Shown one piece after another: positions 1 through 64,000 of a stretch of DNA of 64,000 nt. Below the pieces are notes generated by a model that saw nothing but the letters and a program-made list of their open reading frames with translations, was not told the origin of the DNA and ran no database searches. Where the stretch lies: NCBI GenBank assembly GCA_020446425.1, contig JAGRES010000003.1, positions 62,001 to 126,000 on the forward strand, in the 5' to 3' direction. The position numbers and the translations under genes are program-made. How positions within the stretch are numbered: the first letter of the stretch is position 1; each line of letters opens with the position of its first letter. This DNA comes from Sphingobium sp. (GTDB lineage: Bacteria > Pseudomonadota > Alphaproteobacteria > Sphingomonadales > Sphingomonadaceae).

Positions 1-39
1 AGCACGTGCGGCAATCTGATTGCGATCCCAGGGCATCAT
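1..39 (-). CDS. 3-oxoacid CoA-transferase subunit B, N-terminal fragment (runs off the window)
   Basis: Only the first 13 codons are inside the window, reading MMPWDRNQIAARA. This resembles the usual start of B subunits of 3-oxoacid CoA-transferases (MxWDRxQMAARAA type). The ATG overlaps the stop codon of subunit A in an ATGA arrangement, the normal way these two subunits are coupled. The catalytic glutamate of this enzyme class is on the B subunit and so lies outside the window. The identification rests on the short match plus gene order. Confidence 0.75.
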   Translation of the reverse strand, partial: MMPWDRNQIAARA

Positions 40-743
40 CCATTCTCCCGCGAGCGTGTAGTGCGAAACTCGATCCGTTTTTCGGGATCCGGATTGAGTA
101 CGATGCGATCAACAAAAATTCCCGGCAGGTGGACCTGATCGGGATCGAAGGTTCCGGTAGCCACGACCTCCTCAACCTCTACGACACAGATGTCGCCTGC
201 AGTCGCCATCGGCTGATTGAAGTTTCGAGCCGTCTTTCGAAATAGCAGATTACCGGCCTCATCCACTTTCCAGCCCTTGATCAGGGACACGTCAGCCCGC
301 AACCAACGCTCCATGACATAGGTTTGCCCCTCAAAGACTTCGGTCGGCTTTCCTTCCGCGATGATCGTGCCAACACCCGTCTTGGTGAAAAAGGCGGGGA
401 TGCCGGCTCCGCCAGCGCGGCAGCGCTCGGCAAGCGTACCTTGAGGATTGAATTCGAGTTCGAGCTCGCCGGCGAGATATTGGCGTTCGAACTCCTTATT
501 CTCACCGACATAGGAACTGATCATCTTCTTGATCTGACGTGTGCGCAGCAATTTGCCGAGGCCGACACCATCAATCCCGGCATTGTTGGAAATGCAGGTC
601 AGCCCTTTCGCACCCAGGGTTTCCAATGCATCAATAAGTGCTTCGGGGATGCCGCAAAGTCCGAACCCGCCAACCATCAGCGTCATGTCATCATGGATGA
701 TGTCGGCGAGCGCCTGTTGCGCATTTTCATATACCGGTTTCAT
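36..743 (-). CDS. 3-oxoacid CoA-transferase subunit A
   Basis: A 235-residue protein, the normal length for the alpha subunit of succinyl-CoA:3-oxoacid or acetoacetate CoA-transferases (ScoA/PcaI/AtoD family). The glycine-rich GGFGLCGIPEALI segment near residues 25-37 and the NNAGIDGVGLGKLL segment are family hallmarks. With subunit B it should move CoA from succinyl-CoA or another donor to a 3-oxoacid in the cytoplasm. I chose the ATG at 743 because family similarity begins at MKPVYEN; the frame stays open upstream but reads into the thiolase in another frame and looks unlike protein. It is the next-to-last visible gene of the operon. The substrate cannot be told from sequence; 3-oxoadipate or a 3-oxo acid from ring cleavage fits the context. 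Confidence 0.9.
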   Translation of the reverse strand: MKPVYENAQQALADIIHDDMTLMVGGFGLCGIPEALIDALETLGAKGLTCISNNAGIDGVGLGKLLRTRQIKKMISSYVGENKEFERQYLAGELELEFNPQGTLAERCRAGGAGIPAFFTKTGVGTIIAEGKPTEVFEGQTYVMERWLRADVSLIKGWKVDEAGNLLFRKTARNFNQPMATAGDICVVEVEEVVATGTFDPDQVHLPGIFVDRIVLNPDPEKRIEFRTTRSRENG

Positions 744-768
744 GTAAGGCCGTGCTCCTACAATTGTA

Positions 769-1950
769 TCAGGATTTGATCGGTTCCAAAATCGTCGCGT
801 AAGTGGTGACCGCGCCACCGCCCATGTTGACGCACATCGCCGTCTCCGCGCCTTCCAGCTGCATCTCTTCGGCTTCGCCCAGCAGCTGGCGCGTATTGAG
901 CACATGCATCGACACGCCCGTGGCCCCGACAGGATGGCCCTTGGCCTTGAGACCGCCGGAGAGGTTGACAGGAAGGCGTCCATCACGCCGTGTCACGCCC
1001 TCGATCACCGCCCGCCTGCCTTCTCCAGGCGCGGCAATGCCCAGTGCTTCCACAGAAAGCAGTTCGGCAATAGTGAAACAATCATGGACCTCCGCCAGGT
1101 CGAGATCATCAAACGTCATACCCGCTTGCGCGTAAGCCTGTGCAATGGCACGGCGCGGACCTTCGAAATCAGCGGGCTTCTTCGCGGACAACGGCAAAAC
1201 ATCGCTCACTTGAGCAGCAGCGCGGAAACCTACAGCCTTGTCGAAATCACTGATCATGTCACCTGCGACCAGCACAACCGCTGCTGCACCGTCACTGATC
1301 AGCGAACAATCGCTGAGTTTCAGTGGCGTGGAGATCATCGGGTTTTTCTCATTGGGCTCGAGACAAAAAGCCAGGTCGACCGGCCGGTGCATCTGTGCCA
1401 GCGGATTGCGCATCGCATTCTCGTGATTCTTCACGGCAATATGCGCCATGGCCTCGACCGGATCGCCGAACCGGGCCGCATAGTCCTGAGCGAAGCGGGC
1501 AAAAATGTCCGGAAATGACATGCCCGCTTCTTCCGCCTGATAACTGGCGCCGCCCAGAGCGCGCGTGACACCGGCCGTGTCGAGCCCGCTCATTTTTTCC
1601 GCGCCCACAACAAGCGCCACCTTGATGCGGCCCGCTTTGATCGCGTCCATCGCACCAAACAGTGCGGCGGAACCAGACGCGCACGCATTTTCGCAACGCA
1701 CCGCCGGCTTGTAGCGCAGAGCCGGATCCGTGCCGACAATCATCGACGAGCAGAAACCATCGGGCACAAGACCCGAATTGAAATGGCCGAGCCACATGGC
1801 GTCGACCTGATCGGCGCCGATACCGGCACGGTCCATTGCTTCCTTGGCAGCCGACTGAACCAGCTGCTCGAAGCTCAAGCCGTCATGCCGCCCGAATTTC
1901 GTATGTCCCCAGCCGACGATGATGGGGTCGTTTGCATCTATCATTGTCAA
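769..1950 (-). CDS. Thiolase family protein (SCP-x-type acetyl-CoA acyltransferase)
   Basis: A 393-residue cytoplasmic thiolase of the SCP-x / acetyl-CoA acetyltransferase branch. The nucleophilic cysteine is probably C90 in CENACASGS. The other active-site loops are visible as EVHDCF (about residue 290), KAKGHPVGATG (about 335) and the C-terminal CVNMGGG. It should cleave a 3-oxoacyl-CoA with CoA to release acetyl-CoA, which pairs naturally with the CoA-transferase 25 bp downstream. It starts 12 bp after the DUF1330 gene ends, so it belongs to the eight-gene operon begun by the molybdenum enzyme. Members of this branch often act on unusual acyl chains (steroid side chains, aromatic-derived acids), so the substrate is open. 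Confidence 0.9.
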   Translation of the reverse strand: MTMIDANDPIIVGWGHTKFGRHDGLSFEQLVQSAAKEAMDRAGIGADQVDAMWLGHFNSGLVPDGFCSSMIVGTDPALRYKPAVRCENACASGSAALFGAMDAIKAGRIKVALVVGAEKMSGLDTAGVTRALGGASYQAEEAGMSFPDIFARFAQDYAARFGDPVEAMAHIAVKNHENAMRNPLAQMHRPVDLAFCLEPNEKNPMISTPLKLSDCSLISDGAAAVVLVAGDMISDFDKAVGFRAAAQVSDVLPLSAKKPADFEGPRRAIAQAYAQAGMTFDDLDLAEVHDCFTIAELLSVEALGIAAPGEGRRAVIEGVTRRDGRLPVNLSGGLKAKGHPVGATGVSMHVLNTRQLLGEAEEMQLEGAETAMCVNMGGGAVTTYATILEPIKS

Positions 1951-1962
1951 AATTCCGTTCGT

Positions 1963-2274
1963 TCAGGCTAAGCCGCCTTCCACGACGGCGTTGGAATAAA
2001 TGAAGATCTGCGAGGACGAACCAGCTTCCCGCTGTTTCCGGTAATGCTGATATCTCTCATCCGCCATGAAAGCATCGACAGCGGCGCGCGACGGAAATTC
2101 TATCACGGCAATGCGATCCGGCGACGGCATATCCCCTTCGATCGAAATGATATCCCGTCCACCCGAAATGGATACAGCCCCATATTCCGCCAGCAACTCT
2201 GGAACCGCTGCAAAATATTCCCTGATCCAGCCTTCGTCACTAATATTCATATACACGACCATTGTCGTCTTCAT
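1963..2274 (-). CDS. DUF1330 family protein, small dimeric alpha/beta-barrel
   Basis: A 103-residue protein beginning MKTTMVVYMNISDEGW. The core pattern, a beta strand, a helix with EYFAAVPELLAEYG, then IEGDMPSPDRIAVIEFPS and a helix ending DERYQHYRKQRE, is that of the DUF1330 ferredoxin-like family. These are usually about 95-105 residues and form dimers. The ATG at 2274 starts exactly where family similarity begins; a longer reading from 2325 is less likely. No biochemical role is established for the family. Its position between a VOC/small-barrel pair and a thiolase suggests an accessory or isomerase-like step in the same pathway, which is inference only. Confidence 0.8.
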   Translation of the reverse strand: MKTTMVVYMNISDEGWIREYFAAVPELLAEYGAVSISGGRDIISIEGDMPSPDRIAVIEFPSRAAVDAFMADERYQHYRKQREAGSSSQIFIYSNAVVEGGLA

Positions 2275-2330
2275 AACTAATTCTCGATTACGTTCGAGCT
2301 TAGTGTCTCGCCGAGCAATCCGCACCCCGC

Positions 2331-2669
2331 TCAGGCCGCCACCTCATAATTGACGTGGCTGAGCCGGCCCTCGAACAGTTCCACAACTCCGACTATTTTC
2401 TCACGGAAAGCAGTGCGCTCCGGTGAAGCCAGCATGTCATCAATATCGGCAGCCGAATTGAAGTGCACATGGATCAGGCCATAAACATCCGGTGCGTTGT
2501 CTTCGCTCTGGCACGGCCACAATGCCTCGGCGCCCAGAACGCCGGGCAAAGCCTGAAGGCCGGGGATGACAATGGTGTTTACACCATGCACAAACTCTTC
2601 TTCCACGCCATCCTTCGGCTTACCGAGCCAGTACGCCACACGCACCCACATATGTTTGTCTCCAGCCAT
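2331..2669 (-). CDS. Small uncharacterised protein, probable dimeric alpha/beta-barrel (EthD/ABM-like)
   Basis: A 112-residue protein starting MAGDKHMWVRVAYWLGKPKDG. The strand-helix-strand pattern, with a helix near EEEFVHGVNTIVIPGLQ and a late GLIHVHFNSAADIDDMLASPER segment, resembles the EthD / antibiotic-biosynthesis-monooxygenase superfamily, but I cannot name a family. It sits 28 bp after the VOC gene and 56 bp before the DUF1330 gene on the same strand, clearly within the operon. Two such small barrels in one operon would fit a cofactor-free oxygenase, isomerase or decarboxylase acting on an unstable polyphenol. That is speculation. Confidence 0.7.
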   Translation of the reverse strand: MAGDKHMWVRVAYWLGKPKDGVEEEFVHGVNTIVIPGLQALPGVLGAEALWPCQSEDNAPDVYGLIHVHFNSAADIDDMLASPERTAFREKIVGVVELFEGRLSHVNYEVAA

Positions 2670-2697
2670 AGCCTGAAATGAACTGACACGTTCTTGT

Positions 2698-3297
2698 TCA
2701 GGCTTCCTCTTTGTAGAGGTTCATTTGCTTGCCCAGTCTGGTGCGCCAGTCGCTGTACATCTCAAATCCGGGCTGCTCCTTTGCTAGCACGCCTGTCTCT
2801 TCGACAATTTCCTCATTGGTTTTGGCGAAATCCAACGGGATCAGGAATGGCTGCGGCATGTACCAATCGGAATCGACGAAAAATTCGAGATTATTTCCAT
2901 CAGGGTCATGACAATAAATGCTCCAGGCGATGCCATGATTGGCAGGCATCACGCTCTGCACATCCTCTTTATTGAAGATATTATAAAGATTGCGCAGCTC
3001 TTCGAGCGAGGCGACCTTGAAGGAAATCTGGTTGATCACGCTACCAAATTGCGGGTGGTAGGGATTCTCTGGCAGATTTTCAGGGCGGCCACTTACGAGA
3101 ACAAGCTGATGATGTTCTTCAGGGTCGCGCGACAGGAACACCAGCTTCATGCCCCCCATGACTTCGCCCCGGTCGGTCACTGTAAAACCGAGCACTCGAG
3201 TATAGAAGTCTTCCATCTCCGCGAGGTTGGTGGTCGCGAAACCCATATGGCTGAATTTCAGATTGGGTGCATAGCTTGGTTTGTCTTCAGCACTCAT
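2698..3297 (-). CDS. VOC-family protein (glyoxalase / extradiol dioxygenase-like)
   Basis: A 199-residue vicinal-oxygen-chelate protein. Candidate metal ligands are H17 (FSHMGFATTN), H62 or H63 (EEHHQLVLVSG) and E138 (DPDGNNLEFFVD), the order expected for one betaalphabetabetabeta module pair. It is shorter than classical two-domain extradiol dioxygenases (about 290) and closer to single-unit ring-cleavage dioxygenases or glyoxalases. The ATG at 3297 (MSAEDKPSY) is preferred over an upstream in-frame start because homology begins there. It lies 26 bp downstream of the iron-sulfur subunit of the molybdenum enzyme. A ring-cleaving role on a tri- or tetrahydroxybenzene is plausible; an isomerase or glyoxalase role is the alternative. 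Confidence 0.8.
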   Translation of the reverse strand: MSAEDKPSYAPNLKFSHMGFATTNLAEMEDFYTRVLGFTVTDRGEVMGGMKLVFLSRDPEEHHQLVLVSGRPENLPENPYHPQFGSVINQISFKVASLEELRNLYNIFNKEDVQSVMPANHGIAWSIYCHDPDGNNLEFFVDSDWYMPQPFLIPLDFAKTNEEIVEETGVLAKEQPGFEMYSDWRTRLGKQMNLYKEEA

Positions 3298-3323
3298 GAT
3301 GCTTCTCCAGATAATTGACTTTA

Positions 3324-4154
3324 TTACAGGGATATGAGGCCCAGAAAGGCGCTGCTGGAAACCCGGCACTCATGTTTTGCGGAACGACCGCCATGGGTTA
3401 TCTCCAGCTGGTAATCGGCTTCCTGCAATGGCAACCCGTCAAACTTGAACTCACCAAAGCAATCGCTGTGTGTTTGCGCGATCTCTTGGCCACCCTTGAT
3501 CAGCTTGATCTCCGCGCCGTCGATGCAATCGTCGGTCTTGCCGTCAATGACCGTTCCACCAATGAACAGACTGTCGGTCAGGTGCAGGTTCTTGTAATAG
3601 ATGCGCGGCTTGGTTCCGAGCTCCGGCTTCAACACCCGCAGCTCCTCGCGCTGGGCCCGTCCGGCCATTTCCTCGTCGCTGATTTTCACGGACTCGATTG
3701 CGAATGTCGGACAAACCTGCTCGACCCGAGGCTTGGTCCATCCCTTGTCGAGCAGATGGGCATCGAATATCCATGTCTGTGGAATTTCCAGATCATCGTT
3801 CCAGTAGATCGCGCCATAAGGACAGGCATCGACGATCTGCTTCTGCCCCTTGGCTTTCACCGGGTCGATAATCACGATTCCATCTGCGCGCTTTTGAACG
3901 GCACCGTTTTCAGCCACCTTCATGCATGCAGGCTCATCGCAGTGATTGCACATGGTCGGCATGAAATTGGCGTCCGCCATCGGCATTTCGCCGCGTTCAA
4001 AGGTATGAAGCTTTACCCATTCATGGCCGTGCTCCGGCTGGGGCGCTGCATAGCCGGGGAAGTCGTTGCCGACATGCTCGTCTTTAGTGGCGATGAAACA
4101 GTTGTAGCAGTTCTCGCACTTTTCAACGTCGACGATCAGGTTCCACTTTTTCAT
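3324..4154 (-). CDS. Iron-sulfur subunit of a transhydroxylase-like molybdopterin enzyme
   Basis: A 276-residue ferredoxin-type electron-transfer subunit. Cysteine clusters are CENCYNC at the N terminus (C13, C16, C19), then MCNHCDEPAC, then DACPYGAIYW and EQVCPTFAIE, enough for three [4Fe-4S] clusters as in the beta subunit of pyrogallol-phloroglucinol transhydroxylase (BthL). As in that subunit, a cysteine-poor C-terminal domain of about 90 residues follows (GGTVIDGKTDDCIDGAEIKL), looking like a prealbumin or carboxypeptidase-regulatory-like fold. The start at 4154 is set by the ATGA overlap with the large subunit stop, and homology begins at MKKWNLIVDVEKC. There is no twin-arginine signal, so the complex is probably cytoplasmic. 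Confidence 0.88.
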   Translation of the reverse strand: MKKWNLIVDVEKCENCYNCFIATKDEHVGNDFPGYAAPQPEHGHEWVKLHTFERGEMPMADANFMPTMCNHCDEPACMKVAENGAVQKRADGIVIIDPVKAKGQKQIVDACPYGAIYWNDDLEIPQTWIFDAHLLDKGWTKPRVEQVCPTFAIESVKISDEEMAGRAQREELRVLKPELGTKPRIYYKNLHLTDSLFIGGTVIDGKTDDCIDGAEIKLIKGGQEIAQTHSDCFGEFKFDGLPLQEADYQLEITHGGRSAKHECRVSSSAFLGLISL

Positions 4155-7108
4155 TCTGCCGCCTCCGCCATTGCGGGATTCCATTTTTCCATTTCGATCA
4201 GCGTGGCATTGGGCCCCATTGAACTGGAGCCCCTGCTCTGCGACCGGCTGTTCGTCAGAATATTGACGCTGCCGCCAATGTCTGTTGACGCGCCCGGTTT
4301 ACCGACCGGCTTATATACGGCCGACGATTCATAGGTGTGGACTATGCCGGGGCGGACGCGGCTGCTGATCAGCGCTGCGCACACTACCGATCCCCGATCA
4401 TTGTAAATGCGAATGAGATCGTTGGGCTTGATGTCCCGTGACCGCGCATCTTCCACACTGATCCGCGCGCGCCAGTAATAATGGCCGTCGACCAGCAAGC
4501 GGTGATCGTCGATGTCGTTCAGCGATGTACCCTTGCCGTCTCCCATCGAGTGGAAGCTATAGCGGGAGTGGGCCGACATAAGCTGAAGCGGGTAGCGCGA
4601 GAGCAACTCTTCAGTATGCGTCCCTTCCCAGCTGGGGATATAGCGGTTCAGCGCGGGCCGGTCCGGATCGTCAATCTTCTTCAAACTGTTCGGGATAAAT
4701 TCGAACTTGCCCGATTGCGTACCAAGGCCCTCCAGCCACTCGCCGCTATAGTCGGCCGGAAGCGGATGCGGTTCGGGAATATCCTTTTTACGCCCCTCAT
4801 AGAACCAGGCGTAAGCCCGCGGCGCTCGCAGTTCCTCCTTCTCGGGCGGAACCACGACATACCCTTTCTTCAGGAATTCCTTCCAGCTTATCAGGTCGGG
4901 AACGTCGGATCCGTCGAAAATGCGTTTGACCCAATCAATCTCGCACATACCTTCGGAGAAAACCGGGCCAAGGCCCATTTTCTTCGAGAGCTCCAGGAAT
5001 ATCTGATAGTCCGATTTGGACTCACCGAGCGGCTCGATGCATTTATGCTGCATCATGATCATGCGATGGTTGAGCTGGGTGAAGAACTGGTGGCCATACC
5101 CGCCCGCCGAGCACCATTCGCTGATGTCGGTGCGCTCAAAATTGGTGCACGCCGGCAGGATGATGTCGGCGAATTGCGCTTCACCCTCGAACCAGATCGA
5201 CTGGCTGACCACCATTTCAAGGCTATCGGACTGATACATCTGCGCCCAGCGATTACTGTTGGGCATGGTGCCGATCTGCGCGCCGCCATATTTGTAGAGG
5301 ATCTTGATCGGCGAATGACCCGGCGCGGGATAGAAGAAGGGAATGAACTGCCCTTCCTTGCAAGTCGGATCAGTAAAGAAACCCTGCGCCTTGCCGTCGA
5401 TGATAGCATCGGGCAGCTGCAGGCGCGGCACGACCTGCTTCACCGGGTTCATCGACAGGATCAAAGGAATGCGCTGATAGGCGTTAACCGCGGCCCCGGT
5501 GAAAGCCAGTTCGCCGGAAATGCCGCCTTCGGCATAGCCGGGAAACCAGAAGCTGTAATCATGCGGTGCGCCGGTCTGCATATTGCCGAAATTGACGCCC
5601 GGCTTGCCGATGCCTTGCATCGCCATCATCATCACCATCATGCGCGCCCACTGAGCGCCGGTCGCCGTGCGGCAAGCGCCGCCGAAGCCGTTGCCATAAC
5701 CGCCTGCGGCGAGATACGTCTTGCGCTTGCCCCATTCACGGGCAAGTGCGCGGATGTCGCGCGCGGCGACGCCGGTTTCGGCTTCCGCCCATTCTGGCGT
5801 CTTGGGCACGCCATCGCTCTTGCCCGCCAGATAGTCCGCCCACTCATCAAAACCAGTGGTCCGGTCGGCGACAAATTTCTTGTCGTATAAATCCTCTGTC
5901 AGCCAGACATAGCAGATCGCCTGAGCCAGTGCAGGGTCGGTGCCCGGACGCGGCGCAATCCACTTGCCCTTGAGCAATGCCGCCGTGTGATTCCAGTGCG
6001 GGTCGATATGAACGAACTTGACGCCAAGTTCCTTCGCCCAGAGGCGGCGGATAGTTCCCTCATAAGCGCCATAACATCCGTTGGTGGCTTCCGGGTCGCT
6101 CGACCAGAAGACCATCATCTCGCATTCCTTGAGGATATCCTCAACCTGGCCGGTCACTTCGCCGATACCCAGCCGCATGCTGTGACCCCAGTGATGCTGA
6201 GCGCCCCAGTACCAGCCTTCCCAGCTGTCCGGATTGTGATGCACGCGCGTGAAACCGATATTGTTGAAGAAGCGCAGCATCGCGCTCAGATAGTAGCCAA
6301 CATTCCCCCACAAATGGTGCGAGCCGTGTGAAAGCCCGATCGCGCCGGGGCCATGGTCCTTCTTCACGCGCTTGAATTCGTTCGTGACAATGGTCAGCGC
6401 TTCTTCCCAGCTAATGCGCTCGTAACCCGATTTGCCGCGGTTCTGCGGATTACGTTCTCCATTCGGATCAAAGTCGACCCGCTTCATGGGGTAGAGATTA
6501 CGGTTATCGGCATAGACCATCGACTTGCTGGCAATCGCGTAGGGCGCGACCGACGCCCGACGCGGCGGAGAAAACTCCTTGCCGCGGGCCTTCACCGTCC
6601 AGGTTGCGGGATCAGAATCGCTGAAATCAATCGGCGTGATACGCAGTATCTTGCCGTCCTTGACGAACACATTCACCGGCCCGCCATTGGTATTATTGGT
6701 ATAGCGAGTGACGCCGTCGCCCATATCCTCGCCCTGCTTCCACCACATGGATTGAGCGAGGCTGACCAGCTCATTGACCCAGACAGTCAAATCATCGGGG
6801 CCCAGCATTCCCATTTTGAAATTCTTCATCGCGTCGATGCGGAACAGGAAATCCTGCTTTGGGGATAACAGCTTCAGCGCAATATTCTTGTTCTTGAAAA
6901 AAATGCTGACGTCGGGAGCAGGATGGATTCCCGACCTTGAGGAGATCTTGCCATCGCGGAATTCGATATAGCGACCGACCGAATTGTCAGCCAGTTTGAG
7001 CTGCACAACAGCATCATGTTCGCGCAACCGCTTTTTGAACTCCGGGAAGCGCAATGCAGTCAGGCGCAATGCCTGAACTGCGCCGAACAACGTCGTTTCA
7101 AGCCTCAC
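4151..7108 (-). CDS. Molybdopterin oxidoreductase, transhydroxylase-like, with N-terminal SCP2-like domain
   Basis: A 985-residue DMSO-reductase-family catalytic subunit. Residues 1 to about 125 resemble an SCP2 sterol-carrier-type domain (VVQLKLADNSVGRYIEFRDG, then PDVSIFFKNKNIALKLL, then GPDDLTVWVNELVSLA). The molybdopterin domains occupy roughly 130-790 and the C-terminal pterin-binding barrel about 850-960. The N-terminal cysteine motif that binds an iron-sulfur cluster in most family members is missing, as in pyrogallol-phloroglucinol transhydroxylase (AthL), so clusters are supplied by the partner subunit. The segment SWEGWYWGAQHHWGHS is near the expected molybdenum site. It starts with GTG at 7108 behind a GAGG ribosome site. 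Likely role: hydroxyl transfer, dehydroxylation or oxidation on a polyhydroxylated aromatic. The precise substrate is unknown. First gene of the operon, divergent from a TetR gene. Confidence 0.85.
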   Translation of the reverse strand: MRLETTLFGAVQALRLTALRFPEFKKRLREHDAVVQLKLADNSVGRYIEFRDGKISSRSGIHPAPDVSIFFKNKNIALKLLSPKQDFLFRIDAMKNFKMGMLGPDDLTVWVNELVSLAQSMWWKQGEDMGDGVTRYTNNTNGGPVNVFVKDGKILRITPIDFSDSDPATWTVKARGKEFSPPRRASVAPYAIASKSMVYADNRNLYPMKRVDFDPNGERNPQNRGKSGYERISWEEALTIVTNEFKRVKKDHGPGAIGLSHGSHHLWGNVGYYLSAMLRFFNNIGFTRVHHNPDSWEGWYWGAQHHWGHSMRLGIGEVTGQVEDILKECEMMVFWSSDPEATNGCYGAYEGTIRRLWAKELGVKFVHIDPHWNHTAALLKGKWIAPRPGTDPALAQAICYVWLTEDLYDKKFVADRTTGFDEWADYLAGKSDGVPKTPEWAEAETGVAARDIRALAREWGKRKTYLAAGGYGNGFGGACRTATGAQWARMMVMMMAMQGIGKPGVNFGNMQTGAPHDYSFWFPGYAEGGISGELAFTGAAVNAYQRIPLILSMNPVKQVVPRLQLPDAIIDGKAQGFFTDPTCKEGQFIPFFYPAPGHSPIKILYKYGGAQIGTMPNSNRWAQMYQSDSLEMVVSQSIWFEGEAQFADIILPACTNFERTDISEWCSAGGYGHQFFTQLNHRMIMMQHKCIEPLGESKSDYQIFLELSKKMGLGPVFSEGMCEIDWVKRIFDGSDVPDLISWKEFLKKGYVVVPPEKEELRAPRAYAWFYEGRKKDIPEPHPLPADYSGEWLEGLGTQSGKFEFIPNSLKKIDDPDRPALNRYIPSWEGTHTEELLSRYPLQLMSAHSRYSFHSMGDGKGTSLNDIDDHRLLVDGHYYWRARISVEDARSRDIKPNDLIRIYNDRGSVVCAALISSRVRPGIVHTYESSAVYKPVGKPGASTDIGGSVNILTNSRSQSRGSSSMGPNATLIEMEKWNPAMAEAAE

Positions 7109-7141
7109 TGGATCCTCGCTCTTTGTTATGTAGCACTCTGA

Positions 7142-7214
7142 TGGACTATATAGTCCACAATGGCTTCATATAGTCCATAATGACTTTTGAGTCTACTCCT
7201 AATAGATGGACTAG
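7142..7214. promoter_or_regulatory. Operator-like palindrome array between the molybdenum operon and tetR
   Basis: TGGACTATATAGTCCA at 7142-7157 is a perfect 16-bp palindrome. A degenerate second copy, TGGCTTCATATAGTCCA, lies at 7161-7177 and keeps the right half ATATAGTCCA. A lone left half TGGACTAG is at 7207-7214. The array sits 34 bp upstream of the molybdenum-subunit start and about 110-185 bp upstream of the divergent TetR start, the standard place for a TetR operator. Binding by that regulator is inference. Confidence 0.6.
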
Positions 7215-7326
7215 CGTGGTAGGTATCAGGAGAATCGGGGAATGGTTGACGCGCAATGCAGCCAACAGATAATGATAGCGAGAAAAGTGGTTCCCCTGCC
7301 TTTGTTTGGATAAAGCTGCGACACTG

Positions 7327-8001
7327 ATGACATTCCCGAAAGCGCCAAAAGGCAAGATAGACCATCGCACCATCGTCGCGCAGAAAAAGCGGTCTGCGAT
7401 GCGAGCGCGCATTCTGAACGCCACAATGAAAGTCTATTCCAGCCAGGAAAATTCCCTTCCGAAAATTGATGATATCATCGAAACTGCGGGCATCTCGAAA
7501 GGTGGATTCTACCGGTATTTCGAATCTGCCAGCGAGGCTCTCGAAGAACTTGGCAAACAGACCGCAGATGAATTTTCTCAGGTCATTTTGCCGGTCTACA
7601 ATGTGCTTGAAGACCCTGTTCAACGAGCCTGTGTCGGCACAATGCTGGTATTGCGCCGCGCTGCACGTGACCCCGAATGGGCAGGCTATCTGTTACGCGC
7701 GAATCTGACAGACCATGAATCGAAGCTTTTGGCCCTCATGGAACAGGATATCGAACTCGGCATCCAGACCGGGCAATTCCATGTTGCGAACGTTCCGGCC
7801 GCCAGCGAATTCATTATGGGAATCAACCACACCGCCATCAGGGTTATGCTCAGCCGCAAAATCAAGGACACGAATAGCTACATCAATACTGCAACTGCAT
7901 TTCTGCTCCACGCAATGGGTGCCAGCGAAGAAACGATACAGGAGGTGCTGGAATGGAGCGTTGGCTATTTCAAGTCGATCGACGGTGACGGAAAATGGTA
8001 A
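7327..8001 (+). CDS. TetR-family transcriptional regulator
   Basis: A 224-residue repressor-type protein. The N-terminal helix-turn-helix is clear: the region IDDIIETAGISKGGFYRYF near residues 49-68 is the canonical TetR recognition-helix pattern. The C-terminal ligand-binding domain is divergent, as usual. A TTG 21 bp upstream in frame is an alternative start; I prefer the ATG at 7327. Divergent orientation to the molybdenum-enzyme operon and the palindromes between them suggest that it represses that operon and itself until an aromatic substrate or CoA intermediate binds. Confidence 0.88.
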   Translation: MTFPKAPKGKIDHRTIVAQKKRSAMRARILNATMKVYSSQENSLPKIDDIIETAGISKGGFYRYFESASEALEELGKQTADEFSQVILPVYNVLEDPVQRACVGTMLVLRRAARDPEWAGYLLRANLTDHESKLLALMEQDIELGIQTGQFHVANVPAASEFIMGINHTAIRVMLSRKIKDTNSYINTATAFLLHAMGASEETIQEVLEWSVGYFKSIDGDGKW

Positions 8002-8037
8002 TTACGAGCCTGCTGTAAAAGGTTCGTCCACAATCGA

Positions 8038-8055
8038 GGCTTTGCTCACAAAGCC
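8038..8055 (+). terminator. Weak hairpin downstream of tetR
   Basis: GGCTTTG (8038-8044) and CAAAGCC (8049-8055) form a 7-bp stem with a 4-nt loop, followed by a T-rich but broken stretch. It lies 37 bp after the TetR stop codon, a reasonable place for an intrinsic terminator, but the U-tract is poor. Confidence 0.35.
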
Positions 8056-8190
8056 CCGCTTTGTCTTTCAACCCAGTAGCAATGTTCGCTCAGCACAGCT
8101 GATGCAGAACGCATTGCATAATTGATTCTCATTTTGATCAATCAGCCCTGACTCCAGCATGACGCGGAGACAAAGATTCCCTTTTCCACA

Positions 8191-8237
8191 AAGATATTTG
8201 AAAGGTATCACAAAGGCGACTAAGATATCTGAAAAGG
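8191..8237 (+). promoter_or_regulatory. Direct repeats upstream of the LysR-type regulator
   Basis: AAGATATTTGAAAGG at 8191-8205 and AAGATATCTGAAAAGG at 8222-8237 are near-identical direct repeats whose starts are 31 bp apart, about three helical turns. The second ends 15 bp before the LysR start and is followed by the ribosome site AGGAGAAGG. This may be an autoregulatory binding site. Confidence 0.4.
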
Positions 8238-8252
8238 TTTCAGGAGAAGGTT

Positions 8253-9215
8253 ATGAAATTGTCTCATTTTCGAGACGTGCTTGCCGTCGTGGAAGCCGGC
8301 GGCCTTCGTGCAGCAGGCCGCCAACTCGGAATCGCCCAGCCCGTCATCACGCGCAGCATCAAGGAGCTTGAGAGGGAGCTGGGAGTCACGATTTTCGAAC
8401 GCCATGCCAAAGGCGTGAGATTGACGGAAATGGGCAAAAAATTTGTTCACCGGGTAGAGGCATTTCAGCATCAACTCAGGCTTGCCCGCGAAGAGATCGA
8501 GCAACTCAAGGGTGAGTATACCGGGTCAGTTTCAGTGGCCCTGTCCACCGCCACATGCATGAGCTTGCTTCCGCAGGCGCTCAAAACTTTTACAACACGC
8601 TATCCCGATGTCGTCGTCAAAATATCGGAAAGCCTGTTCCAACCGATAGAAAATGACCTCATCAACGGTAAGTTCGATTTCTGGGTCGGTCCTCTCGACC
8701 AGTCCAGTGCCTCGACCCAGTTCGCTGTCGAAACCCTGTTCGAAAATGATCGGCGTGTCGTCGCGCGCAAAGGACATCCGCTCGCCTCGGCGCGCAGCCT
8801 TTCTGAACTGGTTGACGCAAGCTGGGTGAGGCCAACACTGTCGACCCGGAATACCGAAGGCGATTTCTACGGCATGTTCGAGCGTGCGGGGCTCAAGCCC
8901 CCCAAGATCACGGTCCATGGCCGTTCCTCGCTGGTTACTGTCATCGCTGTCGCCAATACCGACTTGCTTACGATATTGCCGCAACAATGGCTCGATTTTG
9001 AACCGGTTGCGAATCTGCTCCATACATTCGATCTGATCGACCCAATGAATGCGGCCCCGATGTGCATCGTCCGCCACCAAGGGTTGCCTCTAACACCCGC
9101 CGCCGACCATTTCTGCGACCTCATCAGGAAGGCGGCGCATAATTACGCATTCGCAAAACAGGCGGAACAGACCAAATTAGCAGAAGCGTTAAAAGGAGTG
9201 AGAGGCAAAAGCTGA
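8253..9215 (+). CDS. LysR-type transcriptional regulator
   Basis: A 320-residue LysR protein. The winged helix-turn-helix fills residues 1-60 (FRDVLAVVEAGGLRAAGRQL then PVITRSIKELERELGVTIFE) and the periplasmic-binding-protein-like effector domain residues 90-300. An ATG with the good ribosome site AGGAGAAGG at 8 bp fixes the start. It is followed on the same strand, after 178 bp, by an aromatic-acid-type MFS transporter, and it may activate that gene. The effector is probably an aromatic acid, but the sequence does not show which. Confidence 0.9.
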   Translation: MKLSHFRDVLAVVEAGGLRAAGRQLGIAQPVITRSIKELERELGVTIFERHAKGVRLTEMGKKFVHRVEAFQHQLRLAREEIEQLKGEYTGSVSVALSTATCMSLLPQALKTFTTRYPDVVVKISESLFQPIENDLINGKFDFWVGPLDQSSASTQFAVETLFENDRRVVARKGHPLASARSLSELVDASWVRPTLSTRNTEGDFYGMFERAGLKPPKITVHGRSSLVTVIAVANTDLLTILPQQWLDFEPVANLLHTFDLIDPMNAAPMCIVRHQGLPLTPAADHFCDLIRKAAHNYAFAKQAEQTKLAEALKGVRGKS

Positions 9216-9393
9216 ATGGGGAACTGGCGATCATTCAGCTATCACTGATAATGATAATGGTATCGGCTGCTGACAAACTGCATCTGATGGTATTTCAGAC
9301 GCGCGATACAGTAGAATGAAAAGCCGGCAGCCTCAGGTTGAATCGGCCCGATGCACGAACAAATTCGTGCCGGAGAGTATCTGAGAGGATCCA

Positions 9394-10692
9394 GTGGCCG
9401 TGAACGACGTGCAAAAAATGCTCGACGAAATTCCAATGAGCAAAAACCAGACGGTCGCAGTAATCATCATCGGCCTCTTGTCCGCTCTGGATGGCTATGA
9501 TGTTCTGGCCATGACGTTCGCGGCGCCAGGTGTCGGCACCGAATTCGGGATAGGCAAAGCTGCTCTGGGTATAGCTCTCTCCAGCGGGCTGGCCGGGATG
9601 GCGCTGGGTTCCTTCTTCATGGCACCGCTAGGCGATCGCTTCGGAAAACGCGCCATCGTTCTAGCCAGCCTGGTTTTTATGGGCGTGGGAATGCTGATGT
9701 CAGCCTTTGTGACGTCGGTTATCGAATTGTCCGCATGGCGAATCTTCACCGGCATCGGCATCGGCGCCCTTGTTCCGGTGATCGCTCCGCTGGCGGCGGA
9801 GTTCTCCAATGCACGGCGCCGGCGACTGGCAATGGCGGTGATGTCGTTTGGCTATCCAGTCGGCGGAACGATTGGCGGATTTGCCGCTGCCGCATTACTG
9901 CAATATTATTCCTGGCATTCGGTGTTTTTGCTGGGCGCGGCAATGTCGGCCCTGTTGCTGCTCGCTGCTCTGGCCTGGCTGCCCGAACCGCCCGCGTTCC
10001 TGATTGCAAAACAGCCCGCAAATGCCTTGGAGAGACTTAATACGTATCTGCGGCGCTGCGGGGTCAATCCAGTTTCTACGCTCCCGGACGTTGAACGGTC
10101 TGAGACTGGAAAAACCTCTTACCGCCAGATTTTTGCAGATGGTCATTGGCGCAGCACGCTTCTGATAACAGCCGTGAATTTGCTCTTCATTCTATCCGTC
10201 TATTATATCCTCAGCTGGATGCCTCAGCTCGTTGCCGATCTTGGCCATACGGCATCGTTCGCCACATTGACATCCGCGCTCGCCTGTTCCGCCGGCGTGG
10301 CCGCCTGCATCGCATTTGGCCTGTTCGGTACAGGCATTCCCCTTCGCTGGCTCGCCGCAACGCAAATGATCGGCTTGGCCGTGGCGATAGTGGCATTTGG
10401 CCTGGCGTCACAGGGCACAGTTGTTCTGCTGCTGATGGCCGCCGCGGTTGGCATATTCCTCTACAGCGGGATACTTGGCCTCTATTCGGCTATCGTCGAA
10501 AGCTTCAGCCCTCGCTTCCGGTCGACGGGGGTTGGCTTCGTTATGGGATGCGGCCGTGTTGGCGGCGCAATCACACCGGCACTGGCGGGCTGGCTGTTCG
10601 AAATCGGCATGAGCAGGGATATTGTGTCCATCATCATGTCGCTCGGCGCATTGGCTGCAGGCATCCTCATGATATCGTGGCGGCAGCAATAA
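9394..10692 (+). CDS. MFS transporter, aromatic acid:H+ symporter (AAHS) type
   Basis: A 432-residue inner-membrane transporter with 12 predicted membrane segments. Family hallmarks are DGYDVLAMTFAAP in the first segment, with the aspartates typical of PcaK/VanK-like symporters, and the loop motif GDRFGKR between segments 2 and 3, with a second conserved RRRRLAM-type loop. It begins with GTG at 9394 behind GAGAGGAT. It should import a benzoate- or hydroxybenzoate-type acid with protons. Placed between LysR and the C1/O-demethylase genes, it is a candidate importer for methoxylated aromatic acids such as vanillate or syringate. Confidence 0.88.
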   Translation: MAVNDVQKMLDEIPMSKNQTVAVIIIGLLSALDGYDVLAMTFAAPGVGTEFGIGKAALGIALSSGLAGMALGSFFMAPLGDRFGKRAIVLASLVFMGVGMLMSAFVTSVIELSAWRIFTGIGIGALVPVIAPLAAEFSNARRRRLAMAVMSFGYPVGGTIGGFAAAALLQYYSWHSVFLLGAAMSALLLLAALAWLPEPPAFLIAKQPANALERLNTYLRRCGVNPVSTLPDVERSETGKTSYRQIFADGHWRSTLLITAVNLLFILSVYYILSWMPQLVADLGHTASFATLTSALACSAGVAACIAFGLFGTGIPLRWLAATQMIGLAVAIVAFGLASQGTVVLLLMAAAVGIFLYSGILGLYSAIVESFSPRFRSTGVGFVMGCGRVGGAITPALAGWLFEIGMSRDIVSIIMSLGALAAGILMISWRQQ

Positions 10693-10789
10693 TTCGTTGG
10701 AGCGCTGGCGTCGGCAAACGACGCGGGATGTTGAACGCAAGGGTTCCGGAACGCGATTGCAACGCGGTTTACGGGCTAGGGTCAAGACC

Positions 10790-11185
10790 CTAATGACGTG
10801 TCAGCACAATCCTGGTAGCCGCCAATCCATTGGGTAAGGCGCCGATTTTTTCCACCTGCACTTCTGCCTCCCGGACAGAGGAAGTCCGCAAGCAGGTTTC
10901 GGCGAGCCTTCTGGCAAACGTCTCAATCAGGCTGATCCGCTGCCCCGCCAGATCCGTTGCGTAAGAAAGCACCAGATTATAGTCGATGGTCTGCCCCAGT
11001 TCATCTTCAGACAGAGGGTCGATACGCAGGCGCACATGGACGTTCAGCGCCTGCGGCCGGCCTCTCTCATGCGCATGAACCCCGATGTCCGCTGCAATCC
11101 GAATGTCACGCACGAGAACTTCCTGTAAACAGGCGGCGCCCTCTTGGCACTGAGCCGAAGCCATTGGGTCCACAGTCTCGGCCAT
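10790..11185 (-). CDS. folB: Dihydroneopterin aldolase (FolB-like)
   Basis: A 131-residue FolB-family protein. The pattern LVRDIRIAADIGVHAHERGRPQ, then a YNLVLSYATDLAG segment, ISLIETFARRLAETCL and a late QVEKIGALPNGL matches dihydroneopterin aldolase/epimerase, including the conserved glutamate before the third helix and the lysine in VEKIGAL. The reaction makes 6-hydroxymethyl-dihydropterin for folate synthesis. Its ribosome site AGGA overlaps the purU stop codon, so the two are co-translated. A folate-biosynthesis gene in a C1-catabolic operon suggests that it boosts the tetrahydrofolate pool for O-demethylation. Confidence 0.88.
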   Translation of the reverse strand: MAETVDPMASAQCQEGAACLQEVLVRDIRIAADIGVHAHERGRPQALNVHVRLRIDPLSEDELGQTIDYNLVLSYATDLAGQRISLIETFARRLAETCLRTSSVREAEVQVEKIGALPNGLAATRIVLTRH

Positions 11186-11194
11186 TGCTCGGTC

Positions 11195-12046
11195 CTATTT
11201 ACCGAAGACGACCGTCTTCGACCCGTTGAGCAATACCCTGTCCTCAAGATGATACTGAACTGCTCTGGCGAGCACCCGCCGCTCGATATCCCGGCCTTTG
11301 CGGACCAGATCTTCGGGCGAGTCCGCATGCGTAATTGCCTCGACATCCTGATGAATGATCGGACCTTCATCGAGATCTGCTGTTACATAATGAGCAGTGG
11401 CGCCAATCATTTTTACGCCGCGCGCATATGCCTGATGATAGGGCTTTGCGCCTTTGAAGCCTGGCAGGAAGCTATGATGGATGTTGATGCATCGGCCCGA
11501 AAGAAAAGCGGCCAGATCATCCGACAAGATTTGCATGTACCGCGCAAGAATGACGAGATCCGCCTTGGTGTCGGTTACGATCTTCTTGATCTCTGCCTCC
11601 TGCTGAGGCTTGGTTTCCGGGGTGATCGGCAAATGATAGAAGGGAATATTCAGCGTACCGACCACACCCAGCCGTTCATGCGGATGGTTGGACGCGATAC
11701 CCACCACGTCCATCGGCATCTCGCCAATCCGTTCACGATAAAGCAGATCGCCAAGGCAATGGCCCGATTGCGACACGAGTATCAGCACGCGACGCTTTTC
11801 GTCGCTGCGGCGCATTTGCCAATCTATTGGATCGGATTTTGCCAGCTGATCAAAGCCGCTACGCAACTCTGCCTCCTTATCCACATCCGTATCGAAACGA
11901 ATGCGCATGAAGAAGCGACCGGTCTCCAAATCATCGAATTGCGCAGCTTCAAGGATGTTGCCGCCGTGTCCGGCGATCAGCCCGGCAACATCGGCAACCA
12001 GTCCGGCGCGATCCTTGCAGGCGAGAGTAACGATATATCCGCTCAT
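11195..12046 (-). CDS. purU: Formyltetrahydrofolate deformylase
   Basis: A 283-residue PurU. An N-terminal ACT domain (residues 1-80, [20 protein letters not shown]) is followed by the formyltransferase-fold hydrolase domain with SNHP, the catalytic-loop motif [21 protein letters not shown] and a late [11 protein letters not shown] segment. It releases formate from 10-formyl-tetrahydrofolate in the cytoplasm. An ATG 12 bp upstream is possible, but the start at 12046 has GGAG at 6 bp. It follows metF by 28 bp. In sphingomonads, purU with metF and ligM is the known route that disposes of methyl groups removed from lignin aromatics. Confidence 0.95.
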
Positions 12047-12074
12047 TGGATGCTCCATGAGATGTATAAAATAT

Positions 12075-12932
12075 TTAACATTCGCTCGCCTCTGCGGAGA
12101 AGCTCGCAGCCCATTCCAGAGCCTTGCCAATGCCGCCAAAGGGATAAAGGTGGATCAAGACGTCGCCAAACGCTGGATCTTCTGTTGAACGGGCAAGATC
12201 GACAATAAGCCGGTCCGGCGTAGCCGTGCTGAGCAGTTTGGTAATCGACACACCATATTTGGCCATAACTTTTGCCGAAGCGCCTACCCCGCAGCGTGCA
12301 GCGAAACGAAGTAGAGACTGTATAGTTGCCGGACCAGGAACCCCGACGCGAACCGGAACGCTTACGCCCATATTTCTGATGTTAGTCAACCACTCGATTA
12401 CCGCCTCGGCATCGAAAACGAACTGCGTCATGATTTCGGCCGCCAAACCCTGAGCCTCAAGCGCAGCGAGCTTGTCCTGCATTGCAGTCATGAGTTTTTC
12501 TAACGAAATCTGCGGATGGCCGTCCGGATAGCCGGAAATACCAACCTGACGGATGCCATGATCCAACAATATTCCACTTTGTATGACGGCCAGCGCATCT
12601 TCATATGGCCCCATGGGCTCCGCAGGATCACCCGCCACAACAAACATGCGTTCTGCGCCAGCATCATCGCGCAATCGCTTCATGAAACGCAACAGCTCGT
12701 CCTCCGAACGGAGGCGGCGCGCCGAACAATGAGGCACCGGTTCGAGGCCAAGCTTCCGCACAGCCGCACTCACCTCAGCGACACGGTCAACGGTGTCGCC
12801 CGGCAGGAAAGTCACTGACACCTGAGCACCGGGCTCCATCAAATCCGCAGCAGCAGCAAGCCGATCTGTATCTTTCGTCGTGATTTCGAGGGAATAGCCG
12901 CGCATGAAGCGGCCACTATCGGTCGGAGTCAC
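12075..12932 (-). CDS. metF: Methylenetetrahydrofolate reductase
   Basis: A 285-residue TIM-barrel flavoenzyme of the MetF family, close in layout to the form linked to ligM in Sphingobium SYK-6. Visible features are [12 protein letters not shown] (strand 1), [44 protein letters not shown] and [15 protein letters not shown], with the conserved QF and SGYPDGHP segments. In this context it probably runs in the oxidative direction, turning 5-methyl-tetrahydrofolate from O-demethylation into methylene-tetrahydrofolate. It likely begins with GTG at 12932 behind AAAGGAAGG; an internal ATG at 12905 is the alternative. An intrinsic terminator separates it from the ligM-like gene, so it probably has its own promoter near 12935-13010. 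Confidence 0.92.
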
Positions 12933-13011
12933 GGCCTTCCTTTCTTAGTAACTGAAACGCACAGCAAAAGTCGGCGGGAAACCCGCTGAAAATCATTCTC
13001 GAACCATGCCC

Positions 13012-13055
13012 AAAAATATCCGGGAGGGACGGGAGGGAGCATGCCCCTCCCGGAT
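13012..13055 (-). terminator. Intrinsic terminator after the O-demethylase gene
   Basis: ATCCGGGAGGG (13018-13028) pairs with CCCTCCCGGAT (13045-13055): an 11-bp perfect GC-rich stem. In the minus-strand transcript it is followed by a run of five U. It lies 23 bp beyond the O-demethylase stop codon. Confidence 0.85.
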
Positions 13056-13078
13056 GAGACGGACAGTTGCGCTAATGC

Positions 13079-14503
13079 TTAGGCAACTACGTCCTCTTTT
13101 CTGATATGCGCGTTCTTCATTTCCTTCACAGCCGTCGCATAAGGGACCGGAGCGACCGTCGCGCGCACAGCAAGCTGTCGATGCAGCTCGACTTGCGGCT
13201 TGCGCGACCCGCCATCCGGTTCACCCCAAATCACCGTCACTTCGGTGCCCGGCTCCGCGTAAGCGGCATCGACGACAGCGATCGAGAGGAACTTCTGCTC
13301 GTTCACTGTGTAGCCCACAAAGTTGGAAAGCCCGATGAACGTGCCGTCCGGTGTCCGGACTTCATCCGCCTGCTGAAGGCCATAGGACGCCTTCGGCATC
13401 TCCATATATTTATATGGCAGGCCAGGCTCCATCAGCGAGCCGTAGATCTTCAATATGTCTTCATTGTTCCAGACCAGCGTCACCTTCTTGCGGTGGCCAC
13501 CCTCTGCGGCACGCTTTTCGAGAGCCGGGCGTCCAATGAAATCATGATCGAACTTCATCAGCTTGTTCACGCCCAGATCCCAGGGCGTCATGTAATAGTC
13601 TTCGATATTCTGCGAGCGGAAGCTTCCCGCGAACTGCGTCTTGGCTTCCCAGCCATCGGCAGGCAGCCACTTGCGATAGTCGGCAAGCTTGGGATCGGTG
13701 TAGACCGCAGGCGTCGGCAGACCAATCCAGCCAACCTCTCCCAAGGTGCTGAAATAGGTCTTAACACCAGCCAGTTTCAGGCCATATTTCTCGCCAGCAT
13801 CAATCAGAATGTTCCTGATCTTGTCGCGTTCGGAATAAGGGCCGGAGAGTTCCACGCCCTTGTGCCCGGCAACGCTGTGACGCAGGGCAAGCACATCGCT
13901 CCCGGCGATTTTGACCTTTGCAAGGCGGAAGAACGGGATATCCGGTATCTCGCCTTCAATCACGTCACCAAAGAGTTGCTCAGCCAGAGGGCCATCGAGT
14001 TCGTAGCGATAAAAGGTGCGACCCTCAGGGTTTTCGTTGGTCAACAAGTCACGGGTGAGCGTGACATCATAGCCACCGATCTCAGCGTTATATTTCACCC
14101 AGTTTTGCAGATGCATGCCGCTGATCATTTCCATCGTGCCGTCCTCCAGATGCTGAAGAACGCACTCACCGATAACGTATCCGTCATGGTTGCAGGCAAG
14201 ATATTGCTTGGCGCGCAGAGGCGGGAAGTTGGCGAAGCTATTGATGCCCAGGTCGCTCAAGAGACGAACCGCATCTTTACCGCGGATGAAGGTTTCCGGC
14301 ATGTGGTGAGACTGATCGAACATCAGCACACCCTCACGCCATGCCCGCTGCTCATCACGCCAGTTTGAGAATTCCAGAGGCACAGGAGATGTGCCGACCC
14401 TGGCACTTGGGTGCGGCGCCAGCGTATCGTTGTAGAAATGGTCAACCAGATTGGGAACCGAATCGATAAATTCCTGCAGATTCTGGTATTCGGGCTTGCT
14501 CAT
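13079..14503 (-). CDS. ligM: Tetrahydrofolate-dependent aromatic O-demethylase (LigM/DesA family)
   Basis: A 474-residue aminomethyltransferase (GcvT)-fold protein close to LigM (vanillate / 3-O-methylgallate) and DesA (syringate) O-demethylases of Sphingobium SYK-6. Shared features are EFSNWRDEQRAWREGVLMFDQSHHM near residue 50 in pieces, IRGKDAVRLLSDLGINS, GGYDVTL, LRHSVAGHKGVELSGPY, SNIEDYY-like SQNIEDYYMTPWDLG, KFDHDFIGRPALE and KKVTLVWNNEDILKIY. It transfers the methyl of a methoxy-aromatic to tetrahydrofolate in the cytoplasm. The start at 14503 (MSKPEYQNL) has GAGGAG upstream, and the frame before it is not protein-like. LigM, DesA or a relative with another substrate cannot be separated by eye. 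It has its own terminator and stands before metF-purU-folB. Confidence 0.88.
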   Translation of the reverse strand: MSKPEYQNLQEFIDSVPNLVDHFYNDTLAPHPSARVGTSPVPLEFSNWRDEQRAWREGVLMFDQSHHMPETFIRGKDAVRLLSDLGINSFANFPPLRAKQYLACNHDGYVIGECVLQHLEDGTMEMISGMHLQNWVKYNAEIGGYDVTLTRDLLTNENPEGRTFYRYELDGPLAEQLFGDVIEGEIPDIPFFRLAKVKIAGSDVLALRHSVAGHKGVELSGPYSERDKIRNILIDAGEKYGLKLAGVKTYFSTLGEVGWIGLPTPAVYTDPKLADYRKWLPADGWEAKTQFAGSFRSQNIEDYYMTPWDLGVNKLMKFDHDFIGRPALEKRAAEGGHRKKVTLVWNNEDILKIYGSLMEPGLPYKYMEMPKASYGLQQADEVRTPDGTFIGLSNFVGYTVNEQKFLSIAVVDAAYAEPGTEVTVIWGEPDGGSRKPQVELHRQLAVRATVAPVPYATAVKEMKNAHIRKEDVVA

Positions 14504-14754
14504 GGTAATCGTTGCTCCTCTATCCCTAACGTTCTGATTTGCGAAAGAGCTGGAGCCGTAAAGGCGCCGTCGTAAGGCGGACTCAGGAACTTTGCTCCTG
14601 AATGCCCGCTCCAACGGCGACCATCTTGCGGTCTGTACTAGCGCAAAGGTCACGTTTGTATGTGTTGGCTAGCACCGATAGGGGATGTGCACATGACCCC
14701 AAATTGTCTGCACCGATACCTTATATGCTATCGCAATCGACTGTGCGCGGCTTA

Positions 14755-15936
14755 TTAGCCCCAACCGGTCAAGAGGCTCTTGGCAATCGTTTGCTTCATC
14801 ATCTCGATACTACCCTCGGCAAGGTGGGCGATCCGATGCTGGTAATATGTTGTCGGCAAACGGCTTTCCTCTAGCATGCCGATACCGCCCACGATCTGCA
14901 TGGCGCGATCGTAAACCGAACTCGCCATTTTGACGCAATAGGATTTGGCCATCGCCGCCTCCACCCGCGCATCTTCACCTTGGTCAATCTTCCAGCCCGC
15001 CTTGTATGTCAGCAGGCGGCCAATTTCGATTTCAGTCACCATATCAGCCAGCATGAACTGGATATGCTGGCGTTCTGCCAGCGGAGCACCGAACGTGACG
15101 CGTTCCTTGGCGCGCGCGGTTGCGATCTTCAATGCTTTCTGTGCACCGCCTACACAGCCCGCGCCAATGACTGTTCGATTGCGGTTCAGCTGATCCTGCA
15201 CATAACGGAATCCGCTATTTTCCTCTCCCAGAATATTTTTGGCCGGAATTTTCACATTGTTAAAATGCAGGTCGCAAACCCGGCCAAGGAAGGTGCCGGG
15301 CGCTGCTGTCTGCTTGATTTCGCCTACCGTGATCCCTTCGGACGGAAAATCCACCAGGAACGTGCTTATGCCCTTATATCCCATGCCTGGCGAAGTGACG
15401 GCGTAGACCAGAAGATATTCAGGCTTGGTGAAGGGATGAAACGGGTCGGGTGACCAGCGCTTCACCCCATTCAGGACATAATGGTCACCCACTCGTTCTG
15501 CACGCGTCGTGATCGCGGCAACGTCGGAGCCAGCGTCGGGCTCGGAAATACAGATATGATACTGCTCCCGCCCCTCAAGTATCGGGTAAAGATATTTTTC
15601 CCGCATCCATTCCGGTGACTGATAGAGTACGGGATGAGGATCGAGGAAAGCTGACCAGACTACAGTCTGGCCGTACGTCACCCACGAACTCCGCAATTCC
15701 TCAAACAGAATGCATTTGGCGAGCGTGCCCGCTCCTCGTCCACCTGCGTCCGTCGGAATGGCGACACCGCGAAAACCATATTCCGTGAATTTCTCGCGCA
15801 GGCGCGCGACCAGAGCCGGGTCCGCATCATAATCACTAAGCGGCCAGTCCGCCTCGATCGGGTCGCATTCCTCCCGAACGAAGCGCCGCGCGCGCTCACG
15901 AATATCGAGTTGTTCGGGTGATAGGCTGAAATCCAT
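14755..15936 (-). CDS. Acyl-CoA dehydrogenase
   Basis: A 393-residue FAD-dependent acyl-CoA dehydrogenase of normal length. The N-terminal helical domain (1-125) is followed by the flavin-binding strand region with CISEPDAGSDVAAITTRAE, and the C-terminal helical domain with QDQLNRNRTVIGAGCVGGAQKAL and QIVGGIGMLEESRLPTTYYQ. The late AEGSIEM segment carries the glutamate expected to be the catalytic base. It oxidises an acyl-CoA between C2 and C3, passing electrons to ETF. The gene starts 11 bp after the CoA ligase stop, so the ligase product is the probable substrate. The chain is likely branched or ring-linked rather than a plain fatty acid, but that is inference. Confidence 0.92.
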   Translation of the reverse strand: MDFSLSPEQLDIRERARRFVREECDPIEADWPLSDYDADPALVARLREKFTEYGFRGVAIPTDAGGRGAGTLAKCILFEELRSSWVTYGQTVVWSAFLDPHPVLYQSPEWMREKYLYPILEGREQYHICISEPDAGSDVAAITTRAERVGDHYVLNGVKRWSPDPFHPFTKPEYLLVYAVTSPGMGYKGISTFLVDFPSEGITVGEIKQTAAPGTFLGRVCDLHFNNVKIPAKNILGEENSGFRYVQDQLNRNRTVIGAGCVGGAQKALKIATARAKERVTFGAPLAERQHIQFMLADMVTEIEIGRLLTYKAGWKIDQGEDARVEAAMAKSYCVKMASSVYDRAMQIVGGIGMLEESRLPTTYYQHRIAHLAEGSIEMMKQTIAKSLLTGWG

Positions 15937-15947
15937 TGATAGATCCT

Positions 15948-17519
15948 TTATTGGGTGAAAGCGGCAGAGCCGGATTGGGGGGCACTGCTTTCAAGGTACA
16001 TTTTCTTGAGTACATGCTTCTGAAGCTTCCCTGTCTCGAGGCGAGGCAGGTGCGAACAGAAGGCAATCTTGCGTGGGCATTTGATCCCGGAAAGGCGTCC
16101 CCGGCAAAAGCCGATCAGTTCCAATTTCATTTCCTCGGAGGGCAGGAAACCGTCGTTTAACTCGACTGCAGCGACGACTTCTTCACCGAACTCTTCGCTG
16201 GGGGCGCCGAATACTCCGCAATCGCACACTGCAGGATGCTCTTCGAGGGTCTTCTCTATCTCCGCCGGATAGATATTGACGCCGCCTGAGATGATCGTGT
16301 GGGCACGGCGGTCAGTAATATAAAGATAGCCTTCGGCATCGACAAAACCTATGTCTCCCGTAGTGCTCCAGCCTTGGGCATTACGTGACTGCGCAGTCTT
16401 CTCCGGATCTCTCCAATAGGTGAATTTGGGGCCGTCGAAATAGATGTCGCCCTGCTCGCCAGCCGCAACCTCCTTGCCATCTTCACCAATGATATGGACC
16501 TTACCGAGAACCGCGCGTCCAACCGAACCTGGATGGGACTTCCATTCCTGAGGCGATATCAACGTCACGCCATTCTGCTCAGACGCCGCATAATATTCCC
16601 AGATGATGTCACCCCACCAGGCAAGCATTTCCTGTTTCACCGTTACAGGGCACGGCGCCGCAGCATGGATCGCGACCTGCAGTGAGCTGACGTCATAGCT
16701 GTTGCGCACATCGGCAGGCAGCTGCAGCATTCGATAGAACATAGTGGGCACCCACTGGCTGTGAGTGACGCGATGACGCTCGATGAGACGCAGTGCATCT
16801 TCCGCATCAAATTTTCTCATGACTACAACCGTTCCGCCAAGCGCCAGGATGCGCATCACCATGCGGAGCGGAGCGGCGTGGTAGAGCGGTGCCGGTGACA
16901 GATACACCGTCTCCTCGCTCAGGCCGAAGGGCGTCACCCACTGGCGAATTGCCTCGGCTTCTTTGGGGTCTCCGGTCAAGGCCAGACGAATGGCTTTGGG
17001 CCGGCCCGTCGTGCCGGACGAATAGCACATTGGTTTTCCTGGCGGCACATGAGGCAATTCGGCATCGGCGGAAAACTGCGACAGGCGACGCTCAAAGTCT
17101 GCATCCTGATCGCCATTCATGACTATAAATTCCGGAGCATCCAGGACACTGCTGAGAGCATCTATCAGGTTGCCGAAGGACGCATCAATGAACAACAGCT
17201 TCGCCCCGCTGTCAGAGAGAAGATACTTGATCTCCTCAACCTTGAGATGGGAACTCATCGGAACATAGTGGAGCCCGCAACGCACGGCACCCCACACGAT
17301 TTCGAGATACCGCATACAATTAGGCATCATGATCGCAACTGCATCACCTGCCACCAGTCCCGATGCGGTCAAAAGCTGCGTGACCTGACTGGCTCGAGCG
17401 TCAAGTTCGCCATAGGTGATGGCTTGATCGGTACCCGCAATCAGGCAAGCCACTTTGTCAGGGGCTCGTTTGGCAGCGGCACGCAACATAGGCATCAACC
17501 CTCTCCCGCAGCGATCCAT
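15948..17519 (-). CDS. AMP-forming acyl-CoA ligase
   Basis: A 523-residue member of the adenylate-forming family. The phosphate-binding loop is MCYSSGTTGRPKAIRLA near residues 165-180. It also has the A5-type motif EYYAASEQNG, the ATP-ribose motif STTGDIGFVDAEGYLYITDR, the hinge GGVNIYPAEIEKTL and the C-terminal catalytic lysine in RLETGKLQKHVLKK. It activates a carboxylic acid to its CoA thioester. M9 or M11 are possible alternative starts. It is followed by the acyl-CoA dehydrogenase and preceded by an AraC regulator on the same strand, a minimal beta-oxidation entry module. EYYAASEQNG is typical of ligases for bulky fatty or cyclic acids. Confidence 0.9.
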   Translation of the reverse strand: MDRCGRGLMPMLRAAAKRAPDKVACLIAGTDQAITYGELDARASQVTQLLTASGLVAGDAVAIMMPNCMRYLEIVWGAVRCGLHYVPMSSHLKVEEIKYLLSDSGAKLLFIDASFGNLIDALSSVLDAPEFIVMNGDQDADFERRLSQFSADAELPHVPPGKPMCYSSGTTGRPKAIRLALTGDPKEAEAIRQWVTPFGLSEETVYLSPAPLYHAAPLRMVMRILALGGTVVVMRKFDAEDALRLIERHRVTHSQWVPTMFYRMLQLPADVRNSYDVSSLQVAIHAAAPCPVTVKQEMLAWWGDIIWEYYAASEQNGVTLISPQEWKSHPGSVGRAVLGKVHIIGEDGKEVAAGEQGDIYFDGPKFTYWRDPEKTAQSRNAQGWSTTGDIGFVDAEGYLYITDRRAHTIISGGVNIYPAEIEKTLEEHPAVCDCGVFGAPSEEFGEEVVAAVELNDGFLPSEEMKLELIGFCRGRLSGIKCPRKIAFCSHLPRLETGKLQKHVLKKMYLESSAPQSGSAAFTQ

Positions 17520-17627
17520 ACTCTCCGGTCGATCTGCTTCAGAAGATACTAGAATAAGGAAGAGCCCGCAAAAATGACCTTTGCGAGCATTTCCCTTGAC
17601 GCTTTGCGCGCAAGGCGCGCACTGACT

Positions 17628-18650
17628 TCAGGCGCTTGGACGAAGATCGCTCGGATTGCTGCCCGTCCAGCGTTTGAACGCGCGATTGAAAGTGCTCAAC
17701 TCTGCGAAGCCCAGCTTCCACGCGATCTCGGTCAAAGTCAGCGAGCGATTATGTATGAGTTCGACCGCGACACGATGGCGAACGCGATCCTTCAATCGTT
17801 GAAAGCTGACGTTGCTCTCTTCCTGCAACCGCCGCCGCAATGTGGCGCTCGACGAGTTCAGTATCCTGGCGGCATCTTCGAGCGACAGCGAAGTCTCGAT
17901 ATGCTGCAGCAAAACGGCCTGCACGCGTTCGGTGAAACTGAGTTCATCACGAAAGCCGAAGGCGAGATTGCCTGGCATCGCATTGAGAAAGCGGGTCAGG
18001 CGGCGCTCGTCGGGAACCGGCGGCAAGCTTAACCAACTCGCATCGAACGTTAGTGCTGTTCGCGGTGCGTCAAATTTCAGCGCGCAGCCATAAATCTTGA
18101 CCGGATCCAACACGCGCCGCTGGTCGGAAAAGTTGAAGCGCACGTCCAGAAGCGGGATCCGGCGGCCGACCAGCCAGCAGAGAAACCCGTACAGCATGAA
18201 GATAATGGCGCGGTTCACCGTGCTGCGCTGCAGAGAGTCCTCAAACCGCTCTGTAATCCATATATGCGCGACCCTGTCGTCCCGCCGAAATCGCAACACG
18301 AAATCGCGGGTAGCGATATGATATAGGCGGCAGCCCGTGCGGATCGCCGCTTCGAGTGTAGTCTCCTGCATCACCAGCCGGCACATCGTCTTGAAGGTAC
18401 CAAGCGGTACGGGATGGTCACCGAGCAGCCATAATTCGTCCCCGCTCACGCGGGTCAGCGCCCGCAGGAATTTGGTGAACTGCTTCTGGGTGAGCCGATA
18501 GTTGGGGTCGCTCGCCTCGTCAGGGTCAATTCCGGCTGCTGAGAACAGTCGTCGGGTTGGCACACCACGCCGTTCGAACCCGCTCGTCAGAAGCAAAGCG
18601 AACCTGCCATGGATCCCGCCGCGATCCGCAGCGGATGGACTATTGGTCAT
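17628..18650 (-). CDS. AraC-family regulator (arabinose-binding-domain-like, OruR type)
   Basis: About 340 residues. The N-terminal two-thirds match the effector domain found in OruR/ArgR-type AraC proteins (RGVPTRRLFSAAGIDPDEASDPNYRLTQKQF in pieces, LYGFLCWLVGRRIPL). The C terminus is the double helix-turn-helix: SLEDAARILNSSSATLRRRL and LTLTEIAWKLGFAELSTFNR, ending FKRWTGSNPSDLR. I chose the ATG at 18650; another in-frame ATG at 18689 is possible and neither has a strong ribosome site. It lies 108 bp upstream of the CoA ligase gene on the same strand and probably controls the ligase/dehydrogenase pair. Confidence 0.88.
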   Translation of the reverse strand: MTNSPSAADRGGIHGRFALLLTSGFERRGVPTRRLFSAAGIDPDEASDPNYRLTQKQFTKFLRALTRVSGDELWLLGDHPVPLGTFKTMCRLVMQETTLEAAIRTGCRLYHIATRDFVLRFRRDDRVAHIWITERFEDSLQRSTVNRAIIFMLYGFLCWLVGRRIPLLDVRFNFSDQRRVLDPVKIYGCALKFDAPRTALTFDASWLSLPPVPDERRLTRFLNAMPGNLAFGFRDELSFTERVQAVLLQHIETSLSLEDAARILNSSSATLRRRLQEESNVSFQRLKDRVRHRVAVELIHNRSLTLTEIAWKLGFAELSTFNRAFKRWTGSNPSDLRPSA

Positions 18651-18865
18651 TGTTGTGCGGGGTTTGGTCACGCTCTTGATATGTCCCATTGTCCCACACT
18701 TACCCGAATAGCTCCCCCCATCATTGCCTATATTACTTACGTATGTGCCGATGTCGACCACGACCGGCATACCTCCCCCCGCTGAAGGCAGGATGCGCCT
18801 GATGGATAGAACCCGGAACAAGACCGGCGTGGAAAAGCGCAGATGACAGACAGGACCTGCTGGAT

Positions 18866-19861
18866 CTAGCGAAGCATGACAACGACCTTACCGTTCGCTT
18901 TCCGCTCCTCAATCATCGCGATGGCGTCACGCGCCTGCTCAAGTGGAAACATATGAGAGACGGCCGGCTTGAGCTTACCCTGATTATAGAGGTCGAGTAA
19001 TGTAGCGACAATCTGCTGATTATGTTCGGGCTCTGCCATGGCGAGGGAACGCAGATTGACGCCAACGATGCTGCACGATTTTAGCAGTGCCAGGTTAAGC
19101 GCAATCTTTGGAATGCCAGCGGTAAAGCCCACCACGAGATGGCGACCACCCGGATTGAGGCTTCTGAGCGCGGCTTCGGCATAGTTGCCACCGACGGCAT
19201 CACATACGATATCTATGCCATTGGCCCCGGCGGCGGCGCGAAACGCCTTAGAAAGGTCACGTTGCCCGTCAGGTTGCAGTTCCGGTGAATATATGACGCC
19301 GTCATGCGCGCCGTGCTGCGTAGCAAAAGCCAATTTTTCCTGGCTCGAAACACCAGCAATCACCCGAAGCCCCAGCGCATTACCAATCGCACAGGCTGCA
19401 GATCCAATGCCACCCGCTGCGCCCAGCACAAGCATGGTCTCTCCCGAGTGCGCCTGCCCCCGGTTGGCGATGGCGTAATAGGCCGTCGCAAAGGTGAACA
19501 GGAACGACGCCCCGACCTCCATCGGCATTGCATCGGGCATGGATATCAGCCTGTCCGGCGTGAGAACGACGGCTTCAGCAAGCCCACCCCAATTAGCACG
19601 GCCAATTACGCGATCGCCTATCGCAAAGCCATGTACATGGTCGCCGACCTGATCGACCACGCCGGCAATCTCTGTGCCCGGCGCGAACGGCCGCTCGGGC
19701 TTGACCTGATAGAGATCGCGAATGACCAGCGCATCGGGATAGTTGATGCCGCAAGCATGGACGCAGACGCGAACCTCATCTGGCCCGCAATCAGGGTCAT
19801 CAATCTCTTCCAGCGATAATGTCTCAGAGCCGCCTGCTCTACGACTGAGAATTGCTCTCAT
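18866..19861 (-). CDS. Zinc-independent medium-chain reductase, NADPH:quinone oxidoreductase-like
   Basis: A 331-residue MDR-superfamily enzyme without the structural zinc cysteines. The GroES-like domain starts MRAILSRRAGG and contains CGINYPDALVIRDLYQ and FAPGTEIAGVVDQVGDHV. The nucleotide-binding domain carries LVLGAAGGIGSAACAIGNALG around residues 143-163. Relatives reduce quinones or enoyl-CoA/enone double bonds with NADPH. It is divergent from an NmrA-like gene across a 375-bp spacer. Its link to the neighbouring acyl-CoA genes is not shown, though an enoyl-CoA reductase role would suit them. Confidence 0.88.
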   Translation of the reverse strand: MRAILSRRAGGSETLSLEEIDDPDCGPDEVRVCVHACGINYPDALVIRDLYQVKPERPFAPGTEIAGVVDQVGDHVHGFAIGDRVIGRANWGGLAEAVVLTPDRLISMPDAMPMEVGASFLFTFATAYYAIANRGQAHSGETMLVLGAAGGIGSAACAIGNALGLRVIAGVSSQEKLAFATQHGAHDGVIYSPELQPDGQRDLSKAFRAAAGANGIDIVCDAVGGNYAEAALRSLNPGGRHLVVGFTAGIPKIALNLALLKSCSIVGVNLRSLAMAEPEHNQQIVATLLDLYNQGKLKPAVSHMFPLEQARDAIAMIEERKANGKVVVMLR

Positions 19862-20236
19862 CTTGGCAACCTATCCATTTTAATTCGGTTCTATTCCAGT
19901 GTCACTAGCATCTATATGATTCTAGTGTGGTGGATAAAAACTGGCCGCTCATCCATGGCAAGGCCGCTCAACCGGCATGGCCAATGTGCACCATCAACCA
20001 ATTATTTCCAGCCCCCTCAGCACTTTTGAGGATGCCTGTTGTAATTGCCGAGCCGCAGCAGAATCTTGGTTGAGTGCCTGCATATTGCCGCTCAAGCCCT
20101 GTAAGATGCGATGATCCCGCCGCTATCGGAACAACGGAAAAGCCATCGCGACGCAGCCGACCTTTCCGACTAACGGGAAATGAAAGCAGGCCGACAGCAT
20201 TACGGCCTCATTGAAACATGGGAGAGCGGCGCCGGA
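19862..20236. promoter_or_regulatory. Divergent intergenic region (reductase / NmrA-like gene)
   Basis: A 375-bp spacer without a convincing gene. It must hold both divergent promoters. The only structure I see is CACTAG (19903-19908) and CTAGTG (19922-19927), 6-bp inverted half-sites separated by 13 bp of AT-rich sequence, about 40 bp upstream of the reductase start; this could be an operator. No -35/-10 pair was clear enough to call. Confidence 0.3.
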
Positions 20237-21136
20237 ATGATTCTCGTTACCTCAGCCAATGGCAATCAAGGCAAACAGCTGCTTCCCCGGTTGACAGCCG
20301 CCGGGCTTGCAGTGCGTGCGCTGGTCCGAACCGAGGCATCCGCCGAAGCACTCGCTGCAACCGGAATTAACGACATCATCGTCGGCGACATGGGCAATCC
20401 CGCCGTGCTGGCACAGGCGATGCAGGGCATCGAGAAGGTATATCATATTGGCCCGTCCGTTCATCCGCAGGAACGGGCAATGGGGTTTGCAGCAATAGAT
20501 GCCGCACGAGCGGCTGGTGTGCAGCATTTCGTTTTCAGCTCGGTACTCCACGCAATCACCACCGACTTCGTTCAGCACGAAATCAAGCGCGACATCGAGG
20601 AGCACCTGATATCTTCTGGGCTGGAGTTTACCATCCTCCAGCCGACCAATTACATGTCGCCCATCAAACTCAGACCCGTATTCGAAAAAGGCGTGTTCCG
20701 CCTGTCCTGGTCACTCGAACGCCGCCAATCACTGGTCGATTTGGCCGATGTAGCCGAGGTGGCGACCATGGTGCTCACGGACAGCGAACGCCATGCGGGC
20801 GCAACCTATGAGTTGGTTGCGCCCGGACGGTATAATGCGCATGATCTGGGAGCGATCATCAGCAAGGCGGTCGGCCGCCCGGTCCCGGTCGAGCAAGTCC
20901 ATGCCGATACCTTTCTGAGAGAGATGTTCGGCGACGTCACACCGGAACAGCTCCCCCATGAGACTCGGGTTCTGCGATCTATTTCGGCGCGCAACAGCTC
21001 GCATGACTTCATCGGCAATCCCAATGTACTGACCTGGCTCCTCGGCCGTGAGCCGACCAGCTATGAGCAATTTGTCCGGCGGACTTATGAGGCCTATCTG
21101 GCTTCTGGCAAGATGCTCTTCTCGACGGCGCGTTAG
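20237..21136 (+). CDS. NmrA-like / atypical SDR NAD(P)-binding protein
   Basis: A 299-residue NAD(P)-binding Rossmann protein. The N terminus MILVTSANGNQGKQLLPRL has the altered glycine motif of atypical short-chain dehydrogenases of the NmrA/QOR2 type. A NADP-selecting ALVRTEASAEAL follows strand 2, and HFVFSSVLHAI sits at the usual active-site strand, but there is no YxxxK catalytic pair, so it may be a redox sensor or an unusual reductase. The start at 20237 is where family similarity begins; the reading frame is open 57 bp further upstream. It is divergent from the quinone-reductase-like gene and stands alone before the TonB receptor. Confidence 0.8.
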   Translation: MILVTSANGNQGKQLLPRLTAAGLAVRALVRTEASAEALAATGINDIIVGDMGNPAVLAQAMQGIEKVYHIGPSVHPQERAMGFAAIDAARAAGVQHFVFSSVLHAITTDFVQHEIKRDIEEHLISSGLEFTILQPTNYMSPIKLRPVFEKGVFRLSWSLERRQSLVDLADVAEVATMVLTDSERHAGATYELVAPGRYNAHDLGAIISKAVGRPVPVEQVHADTFLREMFGDVTPEQLPHETRVLRSISARNSSHDFIGNPNVLTWLLGREPTSYEQFVRRTYEAYLASGKMLFSTAR

Positions 21137-21382
21137 GCTGCAGTCATTCGGCCCAGCGCCCCGCACCATACTTCCAATATCATAATATATTTCTGTCGCA
21201 GACGTGCACGCGGATCGGTTGCCTCTAGCGATACCATGGAGATCATCGCTGCGGATACTTCGCCATCTCTTATTCCCGATAATCGCCGTTAAGCATTGAG
21301 AAAACATGGCGCGATGCATGCGTGCAGGCTGATTGTGACCACAGAACGCCGATCCACGGCGGTAACATAGGGAGAGAATGCT

Positions 21383-23668
21383 ATGACGGAATCAAGACAT
21401 TGGCTTCATTCGGTATCGGCTGGTGCAATATTAGTTGCATCAGCGGTGATGATACCGTCCGCCGCATACGCGCAGGCGACCTCAGCGCAAAATGAAGCGT
21501 CAGACACATCCAGCGACGGGCTGGGTGAAATCATTGTGACGGCAAACCGGCGCGCTGAAAACCAGCAGCGTGTGCCGATCGTCGTATCCACCTTTCAGGC
21601 GGAAACGCTGACCAAGCTCAGCATCGCATCGACTTCGGATCTACCGCAGCTGACCCCGGGCTTGAGCTTCACCCGCACTTTGGTCGCCGCTAATCCGACC
21701 CTGCGCGGTGTTGGCACGCTGACCTCCGGTTATACTGCGGAAGTCCCGGTAGCGACCTATATTGATGGCCTATACTTGCCTAACCCAGCCGCCGCAGCCT
21801 TCGCGTTCAACAATATCGAGCGGATCGAAGTTCTGAAAGGTCCTCAGGGCACGCTATACGGCCGCAATACCACGGGTGGCTTGATCCATGTGATCACCAA
21901 GGAACCCGATCTCCTCACGACAAGCATTGATGCATCGGCCACCTATGAACGGTTCGATACAGTGCGTCTGAACTTTTACGGCTCGACTCCGCTCGGCGAT
22001 ACGCTGGCAGCCAATGTCGCTGTATCATACACCAAGCAGAGCGATGGCTGGGGATACAACCAGTTCTTGGGCGAAGACGTCATGAAGTACAAAGACTTCG
22101 GCGTTCAGGGCAAGCTCCTGTGGGAGCCCACCAGCGACACGCGTATCTCGCTGCGCGGGTTTTATGACCGCGTCGTCTCCGATCAGGGCAACTTCGCATC
22201 TATTCTGCCCGGCTCAATCGGCAACGATGGCACACCCTATCTTGGCGAATATCAGGTCAGCAGCCGGCGGCAGCTCTATGTCAAGCAGCGCATGTATACC
22301 ATCTCTCTGAAAGCTGAACATGATTTCGGCGGCGCTACATTTACAAGCATCACCGGCTATATCGACAGCAAGTCGCCCAGTTATAACACGCAGGGCGGCG
22401 TCGCAGGTAATCCGGTGGGCGGCCAGTCGGCAATCAACGTCGATCTGTTCGGTCGTGCCAAGACATTCAGCCAGGAAATTCAGCTGGCCTCGAATGCAAC
22501 GGATTCGAAGCTACAGTGGATCACGGGCCTCTTTTTCTATGACGACGATACGACGATCCAGGCGAACATCTATGGTACCTGCGTCGGAACAGTCTGTGCC
22601 GGAGCGACGCCGGTACAAATCATCGGCAATCCGAAGACCCAATCCACTGCGGCCTTTGGCGAGGGCACATACAGCTTCACGCCCAGCACGCGGCTGACGC
22701 TTGGCCTTCGGTATACCCGGGACAAGAAGACGCTGCTGGATGGTTCACTTGGACCTTTGGCAGGCCGTCCCAATTCGATCCCGGCCTTTCCGCCCTCAGT
22801 GCCATCCCACCCAAGCCTGGGCGACATCGACACCAGTGTCATAGCCAACAAGCTGACCTGGAAGATCGTACTGGCTCAGGATTTTGGCCCCAACATCCAC
22901 AGCTATGCCTCGTTCAACCGCGGCTTCAAGTCGGGCGGCTATAATCCGATCAGCTTCAGCAATCCACCGTCGAGACCCGAGGAACTCGATGCCTATGAGA
23001 TCGGCATAAAGTCCGAGCTGTTTGATCGCAAACTGCGGCTCAACATTGCCGGTTTCTATTATGACTATAAGGACATCCAGCTGCGCACGACGGCCCCGCC
23101 GGCTCCTGCTGGAGGCTCGATCCTGTACAATGCGGCCAAGGCTCGGGTGAAGGGTGTCGACGTTGACTTCGTATTCTCGCCTGTCCGCAATCTGACTATC
23201 AACGGCGGTGCAGAATATCTTGATGCGAAGTACAAGAGTTTCCCGGGTGGTACCTGCACCACACCGCGGGTTCCCGATGCTACCATGGGCATATTGGGCG
23301 GTGTATCGTCAACGCCCTGCGACTTGGCCGGAGCCCGGCTGCCATCGGCACCTAAATTCTCGTACACGCTGGGCGTAACATATGCGGTGCCAACCGACAT
23401 CGGTGAGTTCGAGTTTAACGCCAATGACGGTTATAAATCGAAATATTACTGGGATCCGGACAACCGGATCAGCCAGAAGTCCTATCACCTGGTCAACGCA
23501 TCGCTGACCTGGACCCACCCCAATGAACGCTACAGCCTGCAAGGCTTTGTCAAGAATCTGACAGGCACCTATTATTACGCGGTGGCCGTCGGAGGCTCGG
23601 GTGGCAATGACGTTCATGTTCCGGGTGCACCGCGCACCTATGGCGTAACGGCAAGGTACCGCTTCTGA
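21383..23668 (+). CDS. TonB-dependent outer-membrane receptor
   Basis: A 761-residue outer-membrane receptor. The signal peptide spans residues 1 to about 31 (ASAVMIPSAAYAQ). A TonB-box-like GEIIVTANRR follows at about 48, the plug domain at about 60-170 (FNNIERIEVLKGPQGTLYGRNTTGG) and the beta-barrel to the C terminus, ending in an aromatic residue (TARYRF) as outer-membrane proteins do. The HVITKEP segment after the plug is typical of the sphingomonad substrate-uptake type rather than siderophore receptors. A ribosome site AGGGAGAG precedes the start. It shares a convergent terminator with the LDI-type operon, so it may import the substrate for that pathway, but it may equally belong to the upstream acyl-CoA cluster. 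Confidence 0.93.
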   Translation: MTESRHWLHSVSAGAILVASAVMIPSAAYAQATSAQNEASDTSSDGLGEIIVTANRRAENQQRVPIVVSTFQAETLTKLSIASTSDLPQLTPGLSFTRTLVAANPTLRGVGTLTSGYTAEVPVATYIDGLYLPNPAAAAFAFNNIERIEVLKGPQGTLYGRNTTGGLIHVITKEPDLLTTSIDASATYERFDTVRLNFYGSTPLGDTLAANVAVSYTKQSDGWGYNQFLGEDVMKYKDFGVQGKLLWEPTSDTRISLRGFYDRVVSDQGNFASILPGSIGNDGTPYLGEYQVSSRRQLYVKQRMYTISLKAEHDFGGATFTSITGYIDSKSPSYNTQGGVAGNPVGGQSAINVDLFGRAKTFSQEIQLASNATDSKLQWITGLFFYDDDTTIQANIYGTCVGTVCAGATPVQIIGNPKTQSTAAFGEGTYSFTPSTRLTLGLRYTRDKKTLLDGSLGPLAGRPNSIPAFPPSVPSHPSLGDIDTSVIANKLTWKIVLAQDFGPNIHSYASFNRGFKSGGYNPISFSNPPSRPEELDAYEIGIKSELFDRKLRLNIAGFYYDYKDIQLRTTAPPAPAGGSILYNAAKARVKGVDVDFVFSPVRNLTINGGAEYLDAKYKSFPGGTCTTPRVPDATMGILGGVSSTPCDLAGARLPSAPKFSYTLGVTYAVPTDIGEFEFNANDGYKSKYYWDPDNRISQKSYHLVNASLTWTHPNERYSLQGFVKNLTGTYYYAVAVGGSGGNDVHVPGAPRTYGVTARYRF

Positions 23669-23768
23669 GGAACGCTGTTTGAGGCATCCCGGCCTCCGAT
23701 GCCGACATATTCGGCGGGAATAGGTTCGGGATGCCGGAACGGTCAGTTCAACCGGTTACATAAAATAA

Positions 23769-23811
23769 GGGAGCGCCGGGTCATATGCCTCGGCGCTCCC
23801 TATATTTTTAG
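23769..23811. terminator. Strong, probably bidirectional intrinsic terminator
   Basis: GGGAGCGCCG (23769-23778) and CGGCGCTCCC (23791-23800) form a perfect 10-bp GC-rich stem with a 12-nt loop, followed on plus by TATATTTTTA and on minus by a T-rich TTATTTTA. It separates the convergent TonB receptor gene and the end of the LDI-type operon, and probably ends both transcripts. Confidence 0.85.
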
Positions 23812-23834
23812 GCCGCACCGCTTTTGCTTCGGGT

Positions 23835-24302
23835 CTATGAACCTAAATGCCTGGCGCTAATGACGCGTGATAGCGCAGCAATTGCATCCATGAAGATCAT
23901 TATCCCGGCCATCAGCAGCATCATATCAAACAGGCTGGCATTGCTGAACAATAGAAGAGTAACGCATTCCGCGAACGCCATCAGCCCTGCCTGCGCAGCA
24001 AACCACATCAACATTATTGCGGGCCTACAGCCGCCCGAAAGAGTGCGGCATGCACCGCACAGCATGATCCCAAAAACCATACCAATGTGGGCGAAGGGCA
24101 TGAGCATGGTATGGAATGCGAGCCGTTGGTACAGCCCGCCATCACCGCAATAAGCGGTAATCAAGCTAACCGGGCTTAGCCCAGTATCGACCATCAGCCC
24201 GAACAGCATTCCACTGGCGCAGATCACCCCGCCCGCGCCGGGCAGAGCAGCGAGAGGAAAGGTAGAGGAAGTGCAGCCGGTTTGGCAGCGTTCAGGCCTC
24301 AT
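23835..24302 (-). CDS. Small polytopic membrane protein, unknown function
   Basis: A 155-residue very hydrophobic protein with about four membrane segments, for example GVICASGMLFGLMV, LAFHTMLMPFAHIGMVFGIML, AIMLMWFAAQAGLMAFAECV and MMLLMAGIMIFMDAIAAL. It is rich in methionine and contains several cysteines. I do not recognise the family. It starts 42 bp after the aldehyde dehydrogenase stop on the same strand and is followed 24 bp later by a strong terminator, so it is likely the last gene of the LDI-type operon. Methionine, histidine and cysteine in the membrane helices would fit metal handling next to a SCO protein, but that is a guess. Confidence 0.55.
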   Translation of the reverse strand: MRPERCQTGCTSSTFPLAALPGAGGVICASGMLFGLMVDTGLSPVSLITAYCGDGGLYQRLAFHTMLMPFAHIGMVFGIMLCGACRTLSGGCRPAIMLMWFAAQAGLMAFAECVTLLLFSNASLFDMMLLMAGIMIFMDAIAALSRVISARHLGS

Positions 24303-24344
24303 CGCCCAACGCCTCCATCCGGCCGCAGATATGTCTCACAAAAT

Positions 24345-25781
24345 CTATTCGGCGGGTTGAAGCTGCCGCGTCACAATTGTCTGGGCATTGGTATATTCCG
24401 AAAGCCCATCGAGCGCATTCTCGATACCAATGCCGGATTGCTTGTGACCGCCGAAAGCGACGTGCGGAGAGAAGCTGTGGATCTCGTTGATCCAGACCGT
24501 CCCTGCCTCGATCCGATCGGCAATGGCGCGCGCCTTGGCCGTGTCGCGGCCCCAAACCGATGCAGCCAAGCCATAATCGGTGTTGTTGGCACGCGCGATC
24601 ACATCCTCGACGTCATTGAACTTGAGCAATGGCAGAACCGGCCCAAATGCTTCCTCGACCACTACGCGGCTGTCTTCAGGCGGATTGTCGATGATTGTGA
24701 CGGGTACAAAGAAGCCCTTCCCTTCCGCGATTTCGCCACCCAGCAGGAAACGCTGCCCGTCTGCCTTCGCGTCGGCGAGAAGATTTTTCAGCTTTTCGAA
24801 CTGCATGCGGTTCTGGATCGGGCCAAGGTCGGTTCCCTGTTGCGATCCGTCGCCAACCTTGACGGTCTTGGCATATTCGACCAGAGCTGCCGCCAGTTCG
24901 TCATAGATGTCTTCGTGAATATAGAGCCGCTTTGCCGCAACGCAGAACTGGGCGCTGTTCTGGAAGGCCGCCCAGAACAGTTCTTTCGCTGTCTCCTCGA
25001 CATTCACATCAGGCAGGACAATGGCCGGATCGTTGCCACCGAGCTCCAGCGTAATGCGCTTCAGGTTGCCGGAGCAGCTTTCCATGATCTTGCGACCCGT
25101 AGCGGTCGAGCCGGTAAAGCTGATCTTGTTGATGCCCGGGTGCGCGGTCATCCACGCGCCGAGATCATTGCCACCCGAAACGATGTTGAGCACACCTGCG
25201 GGCAGCACGTCGCGCAACAGTTCGCCCAGCTTCAAGGTGCAGAGCGGAGTATAAGGCGAAGGCTTGAGTACCATGGTGTTGCCAGCCACCAGCGCAGGCG
25301 CGATCTTCCAGATCGCCAGCAAAACCGGAAAGTTCCAGGGCGTAATGCCGCCGACCACGCCCAGCGGAACCCGGCGCGTTTCGACCGTGCGATCGTCCGT
25401 CTTCTCCGCCACATGGACAGGGAGCGACTGCTTGGCAATTTCCTGGCACCAGATCACCGAGCCGCCGATTTCCCATTCCGCCCCGGCGCGGCCCTTGCCC
25501 TGTTCGAGCGTCAGCAGACGCATGAAGTCCTCGGCATGCTCCTGAATGACATCGCCAATCTTCGCAACCATCGCCTGGCGCTCCTCGACCGGGCGGGCGG
25601 ACCATTCGGGAAAGGCGCGCCGCGCCGCTGAGATGGCTTCTTCCAGCTGGTCGCGGCTGGCGTCGGGAACGGTCGCAATGACTTCCTCGGTCGCCGGGTT
25701 GAACGCTTCAATGCTATCGGGCGAGGTCGCCGATTTACCGTCGATGGTCATGGTGTAATCTGAGAAGAAATCGGTGCTCAT
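24345..25781 (-). CDS. NAD(P)-dependent aldehyde dehydrogenase
   Basis: A 478-residue aldehyde dehydrogenase of normal length. Hallmarks are TPWNFPVLLAIWKIAPALVAGN, LKPSPYTPL, ISFTGSTATGRKI, the catalytic glutamate in TLELGGNDPAIV and the catalytic cysteine in NSAQFCVAAKRLYIHE (about residue 288). EEAFGPVLPLLKF and the late FGGHKQSGIG are also present. It oxidises an aldehyde to the acid in the cytoplasm. ATG at 25781 has the ribosome site GAAGGAG. It is fifth in the operon after the LDI-like, SCO, alcohol dehydrogenase and CoA ligase genes, so its likely substrate is the aldehyde made by that alcohol dehydrogenase, as GeoB does for geranial in Castellaniella. Confidence 0.93.
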   Translation of the reverse strand: MSTDFFSDYTMTIDGKSATSPDSIEAFNPATEEVIATVPDASRDQLEEAISAARRAFPEWSARPVEERQAMVAKIGDVIQEHAEDFMRLLTLEQGKGRAGAEWEIGGSVIWCQEIAKQSLPVHVAEKTDDRTVETRRVPLGVVGGITPWNFPVLLAIWKIAPALVAGNTMVLKPSPYTPLCTLKLGELLRDVLPAGVLNIVSGGNDLGAWMTAHPGINKISFTGSTATGRKIMESCSGNLKRITLELGGNDPAIVLPDVNVEETAKELFWAAFQNSAQFCVAAKRLYIHEDIYDELAAALVEYAKTVKVGDGSQQGTDLGPIQNRMQFEKLKNLLADAKADGQRFLLGGEIAEGKGFFVPVTIIDNPPEDSRVVVEEAFGPVLPLLKFNDVEDVIARANNTDYGLAASVWGRDTAKARAIADRIEAGTVWINEIHSFSPHVAFGGHKQSGIGIENALDGLSEYTNAQTIVTRQLQPAE

Positions 25782-25801
25782 AACTGGCTCCTTCAGGCCT
25801 T

Positions 25802-27295
25802 TCATTCGGCCGAAACTAGGTTTTGGAAAAGCGCGCGGCGCATGATCTTGCCTGTGCTGGTTTTGGGCAGATCATCGACGAAATGGATGCCGCGCGGTAC
25901 CTTGTACGCGGCAAGATGCCCTCGGCAGTGGCTCACCACTTCCTCCGCATCAATATTTGCATCGCGATGGAGGACGATGAAGGCCTCGGCCACCTCGCCC
26001 TTCTCGTCATCGGGGCGGCCAGCAACAGCGACCATAGACACCGCCGGATGCATTGCGATCACCTGCTCGAGCTCCGCCGGATAAACATTATAGCCTGCGG
26101 TCAGGATCATGTCCTTCTTGCGGTCGAGGATGTAGAGATACCCCTCTTCGTCAATTCGCGCGATGTCGCCCGTTGCGAACCAGCCTTCGGCATCGAGCAC
26201 TTCCGCGGTTGCCTCAGGATTGTTCCAGTACCCCTGTGTGACAAGAGGTCCGCGAACCATAAGCTCTCCGGAAGAGCCGGCGGTATCATCGGCGTCAGTG
26301 CCAGCAATGCGCACTTCGGTTTGCGGGAAGGGTAGACCGATCGACCCATAACGAGCGGGCCACCAGGGCGAATGCGATGTCGCCGGGCCGCCCAGTTCGG
26401 TCATACCCCACAGTTCCAGCATGGGGCAGCCAAAGCGCTCAGACGCCGCCTCCAGCTTGGCGACCGGCATGGTCTGCCCGCCGACCGTACAGCGCGTCAG
26501 GCTAGTCAGATCGGCTGTCGCAATGTCGGGATGCGCGAGCATCTGATAATACATGGTCGGCACACCTTCAAACAGTGTGACCTTTTCCTGGGCTATACCT
26601 TCCAGCGCAGCCGCCGGATCGAACCTGGCGGGTGCTATCAATCGCGATCCGGTCAGGAAAATCGCGTTCATCACCACATTGCCGTATACATGCGGGAATG
26701 GCAGTGCCGAATAGACGCAATCATGCATGGTGCGCACATGGATGGTGGCGGTCATCGCCACGCTGGCGAAGATGTTGCCATGCGTCAGCATCGCGCCCTT
26801 GGGCTTGCCCGTCGTGCCCGAAGTATAGGCGATCGTGAACAGGTCATCGCCGTTCATGTCGGCGGGCTCCAGCCAATCTTCTTCGAGCAGGTCTTCGAGC
26901 CGCAGTGCGCCTTCGGAACCGCCCGGAACGATCTTGCGCGCGGACCCGACATCTGTCGCGGCCTTTTCCGGAGACAGGATCGCGGCGACGGCATCGGTGT
27001 CCTGCGCCATATAGGTGATCTCGGCGCTACTCAGCAGGATGTTGGCCGGAATGACGACCGCACCCAGCCTGGCTATGCCATGATATGCAACCACCCAGTC
27101 GAGACTGTTGGGAAGGTGCAGGATCACGCGGTCGCCCCGGTTCACGCCCAGCCGCAGCAATCCACCGGCGAAGCGGCCAGCCAGATCATCTATCTCCCGA
27201 AAGGTGAGAGACCGGCCACCGGGAACCGATATGGCGATAGCATCGCCGAAACGCTGCGACGCATTATATACTAGGTCTGTGATCACTCCACGCAT
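25802..27295 (-). CDS. AMP-forming acyl-CoA ligase
   Basis: A 497-residue adenylate-forming ligase. Motifs are IAYTSGTTGKPKGAMLTHGN (phosphate loop, about residues 158-177), ELWGMTELGGP, FATGDIARIDEEGYLYILDR, AGYNVYPAELEQVI and the C-terminal lysine in LPKTSTGKIMRRALF. It lies between the zinc alcohol dehydrogenase (3-bp gap) and the aldehyde dehydrogenase. The set alcohol dehydrogenase, aldehyde dehydrogenase and ligase carries a primary alcohol to its acyl-CoA. If the LDI-like protein makes an allylic terpene alcohol, the product would be a terpenoyl-CoA such as geranyl-CoA. That substrate is inference. Confidence 0.92.
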   Translation of the reverse strand: MRGVITDLVYNASQRFGDAIAISVPGGRSLTFREIDDLAGRFAGGLLRLGVNRGDRVILHLPNSLDWVVAYHGIARLGAVVIPANILLSSAEITYMAQDTDAVAAILSPEKAATDVGSARKIVPGGSEGALRLEDLLEEDWLEPADMNGDDLFTIAYTSGTTGKPKGAMLTHGNIFASVAMTATIHVRTMHDCVYSALPFPHVYGNVVMNAIFLTGSRLIAPARFDPAAALEGIAQEKVTLFEGVPTMYYQMLAHPDIATADLTSLTRCTVGGQTMPVAKLEAASERFGCPMLELWGMTELGGPATSHSPWWPARYGSIGLPFPQTEVRIAGTDADDTAGSSGELMVRGPLVTQGYWNNPEATAEVLDAEGWFATGDIARIDEEGYLYILDRKKDMILTAGYNVYPAELEQVIAMHPAVSMVAVAGRPDDEKGEVAEAFIVLHRDANIDAEEVVSHCRGHLAAYKVPRGIHFVDDLPKTSTGKIMRRALFQNLVSAE

Positions 27296-27298
27296 AGT

Positions 27299-28420
27299 TC
27301 AGCCTGCGGTAGAGCCATTGGGGAGCAATATCGCCTTCAGCACCTCGCCTTTTTCTGACAGATGTGCAGCCTCGTCGATATCGGCCAACGGGAAATAACG
27401 GACCAGCTTGTCGAACGGAAAGCGACCCTGGCGCCATAGCTCGATCAGTCGCGGAATAAATATGTCGGGAACGCTGTCCCCTTCGATGATTCCGCGAACG
27501 GTGCGCCCGAACATGACTCCGTTCATGTCGAGCGTGATCTCGGTCCCAAGCGGTGCAACACCCATGATGCCGCACGTTCCGGTCAGGCGCAGGCAATCGA
27601 CCGCTTGCCTCACCACCGCCGGCACACCGGTGCATTCGAGAGAATATTGCACACCCTCTCCGCCGGTTGCCGCCTGGATCGCCTCGACAACATTGCCGTC
27701 TGCGGCATTGATCGCGAGAGTAGCGCCCAGTTCCAGCGCCAGCTCAAGACGGCTCGGGTTGAGGTCAACCGCGATAATGGATGCGCAGCCTGCGACCCTT
27801 GCCGCCATGATGGCGGCAAGGCCAACCGAGCCAGCTCCGAAAATCGCAATACTGCTGCCACCCTCGGGCTTGAGCGCGTTGAGGACGGCGCCCGCGCCGG
27901 TCTGAATGCCGCAGCCAAGTGGCCCCATCAACTCGACAGGCACATCGTCAGGGATTTTCACGACATTGCGCTCTGTTGCAATCGCGTGTTCGGCAAACGA
28001 ACTCTGCGCAAAGAAATAGGCGCTCAGGCGCTCACCATGCGCATCGCAGCATGGCGTCGATCCGTCCGGACGTCCGCCGCTGAAGTTGCGTCCGTAAAGG
28101 TCCGGGCAATAGCCATATCGCCCTTGCTGGCAGTTGGTGCATACGCCGCAGCTCGCATAGCTCAGCACCACATGATCGCCCGGCTTGACCTTGGTGACTC
28201 CCTCGCCGACCTTCTCGACGACACCGGAACCTTCATGACCCAGGACAGCGGGCAGCGGGGTTGGGAAATACTGATCGCGCACCACCAAATCGGTGTGGCA
28301 CATCCCAACACCGCTTATTCGGACCAGAACCTCGTTATAACGGGGTTCCTCCAGTTGGACCTTCTCGACGGTAAACGCACCGCCTTGCTCACGCACGACG
28401 GCAGCAGTTGTTTCAAGCAT
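27299..28420 (-). CDS. Zinc-dependent alcohol dehydrogenase (benzyl alcohol/geraniol dehydrogenase type)
   Basis: A 373-residue zinc MDR alcohol dehydrogenase. The catalytic zinc is held by C41 (GMCHTDL), H62 (LGHEGSGVVEKVG) and the later cysteine in GPLGCGIQTGAGAVLNAL. Four structural-zinc cysteines are in YASCGVCTNCQQGRYGYC, and the NAD-binding motif is FGAGSVGLAAIMAAR. The pattern is that of aryl-alcohol/geraniol dehydrogenases (XylB, GeoA) rather than plain ethanol dehydrogenases. It oxidises a primary alcohol to an aldehyde with NAD. It overlaps the SCO gene by 8 bp and precedes the CoA ligase by 3 bp, so co-expression with the LDI-like gene is very likely. Confidence 0.92.
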   Translation of the reverse strand: MLETTAAVVREQGGAFTVEKVQLEEPRYNEVLVRISGVGMCHTDLVVRDQYFPTPLPAVLGHEGSGVVEKVGEGVTKVKPGDHVVLSYASCGVCTNCQQGRYGYCPDLYGRNFSGGRPDGSTPCCDAHGERLSAYFFAQSSFAEHAIATERNVVKIPDDVPVELMGPLGCGIQTGAGAVLNALKPEGGSSIAIFGAGSVGLAAIMAARVAGCASIIAVDLNPSRLELALELGATLAINAADGNVVEAIQAATGGEGVQYSLECTGVPAVVRQAVDCLRLTGTCGIMGVAPLGTEITLDMNGVMFGRTVRGIIEGDSVPDIFIPRLIELWRQGRFPFDKLVRYFPLADIDEAAHLSEKGEVLKAILLPNGSTAG

Positions 28421-28919
28421 TGGATATGTTTTCCTCTCTGCTTATGATGTCGGAAATCCGCGCGGCGATCGTCTCGCCGTCGACGGAATCCAGAAAATGA
28501 GCGCGATACTCGCCTGTTGGATCAATCAGGTAGGCGATGGCCGTATGGGGCACGACATATCCGTCAGCATCCTCTTCGTCGGCCTTGCGCTGTGCGAATA
28601 CCCGGAACGCCTTCTTGGCGTCCTCGATCTGATCCTCGGTTCCGGTCAGGCCGGTAAAGCGGGGAAAGTTCTCTTCAAGCCAGTCCTTCATGACAGATGG
28701 CGTATCCCGAGCCGGATCGACCGTTATGTAAAGCGGCGCAATCCGGTCTATGCCAGGGCCGAGCGCATCGAGCGCGGACGACAGTTTCGCAAGCGACCGC
28801 GGACAAACCACTTTGCAGTGGGTAAAGCCGAAATAGACCAGCATCCACGAGCCACGAAAATCCTGTTCGCTAACGGATTTGCCGTGATGATCGACCAGCG
28901 AAAAATGCGCTTCAATCAT
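28413..28919 (-). CDS. SCO1/SenC-type thioredoxin-fold protein without signal peptide
   Basis: A 168-residue SCO-family protein with all three usual copper ligands: C35 and C39 in GFTHCKVVCP and H125 in VVPHTAIAY. The DPARDTP segment near residue 69 is typical. SCO proteins normally sit on the periplasmic side behind a membrane anchor and mature cytochrome oxidase CuA. This one starts directly with the core fold (MIEAHFSLVDHHGKSV) and has no signal or anchor, so it should be cytoplasmic. Its ATG overlaps the LDI-like stop as ATGA, so the two are translationally coupled. A thiol-reductase or metal-chaperone role for the LDI-like protein is my inference. Confidence 0.87.
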   Translation of the reverse strand: MIEAHFSLVDHHGKSVSEQDFRGSWMLVYFGFTHCKVVCPRSLAKLSSALDALGPGIDRIAPLYITVDPARDTPSVMKDWLEENFPRFTGLTGTEDQIEDAKKAFRVFAQRKADEEDADGYVVPHTAIAYLIDPTGEYRAHFLDSVDGETIAARISDIISREENISNA

Positions 28920-30526
28920 GCCTCATTCCAGACCACTTCAAGCCTGTGGTCTCCGGCGGGCAACCGCAGATCGAGACGATCCCCGTTCCTGTGCGCTTCG
29001 GCGCGACCGGAGCTGGTAACTTCGCTGTCATTGCCTTCGACAGCGACTTCATCGTCGATCAGCAGTGACCAGGAACCACGCCCCCAAAAGTTGGCAAATG
29101 AGAGGTCGAAGAAACCTTCCCTGCATCGGCCGGGGCGCATAGCGATATTCAAGGAACGCGTATCGGGGTGATAGCGTGCTTCCCTGACTTCGATGCCCTC
29201 AGACATGTCCACCAGAGCAGGCTGAGCAAAATGCGCTTTCGTCAGCGGGTTGTTGTACAGCTTGTTAAGGCCGTCCGGCACGTTGAGCCGGGCGTAACCG
29301 AGCAATGCGTTACCGGTATGCGGATCCATAGCCGCAAGACGCCCTTGATCATCAAACCACCCATCCCTGCGCGGATAGAAATATGCCCCATTGTCCCAGA
29401 CAGGGTCCATGAACATGTCTGCATATTTGAGCAAACGATCCAGGCTATCTGCATCCCCCACTTCCGACGCACAAACAGCCGCCCAGCCAAAATCATAGGC
29501 ATGAGTCAAAGGCGGACCGAAACCCTCAGGCTTGACCGACGGCTCAATCCACATGGATCCTTCCGGAGCGTCACGCCGCCAATGCGCGATCTGCGCCGGG
29601 AAGTTCGATTTGACGATTTCCGGGTTCCACATGTTGATTAGCGAGCCGAGCCAGAAATCGGCCCACCCCTGTGGCGGCGGCTCGAGCAGCTCGTGCTCTT
29701 TCTCCATCACGAGGATGTTGAAGTGCCCGTTTTCACGGGTAATCCCGAACTCGGACCACGCTTGTTTATATCCTTCGGTAACCTCTTCGGCAATCGAACC
29801 ACCATAGACAAGGTCGTGCATCCGGAACCCGAGGATGGCGGGCTGGTTACATATCTGGAATACGCAATTGGGTTCGCAAGCGATGCCCAAATATCCCTTC
29901 TCAACCATCTGCCAGTATAGACGCTGGTTCAGCGACTTTTCGTCATACTCGAACGATTCCCCGCCATCTCCCCAGTAGAGTGGCTCGATTTTGAATGTCA
30001 GCGCACCCGGTTGGGCATATTTGGGATCATCGAACAAATAATGATACAGCAGCGCCATCGACTGGATGTACGCGCTGTACATGATGTTATCGTCATGAAC
30101 CGGGTTCCACTGCGGCGGCAATTCACCGAGCGACTTGTTCATTGGTCCATTGCCGGTGCTGACGTGACGCCAATAGGTCCAGACATCCGGCGAGAGCATT
30201 TTTTCGATCAAGCGCTGGAACGGCGCACGAAAGACAGCGGGCGCGGCGGGCAGACGATGCACATGGGTCAGCGCCAGCGCGTAAGACATATAAGCCAGCT
30301 GAAACCGGAGCGCCCCAAAATCTTCCTGCAGCGAACTGCGGTTCATCATACCGGACCAGTCATCCGGCAATCTTTCGGCGAGATCCAGGATTCGCCGCAG
30401 ATGACCGGCCTGTTTATCGTCCAGAGCATTAAGGCCAGACCGTTCTGAACGCGCTATGGGTTTGAGTTCGGTAATGGGACGATCCTCTGCTTTGTCCGGC
30501 AGTTCTGCACGCTGCTCTGGACTAAT
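28916..30526 (-). CDS. Linalool dehydratase/isomerase-like protein, copy 1 (no signal peptide)
   Basis: Resembles linalool dehydratase/isomerase (LDI) of Castellaniella. The motif GIACEPNCVFQICNQ places two cysteines nine residues apart, as in the LDI active-site pair, within an all-helical barrel pattern (LRFQLAYMSYALAL, FGWAAVCASEVGD, DPHTGNALLGYARL). The longest frame with a normal start begins at TTG 30370, but similarity to copy 2 clearly continues upstream (LDDKQAGHLRRILDLAE against LDAKELGHIHNIVALAQ). The open frame has no ATG, GTG or TTG before a stop at 30554. An ATT at 30524-30526 with AGGA 6 bp upstream is my preferred start, giving 536 residues; a 5' frameshift is the alternative. 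No signal peptide. First gene of a six-gene operon. Substrate unknown, a tertiary or allylic alcohol by analogy. Confidence 0.8.
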   Translation of the reverse strand: MSPEQRAELPDKAEDRPITELKPIARSERSGLNALDDKQAGHLRRILDLAERLPDDWSGMMNRSSLQEDFGALRFQLAYMSYALALTHVHRLPAAPAVFRAPFQRLIEKMLSPDVWTYWRHVSTGNGPMNKSLGELPPQWNPVHDDNIMYSAYIQSMALLYHYLFDDPKYAQPGALTFKIEPLYWGDGGESFEYDEKSLNQRLYWQMVEKGYLGIACEPNCVFQICNQPAILGFRMHDLVYGGSIAEEVTEGYKQAWSEFGITRENGHFNILVMEKEHELLEPPPQGWADFWLGSLINMWNPEIVKSNFPAQIAHWRRDAPEGSMWIEPSVKPEGFGPPLTHAYDFGWAAVCASEVGDADSLDRLLKYADMFMDPVWDNGAYFYPRRDGWFDDQGRLAAMDPHTGNALLGYARLNVPDGLNKLYNNPLTKAHFAQPALVDMSEGIEVREARYHPDTRSLNIAMRPGRCREGFFDLSFANFWGRGSWSLLIDDEVAVEGNDSEVTSSGRAEAHRNGDRLDLRLPAGDHRLEVVWNEA

Positions 30527-30614
30527 TCGATTTCCTGCTCTTAGAATGGCAATCTATGCGTGATCTGTCAATATGTACTAATATTGTATATTTTACGAGG
30601 CCGTGAGGGGATTT
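30527..30614. promoter_or_regulatory. AT-rich divergent promoter region (LDI operon / tetR)
   Basis: An 88-bp spacer between the LDI-like copy 1 and the divergent TetR gene. It contains TTGACA on the minus strand (30566-30571) and the AT-rich stretch AATATGTACTAATATTGTAT. The segment TTGTATATTTTA here resembles TTGTATAATTTTA upstream of the TonB receptor at about 31336, which could reflect a shared TetR operator. No perfect palindrome is present, so the site is tentative. Confidence 0.4.
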
Positions 30615-31280
30615 ATGCCGAACAGCGAGAACAGCCGTACAACGATGAGCCGCACCGAAATCGGGGAAATGAGGCGTGCGAAGATGCGCAACCGGTTGAT
30701 AGCCGCTGGCGCCAAAGTCATCGCGGAGCGAGGGTCCCAGAAGGCCACTATCGACGATTTCATCACTGAGGCAGAGGTGTCGCGAGGGACCTTTTATAAT
30801 CATTTCTCGACACGCGAACAAATGCTGGAAGCGATCTGGACGTCCAGAGGGCATGACCCTTTCGAAGCGATTCTGACTGCATGCCGGAGCATCAGCAATC
30901 CGGCGGAACATTTGTCTGCTGTAACACGGCTCGTGCTGCAGGAAGCCATGCGCGACCCTACTCTGGGGTGGCTTATCATCGCACTTTCCGCGGACGTTTC
31001 AACAGTAAACGAGGATCTGAGGGAATATCCGCTGCCCGATCTCGTCGCGGGTCAGGCCGCCGGCGTTTTTCACTTCGATGATCTGGCATGTGCGGCAGAC
31101 ATGGTCGTAGGCACGGTGCGCGCAGGACTGCACGTGCTGCTCAGTGAAACGCGGGAATCGCACTATATCGACTCGATGAGCAAGCTATTGCTCATCGCGC
31201 TTGGCGTCGTTCGGGCCGATGCCCATCGCATCTCCCATTCAGCCCTGCCAATTCCGGACGCAATCAAGGACTTAGCCTAG
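30615..31280 (+). CDS. TetR-family transcriptional regulator
   Basis: A 221-residue TetR protein with the helix-turn-helix at about residues 37-60 (ATIDDFITEAEVSRGTFYNHF). ATG at 30615 has AGGGG 4 bp upstream; an upstream in-frame GTG at 30603 overlaps that ribosome site. The regulator sits between two LDI-containing units: the operon reading leftward and the TonB-tlpA-LDI group reading rightward. It probably controls both. The ligand may be the imported terpenoid-like substrate or an acyl-CoA product. Confidence 0.88.
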   Translation: MPNSENSRTTMSRTEIGEMRRAKMRNRLIAAGAKVIAERGSQKATIDDFITEAEVSRGTFYNHFSTREQMLEAIWTSRGHDPFEAILTACRSISNPAEHLSAVTRLVLQEAMRDPTLGWLIIALSADVSTVNEDLREYPLPDLVAGQAAGVFHFDDLACAADMVVGTVRAGLHVLLSETRESHYIDSMSKLLLIALGVVRADAHRISHSALPIPDAIKDLA

Positions 31281-31399
31281 GCCTGACCCCTTGCCACATT
31301 CAATTTGTAGATAATCTTTCCAAATTGACATTTGTTGTATAATTTTATATCCCAGTATCAGCCGTCCGGTAAGAACGGTTCGTGCAGGGAGAGAATGTT

Positions 31400-33757
31400 A
31401 TGAAATTGTCGTATCTTAAATTCACCGTTGGGACTGCCGCGCTGGCTATCGCCGCAGCCGGTTCAACGGGACATGCCCAAAATGCAGCAGGTGAGTCATC
31501 GGCCGACGCGGAGCTCGCGATCCCCGAAATCATCGTCACCGCGCAAAAACGCGAACAGTCCATCAAAGACGTTCCGATATCCATTCAGGTCGTGTCGGGA
31601 GAAGCTCTGCGCGAAAAAGATCTGAACGACCTTCAGAATGTTACACAGACGCTGCCTGCGGTTACGGTCGCAGACAACGGCGTTTCGCAATATCTCTTCA
31701 TTCGTGGCATCGGCTCCGGTGAAAATGCCGGTTTCGAGCAGTCCGTCGGCACTTTTATAGATGGCATCTATGTCGGTCGAGGCCGCATTTCGCGTCAGCA
31801 GCAGCTCGACCTTGACCGGGTCGAGGTTCTGCGTGGCCCGCAGAGTATCTTCTTCGGTAACTCATCCATCGCAGGTGCCTTCAATGTCGCCACCGCCGGC
31901 CCCGGCAATACATGGGAAGGCTATATCAACGGCCAATATGAGTTCGAGTTCGAAGGCAAGGAAATCGAAGCAGCCGTCGGCGGTCCGCTGACCGATACAT
32001 TGGGCATCCGCCTTGCAGGACGTTATGCAAAAACCGACGGGTGGGTGACCAACATCATTGATGACAGCACGTCTCCGTCGAGCGAGAGCTATGCTTTCCG
32101 CGCCACGGTCGCCTGGTCGCCAACCGAGACCGTAGATGTAACCTACAAAGGCTCCTACGCGAAAAACAAGAGCTACGGCACTCCCTATGAGGCTCTCAAG
32201 TGTCCGCCTCTGGCAGCAGCGCCTGGTCCCGCTTGCGCCCTCGCATTGACGGACCCCGCCGGGAACACAATTCCGCTCGATTTCCGCAAGGTTTCGGGGA
32301 ATCAACCGGTCACGCCGATCTTCCCGGGCAACGCTCCCACACCGACCTTTGCGGATGAAAATTTCAAGCAGGAAAGCCAACTGCACGTATTGAATGTCGA
32401 CTGGGATGTGGGCGCAGGCGTAATCACTTCCACCACCGGCTATCTCTACACGGACGAACCCGATGTCTACGATCCGGATCAGACCCGCTATTTTATCATC
32501 AATGTGGAGAACCTGGAAAAGTTCAAACAGTTCAGTCAGGAACTGCGCTTTGTGTCTGACGACAGCGGGCCGCTGCAATATATCATCGGCGCCTATTATC
32601 AGCACTCCGAGCTTGATCGCGATGGACATGCCCGCTTCAATCTTGCAGCAGGCGGCCTTCCGGTTCAAACGGACACACGAAGAATTACATATGACGAAGC
32701 CGATCTTTACGCGGTATTCGGTCAGCTAACCTATAATCTTACAGACGCCCTCTCAGTCTCGGTTGGTGGCCGCTATCAGCACATCGACAAAAAATATACC
32801 ACCACCGTGGGGCAGGAAAACCTGGCCAATACAGGCCCGGCTGATCCGTTCTCAGCTGCTGTAATCGCTAACATTCAGAGTTTGATATTGGGAACGCGCT
32901 CGGCCACGCTGACCAACAAGAAGTTCACGCCCGAATTCATTGTCAACTATGACGTAACGCCCGATGTCCGCGTCTACGCCAAATATACCGAAGGCTTCAA
33001 GGCTGGCGGCTTCGACGGCGCTAACGTTGGCGATATCACATTCAAGCCCGAAACGGTCGATTCCTATGAAATTGGCCTGAAGATGTCGTCATTCGACAAT
33101 CGTTTGCAGCTGAATGTCGCCGCATTCCGCAGCGAATATAAGGATCTGCAAGTCTCTATCTTCGATCCTACTACGACAACGAACAGGGTACAGAACGCCG
33201 GTGCATCCCTAACCCAAGGCATTGAGGTTGAAGCAACTCTGCAGGCCACGCCCGAATTCCGGATCAATGCTGCTTTCGCTTATCTCGATGCGAAATCCAA
33301 AAGCTTTCCCGGCGCCCCGTGCTACTACGAGCAGCAGGTAGGCCTTGATCCGGGTTGTGCGCCCATTACACCTGGGTCAACTGCCCTGGTGCAGGATTTA
33401 ACGGGTAGGGAACTGCAATTCTCGCCAGATTTCAGCGGCACGCTTGCATTCAACTATGAAGTTCCGGTTGCCGACAGCTTCAAATTGAATGGCAACTGGG
33501 AAATCAATTATTCAGACGCCTATTTCACAACGCTGGATAATGATCCTGACTTCCAGGTTCCTCATGGTGTACAAATGTCCGCCCGCATTGCGTTCGGCGA
33601 TATTGATGACCGCTGGAGCGTGGGCGTTCTCGGCAAGAACCTGACGAACAAGGATGACTTTACCGGCGGCATCAACTGGCCTCTGGCAACGGGATCGAAG
33701 CTCGTTACGCGCGAACGCCCCAGAACGATTGCGGTCTTCGCAAACTACAACTTCTAA
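31400..33757 (+). CDS. TonB-dependent outer-membrane receptor
   Basis: A 785-residue receptor. The signal peptide covers residues 1 to about 27 (LAIAAAGSTGHAQ), the TonB-box-like PEIIVTAQKRE is near residue 44, and the plug reads YLFIRGIGSGENAGFEQSV then DLDRVEVLRGPQSIFFGNSSIAG. The barrel ends FANYNF. The FGNSSIAGAFNVATAGP variant of the plug end differs from the usual GRNTTGG, and the same FGNSSIAG/LGKNAIAG style is seen in the receptor at 55.8-58.2 kb, so these two are closer to each other than to the one at 21.4 kb. ATG at 31400 has AGGGAGAG upstream. Between tetR and the tlpA-LDI pair, it is the best candidate importer for the LDI-pathway substrate. Confidence 0.93.
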   Translation: MKLSYLKFTVGTAALAIAAAGSTGHAQNAAGESSADAELAIPEIIVTAQKREQSIKDVPISIQVVSGEALREKDLNDLQNVTQTLPAVTVADNGVSQYLFIRGIGSGENAGFEQSVGTFIDGIYVGRGRISRQQQLDLDRVEVLRGPQSIFFGNSSIAGAFNVATAGPGNTWEGYINGQYEFEFEGKEIEAAVGGPLTDTLGIRLAGRYAKTDGWVTNIIDDSTSPSSESYAFRATVAWSPTETVDVTYKGSYAKNKSYGTPYEALKCPPLAAAPGPACALALTDPAGNTIPLDFRKVSGNQPVTPIFPGNAPTPTFADENFKQESQLHVLNVDWDVGAGVITSTTGYLYTDEPDVYDPDQTRYFIINVENLEKFKQFSQELRFVSDDSGPLQYIIGAYYQHSELDRDGHARFNLAAGGLPVQTDTRRITYDEADLYAVFGQLTYNLTDALSVSVGGRYQHIDKKYTTTVGQENLANTGPADPFSAAVIANIQSLILGTRSATLTNKKFTPEFIVNYDVTPDVRVYAKYTEGFKAGGFDGANVGDITFKPETVDSYEIGLKMSSFDNRLQLNVAAFRSEYKDLQVSIFDPTTTTNRVQNAGASLTQGIEVEATLQATPEFRINAAFAYLDAKSKSFPGAPCYYEQQVGLDPGCAPITPGSTALVQDLTGRELQFSPDFSGTLAFNYEVPVADSFKLNGNWEINYSDAYFTTLDNDPDFQVPHGVQMSARIAFGDIDDRWSVGVLGKNLTNKDDFTGGINWPLATGSKLVTRERPRTIAVFANYNF

Positions 33758-33793
33758 TTCTTGGTCCGAAACCGGCCCAAGAAACCGGCAAGC

Positions 33794-33830
33794 GGCTGGG
33801 CGGATCATGGTCATCGTGATCCGCCCAGCC
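33794..33830 (+). terminator. Perfect 14-bp hairpin after the TonB receptor
   Basis: GGCTGGGCGGATCA (33794-33807) pairs perfectly with TGATCCGCCCAGCC (33817-33830) around a 9-nt loop. It starts 37 bp after the receptor stop and ends 45 bp before the tlpA-like start. There is no U-run, so it may be a Rho-independent terminator of poor type, an RNA-stability element, or a way to lower expression of the downstream genes relative to the receptor. Confidence 0.6.
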
Positions 33831-33874
33831 TGCCCCGGAACGGGATGGACCGAAGCTGGACTGGTTGTAAGTCC

Positions 33875-34477
33875 ATGATTGGGTTGGGCAGGACGCTCGG
33901 CACGGTCAACGTGAGCGACAGCAAACCCCTTTCTCTAGGTTGGGCGATCGCCTTCTGTCTGGCGTTGCTCACTGCGCCCTCAGCCGCAACCGAGCGCGAG
34001 TGGGAATATCCGTCCAAGACCATGAAAGCTGAATTGCATTTTGTCGATGCCGAGGGTCATCGAGGAGGGTTGGAACGGTTTTCAGGGTCGCCCCTCCTGA
34101 TAAATTTTTGGGCAAGCTGGTGCGCCCCTTGCCTGATCGAGCTTCCCGCTCTGGACCGTCTTGCTCAAGATCCCGCGCGCGGCCCTTTACATGTCGTTGC
34201 GCTGTCATTGGATCAAAAGGGCATCGCTCCGGTCCTCGATGTTTTCCGGCGAGCGAAGATCCATCATCTGCAACCGCTGGTTGATAGCGGCCATGAAAGC
34301 CTTGCGGGTACGACACTGCCGGCATTGCCTTTTACAATGCTTGTTTCGGCACAAGGGTGCGTTCTGGCCATGCGCAGAGGCAGGGTGGACTGGGACTCAT
34401 TGGCAGAACGCAAAGCGCTGCGTGCATTGATGTCAGCATCCGATTTGGACGGGGAGCGTTCCGAAGAACCCTGTTGA
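33875..34477 (+). CDS. TlpA/ResA-like thioredoxin-fold protein, exported
   Basis: A 200-residue protein with an N-terminal hydrophobic segment (LGWAIAFCLALLTAPSAATE, residues 21-40) that looks like a signal peptide or anchor. A thioredoxin domain follows, with the redox motif WCAPC at C83/C86 inside NFWASWCAPCLIELPAL and the cis-proline loop TTLPALPFTMLV. It should be a periplasmic thiol reductase of the TlpA/ResA class. ATG at 33875 is the first good start before the signal; the ribosome site is weak. It lies 68 bp upstream of the exported LDI-like gene, and keeping the cysteines of that protein reduced is the obvious proposed job (inference). Confidence 0.85.
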   Translation: MIGLGRTLGTVNVSDSKPLSLGWAIAFCLALLTAPSAATEREWEYPSKTMKAELHFVDAEGHRGGLERFSGSPLLINFWASWCAPCLIELPALDRLAQDPARGPLHVVALSLDQKGIAPVLDVFRRAKIHHLQPLVDSGHESLAGTTLPALPFTMLVSAQGCVLAMRRGRVDWDSLAERKALRALMSASDLDGERSEEPC

Positions 34478-34545
34478 GGAGCGGAATCTCGTCCTGTCCC
34501 AGAGCCTTCGATATTGTGTCGACATCGCTGGAAAGGAGAATTCAC

Positions 34546-36189
34546 ATGCTCAATATAAGAAAAATTCTCATCGCATTCGCGCTCTGCAATGCGAGCACCT
34601 CTCCAGCGAAAGAGCCGCTGCCCCAATATCCCTCGCTGGATGCGAAGGAGCTGGGCCATATTCACAATATTGTTGCTCTGGCTCAGCAACCTGGGTTCGA
34701 CACTATGAAGGAGGGGCCGCGCGGAGCATTCGACCAGTATCAGTTCCAGATCGCCTGGATGTATTATGCCCTGGCCGTCGCGCAAACGCAGCAGCTTCCC
34801 GCCTATCGAGAGCTGTATAAAAAAACTTCGGATCGCCTGATCGAAAAGATGATGGAACCCGATGTCTGGCAGTTCTGGCTGACGGTGATCGAAAAGCCGC
34901 GCTTTTCAAAATATCTGGATAAATCGACAGACTGGCGCGATCCTGTGCGGTCAAAAAATATCATGTACAGCGGCCATCTGTTGCAGATGGTTGGGCTGTA
35001 TCAAAGGCTTTATGCCGATGATAAATACACCCACGCCGGGTCGATAAAGTTCGAAATTCCGGGCGAAGGCGGTTTCAGGCACGAATATAGTTTCAAATCG
35101 CTCGCGGAGAACATCCGGCAACAGTTCATCGACAGCGAACTTGAGGGCATAGAATGCGAACCGAATTTCGTATTCGCAGAGTGCAACCAGCACCCGATCC
35201 TGGGCTTGCTGGATTATGACATGATATACGGAACCAATCTAGCAGATATTCGATCAGGGTTCTGGGAAGAGGCCGAAAAAATTGGCTTTCTGAACCATCA
35301 GACATCGCGGTTTGCGGGTCCTCATCTCAAGCATGAAAATATCACCGGCAAGATGACGACCGCCTGGAACGATGGCTGGACAGGGCTTACGCTTCATGCC
35401 TGGAACCCGGATGCCGTCGACAAGCTCTACCCGGTCCAGCGCGACGCCGAATTTCCGAAACTGATCAATCAGGATCCAGCCGTCTGGAGCGTGCGCTGGT
35501 CCAAGGCTTCCGTCTCCACGGATTTTGGCTTTCTGACCGCCTACGCCGCAGAAGTCGGAGATGACGCTACGAAGAGCGTTCTTCTCGATTATGCGGACAC
35601 GCATTTCCATCCTGTGTGGACAAAAGGCAGGCTCTATTATCCGCGGCATGATGTCGACACAGATACCGCACCGGTTCAGATTACCGGTCAGGAATCCGTG
35701 GGTCCATTCCCTGCCCCTTCCCCGGCGCCATTGAAACCGGAACAGTTTGGAGACCATCTTGTAGGGCCATTGACGGGTAACGCCCTGCTGGCATTTGCGC
35801 GCCTAAACCCCGGAGACGGCCTCTGGAACACTTATAACCGGCTGGATGTGACCTACGCGCAAAACGATCTGCAACTCGTTGAGGTCGACTATCCTTCTGT
35901 TGACGTTACGCAGGCCTATTATGATCGTACTCTTGGGCGCCTGGCAATAACGCTCGCACCGGGCCCTCACGCCGATACTGGACCGACACGTTTCGCCATC
36001 ACCAATATCGACAGCACCAAGCTCTACTCCGTGAGTGTGGACGGCCACATGGTTGCACAGGGCAAGGGCCAGAGCTTGGTGTCGCGAGACCCCGCTATGA
36101 CATTGAATTGGAGCGAGCCGAACAGCCTTATCTTCAAAATGCCAATTGGTTCCGGGCGCCAGATCATAGTCGATCAGCTCGTGCGATGA
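34546..36189 (+). CDS. Linalool dehydratase/isomerase-like protein, copy 2 (exported)
   Basis: A 547-residue protein with an N-terminal signal-like segment (MLNIRKILIAFALCNASTSP). The LDI-type cysteine pair is C204 and C213 in GIECEPNFVFAECNQHPILG. Other shared blocks are FQIAWMYYALAVAQTQQLP, NIMYSGHLLQMVGLY, TDFGFLTAYAAEVGDD and GPLTGNALLAFARLNPGDGL. Compared with copy 1 it carries a histidine (H144, YSGH) where copy 1 has YSAY, and it has a proline-rich insert near residue 390. ATG at 34546 has GAAAGGAG. A periplasmic location matches the known LDI of Castellaniella. Reaction by analogy: dehydration or isomerisation of a tertiary/primary allylic alcohol. The true substrate is unknown. Confidence 0.82.
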   Translation: MLNIRKILIAFALCNASTSPAKEPLPQYPSLDAKELGHIHNIVALAQQPGFDTMKEGPRGAFDQYQFQIAWMYYALAVAQTQQLPAYRELYKKTSDRLIEKMMEPDVWQFWLTVIEKPRFSKYLDKSTDWRDPVRSKNIMYSGHLLQMVGLYQRLYADDKYTHAGSIKFEIPGEGGFRHEYSFKSLAENIRQQFIDSELEGIECEPNFVFAECNQHPILGLLDYDMIYGTNLADIRSGFWEEAEKIGFLNHQTSRFAGPHLKHENITGKMTTAWNDGWTGLTLHAWNPDAVDKLYPVQRDAEFPKLINQDPAVWSVRWSKASVSTDFGFLTAYAAEVGDDATKSVLLDYADTHFHPVWTKGRLYYPRHDVDTDTAPVQITGQESVGPFPAPSPAPLKPEQFGDHLVGPLTGNALLAFARLNPGDGLWNTYNRLDVTYAQNDLQLVEVDYPSVDVTQAYYDRTLGRLAITLAPGPHADTGPTRFAITNIDSTKLYSVSVDGHMVAQGKGQSLVSRDPAMTLNWSEPNSLIFKMPIGSGRQIIVDQLVR

Positions 36190-36254
36190 ACGAGTGGAAA
36201 TTTCCGCCCTTGGCGACCCATTGACACACCCCCTTTGTGCCAACGGGCCGCGCT

Positions 36255-37535
36255 TCAGGCCGGACGACGTGCGTACATACCGAATGCCGCTATGACAGCA
36301 TAGCAGATCGCTGGTATCGCAAGCGCCACCGAAAGACTGTGCGAAAGATCGGCCACCGCCCCCGTCAGTAGTGGAACAACCGCCCCACCAAAGATCGCGA
36401 CGTTGATGATGCCCGATCCATCGGCCACTCTGCCGCCCAGCTTCTCGCATGCGAGTGCGAATATCGTTGGAAACATGATCGAGTTCATCAGGCCAATTGC
36501 GAGCAGCGAAACCGCAGAGACAATACCCGTGGTGTTGGCCGAAACAGCAATCAGCAGAACGACCATGGCGGCATTGAAGGCCAGCACCTTCCCGGGGCTG
36601 ATAGTCCGCAAAACGGCGGAACCGATGAATCGGCCAACCATGGCTCCACCCCAATAATAAGCAATCAGCTTGCCGGCGCTTTGCTCATCGAGCCCCATGA
36701 CCGAAGACTGCATCAGGTAATTGACGATCAAGGAGCCGATTGAGACTTCTGCGCCAACATAGAGAAATATGCACAGCGCGCCGAAGCCGAATCTCGGCCG
36801 CTTCAGCAGGTCCAGCCCGGCGAGCCCGGTACTCTCGACATGGGACTCACCCTTCAGGCGATTGCGGAAAAGCCAAACGGCCAATGCCACCAAGGCGAGC
36901 ACAGCGGCCAGAAAGAGATAGCCGGAAACAATCGCATGGCTTTCCACCCGGCGATATTCGTCGAGCGCTGCACCGCTCAGATCCGCGGCTGAAACCGTCG
37001 CAATGCTGCCGAGAATAAGCAACGAGCCGACATAAGGGAATATGGTCGTGCCCAGCGCGTTGAAGGCTTGTGCGAAGGTAAGGCGGCTATGCGCGGTTTC
37101 GGAGGGGCCAAGCAGGGTGACAAGCGGATTGGCCACCACCTGAACGATGACCACACCGCTGGCCAGGATGAAGAGCGCAAGCAGAAAGATCGCATAGGTC
37201 GCCGTCTGGCTGGCCGGGATGAAAAGCAGACAGCCGATCAACATCGTCACAAGGCCAGCAACCGCGCCCCGCATATAGCCAATCTTCTTGATCAACTTTG
37301 CGCCCGGAATGCCGATCACCAGATAAGCGGTGAAAAAGCAGAACTGTACCAGCATCGCCTGCGTGAAGTTGAGCGTGAAAAGCTCCTTCAGCTTCGGAAT
37401 GATCACATCGTTGAGCGACGTGATGCCTCCGAAAATGAAGAACAGAGAAAAGATGAAAGGCTGCAAACCGGCAGCATCTATGCCGCTGTTCGCAGCTTCC
37501 TGTTGAGGGGGGACGGCACCGGGAGACATTGCCAT
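36255..37535 (-). CDS. MFS sugar transporter (FucP/GluP family)
   Basis: A 426-residue 12-helix inner-membrane transporter. The opening FIFSLFFIFGGITSLNDVIIPKLKELF (in pieces) with GG and N-D residues is typical of the fucose/glucose-galactose:H+ symporters FucP and GluP, as is VVANPLVTLLGP in the fourth helix and NSIMFPTIFALA in the C-terminal half. ATG at 37535 has AGGA 9 bp upstream; ATG at 37577 is an alternative. It follows the GH3 gene by 57 bp, so it probably imports the monosaccharide released by that enzyme, glucose by context since glucokinase is also in the regulon. Confidence 0.9.
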   Translation of the reverse strand: MAMSPGAVPPQQEAANSGIDAAGLQPFIFSLFFIFGGITSLNDVIIPKLKELFTLNFTQAMLVQFCFFTAYLVIGIPGAKLIKKIGYMRGAVAGLVTMLIGCLLFIPASQTATYAIFLLALFILASGVVIVQVVANPLVTLLGPSETAHSRLTFAQAFNALGTTIFPYVGSLLILGSIATVSAADLSGAALDEYRRVESHAIVSGYLFLAAVLALVALAVWLFRNRLKGESHVESTGLAGLDLLKRPRFGFGALCIFLYVGAEVSIGSLIVNYLMQSSVMGLDEQSAGKLIAYYWGGAMVGRFIGSAVLRTISPGKVLAFNAAMVVLLIAVSANTTGIVSAVSLLAIGLMNSIMFPTIFALACEKLGGRVADGSGIINVAIFGGAVVPLLTGAVADLSHSLSVALAIPAICYAVIAAFGMYARRPA

Positions 37536-37592
37536 ATAGTTCGATCCTGCTGCTAAACTGCGACTATGCGTTTCCAAAAAGCTCGAAGAATA

Positions 37593-39908
37593 TCATTCCG
37601 ATTGAGCAAACCAGGAGGTTGCGGCGGCATCCGGATGCCACGCGACCGGCAACGTTCTTTTCGGAAGTTTTACCGTGATCTGAATGCCCGGGTCAGTGGC
37701 ATTTTTGGCCAGGATCAGGTGATATTTCCCCTTCGCCACGACCCAGCCTTTTGCCGCGTCGGCATAATGCGCAATGAACCGGGGGTCGATGGCAAGCATG
37801 ACCGTTTTGGACTCACCGGGATCAAGCGAAGTGATGCCCCACCCTACCAGACGTCGTTCGCCTTTCGGCGGCTTCACATAGAGCTGCGGCGTGTCGCGTC
37901 CGGCTGTGCCGCCGGTGTTAGTGACCGTGAATCGAGCGGTAAGGCTGGTCTTGTCGAATGCCAGCGCAGCGTGCTCGAAACTGGTATAGGAAAGGCCAAA
38001 GCCAAAGGGGAAAAGCGGCGTGGCATCAGTTTTTGCATACCAGCGATATCCGATATCCGCGCCCTCCGGATAGGACATGTCGAAGGGCTCCGGTTCGCTG
38101 TGGTTTACCGGGCTGGGCAGCGGCAGGCGCGCCCCTGGAATTTCGGGATTGGGCAGTTGCGACTGGCTCGCCGGGAAAGTTACCGGCAAGCGGCCCGACG
38201 GGTTCGCCTTGCCGAATATGATGTCCGCAATCGCTTCACCCCCGCCTGCGCCTGAATACCACGCTTCCACCACAGCGCCGGCCTTGTCCAACCAGGGCAT
38301 CAGAACCGGCCCGCCGGTCTGCAACACAACAACCGTTTTCGGGTTGGCGGCGGCGACAGCGTCAATCAGCTGATCCTGCTCGCCATCCAGGGTGATCGAG
38401 GCGTCCATGGCCTCTGTGGTCCATTGTCCGCCAAACAGGATCACCACATCCGATTGAGCAGCCAGTGCTGCGGCAGCCTGTATGTCATTTCCGTTTGCGT
38501 AGCTGACCTCAGCAGAGGGAGCCAGCTTGCGGATCGCCTCGAGCGGCGAGGAAGGATGATAATAAATACCCGCCAGCCAGTCCGGCGCGTTGGACGGCGC
38601 ATCGAGACGCACTGAACCTTCGGGAATGACCTGCGACGATCCGGCACCCGAAAGTACGCCCGCATCGGCGTGGGGGCCGATCACGGCGATCTTCTTGGCG
38701 CTTGCGGCCAGAGGCAGAAGATTATCATCGTTCTTCAGAAGAACGATCCCTTCAAGCGCCGCTGCTTTCGCTACCTGCTTGCCCTTCTCAAGATCGAGCG
38801 GTTGCGGCGGTCCTACCGGATTGTCCATCACGCCTGTGGCGTACAGCGACCGCAATATGCGGGTGACCATCCCGTCTATCTGCTTTTCCGACACCGCGCC
38901 GGTGCCGACCGCATCCTTGAGCATCTGGCCGTACCAGACATTCGTGTCGAGCTCCTCGCCCGCCTCCTGGTCAAGCCCGGCATGAACCGCCTTTACCGTC
39001 GAGTGCACAGCGCCCCAATCGGAGATCACCCAGCCCGGATAGCCCCAGTCCTTTTTGAGGATATCGAACATGATGGCGTTCTCACAGCCATAGTGACTGT
39101 TGATCCGGTTATAGGAGCACATGATCGAACCGGGATCGCCGATCTCGATTCCCTTCTGAAAAGCAAGCAAATCGGATTCGCGCAGCGCTGCTTCATCCAT
39201 ATTTACGCTCAGTACGAACCGACCGGTCTCCTGGGGATGGATAGGATAATGCTTCATTGTCGAAACGATATTGTTGCTCTGGATGCCTTTCACCGAATAG
39301 CCTACGAGCGTCCCCGCAAGCAGAGGGTCTTCACCGAGATATTCGAAATTGCGGCCACCGCGAGGCTCACGGACGAGGTTAACTCCGCCAGCAAGCAGGA
39401 TGTTGAACCCCTGCTGCCGCGCCTCCTTGCCGATGAGAGCCCCTGAATCGAAAGCAAGCTTGGGGTTCCAGGTGGCAGCGAGCAGCATACTGGACGGCAG
39501 AGCGGTCGCAGGCTTGATCGTGCGGTGTCCTGCTGCAACGCCAAGGCTGGCGTCTGTCGCGCGCTGCGCCGGGATACCGAGGCGTTCTATCCCGGGGACC
39601 CAACCTGCCGAAACCGGAACATCTTCAGGCCGGTTCTCCATAACTTTAGGGTAATTGCCGTGGACAAGCTGGATCTTCTCATCGAGCGTCATCTGCGCGA
39701 CCAGCCCCGCCGCGCGCTCATCCGGAGATTGAGCCTGAGCTTCTTGAGCATTGTTTTGAGGCGATTCCGCATTCGCTGCTGGGCAGAACGATGAGGCCAA
39801 CAGGATCGAACCGGCGGCGATCACGCTCACCGCCGATATCCGGGAAGTTCGCTCGCGACGCGGAAGGCCCCTAACATGCTCCCCTGCGGAAGTGAATTGA
39901 TCAGTCAT
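37593..39908 (-). CDS. Glycoside hydrolase family 3 (beta-glucosidase type), exported
   Basis: A 771-residue GH3 enzyme. An N-terminal signal segment (VSVIAAGSILLASSFCPAANA, residues 28-48) follows an arginine-rich leader. The TIM-barrel domain runs about 60-390 with the nucleophile D297 in GWVISDWGAVHS and substrate-site blocks GVNLVREPRGGRNFEYLGEDP and MKHYPIHPQETGR. The alpha/beta sandwich domain is about 400-600 and a C-terminal fibronectin-III-like domain about 680-760 (TVTNTGGTAGRDTPQLYV). It should release terminal beta-linked glucose or xylose in the periplasm. A GGAA-N6-TTCT box lies 46 bp upstream. Next to inositol genes, a glucosyl-inositol-type or plant-glycoside substrate is plausible but unproven. 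Confidence 0.92.
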   Translation of the reverse strand: MTDQFTSAGEHVRGLPRRERTSRISAVSVIAAGSILLASSFCPAANAESPQNNAQEAQAQSPDERAAGLVAQMTLDEKIQLVHGNYPKVMENRPEDVPVSAGWVPGIERLGIPAQRATDASLGVAAGHRTIKPATALPSSMLLAATWNPKLAFDSGALIGKEARQQGFNILLAGGVNLVREPRGGRNFEYLGEDPLLAGTLVGYSVKGIQSNNIVSTMKHYPIHPQETGRFVLSVNMDEAALRESDLLAFQKGIEIGDPGSIMCSYNRINSHYGCENAIMFDILKKDWGYPGWVISDWGAVHSTVKAVHAGLDQEAGEELDTNVWYGQMLKDAVGTGAVSEKQIDGMVTRILRSLYATGVMDNPVGPPQPLDLEKGKQVAKAAALEGIVLLKNDDNLLPLAASAKKIAVIGPHADAGVLSGAGSSQVIPEGSVRLDAPSNAPDWLAGIYYHPSSPLEAIRKLAPSAEVSYANGNDIQAAAALAAQSDVVILFGGQWTTEAMDASITLDGEQDQLIDAVAAANPKTVVVLQTGGPVLMPWLDKAGAVVEAWYSGAGGGEAIADIIFGKANPSGRLPVTFPASQSQLPNPEIPGARLPLPSPVNHSEPEPFDMSYPEGADIGYRWYAKTDATPLFPFGFGLSYTSFEHAALAFDKTSLTARFTVTNTGGTAGRDTPQLYVKPPKGERRLVGWGITSLDPGESKTVMLAIDPRFIAHYADAAKGWVVAKGKYHLILAKNATDPGIQITVKLPKRTLPVAWHPDAAATSWFAQSE

Positions 39909-39953
39909 TACGCCTCAGTCCTCTGCATCATATTTTTCATAAATTTTAATAAT

Positions 39954-39967
39954 GGAATTTATATTCT
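39954..39967. promoter_or_regulatory. Candidate RpiR/IolR box upstream of GH3
   Basis: GGAATTTATATTCT fits GGAA-N6-TTCC with one mismatch. It lies 46 bp upstream of the GH3 start, in the AT-rich promoter region, and links the GH3-MFS pair to the inositol regulon. Confidence 0.5.
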
Positions 39968-40082
39968 ATGCATTGCACCGAAGCAACCCATTGAGTCAAC
40001 CTGCCTGCTTTTTGCCATCCGTCATATCATGTCACCTAATGGATGCTGACAAGAATACATCTGTCTGTCCGGATGCGCGCGG

Positions 40083-40919
40083 TTACAGTGTCAATGCTCG
40101 TACACGATCGCGGATGAACTCCATGGAGAAACGAAGGCTTTGCGCAATATCGACATCGTGATGGACGCTGGCGGCAAAGCACTCGAACGAGAAGGCACCT
40201 GTATAGCCGCCACGCAATAACGCCGCGATCTGCCCCGTATTGTCGAGCGCATCGGACACACCGATCAGCACGCGATCACCGTCAAGCATGGTGTCTTTAT
40301 CCACCCCGCCTTCTGGCTCGACCCCTGAAATATGGACAAGCCCGGTGCGATCAGGAAACATGTCCGGGTCCGATGAAATCGCATGATGGAATGTATCGTG
40401 CACCAGCAGCAGCGTATTGCCGCCATCCACTGCGTCGATCGCGGCCACGGCGTCGCCTTTATATCGCAGGGACGAAATGGAGAAACCAAGCACTTCAACA
40501 TAGCCCTTCAAGCCATGTCGGCGCAGAATTGGCAGCAACGCGGCCAATGCTTCGCGCAGGCGCTCGGAACGCATTTCGGGATTGGGTGTCCAACCCGCTT
40601 CGTTGACGGGGCAAAGCACCAATGCTTCCGCCCCGGCAGCCGCGGTTTCTGCCGCAAGCCGCTCGGCCTCGTCGGCACGATCGTCATTCCATTCATTGAA
40701 GCGCTGCAAAGCGTTGACGGTGAGGACCTTGAGCCCCTTGCCCGCCAGAATTGGTGCGATCACCGCCGCTGCTGTACCATCGCCCAGCGGAACACCCGCA
40801 ATGTCATTGCGGATTTCGACATCCGTCATGCCGAGGTCGGCAGCAAGCGTGGCAAGCCCATCAATGTCCCGTCCCAGACATGTTATATGGTTGAGCGCAA
40901 AGCGGAATTCAGAGCTCAT
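40083..40919 (-). CDS. Sugar phosphate isomerase/epimerase family protein (IolI-like)
   Basis: A 278-residue xylose-isomerase-like TIM barrel, the same length as IolI of Bacillus. Metal ligands expected for the family are visible as a glutamate in GYVEVLGF, aspartate and histidine in LLVHDTFHHA, histidine in GLVHISGVE and a final glutamate in AFSFECFAAS. IolI interconverts inosose isomers; other relatives are hydroxypyruvate isomerases. It sits 31 bp after the inositol-type periplasmic binding protein and is last in the long iol operon. An inosose isomerase would widen use to other inositol stereoisomers. Assignment within the family is uncertain. Confidence 0.78.
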   Translation of the reverse strand: MSSEFRFALNHITCLGRDIDGLATLAADLGMTDVEIRNDIAGVPLGDGTAAAVIAPILAGKGLKVLTVNALQRFNEWNDDRADEAERLAAETAAAGAEALVLCPVNEAGWTPNPEMRSERLREALAALLPILRRHGLKGYVEVLGFSISSLRYKGDAVAAIDAVDGGNTLLLVHDTFHHAISSDPDMFPDRTGLVHISGVEPEGGVDKDTMLDGDRVLIGVSDALDNTGQIAALLRGGYTGAFSFECFAASVHHDVDIAQSLRFSMEFIRDRVRALTL

Positions 40920-40950
40920 AGATAATCTTTCAAATGTCCCTTAGGGGTTG

Positions 40951-41895
40951 CTATTCGATCTCGGAAAGACGTTCTGCATCAGCCAGGTTGTCACGCGTGA
41001 TCAGTATGGGCTTGATGATCGCGCCTGTAAGCGGTTTGCCGTGCCGGATATGCGCCACAAGCTGATCCAGTGCCGCGCGAATTTGCCGGCTCGGAGACTG
41101 TTCTACGGTCGCAGCCATTTCTCCCGATTGAACCAGTTTCAAAGCGCCCGGTACGGCGTTGAAGCCAATGACGGTAACGCCTTTCAACCCTGCCAGCCGA
41201 AGCGCTTCAACGGCGCCCATCGCCATGTCATCGTCCTGTGCAATGATGACCTCTGGATGATTTGAACCAAGAGCGGTCAGGATGTTCTGAGTTACTGTCA
41301 GACCCTGATCCCGCTGCCAGTTGGCGCTCTGTTCCGCCACTATTTGATATTTCGGCCCGGCCGCATCGAGCACTTCGTGAACGCCGATGCTGCGGTCGAT
41401 CTCCGAGCTGGAACCAGGGCTGCCCGTCAGCAAAATGATGCGTGCGCCATCCGGGAAGAGGTCCAGCACATGTTGCGCCATCAGCCGGCCACCGGCAATA
41501 TTGTCTGCACCAAAGTGCGGCACGGGCTTGGACGCATTGACCACCCTGCGATCGACAGTCGCGAGAGGCACGTTGGCATCAATGATATAGTCGATAGCCG
41601 GGGTGAGCGCGTTCACATCGGTCGGCGCGATAATGACGCCCTGTGTGCCAGTCGCGACTGCCGTTCTGACGTCCGTGGTTTGCTTGGCCGAATTCGATTG
41701 CGCATCGACTATCATGATATCGGCGCCAAGCTTGTGTGCTTCATCAAGCGCACTTCGGCGCATGGCGACAAAGAAGGGTTGAGTCATGTCGAGGAAGCTC
41801 GCCATGATCCGGACGTCACTTGTTTGACGCTGGCAACTGGTCAGGCCGGTGAGCGTCAAAGCGGCGATGCCCGCAAGTACTATCAATTTTCGCAC
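40951..41895 (-). CDS. ibpA: ABC sugar-binding protein, myo-inositol type
   Basis: A 314-residue periplasmic binding protein of the ribose/inositol family (peripla_BP_4). The N terminus is a lipoprotein-type signal with lipobox LTSC (LTLTGLTSCQRQ), so it is probably membrane-tethered. Ligand-site blocks are FLDMTQPFFVAMRR, IVDAQSNSAKQTTDVRTAVATG, DRRVVNASKPVPHFGADN and AQDDDMAMGAVEALR. It begins with GTG at 41895 behind GAGGAGG. With the permease and ATPase upstream it forms an uptake system like IbpA-IatPA of Caulobacter. The substrate call rests mainly on the iol context. Confidence 0.85.
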   Translation of the reverse strand: MRKLIVLAGIAALTLTGLTSCQRQTSDVRIMASFLDMTQPFFVAMRRSALDEAHKLGADIMIVDAQSNSAKQTTDVRTAVATGTQGVIIAPTDVNALTPAIDYIIDANVPLATVDRRVVNASKPVPHFGADNIAGGRLMAQHVLDLFPDGARIILLTGSPGSSSEIDRSIGVHEVLDAAGPKYQIVAEQSANWQRDQGLTVTQNILTALGSNHPEVIIAQDDDMAMGAVEALRLAGLKGVTVIGFNAVPGALKLVQSGEMAATVEQSPSRQIRAALDQLVAHIRHGKPLTGAIIKPILITRDNLADAERLSEIE

Positions 41896-41947
41896 TTTGG
41901 CATCCTCCTCATTATATCGTTTTGCGGAACATCGGCCTCACCCACGA

Positions 41948-43447
41948 TCAACTCATGGTCGGAATGACGAAGCTCTGATCGACAATGGTGTCGCCGGTGG
42001 GCCAGCGCTGCGTCACGGTCTTGACCCGTGTGTAAAACCGGACACCATCCATGCCATATTGGTTCATGTCGCCGAACCCGGACCGCTTCCAGCCGCCAAA
42101 GCTATGATAGGATACCGGCACCGGGATAGGTACGTTGACGCCAACCATCCCGACTTCGACACGCTGCACAAATTCGCGGGCGGCATTACCGTTGCGCGTG
42201 AAGATTGCGACGCCATTGCCATATTGGTGCCGCGTAGCCAACGCTATCGCATCGTCCAGGCTGGCTGACCGGACAATCTGAAGAACCGGGCCAAAAATCT
42301 CATCCTGATAGCTTTTCATTTCCGGCGTAACATGGTCGAACAGCGTCGGCCCGAGGAAATACCCCTCCTCATGACCCTGAAGCGAAAAGCCGCGGCCATC
42401 GACGACCAGTTCGGCTCCTTCGTCAACGCCCATCTGGATATAGCCTTCGATGCGCGCCTTGTGCTGAGCGGAGACGACAGGTCCGTAATGGGCATCTTCG
42501 TCAGTGGAGACACCGATCCGCAGCGCCTCGATGGCGGGAACAAGCTTTTCGCGAAGAGCGACAGCCGTCTGCTCTCCTACGGGTATCACCACCGGCAAGG
42601 CCATGCACCGCTCGCCCGCCGAACCATAGGCGGCACCCAATATGTCGGCTACCGCCTGATCGAGATCCGCATCGGGCATCACAATCCCGTGATTTTTCGC
42701 GCCGCCCATGCATTGCATCCGCTTGCCGGCGGCGGAACCGCGATTGTACACATATTGGGCAATGTCCGATGAACCGACAAAGCTCACCGCCTTGATGTCC
42801 GGATTGTCGAGGATGGCATCAACCACCACCTTGTCACCGTGAATGACCTGCAACACATTGTCCGGAAGCCCTGCCTCCTTCATCAGTTCCGCCAGCCGCA
42901 CCGGAACAGACGGGTCACGCTCCGAAGGCTTGAGAATGAAAGCGTTGCCACAGGCAATGGCCGGGGCAAGCATCCAGAGCGGGATCATTGCAGGGAAATT
43001 GAACGGAGTGATGCCCGCCACAACGCCCAGAGGCTGACGCATGGAATAGACGTCGATGCCGGGTCCCGCGCCCTCGGTATATTCGCCCTTGAGCAGGTGC
43101 GGTATGCCACAGACGAATTCCACGACATCCAGCCCGCGCTGAATATCGCCCTTTGCATCTGAAACGACCTTGCCATGCTCCGAGGCCAGCAGTTCGGCCA
43201 GAGGCTGCATGTTCGCCTCGATCAATTCCTTGAAGCGGAAGAACACACGTGCCCGGCGTTGCGGATTGAGCGCCGCCCATGCCGGTTGCGCGGCCTTGGC
43301 GCGCGCCACTGCTGCGTCCAGCTCGTCCGCTGCGGCCAAATTGACCCTGGCCTGCACTTCGCCCTTGCTGGGGTTAAAGATATCCCCTGTCCGCTCTTCC
43401 TCGAACGGCGCAACTCCGCCATCAAAATAATGACCAATGGTCCGCAT
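41948..43447 (-). CDS. mmsA: Methylmalonate-semialdehyde dehydrogenase (CoA-acylating)
   Basis: A 499-residue MmsA/IolA. Family marks are TPFNFPAMIPLWMLAPAIACGN, VGSSDIAQYVYNRGSAAGKR, GAKNHGIVMPDADLDQAV and the catalytic cysteine in GSAGERCMALPV (about residue 286), followed by EIFGPVLQIVR and NPIPVPVSYHSFGGWK-like VNVPIPVPVSYHSFGGWKRS in pieces. It turns malonate semialdehyde, the last inositol intermediate, into acetyl-CoA, and can also serve valine breakdown. It lies in the iol operon, 122 bp after the ABC permease and 52 bp before the binding protein, taking the IolA role. Confidence 0.93.
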   Translation of the reverse strand: MRTIGHYFDGGVAPFEEERTGDIFNPSKGEVQARVNLAAADELDAAVARAKAAQPAWAALNPQRRARVFFRFKELIEANMQPLAELLASEHGKVVSDAKGDIQRGLDVVEFVCGIPHLLKGEYTEGAGPGIDVYSMRQPLGVVAGITPFNFPAMIPLWMLAPAIACGNAFILKPSERDPSVPVRLAELMKEAGLPDNVLQVIHGDKVVVDAILDNPDIKAVSFVGSSDIAQYVYNRGSAAGKRMQCMGGAKNHGIVMPDADLDQAVADILGAAYGSAGERCMALPVVIPVGEQTAVALREKLVPAIEALRIGVSTDEDAHYGPVVSAQHKARIEGYIQMGVDEGAELVVDGRGFSLQGHEEGYFLGPTLFDHVTPEMKSYQDEIFGPVLQIVRSASLDDAIALATRHQYGNGVAIFTRNGNAAREFVQRVEVGMVGVNVPIPVPVSYHSFGGWKRSGFGDMNQYGMDGVRFYTRVKTVTQRWPTGDTIVDQSFVIPTMS

Positions 43448-43569
43448 TCTAATCTCCTGTCATACGCTGGCCGTGCTCATGCCCGGTTTGCGTTATCTCA
43501 AATTTCAGGTGCTGCTTTGGAGGCCGCATCAAAGAGCGGCCACAAACCGGCAGCTATGCTGCGGCTCTC

Positions 43570-44589
43570 TCACCGCCCGTGTTTTTTTGCATAGGTGTCG
43601 AAAGCGACGGCCAGAACGATAATCACGCCGATCACGATCTGCTGGTAGTAAGCGTTGACCCCCATCATCACGAGGCCGTTCGAAAGAACGCCGATCAGCA
43701 ATGCGCCGATAATCGTGCCGCCAATGCCCCCGACGCCGCCAGCCAGACTGGCCCCGCCAATGACGACTGAAGCGATCACCCGGAGCTCGTAATTCAGGCC
43801 AGCGACCGCCTCCGCAGAGTTAAGCCGCGCCATGAGCAGAAAACCTGCCAGTCCGGAGAGCAGACCGACGATCATGTAAACGCTGGTTTCAACTGCCTTG
43901 ACGTTCAACCCTGTCAGGCGCGCTGCTTCGACATTGCCCCCGATCGCATATATCTGCCGCCCGAAGCGCGTGTAGCGCTGGACAATATAACCGGCTGCAG
44001 CCACCAGCACGAAGACGACAACGGGCACGGGAACCCCAAGAATAGCGCCGGTGCCCCACCACCGCAGCCCCTCATCAAAACCGCTGATCGGTCCACCATC
44101 ATTGATGAGCATTGAGGCGCCACGCCAAATCGTCATCCCGCCCAGCGTCGTAATGAATGCAGGGACATTGAAAAAGGTCGTCGCCTTGCCGTGAATATAT
44201 CCGACAATCGCGCCGACCGCGACTGATGCCAATAATGCCGTGAGCCAAGGCGGGCCAAAGCTCACCCCTGCCTTGCTGATCAGCCAAGCCGCGAACATGG
44301 AAGCGAATGCGAGCGTAGCGCCCACAGCCAGGTCCACACCCGCTGTAATAATCACGAAAGTCATGCCAACCGCGATGACTCCGTAGATAGATACGTCGGT
44401 CAGGATGTTGGCAATATTGCGCAATGACAGAAAGTTGGGATTTTGCGCCATGAAAAAAGCGCAGACAAGCACGAGGAAAATCCCGGTGCCATAGCGGTTG
44501 AAAAACTCAATCGCCGACCAACCGCTTTTCCCTTTGCGGTCAGGTTCCAATTGCGCCTCTGCGCTGCGCTGTTCCCCGGCGGCATCCAT
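43570..44589 (-). CDS. iatP: ABC sugar permease, inositol type
   Basis: A 339-residue RbsC/IatP-type inner-membrane permease with about ten helices. Typical blocks are GVIAVGMTFVIITAGVDLAVGATLAF (in pieces), the coupling-loop GGNVEAARLTGLNVKAVETSVYM, LNSAEAVAGLNYELRVIASVVIGGASLAGG and a C-terminal GLVMMGVNAYYQQIVIGVIIVLAVAF. ATG at 44589 has AAGGAAG. It follows the ATPase by 28 bp. Substrate is inferred from the operon. Confidence 0.9.
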   Translation of the reverse strand: MDAAGEQRSAEAQLEPDRKGKSGWSAIEFFNRYGTGIFLVLVCAFFMAQNPNFLSLRNIANILTDVSIYGVIAVGMTFVIITAGVDLAVGATLAFASMFAAWLISKAGVSFGPPWLTALLASVAVGAIVGYIHGKATTFFNVPAFITTLGGMTIWRGASMLINDGGPISGFDEGLRWWGTGAILGVPVPVVVFVLVAAAGYIVQRYTRFGRQIYAIGGNVEAARLTGLNVKAVETSVYMIVGLLSGLAGFLLMARLNSAEAVAGLNYELRVIASVVIGGASLAGGVGGIGGTIIGALLIGVLSNGLVMMGVNAYYQQIVIGVIIVLAVAFDTYAKKHGR

Positions 44590-44617
44590 CGTTCTTCCTT
44601 CCAGTTTCTCGTCTTTT

Positions 44618-46153
44618 CTAGGCAGCTGCGGTCAGGTCAGCATTTTCACCGACCGCCATCAGGCGCATGAGTGTTTCCTCGTCGGCGCTATCGCCAGAAA
44701 CAAGTCCGGTAATGCTGCCTTCGCGGAAGACAGCGATGCGGTCGCTCACCGCCATGATTTCAGGGAGCTCGGAGGAAATGACGATAACCGCGACACCCGA
44801 TTTCGCCATGTCCGTGAGCACTTGGTGCACTTCCGCCTTGGCGCCAATGTCGATGCCACGGGTAGGCTCATCGACGATCAGGACTTTCGGCGACAAGGCC
44901 ATGCAGCGGGCAAGCAGCACCTTCTGCTGGTTGCCACCCGACAGCTTGCCGATGGGCGTCGAATGGCTTGGCATCTTGATCCGCAGTGCCTTGCGATATT
45001 TCTCGACCAGTTCCCGCTCGGCGGTCTCGTTAACGAAAATTCCCCACCGCGCGAGGTTCTTCAGGCTGGGCAAGGTCATGTTCTGGCTGATCGACTGATC
45101 CAGAAAACAGCCCTGCTGCTTGCGGTCTTCAGGCACCAGCGCGATGCCGTTGTCGATACCTTCACTCGGGCTGCGGAGCAGCTGCATGCGCCCGCCGCCC
45201 AACCAGATGACGCCTTCGTCAGAGCGGTCTGCGCCGAAAATGATCCGGGCCAGCTCGGTTCTGCCCGCGCCGACGAGGCCAGCGAAACCGAGCACCTCGC
45301 CAGCATATACTTCTACCGTCATGTTGCGCAAAACCGTGGCGTGCGGATCGGTGGCGGTTCCATCGCGCGATACGTTTTCGACACGCAGAACCAGATCGCC
45401 GCGTTGGCCGGATGCCGTGCAGCGGACGAACTCCACATCACGGCCGACCATCATCCGCACCAGGTCAGCTACTTCCTTGCCCGCCACGTCTCCCTCTGCG
45501 ACGAACTGTCCATCGCGCAGCACGGTAAAGCGGTCACACAGCTCGATCACCTCGACGAGCCGGTGGGTCACATAGATGATGGAAACGCCACGCGCGCGAA
45601 GATTTCTGACGATGCGATAAAGCACATCAACCTCGCGGTCGGAGAGTGCGGCGGTCGGCTCGTCCATGATGATGAGCCTGGCCTCAAATGTCATCGCCTT
45701 GGCGATCTCGACCATCTGCTGTTCGGCGACCGACAGCGAACGCACAGGCTTACGCGGGTCAAGCTTCAGACCGAGATCATCGAGAATGGCTTGCGCCCGC
45801 TGATACATTTCGCGCCAGTTGATCAGGCCATGACGGGTAGGCTCCCGTCCCAGAAACATGTTCTCGGCGACGGACATCTCGGGAAGAAGGTTGAACTCCT
45901 GGTAGATCGTGACGACACCGGCTTCCTGCCGCTGAAGCGGCGAATCCGCAGGATCGAGAACGGCGCCCTCCAACATGAGATCGCCGCCGTCTGCGGCTTG
46001 TGCGCCGGCAAGGATCTTGAGCAGTGTCGATTTTCCGGCACCATTCTCGCCGAGCAGCGCATGCACCTCTCCGGAGCGCACATTCAGGTTCACGCCATCC
46101 AGCGCCTTGACGCCGGGAAAGCTCTTCTGAATGTTCCGGGCCTCCAGCAGCAT
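44618..46153 (-). CDS. iatA: ABC sugar ATPase, inositol type (double nucleotide-binding domain)
   Basis: A 511-residue RbsA/IatA-type ATPase with two fused domains. The first has GENGAGKSTLLKIL (Walker A, about residues 36-49), signature RSLSVAEQQMVEIAKAM and IIMDEPTAAL (Walker B). The second has the degenerate GLVGAGRTELARIIFG, signature KLSGGNQQKVLLARCMAL and LIVDEPTRGIDIG. The degenerate second Walker A is normal for the family. I take ATG 46153 because AGGAG lies 7 bp upstream; the longer frame would need a TTG within the iolB end. It energises uptake with IatP and IbpA. Confidence 0.92.
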   Translation of the reverse strand: MLLEARNIQKSFPGVKALDGVNLNVRSGEVHALLGENGAGKSTLLKILAGAQAADGGDLMLEGAVLDPADSPLQRQEAGVVTIYQEFNLLPEMSVAENMFLGREPTRHGLINWREMYQRAQAILDDLGLKLDPRKPVRSLSVAEQQMVEIAKAMTFEARLIIMDEPTAALSDREVDVLYRIVRNLRARGVSIIYVTHRLVEVIELCDRFTVLRDGQFVAEGDVAGKEVADLVRMMVGRDVEFVRCTASGQRGDLVLRVENVSRDGTATDPHATVLRNMTVEVYAGEVLGFAGLVGAGRTELARIIFGADRSDEGVIWLGGGRMQLLRSPSEGIDNGIALVPEDRKQQGCFLDQSISQNMTLPSLKNLARWGIFVNETAERELVEKYRKALRIKMPSHSTPIGKLSGGNQQKVLLARCMALSPKVLIVDEPTRGIDIGAKAEVHQVLTDMAKSGVAVIVISSELPEIMAVSDRIAVFREGSITGLVSGDSADEETLMRLMAVGENADLTAAA

Positions 46154-46170
46154 CGACTTCTCCTGACCGC

Positions 46171-46974
46171 TCAACGCTTCATCAGCCAGTCATGCTCTGG
46201 ATCATTGTGGAAGATCCAGTTCCGGCGCTGACCGGCCATGACGTTGAGATAATAGAGATCATATCCATGCGGCGCGCCCACAGGATGATAGCCGCGCGGG
46301 ACGAGGACGACGTCGCCATCCTCGACATGCATGGTTTCATCGAGCGAACGATCATCGGTGTAGACACGCTGGAAGGCGAATCCCTGGGGAGGATTGAGCC
46401 GATGATAATAGGTTTCCTCAAGCAACGTCATTGCGTTGCCGCTGTCTTCATCATGCCGGTGGGGAGGATAGCTGGACCAATGACCGCCCGGCGTGATCAC
46501 CTCGGTAATCAGCAGGCTTTCCGCCGGTTCGGTTTCGGGCAATATGTTGCGAACCCGGCGGGCGTTGGTGCCCTGCCCGCGCGCTTCCACACTCATGCGT
46601 TCCTGCGCGATCGAACGGACCTGCCCCGCTCCGGTGCCGGGCGCATTGCATATCGCGACTTCGCAGTCATCGACTGCAGTGACCGCGCACTCGACGCCCG
46701 CAGGCACATAGATCGCGCCGGGCGCCTTGTCCTCGAACACGCTTGCGCGGCCGCCAATGCCTTTGAACATTTTGCCGCCCGCGGACACGTCCGCGGTGCC
46801 AGTCAGGACCACCACGCAAAGCTCGCGGCCCGGCATTGCGACGTGCGTGGATTGCCCTGCCCGCAGCGCACGGACCTCGAATCCGACATAGCTCCAGTTG
46901 GCGCTCTCGGGTGTTATGTTGATCACTCGTCCGTCCGCATCCGGGGCCTGTGGTCTGACACGCAGGTCGGTCAT
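46171..46974 (-). CDS. iolB: 5-deoxy-glucuronate isomerase
   Basis: A 267-residue IolB with the two-cupin layout. The metal site is visible in WSSYPPHRHDEDSGNAMTLL (in pieces), the downstream glutamate in LLEETYYHRLNPPQGFAFQRVYTDD and the histidine in VPRGYHPVGAPHGYDLYYLNVMAG. It converts 5-deoxy-glucuronate to 5-dehydro-2-deoxy-gluconate in inositol breakdown. ATG at 46974 has GGAG 8 bp upstream and lies 4 bp after iolE. A longer frame from 47013 is less likely. Confidence 0.95.
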   Translation of the reverse strand: MTDLRVRPQAPDADGRVINITPESANWSYVGFEVRALRAGQSTHVAMPGRELCVVVLTGTADVSAGGKMFKGIGGRASVFEDKAPGAIYVPAGVECAVTAVDDCEVAICNAPGTGAGQVRSIAQERMSVEARGQGTNARRVRNILPETEPAESLLITEVITPGGHWSSYPPHRHDEDSGNAMTLLEETYYHRLNPPQGFAFQRVYTDDRSLDETMHVEDGDVVLVPRGYHPVGAPHGYDLYYLNVMAGQRRNWIFHNDPEHDWLMKR

Positions 46975-46978
46975 TGGT

Positions 46979-47887
46979 TTACTCCGCTGCTTCTGAATGG
47001 AAAAAGCCGGCATTGCCTGCCTCGCGTTTCAGCGTCGCAAGCCCGATCTGGCTATATTCCCGTGGATCGGCCAGTGCGGGGTCCTGCTCCGCTTCGATGA
47101 CGATCCACCCGGAATAGTCGATCTGCCTGAGCGCCTGCATGACCGCGCCAAAGTCGATTTCACCATCGCCCGGCACAGTGAACATACCCTTCAGCACGCC
47201 GTCGAGGAAACTATCCCCGTCGCAGGCAATCTGATCGAAGATCGTGCGGCGGATATCCTTGGTATGAACATGATTGACGCGTTCAGGGTGCTGCTGGATC
47301 AGTGCCACAGGGTCAATTCCACCCAGAACGGCATGACCTGTGTCGATCACGAACCCCACAGCTGGATCGGTATTGGCCAGGAAGGCCTCAAGGTCGGCCG
47401 GCTTTTCGACCACCGTTCCGAGGTGGAAATGATAGGCGAAACGAAACCCGCGCGACTGGACATATTCGGCAATTTTCGTCAGGCGCTCGCCAAAAAGACC
47501 CCACTGCCCCTCTGGAACGAGCGGCTGATTGCGCAGTGGATGCGTCCTGTCCCCGTTCAAGGCCATGGAGCATTCCGCATCGACGAACACCGTCGACCCC
47601 ATTGCTTCCAGCAGGGCAAGCTGAGGCTGCATAGCCTCGATTTCGGCGTCCACGTCGCGTTCCAGCAGATAGCTGGAATACCAGCCTCCGATCAGGTCGA
47701 GACCATAGGAAGCGAGCATAGGGCGCAATATTGCGGGGTCGCGTGGAAACTTACCGCCCAGTTCGATCCCTTCAAAGCCGACATCGCGGCAATCTGAAAA
47801 CATCTTCTCGAGCGGCGTGTCGCCGCCAAGCTCGGGCATGTCATCGTTGATCCATGCAATCGGACTGACACCGAAGCGGATACTCAT
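46979..47887 (-). CDS. iolE: Myo-inosose-2 dehydratase
   Basis: A 302-residue IolE, a xylose-isomerase-like TIM barrel. Characteristic blocks are FGVSPIAWINDDMPELGGDTPLEKM (in pieces), GFEGIELGGKFP, FRFAYHFHLGTVVEKPADLEAFL, VGFVIDTGHAVLGGIDPVALI, VNHVHTKDIR and WIVIEAEQDP. It removes water from scyllo-inosose. Its ATG overlaps the iolD stop as ATGA (47884-47887), so the two are translationally coupled. Confidence 0.96.
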   Translation of the reverse strand: MSIRFGVSPIAWINDDMPELGGDTPLEKMFSDCRDVGFEGIELGGKFPRDPAILRPMLASYGLDLIGGWYSSYLLERDVDAEIEAMQPQLALLEAMGSTVFVDAECSMALNGDRTHPLRNQPLVPEGQWGLFGERLTKIAEYVQSRGFRFAYHFHLGTVVEKPADLEAFLANTDPAVGFVIDTGHAVLGGIDPVALIQQHPERVNHVHTKDIRRTIFDQIACDGDSFLDGVLKGMFTVPGDGEIDFGAVMQALRQIDYSGWIVIEAEQDPALADPREYSQIGLATLKREAGNAGFFHSEAAE

Positions 47888-49725
47888 TCCATATCTCCAT
47901 GATCTCGTTTGTTGATCCGTCTGGCATAGTCGTCATAGGCCGCGTTCACCTGGAGACGGTCGGAGACGGATGGGACTGCCACTTCCCACCATGCGCCACC
48001 CGCCGCCGTTACGATCGCCGGATCGGTATCAATAACCAGTACATTCACTCCGGAGCCGCGCTGGCCGAGAGCGGCCTCAAGCTCTGCAATCCCGCCGACC
48101 TTGCTGGCGCTGGCGCCCATGCTTGCGGCGTGTTGCGCAAAGTCAACGCTGGGCATCACTTCGTGGCGCGTATTGGCCCACAAGTTGTTGAACGGCGCGC
48201 CGCCACAGGCTTGCTGCAGACGATTGATGCAGCCGAAGCCCCGATTGTCGAGAACGACGATGGTGAGGTCCAGCCCCATAGCGACAGCGCTCGCTATCTC
48301 TGAATTGGCCATCATGTAGCTGCCGTCACCGACCATCACGACGACATCGCGCTCCGGCTGGGCCATCTTGGCGCCGATCCCTGCGGCTATCTCATAACCC
48401 ATGCACGAGAAGCCATATTCGACATGGTATCCGCCGGGGCTGCGTGTGCGCCAATTCTTGTGCAACTCACCGGGCAGGCCGCCCGCCGCACAGACCACGA
48501 CGGCATTCTCTGCCGTGTTGCGCCACACAGCTCCGATCACCTGAGCATCCGAAGGAAGTGCCGCATCATCATCCGGCGCCGCCATTACTGCACCGGACGC
48601 CGCATTCCATTCGCCGACCAGAGCCGTGACGTCGCTTCCCGCTCTCCAGCCCGAAAGGCAAGCCTTGAGTTCTTCGATCACAGACAGGGCATCGGCAACA
48701 ACCGGCTCGGCATGCTGCTTCGTCGCGTCATAAGGCTGAACGTTCACCTGGATCATCCTGCAACGCCGGCCATCGACCAGCGCACGGGAACCTGTCGTAA
48801 AATCCTGAAGCCGGGTGCCGATGCCGACAATGAGATCGGCCTCTGATACGGCCTTGTTCGCGGCAGAACTGCCGGTCACGCCTACAGCCCCGAGCGAAAG
48901 CGGATGATCCCAGACGAGACTGCCTTTACCCCCTTGCGTTTCGGCGACTGGAATTCCTGTTGCCTCGGCAAGGTCGGCCAGTGCCGCCTCCGCTCCTGAA
49001 TAGAGCACGCCGCCACCGGCAATGATCATCGGAGTCTTTGCGCCGCGCACTGCCTCGACCAAAGCCTCCAGCTCCACTGGGTCCGCTTGGGGGCGGCGGA
49101 TCCGCCAGACTTTCCTGGCGAAGAAGCCTTCCGGCCAGAGATAGGCTTCGGCCTGCACGTCCTGACAGAAGGCCAGCGTGACCGGCCCGCACTGAACCGG
49201 ATCGGTGAGCGTCGCCATCGCACGCGGAAGCGCGGCCAGAAGCTGATCCGGGCGCGTGATGCGATCGAAATAGCGCGATACCGCGCGGAAACAGTCGTTG
49301 GCGCTGACGGTCGCGTCCTCGAAATCCTCGATCTGTTGCAGCACAGGGTCTGGTTGACGACTGGCGAACACGTCTCCAGGCACCAGCAGCACCGGAAGGC
49401 GATTGACATGCGCGAGAGCGGCAGCGGTGACCATGTTGAGCGCACCGGGACCGATCGAGGTCGTACAGACCATCGCACGCTGGCGGCGCGATTGCTTGGC
49501 GAAAGCGATGGCCGCATGCGCCATGGTCTGTTCATTGTGCCCGCGCCATGTGGGCAGACTGTCCTGCGCCGAGTAGAGCGCCTCCCCCAGCCCTGCGACA
49601 TTGCCATGGCCAAAGATCGCCCAGACACCCGCAAAATAGGGAACAGTTCCATCAGGCGTTTCGATATATTGCCCGGAAAGCCAACGCACCATGGCCTGTG
49701 CCGCTGTCAGTTGTACCGTTGTCAT
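47884..49725 (-). CDS. iolD: 3D-(3,5/4)-trihydroxycyclohexane-1,2-dione acylhydrolase
   Basis: A 613-residue thiamine-diphosphate enzyme. The N-terminal pyrimidine-binding domain has MVRWLSGQYIETPDG, VWAIFGHGNVAGLGEAL and AFAKQSRRQRAMVCTTSIGPGALNM. The central domain has QGGKGSLVWDHP, and the C-terminal ThDP motif is VVVMVGDGSYMMANSEIASAV with the metal-binding aspartate. It opens the inositol ring to 5-deoxy-glucuronate. It begins 6 bp after the iolC fusion ends and is coupled to iolE. Confidence 0.96.
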   Translation of the reverse strand: MTTVQLTAAQAMVRWLSGQYIETPDGTVPYFAGVWAIFGHGNVAGLGEALYSAQDSLPTWRGHNEQTMAHAAIAFAKQSRRQRAMVCTTSIGPGALNMVTAAALAHVNRLPVLLVPGDVFASRQPDPVLQQIEDFEDATVSANDCFRAVSRYFDRITRPDQLLAALPRAMATLTDPVQCGPVTLAFCQDVQAEAYLWPEGFFARKVWRIRRPQADPVELEALVEAVRGAKTPMIIAGGGVLYSGAEAALADLAEATGIPVAETQGGKGSLVWDHPLSLGAVGVTGSSAANKAVSEADLIVGIGTRLQDFTTGSRALVDGRRCRMIQVNVQPYDATKQHAEPVVADALSVIEELKACLSGWRAGSDVTALVGEWNAASGAVMAAPDDDAALPSDAQVIGAVWRNTAENAVVVCAAGGLPGELHKNWRTRSPGGYHVEYGFSCMGYEIAAGIGAKMAQPERDVVVMVGDGSYMMANSEIASAVAMGLDLTIVVLDNRGFGCINRLQQACGGAPFNNLWANTRHEVMPSVDFAQHAASMGASASKVGGIAELEAALGQRGSGVNVLVIDTDPAIVTAAGGAWWEVAVPSVSDRLQVNAAYDDYARRINKRDHGDME

Positions 49726-49731
49726 CCGTTT

Positions 49732-51660
49732 CTACTCCGCCGCAACAGCCGCCGGCGCTGGACGGACGGCGCGCCAGCCATGCACCAGCTTGCCAAAGCG
49801 TTCCGCCAGAAGGCGTTCTGCAGTAATATCGTCGATTTCTCCTTTTAGCCACTGGCGGGCAGCATCGGCCCAAATGGTCCGCCCCACCGCAAAACCCTTG
49901 ACGATAGGGAATGGCGCCGCGACCTCAAACGAACGAAGGAGTGCATCATCGGGAGCCGCGAGCCCCAGTAATACGACCCCGCGGCAACGCGGATCATTCT
50001 CCAGAATTGCCTGTTGGATGTTACTCCATGCCTGCGGATCTTCCGAGGGTTCGAGCTTCCACCAGTCCGGCCGCACACCGAGGGCATAAAAACGCTCGAT
50101 TGTCCGGGCGACCGTATCATTTTTTACGTCACAGCCTTTCGGGACGATAAGCTCAAGAAGCAGTTCGTGGCCAGTCTTGCGGCAAGCATCGAACAACCTG
50201 AGAACCTGTCTTTCCTGCCGTTCACGAAGGTCACCGGCATCGTCAGGATGAACAAAGACGAGGCATTTGACGACATGGTTTGACGGCCATTGGCGCAACT
50301 CCGTAGCGACATCCGCCGAACTCTCGAACTCCAGAGGCCGTGACCCGGGCAGCTCGATGGGCCGGCCAATCCAGTAGGGATAATCGGCAGCCTCCTCCAG
50401 GCCACGCATCCCGAGCCGACCATCGAGCAAAACACCGAATGACCGGCTGCCATTGGCAACCCGGTGAACGGCGCGCAGCGCAAGAGCCTTGAGAGCGGAA
50501 AGGCGGCACGGGTCGGCGCCTGTCTCCTCGGCAAGGTCAAGCATCTGGCTGCGATGATCCATCGCCAAGACCATTAGTTCAGGGAGGTCAGGCCAGCGGG
50601 TTGTCGACCAATGCGCATTTTCCAGCGCAACATCGTCACGGAGCCGGAACGGGCGATCGTTCGCGGCAAGAAATTCCTGCAGCTCATCCCATGTCGGCAT
50701 AGCGGGCGAGCAACCATGGCGTGAAACAACGATGGCTCCACAGGCATTGGCCAGAGTGCAGCAGGTCTCGATTGTTTCTCCCGCCAGCCAGCCGCGCAGG
50801 AAGCCAGCCATGAAGCTGTCTCCGGCACCCAGCACATTAAACACCTCAACCCGGAAGCCTGGAGCACTGATACCTTGACGAATATCGTCAGGAATAGCTC
50901 CATCGAAGCACACACAGCCATCCGCACCGGTCTTCAGGACGATAAGCGCATCGCTACCCGCACGGATAGCGCGAAGCGCCGCCACAGTATCGGTCGCACC
51001 GCCGAGAATATGCACTTCTTCTTCGGTCCCGACGATCAGATCACATAGCGGCAGGAATTCTTGCAGTTTGGCGGTAACGGCCTGATCCGCAACAAAACGA
51101 TTCTCACCCATATCGGGAGCAGTGAGCCCCCAGAGAACCGGACGATAATCAATGTCGAAGATCACTTTTCCGCCATTTGTGCGTACGATATCGCAAGCGC
51201 GGCGGCTTGCAGCGGCGGTGCTTTCCGTTGAAAGATGAGTCCCGTTGATCAGTACGGCGTTCGTGTCGGCGAAAACAGCTTCGTCGACATCGCTGTCCGT
51301 CAACGCCATATCCGCGCAGTTCTCGCGATAAAAAATCAGCGGAAAATCAACCTGGTTACGAATACCCAAAATGGCCAGCGCCGTCAGCCGGTTCGCGTCT
51401 GTGATAACGCCTCTTGTATCGACCCCTTGCCGATCCAGCTCTTCGTGAATGAAGCGGCCAAAATGATCATTGCCAACTCTGGTCAGCAGGCCTGCTTTCA
51501 TTCCCAGTTTGGCAACACCAACTGCAGTATTGGTTGGGCTACCCCCTATATATTTCGCAAAAGACGCCATATCCTCAAGGCGTCCGCCAACCTGCTCGCC
51601 ATATAAATCGACAGAGGAACGCCCGATCGTGATCACATCGAGCACCTTCATATGACTCAT
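49732..51660 (-). CDS. iolC: 5-dehydro-2-deoxygluconokinase fused to DUF2090 aldolase-like domain
   Basis: A 642-residue two-domain protein. Residues 1 to about 330 are a PfkB-type kinase: ITIGRSSVDLYGEQVGGRLED, GGSPTNTAVGVAKLGMKAGL, and the catalytic loop NVLGAGDSFMAGFLRGWL with its base aspartate. Residues about 335-640 are DUF2090, an aldolase-like TIM barrel (LMVLAMDHRSQMLDLAEETGAD, FGVLLDGRLGMRGLEEA). Such fusions are known in many proteobacterial iol loci and supply the IolJ aldolase step together with the kinase. ATG at 51660 has AGGAG 6 bp upstream; ATG 51651 is possible. First gene of the main iol operon, 52 bp downstream of a GGAA-N6-TTTC box. Confidence 0.95.
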   Translation of the reverse strand: MSHMKVLDVITIGRSSVDLYGEQVGGRLEDMASFAKYIGGSPTNTAVGVAKLGMKAGLLTRVGNDHFGRFIHEELDRQGVDTRGVITDANRLTALAILGIRNQVDFPLIFYRENCADMALTDSDVDEAVFADTNAVLINGTHLSTESTAAASRRACDIVRTNGGKVIFDIDYRPVLWGLTAPDMGENRFVADQAVTAKLQEFLPLCDLIVGTEEEVHILGGATDTVAALRAIRAGSDALIVLKTGADGCVCFDGAIPDDIRQGISAPGFRVEVFNVLGAGDSFMAGFLRGWLAGETIETCCTLANACGAIVVSRHGCSPAMPTWDELQEFLAANDRPFRLRDDVALENAHWSTTRWPDLPELMVLAMDHRSQMLDLAEETGADPCRLSALKALALRAVHRVANGSRSFGVLLDGRLGMRGLEEAADYPYWIGRPIELPGSRPLEFESSADVATELRQWPSNHVVKCLVFVHPDDAGDLRERQERQVLRLFDACRKTGHELLLELIVPKGCDVKNDTVARTIERFYALGVRPDWWKLEPSEDPQAWSNIQQAILENDPRCRGVVLLGLAAPDDALLRSFEVAAPFPIVKGFAVGRTIWADAARQWLKGEIDDITAERLLAERFGKLVHGWRAVRPAPAAVAAE

Positions 51661-51711
51661 CAACTTCTCCTAAACTCCATATACATCATGTATTCTGTTT
51701 TTTGCAGATAT

Positions 51712-51725
51712 GGAATATTTATTTC
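51712..51725. promoter_or_regulatory. Candidate RpiR/IolR box upstream of iolC
   Basis: GGAATATTTATTTC fits GGAA-N6-TTCC with one mismatch and lies 52 bp upstream of the iolC start. The left part TATGGAATATTT is shared exactly with the iolG promoter box at 54588. Confidence 0.55.
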
Positions 51726-51836
51726 ACATCCAAATCCGAGAAGATCGTAAAACCGGACTGTTTGCGCTGTCTGATTAATAGTATAGCACAGGCTGCTATG
51801 GCCATCGGCGCACGACAATGAAACTCATAAAGGGCT

Positions 51837-52805
51837 TCATGAAAACTCTCTCTTGAAAGCGGCTGCAGCTCCCAGCAGGCCGGGCTGGGGGTGGGTGATG
51901 AGCTTCACCGGAATGTTGGACATCAGATTTTGAAATCGCCCCTTGGCACAAAAGCGGCTGGCAAAGCCCGAAGCGAGCAGACTGTCCTTGATCCGCAAAC
52001 CAAGGCCGCCGGCAATGACGGTAGCGGCAGCACCATGAGCCAGCGCCATATCGCCCGCCACCGCACCGAGGGAGAGGCAGAAGCGGTCGACAGCGGCAGC
52101 AGCCAGACTGTCCGCGCCCGATGTCCCCCACTCCCAGATCGACCGGTCGTCAAGCTGCTGGATCGCGCGCCGCTCCATGGCGGCCAGCGTTTCATAAATA
52201 TCGACTATGGCAGGGCCGGACACGACCCGTTCCGCTGAAACCCGCGAATGGCGCTGGCGCAGCCGCGCGAGGATCGCGTCCTCTATGCTGTCGAGCGGGG
52301 CGAAATCGACATGGCCGCCTTCGGTCGCCTGCACATGGTAATCCCGCATATCTTTCCGCCAGAGCTGCGCAACGCCCAATCCGGTGCCCGGCCCCAAAAC
52401 GCTGATGATGCCGCCGTCGGGCAAGGACTGATCGGGGCCGGATAAATGAACGAAATGCTCGTCGCCCGCGCATGCCACGGCATGGGCCACGGCCGCAAAA
52501 TCATTGATCAGCGTGAAACGTTCGACATTGAGCTTTTCACGGATCAGCGCCGGGCGGATGATCCAGGGATTATTGGTGAAGCGAATGACGTCGCCGCCCA
52601 CCGGGCCTGCAATGGCGATGGCGACAGCCGGGGGAAGCGCCCCGCCCTGCTGCTGGGCAAAATGCTCCCAGGCGGTCTGGAAACTGGCATGATCACGGGT
52701 ACTAAGCGTTGAAGGCTCGCCCATCTCTATGGCGCCATCCTCCGCCACTGAGACCAGCGCAAAGCGGGCATGCGTGCCACCTACATCGACACTGACAAGC
52801 TGCAT
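51837..52805 (-). CDS. glk: Glucokinase
   Basis: A 322-residue bacterial glucokinase of the Glk family. The phosphate-1 motif is VSVDVGGTHARFALVSV, the sugar-binding block is FTLINDFAAVAHAVAC, the phosphate-2 region is ISVLGPGTGLGVAQLW and the late adenosine motif is ATVIAGGLGLRI. It phosphorylates glucose in the cytoplasm. It precedes iolC on the same strand across a 176-bp promoter region. Together with GH3 and the FucP/GluP-type MFS it suggests that glucose and inositol are met together by this cell. Confidence 0.93.
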   Translation of the reverse strand: MQLVSVDVGGTHARFALVSVAEDGAIEMGEPSTLSTRDHASFQTAWEHFAQQQGGALPPAVAIAIAGPVGGDVIRFTNNPWIIRPALIREKLNVERFTLINDFAAVAHAVACAGDEHFVHLSGPDQSLPDGGIISVLGPGTGLGVAQLWRKDMRDYHVQATEGGHVDFAPLDSIEDAILARLRQRHSRVSAERVVSGPAIVDIYETLAAMERRAIQQLDDRSIWEWGTSGADSLAAAAVDRFCLSLGAVAGDMALAHGAAATVIAGGLGLRIKDSLLASGFASRFCAKGRFQNLMSNIPVKLITHPQPGLLGAAAAFKREFS

Positions 52806-52814
52806 ATCAATAAT

Positions 52815-53222
52815 CTACGCCGCCAACATCGCGGACACCCCGCTCTTGGCACTATCGCAAGCAGTCCCCACACAGGCATTGACTATCGCCCGCTCGTCCG
52901 TGCAGAGACCAAGCGGGCGATAGTCACCCTTCCACCCCAGGACTGAGAGGCGGTGGGTAGCGGCACGTGTCAGTTGCCGACGCAACTTCGTGCCGGGGTT
53001 GATGAAGGCAGTGCCGGGCGTGTACGGACCCGTCACCTCCATCATCATCTGATTGCTGTGGGCGATGCCGTGACAAGAGACCGCTTCCGCTTCACGCGAT
53101 TCCTCGCGTCCCGCCCTCCCCTCAGCGCAAAGCGGGCGCGCACGCCGCTTTGCCTTGTTGGCAAGGCCGAAGCGCAACGCACCGAAGGGCAGCAAAATAG
53201 AAGCGTCGTTTTGGGTCATCAC
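52815..53222 (-). CDS. Uncharacterised ORF, possibly part of a repeat rather than a gene
   Basis: A 135-codon frame reading MMTQNDASILLPFGALRFGLANK and ending in GVSAMLAA. The composition is arginine- and alanine-rich, there is no domain I can name, and the opposite strand is also open over the same stretch. Several strong hairpins lie inside it, which is unusual for a coding gene. It ends 9 bp before the glucokinase start. I treat it as a doubtful gene; it may instead be a dispersed, structured, non-coding repeat. Confidence 0.25.
   Translation of the reverse strand: MMTQNDASILLPFGALRFGLANKAKRRARPLCAEGRAGREESREAEAVSCHGIAHSNQMMMEVTGPYTPGTAFINPGTKLRRQLTRAATHRLSVLGWKGDYRPLGLCTDERAIVNACVGTACDSAKSGVSAMLAA
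52881..52925. repeat. Perfect 14-bp inverted repeat upstream of glk
   Basis: GACTATCGCCCGCT (52881-52894) and AGCGGGCGATAGTC (52912-52925) are perfect reverse complements around a 17-nt loop. The hairpin is 76 bp upstream of the glucokinase start and could form in either transcript. No U-run follows. It may be a regulatory leader hairpin or part of a repeat element. Confidence 0.65.
53127..53167. repeat. Two overlapping hairpins
   Basis: GCAAAGCGG (53127-53135) pairs with CCGCTTTGC (53145-53153), and directly after it GCCTTG (53152-53157) pairs with CAAGGC (53162-53167) around a TTGG loop. Two back-to-back perfect stems in 41 bp suggest a structured RNA or repeat element rather than chance. 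Confidence 0.5.
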
Positions 53223-53618
53223 AATAATCAGATTGATCCAGTCATCGCACCATCAGGATCTGGACATATGGGATTGAGGGTTGCCCCCCCTGGACCATGC
53301 CCATACCCGAAGAGGCACCATTGCTGTTCCCTCCGATCCTTTCAGCGACTCTCATCAATGCCCTCGCCACCATATGCAATATATATTCTAGATTCTATAT
53401 CTAGTGGAATAGATATTCTATATATTGCCCGCAGGCAAGTATCGAATGAGTGGGAATGTTCGCCTTCAGCCTATGGCGCATGTCATGGCTCGATCAGGAA
53501 GCTTTTGCTGCGGTTAAACTATGCCGGCTTTCGGGTGAGTCATTGGCCAGCTGCGCTCAATTGTCTGCACAAAGCAGCACCAATAAACGGGCCGTGTTTT
53601 CAGGTGCTGCTCTCGCGG
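53223..53618. promoter_or_regulatory. Non-coding AT-rich stretch with one candidate RpiR/IolR box
   Basis: About 400 bp without a convincing gene. The first half looks like a continuation of the doubtful element at 52.8-53.2 kb. From 53371 to 53427 it becomes very AT-rich with repeated TATTCTA/TAGAATA-type words, including GGAATAGATATTCT at 53406-53419, which fits GGAA-N6-TTCC with one mismatch. It may be the distant promoter/operator for the glk direction. A 65-codon plus frame (53456-53653) runs into the RpiR gene and looks spurious. Confidence 0.45.
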
Positions 53619-54455
53619 TCAGCGCGTTGCGTCATTTTCAAAGGCAAAGCTGATCGCCAGGGATTGAGCCAAGCACATTGATGCAGCAAGAGTTCTAAAC
53701 CCTCGCACTTCACTATCCCTGACCTGCAAAATACAGGTGGCATTTTTTGCGACCGCGCTTACCACCGAATCGGTGATCGCCAGAACTTTCACACCATTTG
53801 CCTTGGCGATCTCGACCAGCTCTATTGCCTCAGGCGCATAGGGACTAAAACTGCTCACTAACAGCAGATCATCCTGTCTGATCTGCCGGCCCTGCTGAAG
53901 ATGGTATCCCCCTACCCCATCAATAAAGACAGCCCGCTTGCCAGCCTGCTGCAACAAGTAGCTGAGATATGCAGCAACGGGGAAAGATCTGCGGAAGCCG
54001 GATATATAGACCGTTTCAGCACCGACGATCAGGCGAACAGCCTTCGCAAGCTTCGCTTTCTCGACATATTCGCTGATATGATCCAACGACATGGTCGACG
54101 CAGCCGAAAACTCCTTCAGCAATTGATACGGCGTAGGTGACGGATTACCTTCGGCATTGCTGGAGAAATGCCGGACCCGCTGATGATATGCGCTCGTCGT
54201 CTTGGTGGCGAGAAGGCTATCTTTCAGAACCCGCTGCATGGGACCGGCGCCCTCAAAACCGAAGGTCTTTGCAAAGCGCACTATCGCAGACGCCGGAACT
54301 TTGACCCGGTCAGAGATCACCGCAAGCGTTTCAACGCCCATGCTGTGAGGATCATCGAGAAGAAATTGTGCGATTTGCTGCAGGCGCGGACTTAATTCCT
54401 CATACCGCTCAAGAACAGCTGCACGCAGTTGGCCAGCATCCGATATCGCCGACAT
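53619..54455 (-). CDS. RpiR/MurR-family regulator, probable inositol regulator
   Basis: A 278-residue RpiR-type repressor. The N-terminal helix-turn-helix domain (residues 1-80) contains SPRLQQIAQFLLDDPHSMG and VISDRVKVPASAIVRFAKTFGFEG. The SIS sugar-phosphate-binding domain (about 130-260) contains ETVYISGFRRSFPVAAYLSYLLQ and DLLLVSSFSPYAPEAIELVEIAKANG. ATG at 54455 has GGGGAG about 10 bp upstream; ATG 54473 is another choice. It is divergent from iolG with two GGAA-N6-TTCC-like boxes between them. RpiR proteins named IolR control inositol genes in Sinorhizobium and relatives, so it most likely represses the regulon until an inositol intermediate binds. Confidence 0.9.
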   Translation of the reverse strand: MSAISDAGQLRAAVLERYEELSPRLQQIAQFLLDDPHSMGVETLAVISDRVKVPASAIVRFAKTFGFEGAGPMQRVLKDSLLATKTTSAYHQRVRHFSSNAEGNPSPTPYQLLKEFSAASTMSLDHISEYVEKAKLAKAVRLIVGAETVYISGFRRSFPVAAYLSYLLQQAGKRAVFIDGVGGYHLQQGRQIRQDDLLLVSSFSPYAPEAIELVEIAKANGVKVLAITDSVVSAVAKNATCILQVRDSEVRGFRTLAASMCLAQSLAISFAFENDATR

Positions 54456-54547
54456 ACCCTCATAGCTCCCCATCAAAATTCTATGCTATATCACTGCCAT
54501 CTGCGGCGCAACCTGACAAGCCTTCGCATTCCAGTTGACGCCGTGAT

Positions 54548-54601
54548 GAAATATGTGTTCCAAGCGCGTGCAATTCATCGCGGTTATGGAATATTTGTTC
54601 A
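54548..54601. promoter_or_regulatory. Two candidate RpiR/IolR boxes in the rpiR-iolG spacer
   Basis: GAAATATGTGTTCC (54548-54561) and GGAATATTTGTTCA (54588-54601) each fit GGAA-N6-TTCC with one mismatch. Their starts are 40 bp apart, close to four helical turns, and the second ends 16 bp before the iolG start, so binding there would block transcription or translation start. Confidence 0.6.
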
Positions 54602-54617
54602 GAGAGGCCAGCTTATT

Positions 54618-55604
54618 ATGTTCAATGTCGTACTCCTTGGGGCGGGGCGGATCGGCGCCATCCATGGACGCAACATCGCTAATCATCCAGCTTTATATCT
54701 AAAATATGTGGTTGACCCAATTGGCGACGCAGCAACCCGTCTTGCCAACACTCTGGGGGCAGAGGTGGCCAGCACAGATCAGGTTTTCGCGGATCCCGCG
54801 ATCGACGCCGTTGTCGTTGCCAGCTCAACCGACACCCACTTGGATCACTGCCTGTCTGCTGCAAAAGCCGGTAAAGCCGTCTGGTGCGAAAAGCCACTTG
54901 ATCTGGACCTGGACCGCCTCAACGAGAAACTGCCCGAACTACAACCAGTTGCAGATCGCCTTTTACTCGGTTTCCAGCGCCGCTTCGACCCGAATTTCCG
55001 GGCACTACATAACCGTCTGAACGCTGGCGAGATCGGCGAGATCGAGACCATGCACATCATTAGCCACGACCCGGCCCCTCCCCCGGTAAGCTATATTGCG
55101 GTTTCAGGCGGTCTGTTCAAAGACATGACCATTCACGATTTCGATATGGCGCGCTGGATGCTCGGAGAGAAGATATCGCAGGTCTATGCCACTGCAAGCA
55201 ACCTGGTGGATCCCGCAATCGGACAGGCCGGTGATGTCGACATGGCCAAAATCATTCTGAAAACGGAGAGTGGCAAAATGTGCGTCATCTCCAACACGCG
55301 CCGCTCGGGATATGGTTATGACCAGCGCGTCGAACTATATGGCCAGGGCGGCAGGCTCGCCGTGGGCAATATGGTTGAAACAACTGTGGAATCGTGGACC
55401 GAGAAGGGCGCGGCTGCGGACAGTTTCGAGAACTTCTTCCTGACCCGCTATGCTTCCGCTTATGAGGCCGAGGCTGACCATTTTGCCAATATCCTGGCTG
55501 GTCAGGATAAGCCGCTCGTGGGAATTTCAGACGGTGTAGCCGCTCTTGAACTGGCGGTTGCGGCTGCACAGTCGGCCACTACTGGCAATGTGGTGCAGCT
55601 TTAG
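54618..55604 (+). CDS. iolG: Inositol 2-dehydrogenase (Gfo/Idh/MocA family)
   Basis: A 328-residue NAD-dependent dehydrogenase. The Rossmann motif is VVLLGAGRIGAIHGRNIANH at the N terminus. The catalytic-lysine segment is VWCEKPLDLDLDRL (about residue 94), and the active-site aspartate/histidine region is FKDMTIHDFDMARWMLGE. It oxidises myo-inositol to scyllo-inosose, the first step of the pathway whose other enzymes are at 46-51.7 kb. ATG at 54618 is where similarity starts, with GAGAGG upstream; an in-frame extension to 54429 overlaps the promoter boxes and is rejected. It is separated from the rest of iol and divergent from the RpiR regulator. Confidence 0.93.
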   Translation: MFNVVLLGAGRIGAIHGRNIANHPALYLKYVVDPIGDAATRLANTLGAEVASTDQVFADPAIDAVVVASSTDTHLDHCLSAAKAGKAVWCEKPLDLDLDRLNEKLPELQPVADRLLLGFQRRFDPNFRALHNRLNAGEIGEIETMHIISHDPAPPPVSYIAVSGGLFKDMTIHDFDMARWMLGEKISQVYATASNLVDPAIGQAGDVDMAKIILKTESGKMCVISNTRRSGYGYDQRVELYGQGGRLAVGNMVETTVESWTEKGAAADSFENFFLTRYASAYEAEADHFANILAGQDKPLVGISDGVAALELAVAAAQSATTGNVVQL

Positions 55605-55637
55605 AGAATTGTAAAAAACGACGTAACAACAATAATA

Positions 55638-55679
55638 TAGAGCGCGCTGACCGATTCAGATTTAACGCGGCGCGCTCTA
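55638..55679 (+). terminator. Hairpin after iolG
   Basis: TAGAGCGCGC (55638-55647) pairs with GCGCGCTCTA (55670-55679), a perfect 10-bp stem with a 22-nt loop, 33 bp after the iolG stop. No U-run follows, so termination efficiency is uncertain. Confidence 0.5.
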
Positions 55680-55785
55680 GACCGCAGCATTGGCCTTAAT
55701 CGGATTTGGGCGCCTGTACTCAGTAATATTGCCCGTCAATGCGGGAGGCAATGCGCCGTGCCTGCCAGTGTAATTGATAGCGCCG

Positions 55786-55815
55786 ATGTGGGCGTGGTTT
55801 GATCCACGCCCACAT
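55786..55815 (-). terminator. Perfect 12-bp hairpin after the TonB receptor gene
   Basis: ATGTGGGCGTGG (55786-55797) and CCACGCCCACAT (55804-55815) are perfect complements with a 6-nt loop. In the minus-strand transcript it lies 15 bp after the receptor stop codon. The U-run is missing, but stem and location fit a transcript end, shared convergently with iolG. Confidence 0.65.
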
Positions 55816-55830
55816 GGCTGACATTTGCGA

Positions 55831-58161
55831 TCAGAACTTCGCGGACAGCTGAAGCGCGATCTGGCGCGTCCTGCGCAGTTCCGCCGAGAAGGTGCTATTG
55901 CCGCTTGCCGCAGTCGGCTGAAGCGTGTCGTACACCTTCTTATCGGTAAGATTACGACCGACCAACTGGACGCCATACCGGCCGCCATCAAAGTCGAGCC
56001 CGATATGGCCATCAAGCGTCTGATAGCTTTTCGCATAGGCTTCAGCGCCAAGCGTCGATTGCGTCGCGTAACGCGAGGTGAAGAAGACGTTCATACCACC
56101 CGTCAACTGCGTATCATCGCCCAAGCCATCAACCGGCACCTTATATTCAAAGCCGGCCGTGCCGGACCATTTGGGCGCCTGTTGCCTTACCTGACCGCTC
56201 AGATCCTGGGAATTCCCGCCGACGCAGCCCGTTGCAGGCGTCTGCCCCGGATAACATGTCGCATTCGGGAAATCAGTATATTTGGAGTCGAGATAGTTCA
56301 ACGCACCGGACAGAACCAGACCGCGAATGGGTACGAATTGCGTCTCCAGTTCTATGCCCTGAGAACGTGCACCCGGTGCATTGCCGGTTTCGGATCCGAA
56401 TCCATTGAAGATGTTGACCTGAAGATCGTCGTAATCGGCACGAAACGCGGTGATATTAAACCGGGCGCGTCCATTGAGGAAGTCGATCTTGGCGCCCGCT
56501 TCCCAGGCCTTAACCGTCTCATCTTCGAATTGTGTATTGCCCTTGCTGTTCAGGAAAAAGGTGTCCGTATCGAAACCGCCGGCCTTGAACCCTTCCTTGT
56601 AGGAGGCGAAGAACAGCATGCCTGGAGTGGGCCGGTATTCAAGCGTAACGGCGGGCTGGAAGTCCTTGAATGTACGCTGGTCGTTGTTGATGAGAATAGG
56701 AGGAAAAACAGTTGAACCAGGAATGGTGAAAGTAACGTTGTTCACCGGGTCGTAAATACCAAGCTCACTGTTCAGTTCATGATGAACCAGGGTTTTTTCA
56801 ACATTCGAGTAACGCCCGGCAAGTTTGAGTGTGAGGCCGTCCACGATTTCATAGCCGACTTCGCCAAAGATCGACCAGGACCGCTCCTCCAGACTCTTGG
56901 CCGAAGTAAGCATAAAGCCGGGCAGATTCACCACACGCGGATCACCCGGCGCGATGGCATAGACACCACCGCCACCAGAGAACTCTATATCAATGGCATC
57001 AGCATAGCCGCCGAACAGCCAGGAAAGGCGATCGCCAGTAGTAGACACTGCCTTCACTTCGATGGACTTTTGCTCGCTGTTGTCGAAGCCCGACAGGACC
57101 GCGAACGACCGCTCCGACGCATCGACATTGAGACGGTCATACATATCAAGTTCGTAGTACGAACCGGTCGCCGTCACGGCGAATGTATCGGCATCATATC
57201 CCGCCTCGATCACACCACCTTTAAGCTCGAAGCGGCCACGGGCAGGGTCAGCCCCGCCGGCAGCAATCACAACCGGGAAAAGTTCCGGTGCATAGGCATT
57301 GGCAGTCCGCCCATCCAGCGTACAATCGTCGTTCGGTCCCACCACAGCGGGCGTTGCCGGCGCTATCACGCCGCAATTCCATAGCTCCTTGTTAGTGCCG
57401 GAGACCTTTAGCTTCGTATAATCATATTTCGCATAGACGTGGAAACGGTCGGTCGGTTTCCAGAGAAGGCTGGCGCGGCCCTGCCATTGCTCCGAAGAAG
57501 GCCCGTCCGAGTTGAGCGCAACATTCTTCACCCAGCCCTCGACATCACGGTAACGGCCCGAGAAACGCGTGCTCAGCGTGCTGGAGAGCGGAATGGTGAT
57601 ACCCGCCTCGACATTCTCCTCATTGGCCTCGAATTCATGATAGGCGGTGATATTGCCTTCAAGCTCATCGCCCGGCCGCTTCGACACGATGCTCAGGGCG
57701 CCAGCAATAGCGTTCTTGCCCAGATAGGTCGGCTGCGGACCTTTCAGCACCTCGATCCGCTCGACATCGAAAAAGCCGCCGCGCGCCGTACCGCCGCGTC
57801 CGAAATATATGCCGTCGATATAGACAGGAACAGCCTGGTCAAAGCCAGGGTTGCCGTCCGACGAAACGCCGCGGATGGACAAGTTCGAACGGGCCGAGTT
57901 GGTTACGAACTGGACACCGGGAATTCTGAGGTCGCTCGGCGACACGATCACACGGTTGGTAAGCTCGGCTGCCGACACCGCGTTGACGGAAATTGAAATG
58001 TCCTGAAGTGGCTCTGCGCGCTTGGTCGCAGTGACGATGATTTCCTGAAGAACGTTGCCATCGTCAGCGGCAGCTTGATTGTCTGCGGCCTGCGCAAACG
58101 CACTCCCCGACATTACGGACAGCGCAAGTCCAGAACACATCGTTAATGAAAACATTCTCAT
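55831..58161 (-). CDS. TonB-dependent outer-membrane receptor, probable inositol-regulon member
   Basis: A 776-residue receptor. The signal peptide is residues 1-24 (SGLALSVMSGSAFAQ), the TonB-box-like QEIIVTATKRAE is at about 40, and the plug has SNLSIRGVSSDGNPGFDQAV and FDVERIEVLKGPQPTYLGKNAIAG. The barrel has the late VGRNLTDKKVYDTL block and ends LQLSAKF. A perfect GGAATTATTATTCC box lies 187 bp upstream, matching the consensus of boxes around iolG and iolC, so it is probably expressed with inositol catabolism and may import an inositol derivative or glycoside too large for porins. The substrate is not shown by the sequence. Confidence 0.92.
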   Translation of the reverse strand: MRMFSLTMCSGLALSVMSGSAFAQAADNQAAADDGNVLQEIIVTATKRAEPLQDISISVNAVSAAELTNRVIVSPSDLRIPGVQFVTNSARSNLSIRGVSSDGNPGFDQAVPVYIDGIYFGRGGTARGGFFDVERIEVLKGPQPTYLGKNAIAGALSIVSKRPGDELEGNITAYHEFEANEENVEAGITIPLSSTLSTRFSGRYRDVEGWVKNVALNSDGPSSEQWQGRASLLWKPTDRFHVYAKYDYTKLKVSGTNKELWNCGVIAPATPAVVGPNDDCTLDGRTANAYAPELFPVVIAAGGADPARGRFELKGGVIEAGYDADTFAVTATGSYYELDMYDRLNVDASERSFAVLSGFDNSEQKSIEVKAVSTTGDRLSWLFGGYADAIDIEFSGGGGVYAIAPGDPRVVNLPGFMLTSAKSLEERSWSIFGEVGYEIVDGLTLKLAGRYSNVEKTLVHHELNSELGIYDPVNNVTFTIPGSTVFPPILINNDQRTFKDFQPAVTLEYRPTPGMLFFASYKEGFKAGGFDTDTFFLNSKGNTQFEDETVKAWEAGAKIDFLNGRARFNITAFRADYDDLQVNIFNGFGSETGNAPGARSQGIELETQFVPIRGLVLSGALNYLDSKYTDFPNATCYPGQTPATGCVGGNSQDLSGQVRQQAPKWSGTAGFEYKVPVDGLGDDTQLTGGMNVFFTSRYATQSTLGAEAYAKSYQTLDGHIGLDFDGGRYGVQLVGRNLTDKKVYDTLQPTAASGNSTFSAELRRTRQIALQLSAKF

Positions 58162-58594
58162 AAAAACCTCTCCTGAAAATATTATTTGGACGCATTGATT
58201 TTTTTGAACTCAGGCATTTGCGCACCTCAGGAATGATCGAAATTTGCCGACATTTCTGTGCGCGCACTCTCAGCACAAACAGCCATTTTGGATGGACTAA
58301 CCCCTTGCCAACCTCATCGCCCTTCGTGCCTGACTACCAATGATTCGGAATTATTATTCCATACATTGTATAATTGCACCATATATTCTATTTTTGGGCT
58401 GTGCAAGCAAAGATAAATCATGGCCTGAGCGCGCACATGGCTCGCAGTGCTGAAAGCAGGAAACGGCACGGGTGGAAATCAGGCCCTCTGGCCAATTGCC
58501 ATTCGCACTCCTAAACCAAGCCGGACCATCATGATGTCAGCCAGCTTCGTTTGGAGATTTAGATCCAGGCGTGGTGGCTGCACGGAGAAATGTG
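58162..58594. promoter_or_regulatory. Intergenic region with a perfect GGAA-N6-TTCC box
   Basis: A 433-bp spacer between the TonB receptor and the SnoaL-like gene. GGAATTATTATTCC at 58348-58361 is the best match in the window to GGAA-N6-TTCC, followed by an AT-rich stretch (TACATTGTATAAT and ATATATTCTATTTTT) that could hold the receptor promoter on the minus strand. I see no gene here. Confidence 0.6.
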
Positions 58595-59029
58595 ATGACA
58601 CACACGAATGAGGAAATACTCGCTCTTTGGGCGCGGTACTGGTCGATCAATGACAAGCCCAGAGAGCCTGAACTGCTCATCAGCCTGTTCACCGAAGATT
58701 GTTATTATGAGGACGTTCCGTCGAAAACAGTGGTCAACGGCAAGGATGAATTTCGTACGTTCATCCATATGGTCCATAATGCATTCTCCGATTTCCAGAT
58801 GAAGCTGGAGAATATTCATGCCGACGAGCACGCAGGTTTCATGACCTGGATGATGTATGGCGTTCACACGGGCGATCGCCCCGGCAAGCCCGCAACAGGT
58901 AAGGCTTTCGCGGTTCCGGGCTCAACCTATGTCCAATTCCGCGATGGCAAAATCGCGCATAATCGTGATTTCTATTGCTCCAAAGATGTTGCGATTCAAA
59001 TGGGGATCCTGTCCGCCGACGTTCATTGA
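58595..59029 (+). CDS. SnoaL-like / NTF2-fold protein
   Basis: A 144-residue protein of the SnoaL-like polyketide-cyclase / NTF2 fold: MTHTNEEILALWARYWSIND, LISLFTEDCYYEDVPSKTVVNGKDEFRTFI (in pieces), then the strands GFMTWMMYGVHTGDRPGKPATGK and VQFRDGKIAHNRDFY. Members are small isomerases, cyclases, hydrolases or ring-hydroxylase beta-like proteins. ATG at 58595 has GGAG 8 bp upstream; an upstream GTG at 58571 is an alternative. It stands upstream of a TauD/TfdA-like dioxygenase on the same strand. Reaction unknown. Confidence 0.82.
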   Translation: MTHTNEEILALWARYWSINDKPREPELLISLFTEDCYYEDVPSKTVVNGKDEFRTFIHMVHNAFSDFQMKLENIHADEHAGFMTWMMYGVHTGDRPGKPATGKAFAVPGSTYVQFRDGKIAHNRDFYCSKDVAIQMGILSADVH

Positions 59030-59238
59030 CGGTTGAGTCCGCACCAGTTCGACTGGGAAATGTTGATAGGAGCTGTCGTGTTGGACAGTTCCGGTTCCGC
59101 TGGCAACCGCCAGACATATACCGATAGTCCCTCCGGTATCGGCTCACATAATATACCATCGCGCCTTGGCCGGCATTAATCAGTAGGCTGAACGGATAAA
59201 ATTGGGTCAGCAAATGGCCGGCAAGATGGAGAGGCCCG

Positions 59239-60189
59239 ATGCCGCTAAAGATCGAACCCATCCTTCCCCGCTTCGGCGCTATCTGCACCGGTCTCGACCT
59301 CACGCGCAAGCTCTCGCTCGAGGAGGTCAAGCTCGTGACCGATGCAATGGACATGTGGGGGGTGACCGTCTGGCCCGAGACCGGACTGAATGACGAAACC
59401 CAGATCGCGTTCAGCCGCAATTTCGGTTATCTCGAGCGAGTTCCGTGGCGCGCAGGGGTCAATTATCGCTTGCCCTATCGGGAACTTTTCGATGCCTCCA
59501 ACCTGAACATCGAAGGCAATATCACCCAGGACCCTAGCGCGCTCCAGTACCGCAAGGGCGACCGGCTGTGGCATACCGACAGCGCCTTCATGGAAAAGCG
59601 CACCAGCTACTCGATGTTGCTGGCGCATCAACTCCCCCCCGAAGGCGGCGAGACAGGGTTTGCAGACACCCGAAGTGCCTATGACGACCTGCCGCAAGAG
59701 CTAAAAGACCTCCTAGAGGACAAGGTCGGCATCAACTCGCTGTGGTGGAGCCGCAAGATGGCAGGCGCCGACATTTCCGACGAGGAGATTTACGAGCGCC
59801 CATTGGCAAAGCACCCACTGGTTCATGTACACAAGGGCTCAGGCTGCAAGGCGCTGTTCATCGCCGCGCACACGATGGACATTGAAGGAATGGACAAGAC
59901 CGAAGGTCGCGCGCTGATCCGCCAGCTGATCGAACACTGCACCCAGCCGCAATATGTCTTCGAGCATTCGTGGTCGGTCGGCGACATGGTTATATGGGAC
60001 AATCTATGCACCATGCACCGCGCTGGCGAATATGCCTATGACCTCTACAAGCGTGACCTGCGCCGAACCACGGTGCGTGAAGGAACCGAGCCGCACATGC
60101 TGGAAAGCGGCGATGATCCGTTCACCGAGCTTTTTTCCTCAAGCCCGAAAAGCGTCGACATTCAGAGCGCCCGCGCTGCGGGGCGCTAA
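59239..60189 (+). CDS. TauD/TfdA-family 2-oxoglutarate-dependent dioxygenase
   Basis: A 316-residue Fe(II)/2-oxoglutarate dioxygenase. The iron triad is H112 and D114 (DRLWHTDSAF) with H260 (WDNLCTMHRAG), and the 2-oxoglutarate arginine is in YKRDLRRTTVREG (R275 or R276). The HTD form and RAGEYAYDLYKRDLRRTTV layout are close to TfdA (2,4-D ether cleavage) and other aryloxyalkanoate or phytanoyl-type enzymes. ATG 59239 has GGAGAGG upstream. It probably hydroxylates a carbon next to O or S, with breakdown of an ether or sulfonate. The substrate is unknown. Confidence 0.9.
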   Translation: MPLKIEPILPRFGAICTGLDLTRKLSLEEVKLVTDAMDMWGVTVWPETGLNDETQIAFSRNFGYLERVPWRAGVNYRLPYRELFDASNLNIEGNITQDPSALQYRKGDRLWHTDSAFMEKRTSYSMLLAHQLPPEGGETGFADTRSAYDDLPQELKDLLEDKVGINSLWWSRKMAGADISDEEIYERPLAKHPLVHVHKGSGCKALFIAAHTMDIEGMDKTEGRALIRQLIEHCTQPQYVFEHSWSVGDMVIWDNLCTMHRAGEYAYDLYKRDLRRTTVREGTEPHMLESGDDPFTELFSSSPKSVDIQSARAAGR

Positions 60190-60238
60190 ACCTCGCCGCT
60201 AACATGATCAGTGCGAAGGGGCTCAAGCGGCCTGAGGG

Positions 60239-60901
60239 CTACTCCTCTGGCACTTCATCCTCAATCATCCTCTTGAGCCGCTCCAATACAGCCTGCGAGA
60301 ATGCGGCGTCAAAGGCGCCCGACCGCTTTGTCGGCGTATGAGCATCAGGTCTTACAGCCATGAAAACCCGAACGAACATGGATCTGCCATCCGGCAATGC
60401 CTTGACGCTCCAATCCGCTATGGTCGCAATACGTTCCGACGGTTTTCCATCGGGGCCAAGAAATTGACCAACGGCTATCCACTGATGACCCGGCACTAAA
60501 GACACGACTGTGTATAAGACCTTGCGCGGTGGATCGCCCTCTTTCACAGGCGTGATCGTCTCCATCGCCTGATCGCCAAGCTGTTGCGGCTGGTCGGCAG
60601 GTCCGCCACGGACCACCTCCCATGCTGACATTCCCAGGCCACCGGGCCCCACAAACCAGCGTGCAGTATTCGCCGGGGTCGAGATATAATCGAAAACCTT
60701 ATCGGCCGGCCTGTCGATAACGATATGATTTTCGACCATCATGACATTCATGTCGTCGGGGGTTGGCGAAATATACAAGGGCTCTTCACCTTGAGCGGCG
60801 ACGTTCTCCGCATTGGCCGAAGCGGCACCAATACCCAGAACACAAAGGGCCAAGCCCTTCAGGGAAAGCCCAATGATGCCAAATTTTCCTGTTTTGCTCA
60901 T
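60239..60901 (-). CDS. SRPBCC-domain protein with signal peptide
   Basis: A 220-residue protein with a signal peptide (LKGLALCVLGIGAASANAE, residues 14-32) and a Bet v1/polyketide-cyclase-type SRPBCC domain: NHIVIDRPADKVFDYISTPANTARWFVGPGG (in pieces), EVVRGGPADQPQQLGDQAMETITP, and a C-terminal long helix FDAAFSQAVLERLKRMIEDE. The domain binds hydrophobic ligands. Export is uncommon for this fold. It lies 10 bp after the MFS transporter on the same strand and may bind the transported compound in the periplasm (inference). Confidence 0.8.
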   Translation of the reverse strand: MSKTGKFGIIGLSLKGLALCVLGIGAASANAENVAAQGEEPLYISPTPDDMNVMMVENHIVIDRPADKVFDYISTPANTARWFVGPGGLGMSAWEVVRGGPADQPQQLGDQAMETITPVKEGDPPRKVLYTVVSLVPGHQWIAVGQFLGPDGKPSERIATIADWSVKALPDGRSMFVRVFMAVRPDAHTPTKRSGAFDAAFSQAVLERLKRMIEDEVPEE

Positions 60902-60911
60902 ATATCGCCCC

Positions 60912-62267
60912 TTATGTCTGATCAGCGGTTTGGCTTTTGGCGGACTCTTTCACCGTAAGGCCTATGACGATCAGGCAGGTGCACAGGATCGCCGGACAAA
61001 TCGCAATGATCGCGAAGCTGCGCAAAATCGGTATGCCGCTTGCCAGCACAAGACCGGTCGCCATCGGCCCCACTACCGCCCCGATCTTGGCGACCGCAGA
61101 AGCCCAGCCACCGCCGCTGGCGCGTATGGAACTGGGGTAGAAGGTGCCGGCAATCGACAGGATTGCCATGTGAGCCGTGGAAACCAGTGTTTTTTGCAGC
61201 ACGACCACGAAAAGGAAGAATTGTTGTGGCACGAAACCCAACCCCAGAACCAGCGACACAACTGTCGCCAGTGCGGGAATCCAGGCCACGAACGTCAACC
61301 CCAGACGAGATTGAGCCAACATCAGCACTACGCCCGCCAGAGAGCCAGCCAACACGCCGGTCGCCGCTACCAACCCCGCCACGTTTCGCGGAACTTCAAG
61401 CTCCTCCAATATGGAAGGTATCCAGTTCGAGAGAGTATATGCGGCAAGCGAACTGGCGAAAAAGGCCAGCCACAGCATCGGAGTGATCACCTTGAGCTTG
61501 CCGGTGAACAGGTCGCGCAGCTCGAAGTGAGGCTTTACCGAAGGCTCGTCGCCAAGGACAAAATGGTCACCCACCCGGGCATCAACCGAAGGCTCAAGCC
61601 GCTTGAGAGTCGCGACCAAAAGGTCGAGCTTAACCTGACGGCTTGTCAGAAAACGAACGGATTCCGGCAGCCCCAAGGCGACCACAGCGGCGCCCACAAT
61701 GGTGCTGGCGCCTCCGACGATATAGACCGCTTGCCAGCCATAAATAGGCCCAAGCCAATTCGTGAGCGGTGCCGCCACGACACCGCCCAAGGCGAACCCG
61801 AGCATGACAATCGCGACAATCCCGGCACGAAGCCGGGTGGGCACAAACTCAATATTGAGCGCCCATGCAATTGGAAACATGCCCCCGATCGCCAAACCGT
61901 CGAGGAAACGCAGCGCCAACAATTGCGGATAGGTTTGCGCGAAGGCGGTCGCCATCGTGAGCAACCCAAAGGCAAAGGATGTAACTATCACCATCGGCCG
62001 CCGGCCAATGCGATCTGCGATCAGACCGCAACCCAGACCGCCGATCATCATCCCTGCGGTCCCTGCTGCAAATATATTGCCGAGCATCGCCGTGGTCAGA
62101 TTCAGGTCATCCCGCATGTAAGGCGCGGTATACGATATCATCGACATATCGAGCCCATCGAAGAAGGTTAAAACCCATGAGAGTACGATAAGCCGGTAGT
62201 TAAACGGCGAGAGCCGCCGCTGGTCTATCAGCGCAGCAACGTCGATCGTCCGTGCAGGCCGTGTCAT
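60912..62267 (-). CDS. MFS transporter, AAHS (aromatic acid:H+ symporter) type
   Basis: A 451-residue 12-helix transporter. Marks are LTFFDGLDMSMISYTAPYM in the first helix, GLIADRIGRRPMVI between helices 2 and 3, LDGLAIGGMFPIAWALNIEFVP (in pieces) and PESVRFL before the central loop, all typical of the AAHS/benzoate-transport group. ATG 62267 has GAGG about 8 bp upstream; the longer frame from 62372 is not protein-like. It forms a pair with the downstream SRPBCC gene and follows a LuxR regulator on the same strand. Substrate probably an organic acid. Confidence 0.88.
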   Translation of the reverse strand: MTRPARTIDVAALIDQRRLSPFNYRLIVLSWVLTFFDGLDMSMISYTAPYMRDDLNLTTAMLGNIFAAGTAGMMIGGLGCGLIADRIGRRPMVIVTSFAFGLLTMATAFAQTYPQLLALRFLDGLAIGGMFPIAWALNIEFVPTRLRAGIVAIVMLGFALGGVVAAPLTNWLGPIYGWQAVYIVGGASTIVGAAVVALGLPESVRFLTSRQVKLDLLVATLKRLEPSVDARVGDHFVLGDEPSVKPHFELRDLFTGKLKVITPMLWLAFFASSLAAYTLSNWIPSILEELEVPRNVAGLVAATGVLAGSLAGVVLMLAQSRLGLTFVAWIPALATVVSLVLGLGFVPQQFFLFVVVLQKTLVSTAHMAILSIAGTFYPSSIRASGGGWASAVAKIGAVVGPMATGLVLASGIPILRSFAIIAICPAILCTCLIVIGLTVKESAKSQTADQT

Positions 62268-62484
62268 CTGTCTCACCTCTCCGTCGCCAGGCCACAGGAG
62301 CAAAGAGCAAGCGGCACAAGACTTATGATTCAGGCGACAGTGCAAAGCCAAAGCAAGACTGTCGCTGATCATACAGTCTCACGCTATTCTCCGCGCGAGA
62401 AGAACACGACTTCTGAGTAGTGATACCCTTTTACGTATCGACATCGCGCTTCGGCAATTTCAGCGCGACGGCTGGGATCGGGTC

Positions 62485-63246
62485 CTAATTCCCAGCCGTG
62501 AAGCGATAATAATGCGAGACCAGGGCAGACCGGTTCTTGACCCCAACCTTTGCGTAAATCCGGCGCAGGTAATTCTCGACGGTATATTCGGGCAACGCGA
62601 GGTCGAAGCCAATCTGCTTGTTGAGCGCGCCATCGAGCAGCAACTCCACTATCTCTGCTTCGATTTCATTCAGTTTATAGACGTCCCGGAAACCCTTGGC
62701 ACACCCGGTACTGAGCGCTGCGTTCTGAATATCTGCGGCGCTTGCAGCCGATAATATGAGTGCGGTCGCCGCACTGTCGACAACGGAAATCATGGATCCG
62801 GCTACGTCAGAGAAGCGAGCGCCCCTCTGGGATCGCGGTCTATGGAGGCTTGCCACAACAAACAGCTCTCGCGTGATCTGCTTGATGACCGCCCCGGCTA
62901 TTCCCGATTTCCTGTTGGATATGAATGCCCAATAATCCGAGGTGCTCTCATCACGACAGATATCGGGATCGTTATCGTCCAGCACGGCAACACCCGGCCC
63001 CTGAGCACATCGCTGCAATATCACGGGCGACAGAAAAGGATCATTGGGAAAGGCCCTCGCATCATACTCCTTAATGCCCTGTTGGAGGGCCTCGTCGCCG
63101 CGCTGATGATATCCAAGCAAGTGATGAGTGCGTGGAACGGGGCCTGTCCAATAGACCGAAATTATCGCCCCATGAGATCGCGTGTCCTCAATTGACCGGT
63201 TCCATCGTGCAAGCGCGCGCGGATCAAGAACCGAGCCAATATTCAC
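62485..63246 (-). CDS. LuxR-family transcriptional regulator
   Basis: A 253-residue protein with a C-terminal LuxR/FixJ helix-turn-helix (LNEIEAEIVELLLDGALNKQIGFDLALPEYTVENYLRRIYAKVGVKNRSALV in pieces, residues about 192-245). The N-terminal part (VYWTGPVPRTHHLLGYHQRG) is an undefined sensor resembling those of orphan LuxR regulators in sphingomonads; no receiver or autoinducer domain is seen. It begins with GTG at 63246 behind AGGAGAG. It lies 217 bp upstream of the MFS gene and probably controls the MFS-SRPBCC pair and perhaps the divergent dioxygenase. Confidence 0.88.
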   Translation of the reverse strand: MNIGSVLDPRALARWNRSIEDTRSHGAIISVYWTGPVPRTHHLLGYHQRGDEALQQGIKEYDARAFPNDPFLSPVILQRCAQGPGVAVLDDNDPDICRDESTSDYWAFISNRKSGIAGAVIKQITRELFVVASLHRPRSQRGARFSDVAGSMISVVDSAATALILSAASAADIQNAALSTGCAKGFRDVYKLNEIEAEIVELLLDGALNKQIGFDLALPEYTVENYLRRIYAKVGVKNRSALVSHYYRFTAGN

Positions 63247-63520
63247 CTGGGCACTCTCCTATGGGCGCGTCGCTTGGGTTGGAGCGCCTCGGTTCAAATT
63301 TAACTACCCCCGCCCTGCCACGTCAAGCGAACTACTCCCTTCGGACAGCTGCGTTCAGGGTCAATCGCCTCTGCCGGATTACTGTATTCAGTATATTTGA
63401 GCCGTCGCGACCTGCCCTTAGTAAATGTCATCACTCTCATCATCTGAACGGTGATGCGCCAGCCGCATGCCATAATGGCAGCGACGACAGGATTAAAATA
63501 TCAGAGGAATATGCTCACCC

Positions 63521-64000
63521 ATGGTCTCTACACAAACAGAAAGCGATGCTCCGGCGAGCGAAAGGTCTTTCACTGCCGACATGAACTTTCTCGCGCGGAG
63601 CTGCAGTGCGCCCAAGGTCAATAATGGCGACTATTCGCAAAACATATTTCCTTTGGAAACGATGCGCGTCACGATGTGGGACGGCGAAACGCTTGCGAGC
63701 CCACCCCGGCTTGAGCGGGAAGGTTTTTGCCGCACCACTCATAAGGTCAATCTGGATGGCCTGGGTGAGGATCCATCGGTCATTCCCACCTATAACGCGA
63801 CGCTCTCGCACCTTCTGAAAGAGCTGACCGGCGCTGACGAAGTGGTGGTCATGCCAGTCGCCATGATACGTAACCAGAGCGATACGAAGGTTACTCAAGA
63901 ACGAGTACGAGGCGTCCCGGCAAATTTCGCGCATTCGGATTCCACACGGCAAGGCGGGTATGAGCTGGAGGAACATTTCTTCGAGCCCCCGGGCAGGCCC
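63521..64000 (+). CDS. CmcJ/NvfI-family oxidoreductase, N-terminal part (runs off the window)
   Basis: The frame is open for 160 codons to the window end. Recognisable blocks are FTADMNFLARSCSAPKVNN, the pattern NIFPLETMRVTMWDGETLAS, PPRLEREGFCRTTHKVNLDG (about residues 62-81), DPSVIPTYNATLSHLLKELTGADEVVVMP and VRGVPANFAHSDSTRQGG. This is the layout of the CmcJ/NvfI family, 2-oxoglutarate-type oxygenase relatives known from cephamycin methoxylation and meroterpenoid biosynthesis; the HSD of FAHSDST is where an HxD-type metal site is expected. ATG 63521 follows AGAGGA. It is divergent from the LuxR gene. The bacterial role is unknown. Confidence 0.8.
   Translation, partial: MVSTQTESDAPASERSFTADMNFLARSCSAPKVNNGDYSQNIFPLETMRVTMWDGETLASPPRLEREGFCRTTHKVNLDGLGEDPSVIPTYNATLSHLLKELTGADEVVVMPVAMIRNQSDTKVTQERVRGVPANFAHSDSTRQGGYELEEHFFEPPGRP

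Follow-up and report, generated by a model that had tools for sequence, protein, structure and literature searches.

The linalool dehydratase/isomerase (LDI) of Castellaniella defragrans (PDB codes: 5i3t, 5g1u, 5hlr) is sensitive to O2, needs a mild reductant and must have Cys170/179 in the reduced state, as described in the available sections of PMC6600392. In the accessible part of the published table of the C. defragrans island, no SCO protein is named beside ldi, and an excerpt of an earlier paper gives the gene three places from ldi (CDM25269, going by gene count) as a putative cytochrome c oxidase subunit. Lis of Thauera linaloolentis is a distant relative of LDI (20% identity) encoded near geoAB and atu genes, and its assays contained dithionite, DTT, cysteine or ferrous iron (PMC4791888, in part). 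Lis differs from the proteins described here in being a membrane-anchored protein of 644 residues, and the available portion of its description mentions no SCO or TlpA partner. The TlpA–ScoI–CoxB system of Bradyrhizobium, in which TlpA and an SCO protein serve the cysteines of one client (PMC6696091, in part), resembles the present gene pairs, but the proposed client here is an LDI-family enzyme and not COX II, and the SCO protein beside LDI1 has neither a membrane anchor nor a signal.

Gene organization of the Sphingobium locus

The window, a 64,000-nucleotide stretch of a Sphingobium sp. contig (JAGRES010000003.1), contains two genes of the Ldi family, named LDI1 and LDI2, each next to a gene for a thioredoxin-fold protein. 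The genes and motifs of the locus are as follows.

24345–25805, minus strand: aldehyde dehydrogenase, linked catabolic gene (PF00171, 1.8e-157)
25802–27295, minus strand: AMP-binding acyl-CoA ligase, linked gene (PF00501, 1.4e-85)
27299–28420, minus strand: zinc alcohol dehydrogenase, linked gene (PF00107, 4.4e-29; PF08240, 2.2e-25)
28413–28919, minus strand: SCO protein lacking both a signal and an anchor, with CxxxC and the distal His (PF02630, 3.1e-46, 157.1 bits)
28916–30526, minus strand (inferred ATT start; 28916–30370 if TTG): LDI1, leaderless Ldi-family protein of the CEPNC type (PF18566, 6e-112)
29858–29878, minus strand: CEPNCVF motif of LDI1 (motif search of the window)
30603–31280, plus strand: TetR-type regulator, divergent from LDI1 (PF00440, 4.8e-11)
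31400–33757, plus strand (ORF listed from GTG 31382): TonB-dependent receptor (PF00593, 3.4e-44)
33875–34477, plus strand (alternative start GTG 33911): TlpA-like thioredoxin-fold protein with WCAPC and a signal-like N terminus (PF00578, PF08534)
34546–36189, plus strand: LDI2, Ldi-family protein of the CEPNF type with a signal-like leader (PF18566, 1.1e-77)
35155–35175, plus strand: CEPNFVF motif of LDI2 (motif search of the window)

The sequence-only reading had described two LDI-like proteins sharing a CEPN motif, one coupled by ATGA to an SCO gene and the other 68 bp behind a TlpA-like gene, and all of this is confirmed: LDI1 and the SCO gene share positions 28916–28919, the TlpA-like ORF ends at 34477 with the ATG of LDI2 at 34546, and both proteins match PF18566. 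A search of the window with the back-translated CEPN...F motif gives two matches, one in LDI1 and one in LDI2, against a mean of 0.01 in shuffled sequences. Profile searches of the window show that the two pairs are flanked or joined by the TetR, TonB receptor and alcohol dehydrogenase/CoA-ligase/aldehyde dehydrogenase genes; the latter three appear to agree with geoA, geoB and geoC of Castellaniella at the level of protein family only. A sigma-70 scan of the DNA gave nothing useful.

LDI1 and LDI2

LDI1 scores 374.7 bits against the Ldi profile (curated cut-off, 26.1) and matches the solved C. defragrans LDI in sequence (2.1e-4). Its homology extends upstream of 30370, beyond the ATG/GTG/TTG ORF of 28916–30370, and the likeliest start is the ATT at 30526, which has AGGA six bases ahead of it. 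The predicted structure of LDI1 shows the (alpha/alpha)6 fold of C. defragrans LDI with an extra C-terminal beta region. Alignment to the solved LDI places the catalytic cysteine pair, nine residues apart, in both LDI1 and LDI2. Unlike C. defragrans LDI, LDI1 is leaderless, carries a third cysteine in its motif (C217, C221 and C226) and reads NIMYSAY, with a Tyr where LDI has its active-site His, which the available part of PMC12455561 names at the NIMYxGH position. A Tyr occupies this position in 71 of 78 CEPNC-type sequences among the best 80 of 90 relatives. Since it has the third cysteine and lacks the histidine, to call LDI1 just an LDI maintained in the reduced state would be too simple. 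The earlier identification of the gene stands, with a longer ORF, a third motif cysteine and a Tyr in place of the active-site His. A metal site built from the HxH pair of type-1 LDIs was set aside, because the alignment puts this pair on the helix 13 residues away from the site of LDI Tyr66, which we take to be a pocket residue, and so is probably far from the cysteines.

LDI2 scores 262.1 bits against the same profile and cut-off (26.1), matches the solved LDI at 5e-10 and retains NIMYSGH with the active-site His. Past its leader the two catalytic cysteines are the only ones, which is so for four of the five proteins of the LDI2 group, and it lacks the cysteines that form the capping disulfide Cys48–Cys101 of C. 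defragrans LDI. A single-sequence model of LDI2 made without an alignment has a pLDDT of 35. The LDI-like fold proposed earlier for both proteins is seen in the LDI1 model and for LDI2 is suggested by sequence profiles only. The protein encoded upstream of LDI2 matches AhpC-TSA (6.5e-07) and Redoxin (2.7e-06) and scores 82.2 bits against the TlpA equivalog model NF047696, below the curated cut-off of 230, and hence is called only TlpA-like. In 250 genomes of the class, its own genome aside, only three give matches to LDI2, all of them weak or incomplete, and a plasmid search with LDI2 returned 12 records, the identical set to that found with LDI1.

Pairing of LDI and SCO genes across genomes

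The scan for relatives required either CEPN[CFA][IV]F or another conserved stretch, and the SCO gene played no part in the selection; since the pattern is built into the scan, the share of CEPNC types cannot be read as an independent finding. The scan found 90 relatives, of which the best 80, in 78 loci, were kept and the ten weakest left out. The set includes L070, which ends at a contig edge, L103 and L104, whose LDIs are identical, and L061 and L125, whose genomes also appear in the family survey as G253 and G115. A script picked the start codons, and leaders were assessed by inspection of the sequences together with a hydrophobicity score. Neighbours were counted by tblastn and profiles, because clustering of raw ORFs had put unrelated frames together. 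In selected loci, 30 neighbouring proteins were assigned to families, and the flank survey leaves out two weak Ldi matches (G042 C5 and G380 C30).

The sequence-only reading had staked its case on co-occurrence of LDI-family genes with SCO or TlpA genes, and the survey bears this out strongly. Among the best 80 of 90 relatives, an SCO gene lies within 200 bp of the LDI gene in 70 of 76 CEPNC/CEPFC-type LDIs; 62 of these 70 are downstream on the same strand, and 33 of the 70 pairs overlap by 4 bp by the start choice of the script. In all six remaining genomes an LDI-type SCO gene is found farther away, at 1.1 and 8.2 kb in two of them, and scores 216–244 bits, with other SCO proteins there at 137 or less. 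Genome G897, found outside the main scan, has a CEPNC-type LDI with an adjoining SCO gene. Neither SCO nor TlpA is found in 17/17 other fetched Ldi loci (tblastn, E <1), which counts in favour of a partner acting on these LDIs. LDI and SCO distances are correlated over the 70 pairs from these best 80 relatives (r 0.61; 0/999 permutations), which are non-independent because the sequences share ancestry. CxxxC and the distal His are conserved in all 77 aligned SCO proteins of this set, and the third Cys, which makes CxxxC in the LDI motif, is present in 79/79 type-1 LDIs and 0/5 of the LDI2 group among the same 80, a residue that defines the groups. The pair is retained in varied neighbourhoods. 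In the 78 loci of the best 80 relatives, TetR relatives occur in 13, and alcohol dehydrogenase, ligase and aldehyde dehydrogenase relatives in 30, 25 and 21, respectively.

The window SCO protein begins at its domain and has no membrane anchor or signal typical of SCO proteins. A hydrophobic leader is likewise absent in 71 of 74 SCO relatives from the best 80, and the three with a leader are all in loci with an exported LDI. In the exported LDI2 group, a TlpA gene with a leader lies just upstream in the window, L061 and L126; L061 and L126 also have an SCO gene with a leader about 3.2–3.3 kb from the LDI2-group gene, and in L127 an SCO gene with a leader overlaps the LDI start by 4 bp, where the script had chosen a wrong start. 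The proposed match of compartments between partner and LDI also holds strongly, to the extent that visual inspection and a hydrophobicity score can reveal leaders.

Several loci depart from this pattern. No TlpA or SCO gene is close to the second, exported LDI of L059, and no SCO motif occurs in the 19.5 kb read around the exported CEPNC-type LDI of Rhodococcus plasmid pRSLBG43 or in the 19.4 kb read around the signal-less CEPNC-type LDI of the Variovorax VAI-C plasmid. The 6.8 kb contig of G466, which carries an interrupted CEPNR-type LDI frame, has no SCO motif and nothing convincing as a TlpA motif. A motif scan of the short loci of five weaker LDI matches shows neither SCO nor TlpA. Bacterial LDI relatives are usually encoded next to a small thiol- or copper-handling protein of their own, apparently in the same compartment, suggesting a dedicated way by which these enzymes are made or kept active in the presence of air.

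Possible role of the partner proteins

The chances are about even that LDI1 and LDI2 are cytoplasmic and periplasmic isozymes, respectively, each with a thioredoxin-fold partner that acts on its active-site cysteines. LDI1–SCO and LDI2–TlpA would form transient complexes in which the CxxxC or WCxxC of the partner exchanges with the CEPN...CN cysteines of LDI. Since reductants activate both of the family members studied and the Castellaniella enzyme is sensitive to oxygen, this exchange would most likely reduce and repair the LDI cysteines in an aerobic cell. The substrate may be linalool, 2-methyl-3-buten-2-ol or another tertiary allylic alcohol of this sort; the enzyme would turn it into a primary alcohol, which the products of the linked dehydrogenase and ligase genes (alcohol dehydrogenase, aldehyde dehydrogenase, acyl-CoA ligase) may carry on to an acyl-CoA. 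The genome has two long Carboxyl_trans matches, and the models do not separate the geranyl-CoA from the 3-methylcrotonyl-CoA route. Thioredoxin and glutaredoxin are already present in the cytoplasm, so LDI1 has no obvious need of a reductase to itself, and the invariant copper-ligand His of the SCO proteins is not demanded by thiol reduction alone. Castellaniella LDI from the E. coli cytosol is inactive, which the authors link to an essential disulfide and assembly (PMC6600392, in part), and so it tells little about the cytoplasmic LDI1.

A role of the partner in reduction or as a copper chaperone, as first suggested, fits the pairing data. It is conceivable, if rather doubtful, that the CEPNC-type LDIs work in the cytoplasm as Cu(I)-thiolate enzymes on alkenes or allylic alcohols: a private soluble SCO protein would load Cu(I) into the three-cysteine site CEPNCxFxxCN, where the metal would activate the substrate in place of the lost catalytic histidine, and exported forms would use a TlpA and SCO pair, as proposed for CuA-site assembly. 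The invariant SCO copper ligands, the group-defining third Cys and the prevalent Tyr at the histidine position would agree with this, as would CCC or CC close to the N-terminal end in some SCO proteins and a gene for a CopA-like Cu-ATPase 44 bp upstream of the LDI1–SCO pair in L085. However, CopA is adjacent in only 1 of the 78 loci of the best 80 of 90 relatives, one further CPC-type ATPase (L053) being several kb away, and LDI2 of the window has TlpA and no linked SCO gene. To our knowledge, cytoplasmic copper enzymes are rare in bacteria, which also argues against copper. In the accessible text of PMC6696091, Bradyrhizobium TlpA reduces ScoI and COX II and S. lividans Sco is a copper chaperone without thiol-reductase activity, but copper transfer from ScoI to COX II is not observed and human Sco2 acts as a thiol reductase. 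For Castellaniella LDI, the available sections of PMC6600392 describe catalysis by cysteine and acid/base chemistry and mention no metal.

The SCO protein is unlikely to be a co-transcribed pathway protein in its own right, such as a peroxidase-like scavenger or an enzyme subunit, that does not act on the LDI cysteines. Sco proteins are tied to oxidative-stress defence (PMC6307045, in part), and the persistence of the pair in varied neighbourhoods is what a heteromeric enzyme would give, but the compartment of the partner follows that of the LDI and TlpA replaces SCO in exported cases, an arrangement that speaks for a thiol-based action on LDI common to both partners. That chance or an inherited accident of gene order made them neighbours is very improbable: the 70 pairs are related by descent, but they span two phyla and either gene order, two of them with the genes on opposite strands, the SCO gene is present elsewhere when not adjacent, and genomes otherwise mostly have one or two SCO genes.

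If the partner acts on the LDI cysteines, the Ldi family, with two studied members, becomes a widespread two-gene system that proposes an SCO client other than cytochrome oxidase and gives a genetic hint on how oxygen-sensitive thiol enzymes are made or kept active. This enzyme class is wanted for alkene and terpene biocatalysis, and the pairing offers a practical route by co-expression. A Cu(I)-thiolate LDI, if true, would be an SCO client outside respiratory copper sites and a rare cytoplasmic copper enzyme of bacteria. Literature searches joining linalool dehydratase with SCO1, or linalool with SCO family protein, found no paper. Linalool dehydratase and thioredoxin occur together in one review.

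Gene organization of the window locus

The genome containing the window amounts to 2.73 Mb in 36 contigs. The two Ldi-family (PF18566) genes of the window, LDI1 and LDI2, lie in the following arrangement:

Minus strand, tightly packed: LDI1 (CEPNC type, no leader), SCO gene, zinc alcohol dehydrogenase (ADH), acyl-CoA ligase, aldehyde dehydrogenase (ALDH)
30526, minus strand: ATT, candidate start codon of LDI1
Plus strand: TetR regulator, TonB receptor, TlpA-like gene, LDI2 (CEPNF type, signal-like leader)
36255-49725, downstream of LDI2: MFS transporter, GH3 beta-glucosidase with a leader-like start, inositol-type catabolic genes (KduI/IolB, TPP enzyme, sugar ABC transporter)

The CEPN motif recognized in the sequence-only reading is genuine and specific, with 2 matches in the window against 0.01 expected by chance; the ATGA coupling described there is indeed common to LDI1 and SCO, and the spacing of 68 bp between the TlpA-like gene and LDI2 is confirmed. 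Since relatives and LDI2 align upstream of the listed TTG, the LDI1 start must lie upstream of it. ATG, GTG and TTG are absent from the LDI1 frame at the conserved N terminus. AGGA lies six bases ahead of the ATT, which is probably the best candidate; it looks like a start, or else there is a sequence error at this position. The genes after LDI2 have a possible connection to terpenyl glycosides.

LDI and SCO genes as an apparent constant core

When 84,980 species genomes were scanned by LDI patterns only, 90 relatives were found and the best 80 (78 loci) taken; they belong to alpha-, beta- and gammaproteobacteria and actinobacteria. Among these best 80 of 90, a SCO gene is present in 74 of the 78 loci and lies within 200 bp of 70 of the 76 CEPNC/CEPFC-type LDIs, bearing out the co-occurrence with SCO expected from the window. 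The order is LDI then SCO in 62 of the 70 close pairs and SCO then LDI in 6, the other 2 being on opposite strands, and 33 of the 70 overlap by 4 bp with start codons chosen by the analyst. In one close pair (locus L061) the neighboring SCO has a leader, and the signal-less type is found elsewhere in the same cluster. For the remaining six LDIs, SCO is 1.1 and 8.2 kb away in two and absent from the stretch examined in four, one of which ends at a contig end. All six of these genomes possess an LDI-type SCO (216-244 bits; other SCOs there reach at most 137); in two of them this is the gene already mentioned at 1.1 or 8.2 kb, and in another it adjoins a second CEPNC LDI. Because the annotated neighbors are otherwise varied (hydrolases, ABC and MFS transporters, regulators, and RND efflux in Agrobacterium vitis), and relatives of ADH, CoA ligase and ALDH (E below 1e-10) occur in 30, 25 and 21 of the 78 loci, respectively, LDI and SCO seem to form the constant core of these loci. 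LDI and SCO distances are correlated over the 70 pairs (r 0.61, 0 of 999 permutations), a correlation that common descent by itself could also give.

In the family of the window, an Ldi match is present in 19 of 397 genomes, and the 20 Ldi regions fetched comprise 3 of the CEPNC type outside the window and 17 of other Ldi subfamilies. All three CEPNC clusters contain SCO: it overlaps by 4 bp in one, lies within about 30 bp downstream in another, and is present twice in the third, where a leader-bearing SCO adjoins LDI1, a signal-less SCO about 11 kb from LDI1 comes after a TetR gene, and a TlpA-like gene immediately precedes an exported LDI2-type gene. None of the 17 other regions gave a SCO or TlpA match (tblastn E below 1; two are contigs of about 6.5 kb). 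Conversely, 236 of 249 family genomes have some SCO match, and only three SCOs, the window's and two others, all LDI-adjacent, score above 150 bits; the next three by score have membrane leaders. In samples of 396 genomes from the order and 398 from the phylum, 9 and 3, respectively, gave Ldi matches, several being weak and of other subfamilies; one genome (G897) has a further CEPNC LDI with SCO adjacent.

Compartments of the LDI2 group

Inspection shows a Sec- or Tat-like leader on each of the five proteins of the LDI2 group (window, L059, L061, L126 and L127). In a quick tree they cluster apart from the cytoplasmic type (SH-aLRT 85), with support of 98 for the four other than the long-branched window protein. 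A leader-bearing TlpA immediately precedes LDI2 in three loci (the window, L061, L126). A leader-bearing SCO occurs in L061 and L126, about 3.2-3.3 kb from the exported LDI, and in L127, where it and the LDI start have 4 bp in common. L061, L126 and L127, each with an exported LDI2-type gene, account for the only hydrophobic leaders among 74 SCOs. The L059 gene has neither TlpA nor SCO close by.

Exceptions and unusual neighborhoods

The CEPNC-type LDI of the Rhodococcus erythropolis BG43 plasmid (L142, 8794-11286) has a Tat-like leader and is followed by a His-rich DUF1942 lipoprotein, with ALDH, ADH and CoA ligase genes nearby. Exported though of the CEPNC type, it is a counterexample that breaks a strict type/compartment rule, and the SCO motif is absent in the 19.5 kb examined. 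The motif is likewise absent in 19.4 kb around the leaderless CEPNC LDI of the Variovorax VAI-C plasmid. The 6.8 kb contig that carries a CEPNR-type LDI (L194, contig C88 of G466) shows neither SCO nor a convincing TlpA motif, and the LDI frame is broken by a stop codon.

On a plasmid of the grapevine bacterium A. vitis (L140, 4459-12316), TetR, the LDI1-SCO pair and an RND efflux pair lie together. In L030 (8240-12497), LDI1-SCO adjoins a short, putatively EthD-like gene and a putative Rieske oxygenase gene, both assigned by eye; no ADH, ALDH or ligase relatives occur in its 19.5 kb. In Pseudonocardia sp. TRM90224, a CopA-like copper ATPase gene (L085, 7698-9854; HMA GMTCASC, CPC) precedes LDI1-SCO by 44 bp. 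CCC or CC is found close to the N terminus of some SCOs that lack a signal, mostly from Comamonadaceae (L063, L067, L077, L079, L109, L113, L124; L178, L179), the Undibacterium protein (L113) having CCHHQSH.

Possible role of the partners

C217, C221 and C226 are present in 79 of 79 type-1 (CEPNC) LDIs, a group whose definition rests on C217 and C221, C226 being no part of it. Where LDI has its active-site His, Tyr stands in 71 of 78 CEPNC-type sequences and His in the other 7. After the leader, four of the five LDI2-group proteins have only the two catalytic cysteines, and all 77 aligned SCO proteins retain CxxxC and the distal His.

Passages of PMC6600392 describe the Castellaniella defragrans LDI as periplasmic, oxygen-sensitive and requiring a mild reductant, with Cys170/179 necessarily reduced, a separate disulfide essential, and the enzyme inactive when produced in the cytosol. 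Assays of Lis, the Thauera linaloolentis linalool isomerase, contained reductants (PMC4791888). The partners may serve reductive maintenance of LDI-family enzymes, for which the chances appear about even; the main rival, copper loading of CEPNC-type LDIs, is possible but rather doubtful. Both ScoI and COX II are reduced by TlpA, and ScoI copper transfer was not observed (PMC6696091). Reductive maintenance is preferred because thiol chemistry on the client is the common denominator of the TlpA-only, SCO-only and TlpA-plus-SCO cases.

The linked genes suggest that an LDI-family enzyme would convert a tertiary allylic alcohol to a primary alcohol, which would then be oxidised and CoA-activated by their products. 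Such a route may resemble that of linalool, made primary, oxidised and CoA-activated in Castellaniella and Thauera according to sections of PMC4109377 and PMC4847356, or may start from 2-methyl-3-buten-2-ol, whose isomerisation to prenol is proposed in the literature.

The families of both enzymes and partners are known. As far as the literature searched goes, which omits most subscription journals, a dedicated compartment-matched coupling of LDI and partner and a soluble cytoplasmic SCO are undescribed. In the C. defragrans 65Phen island, a gene three positions away from ldi is described in PMC3490891 as encoding a putative subunit of cytochrome c oxidase; by counting, this gene is CDM25269, later annotated 'hypothetical'.
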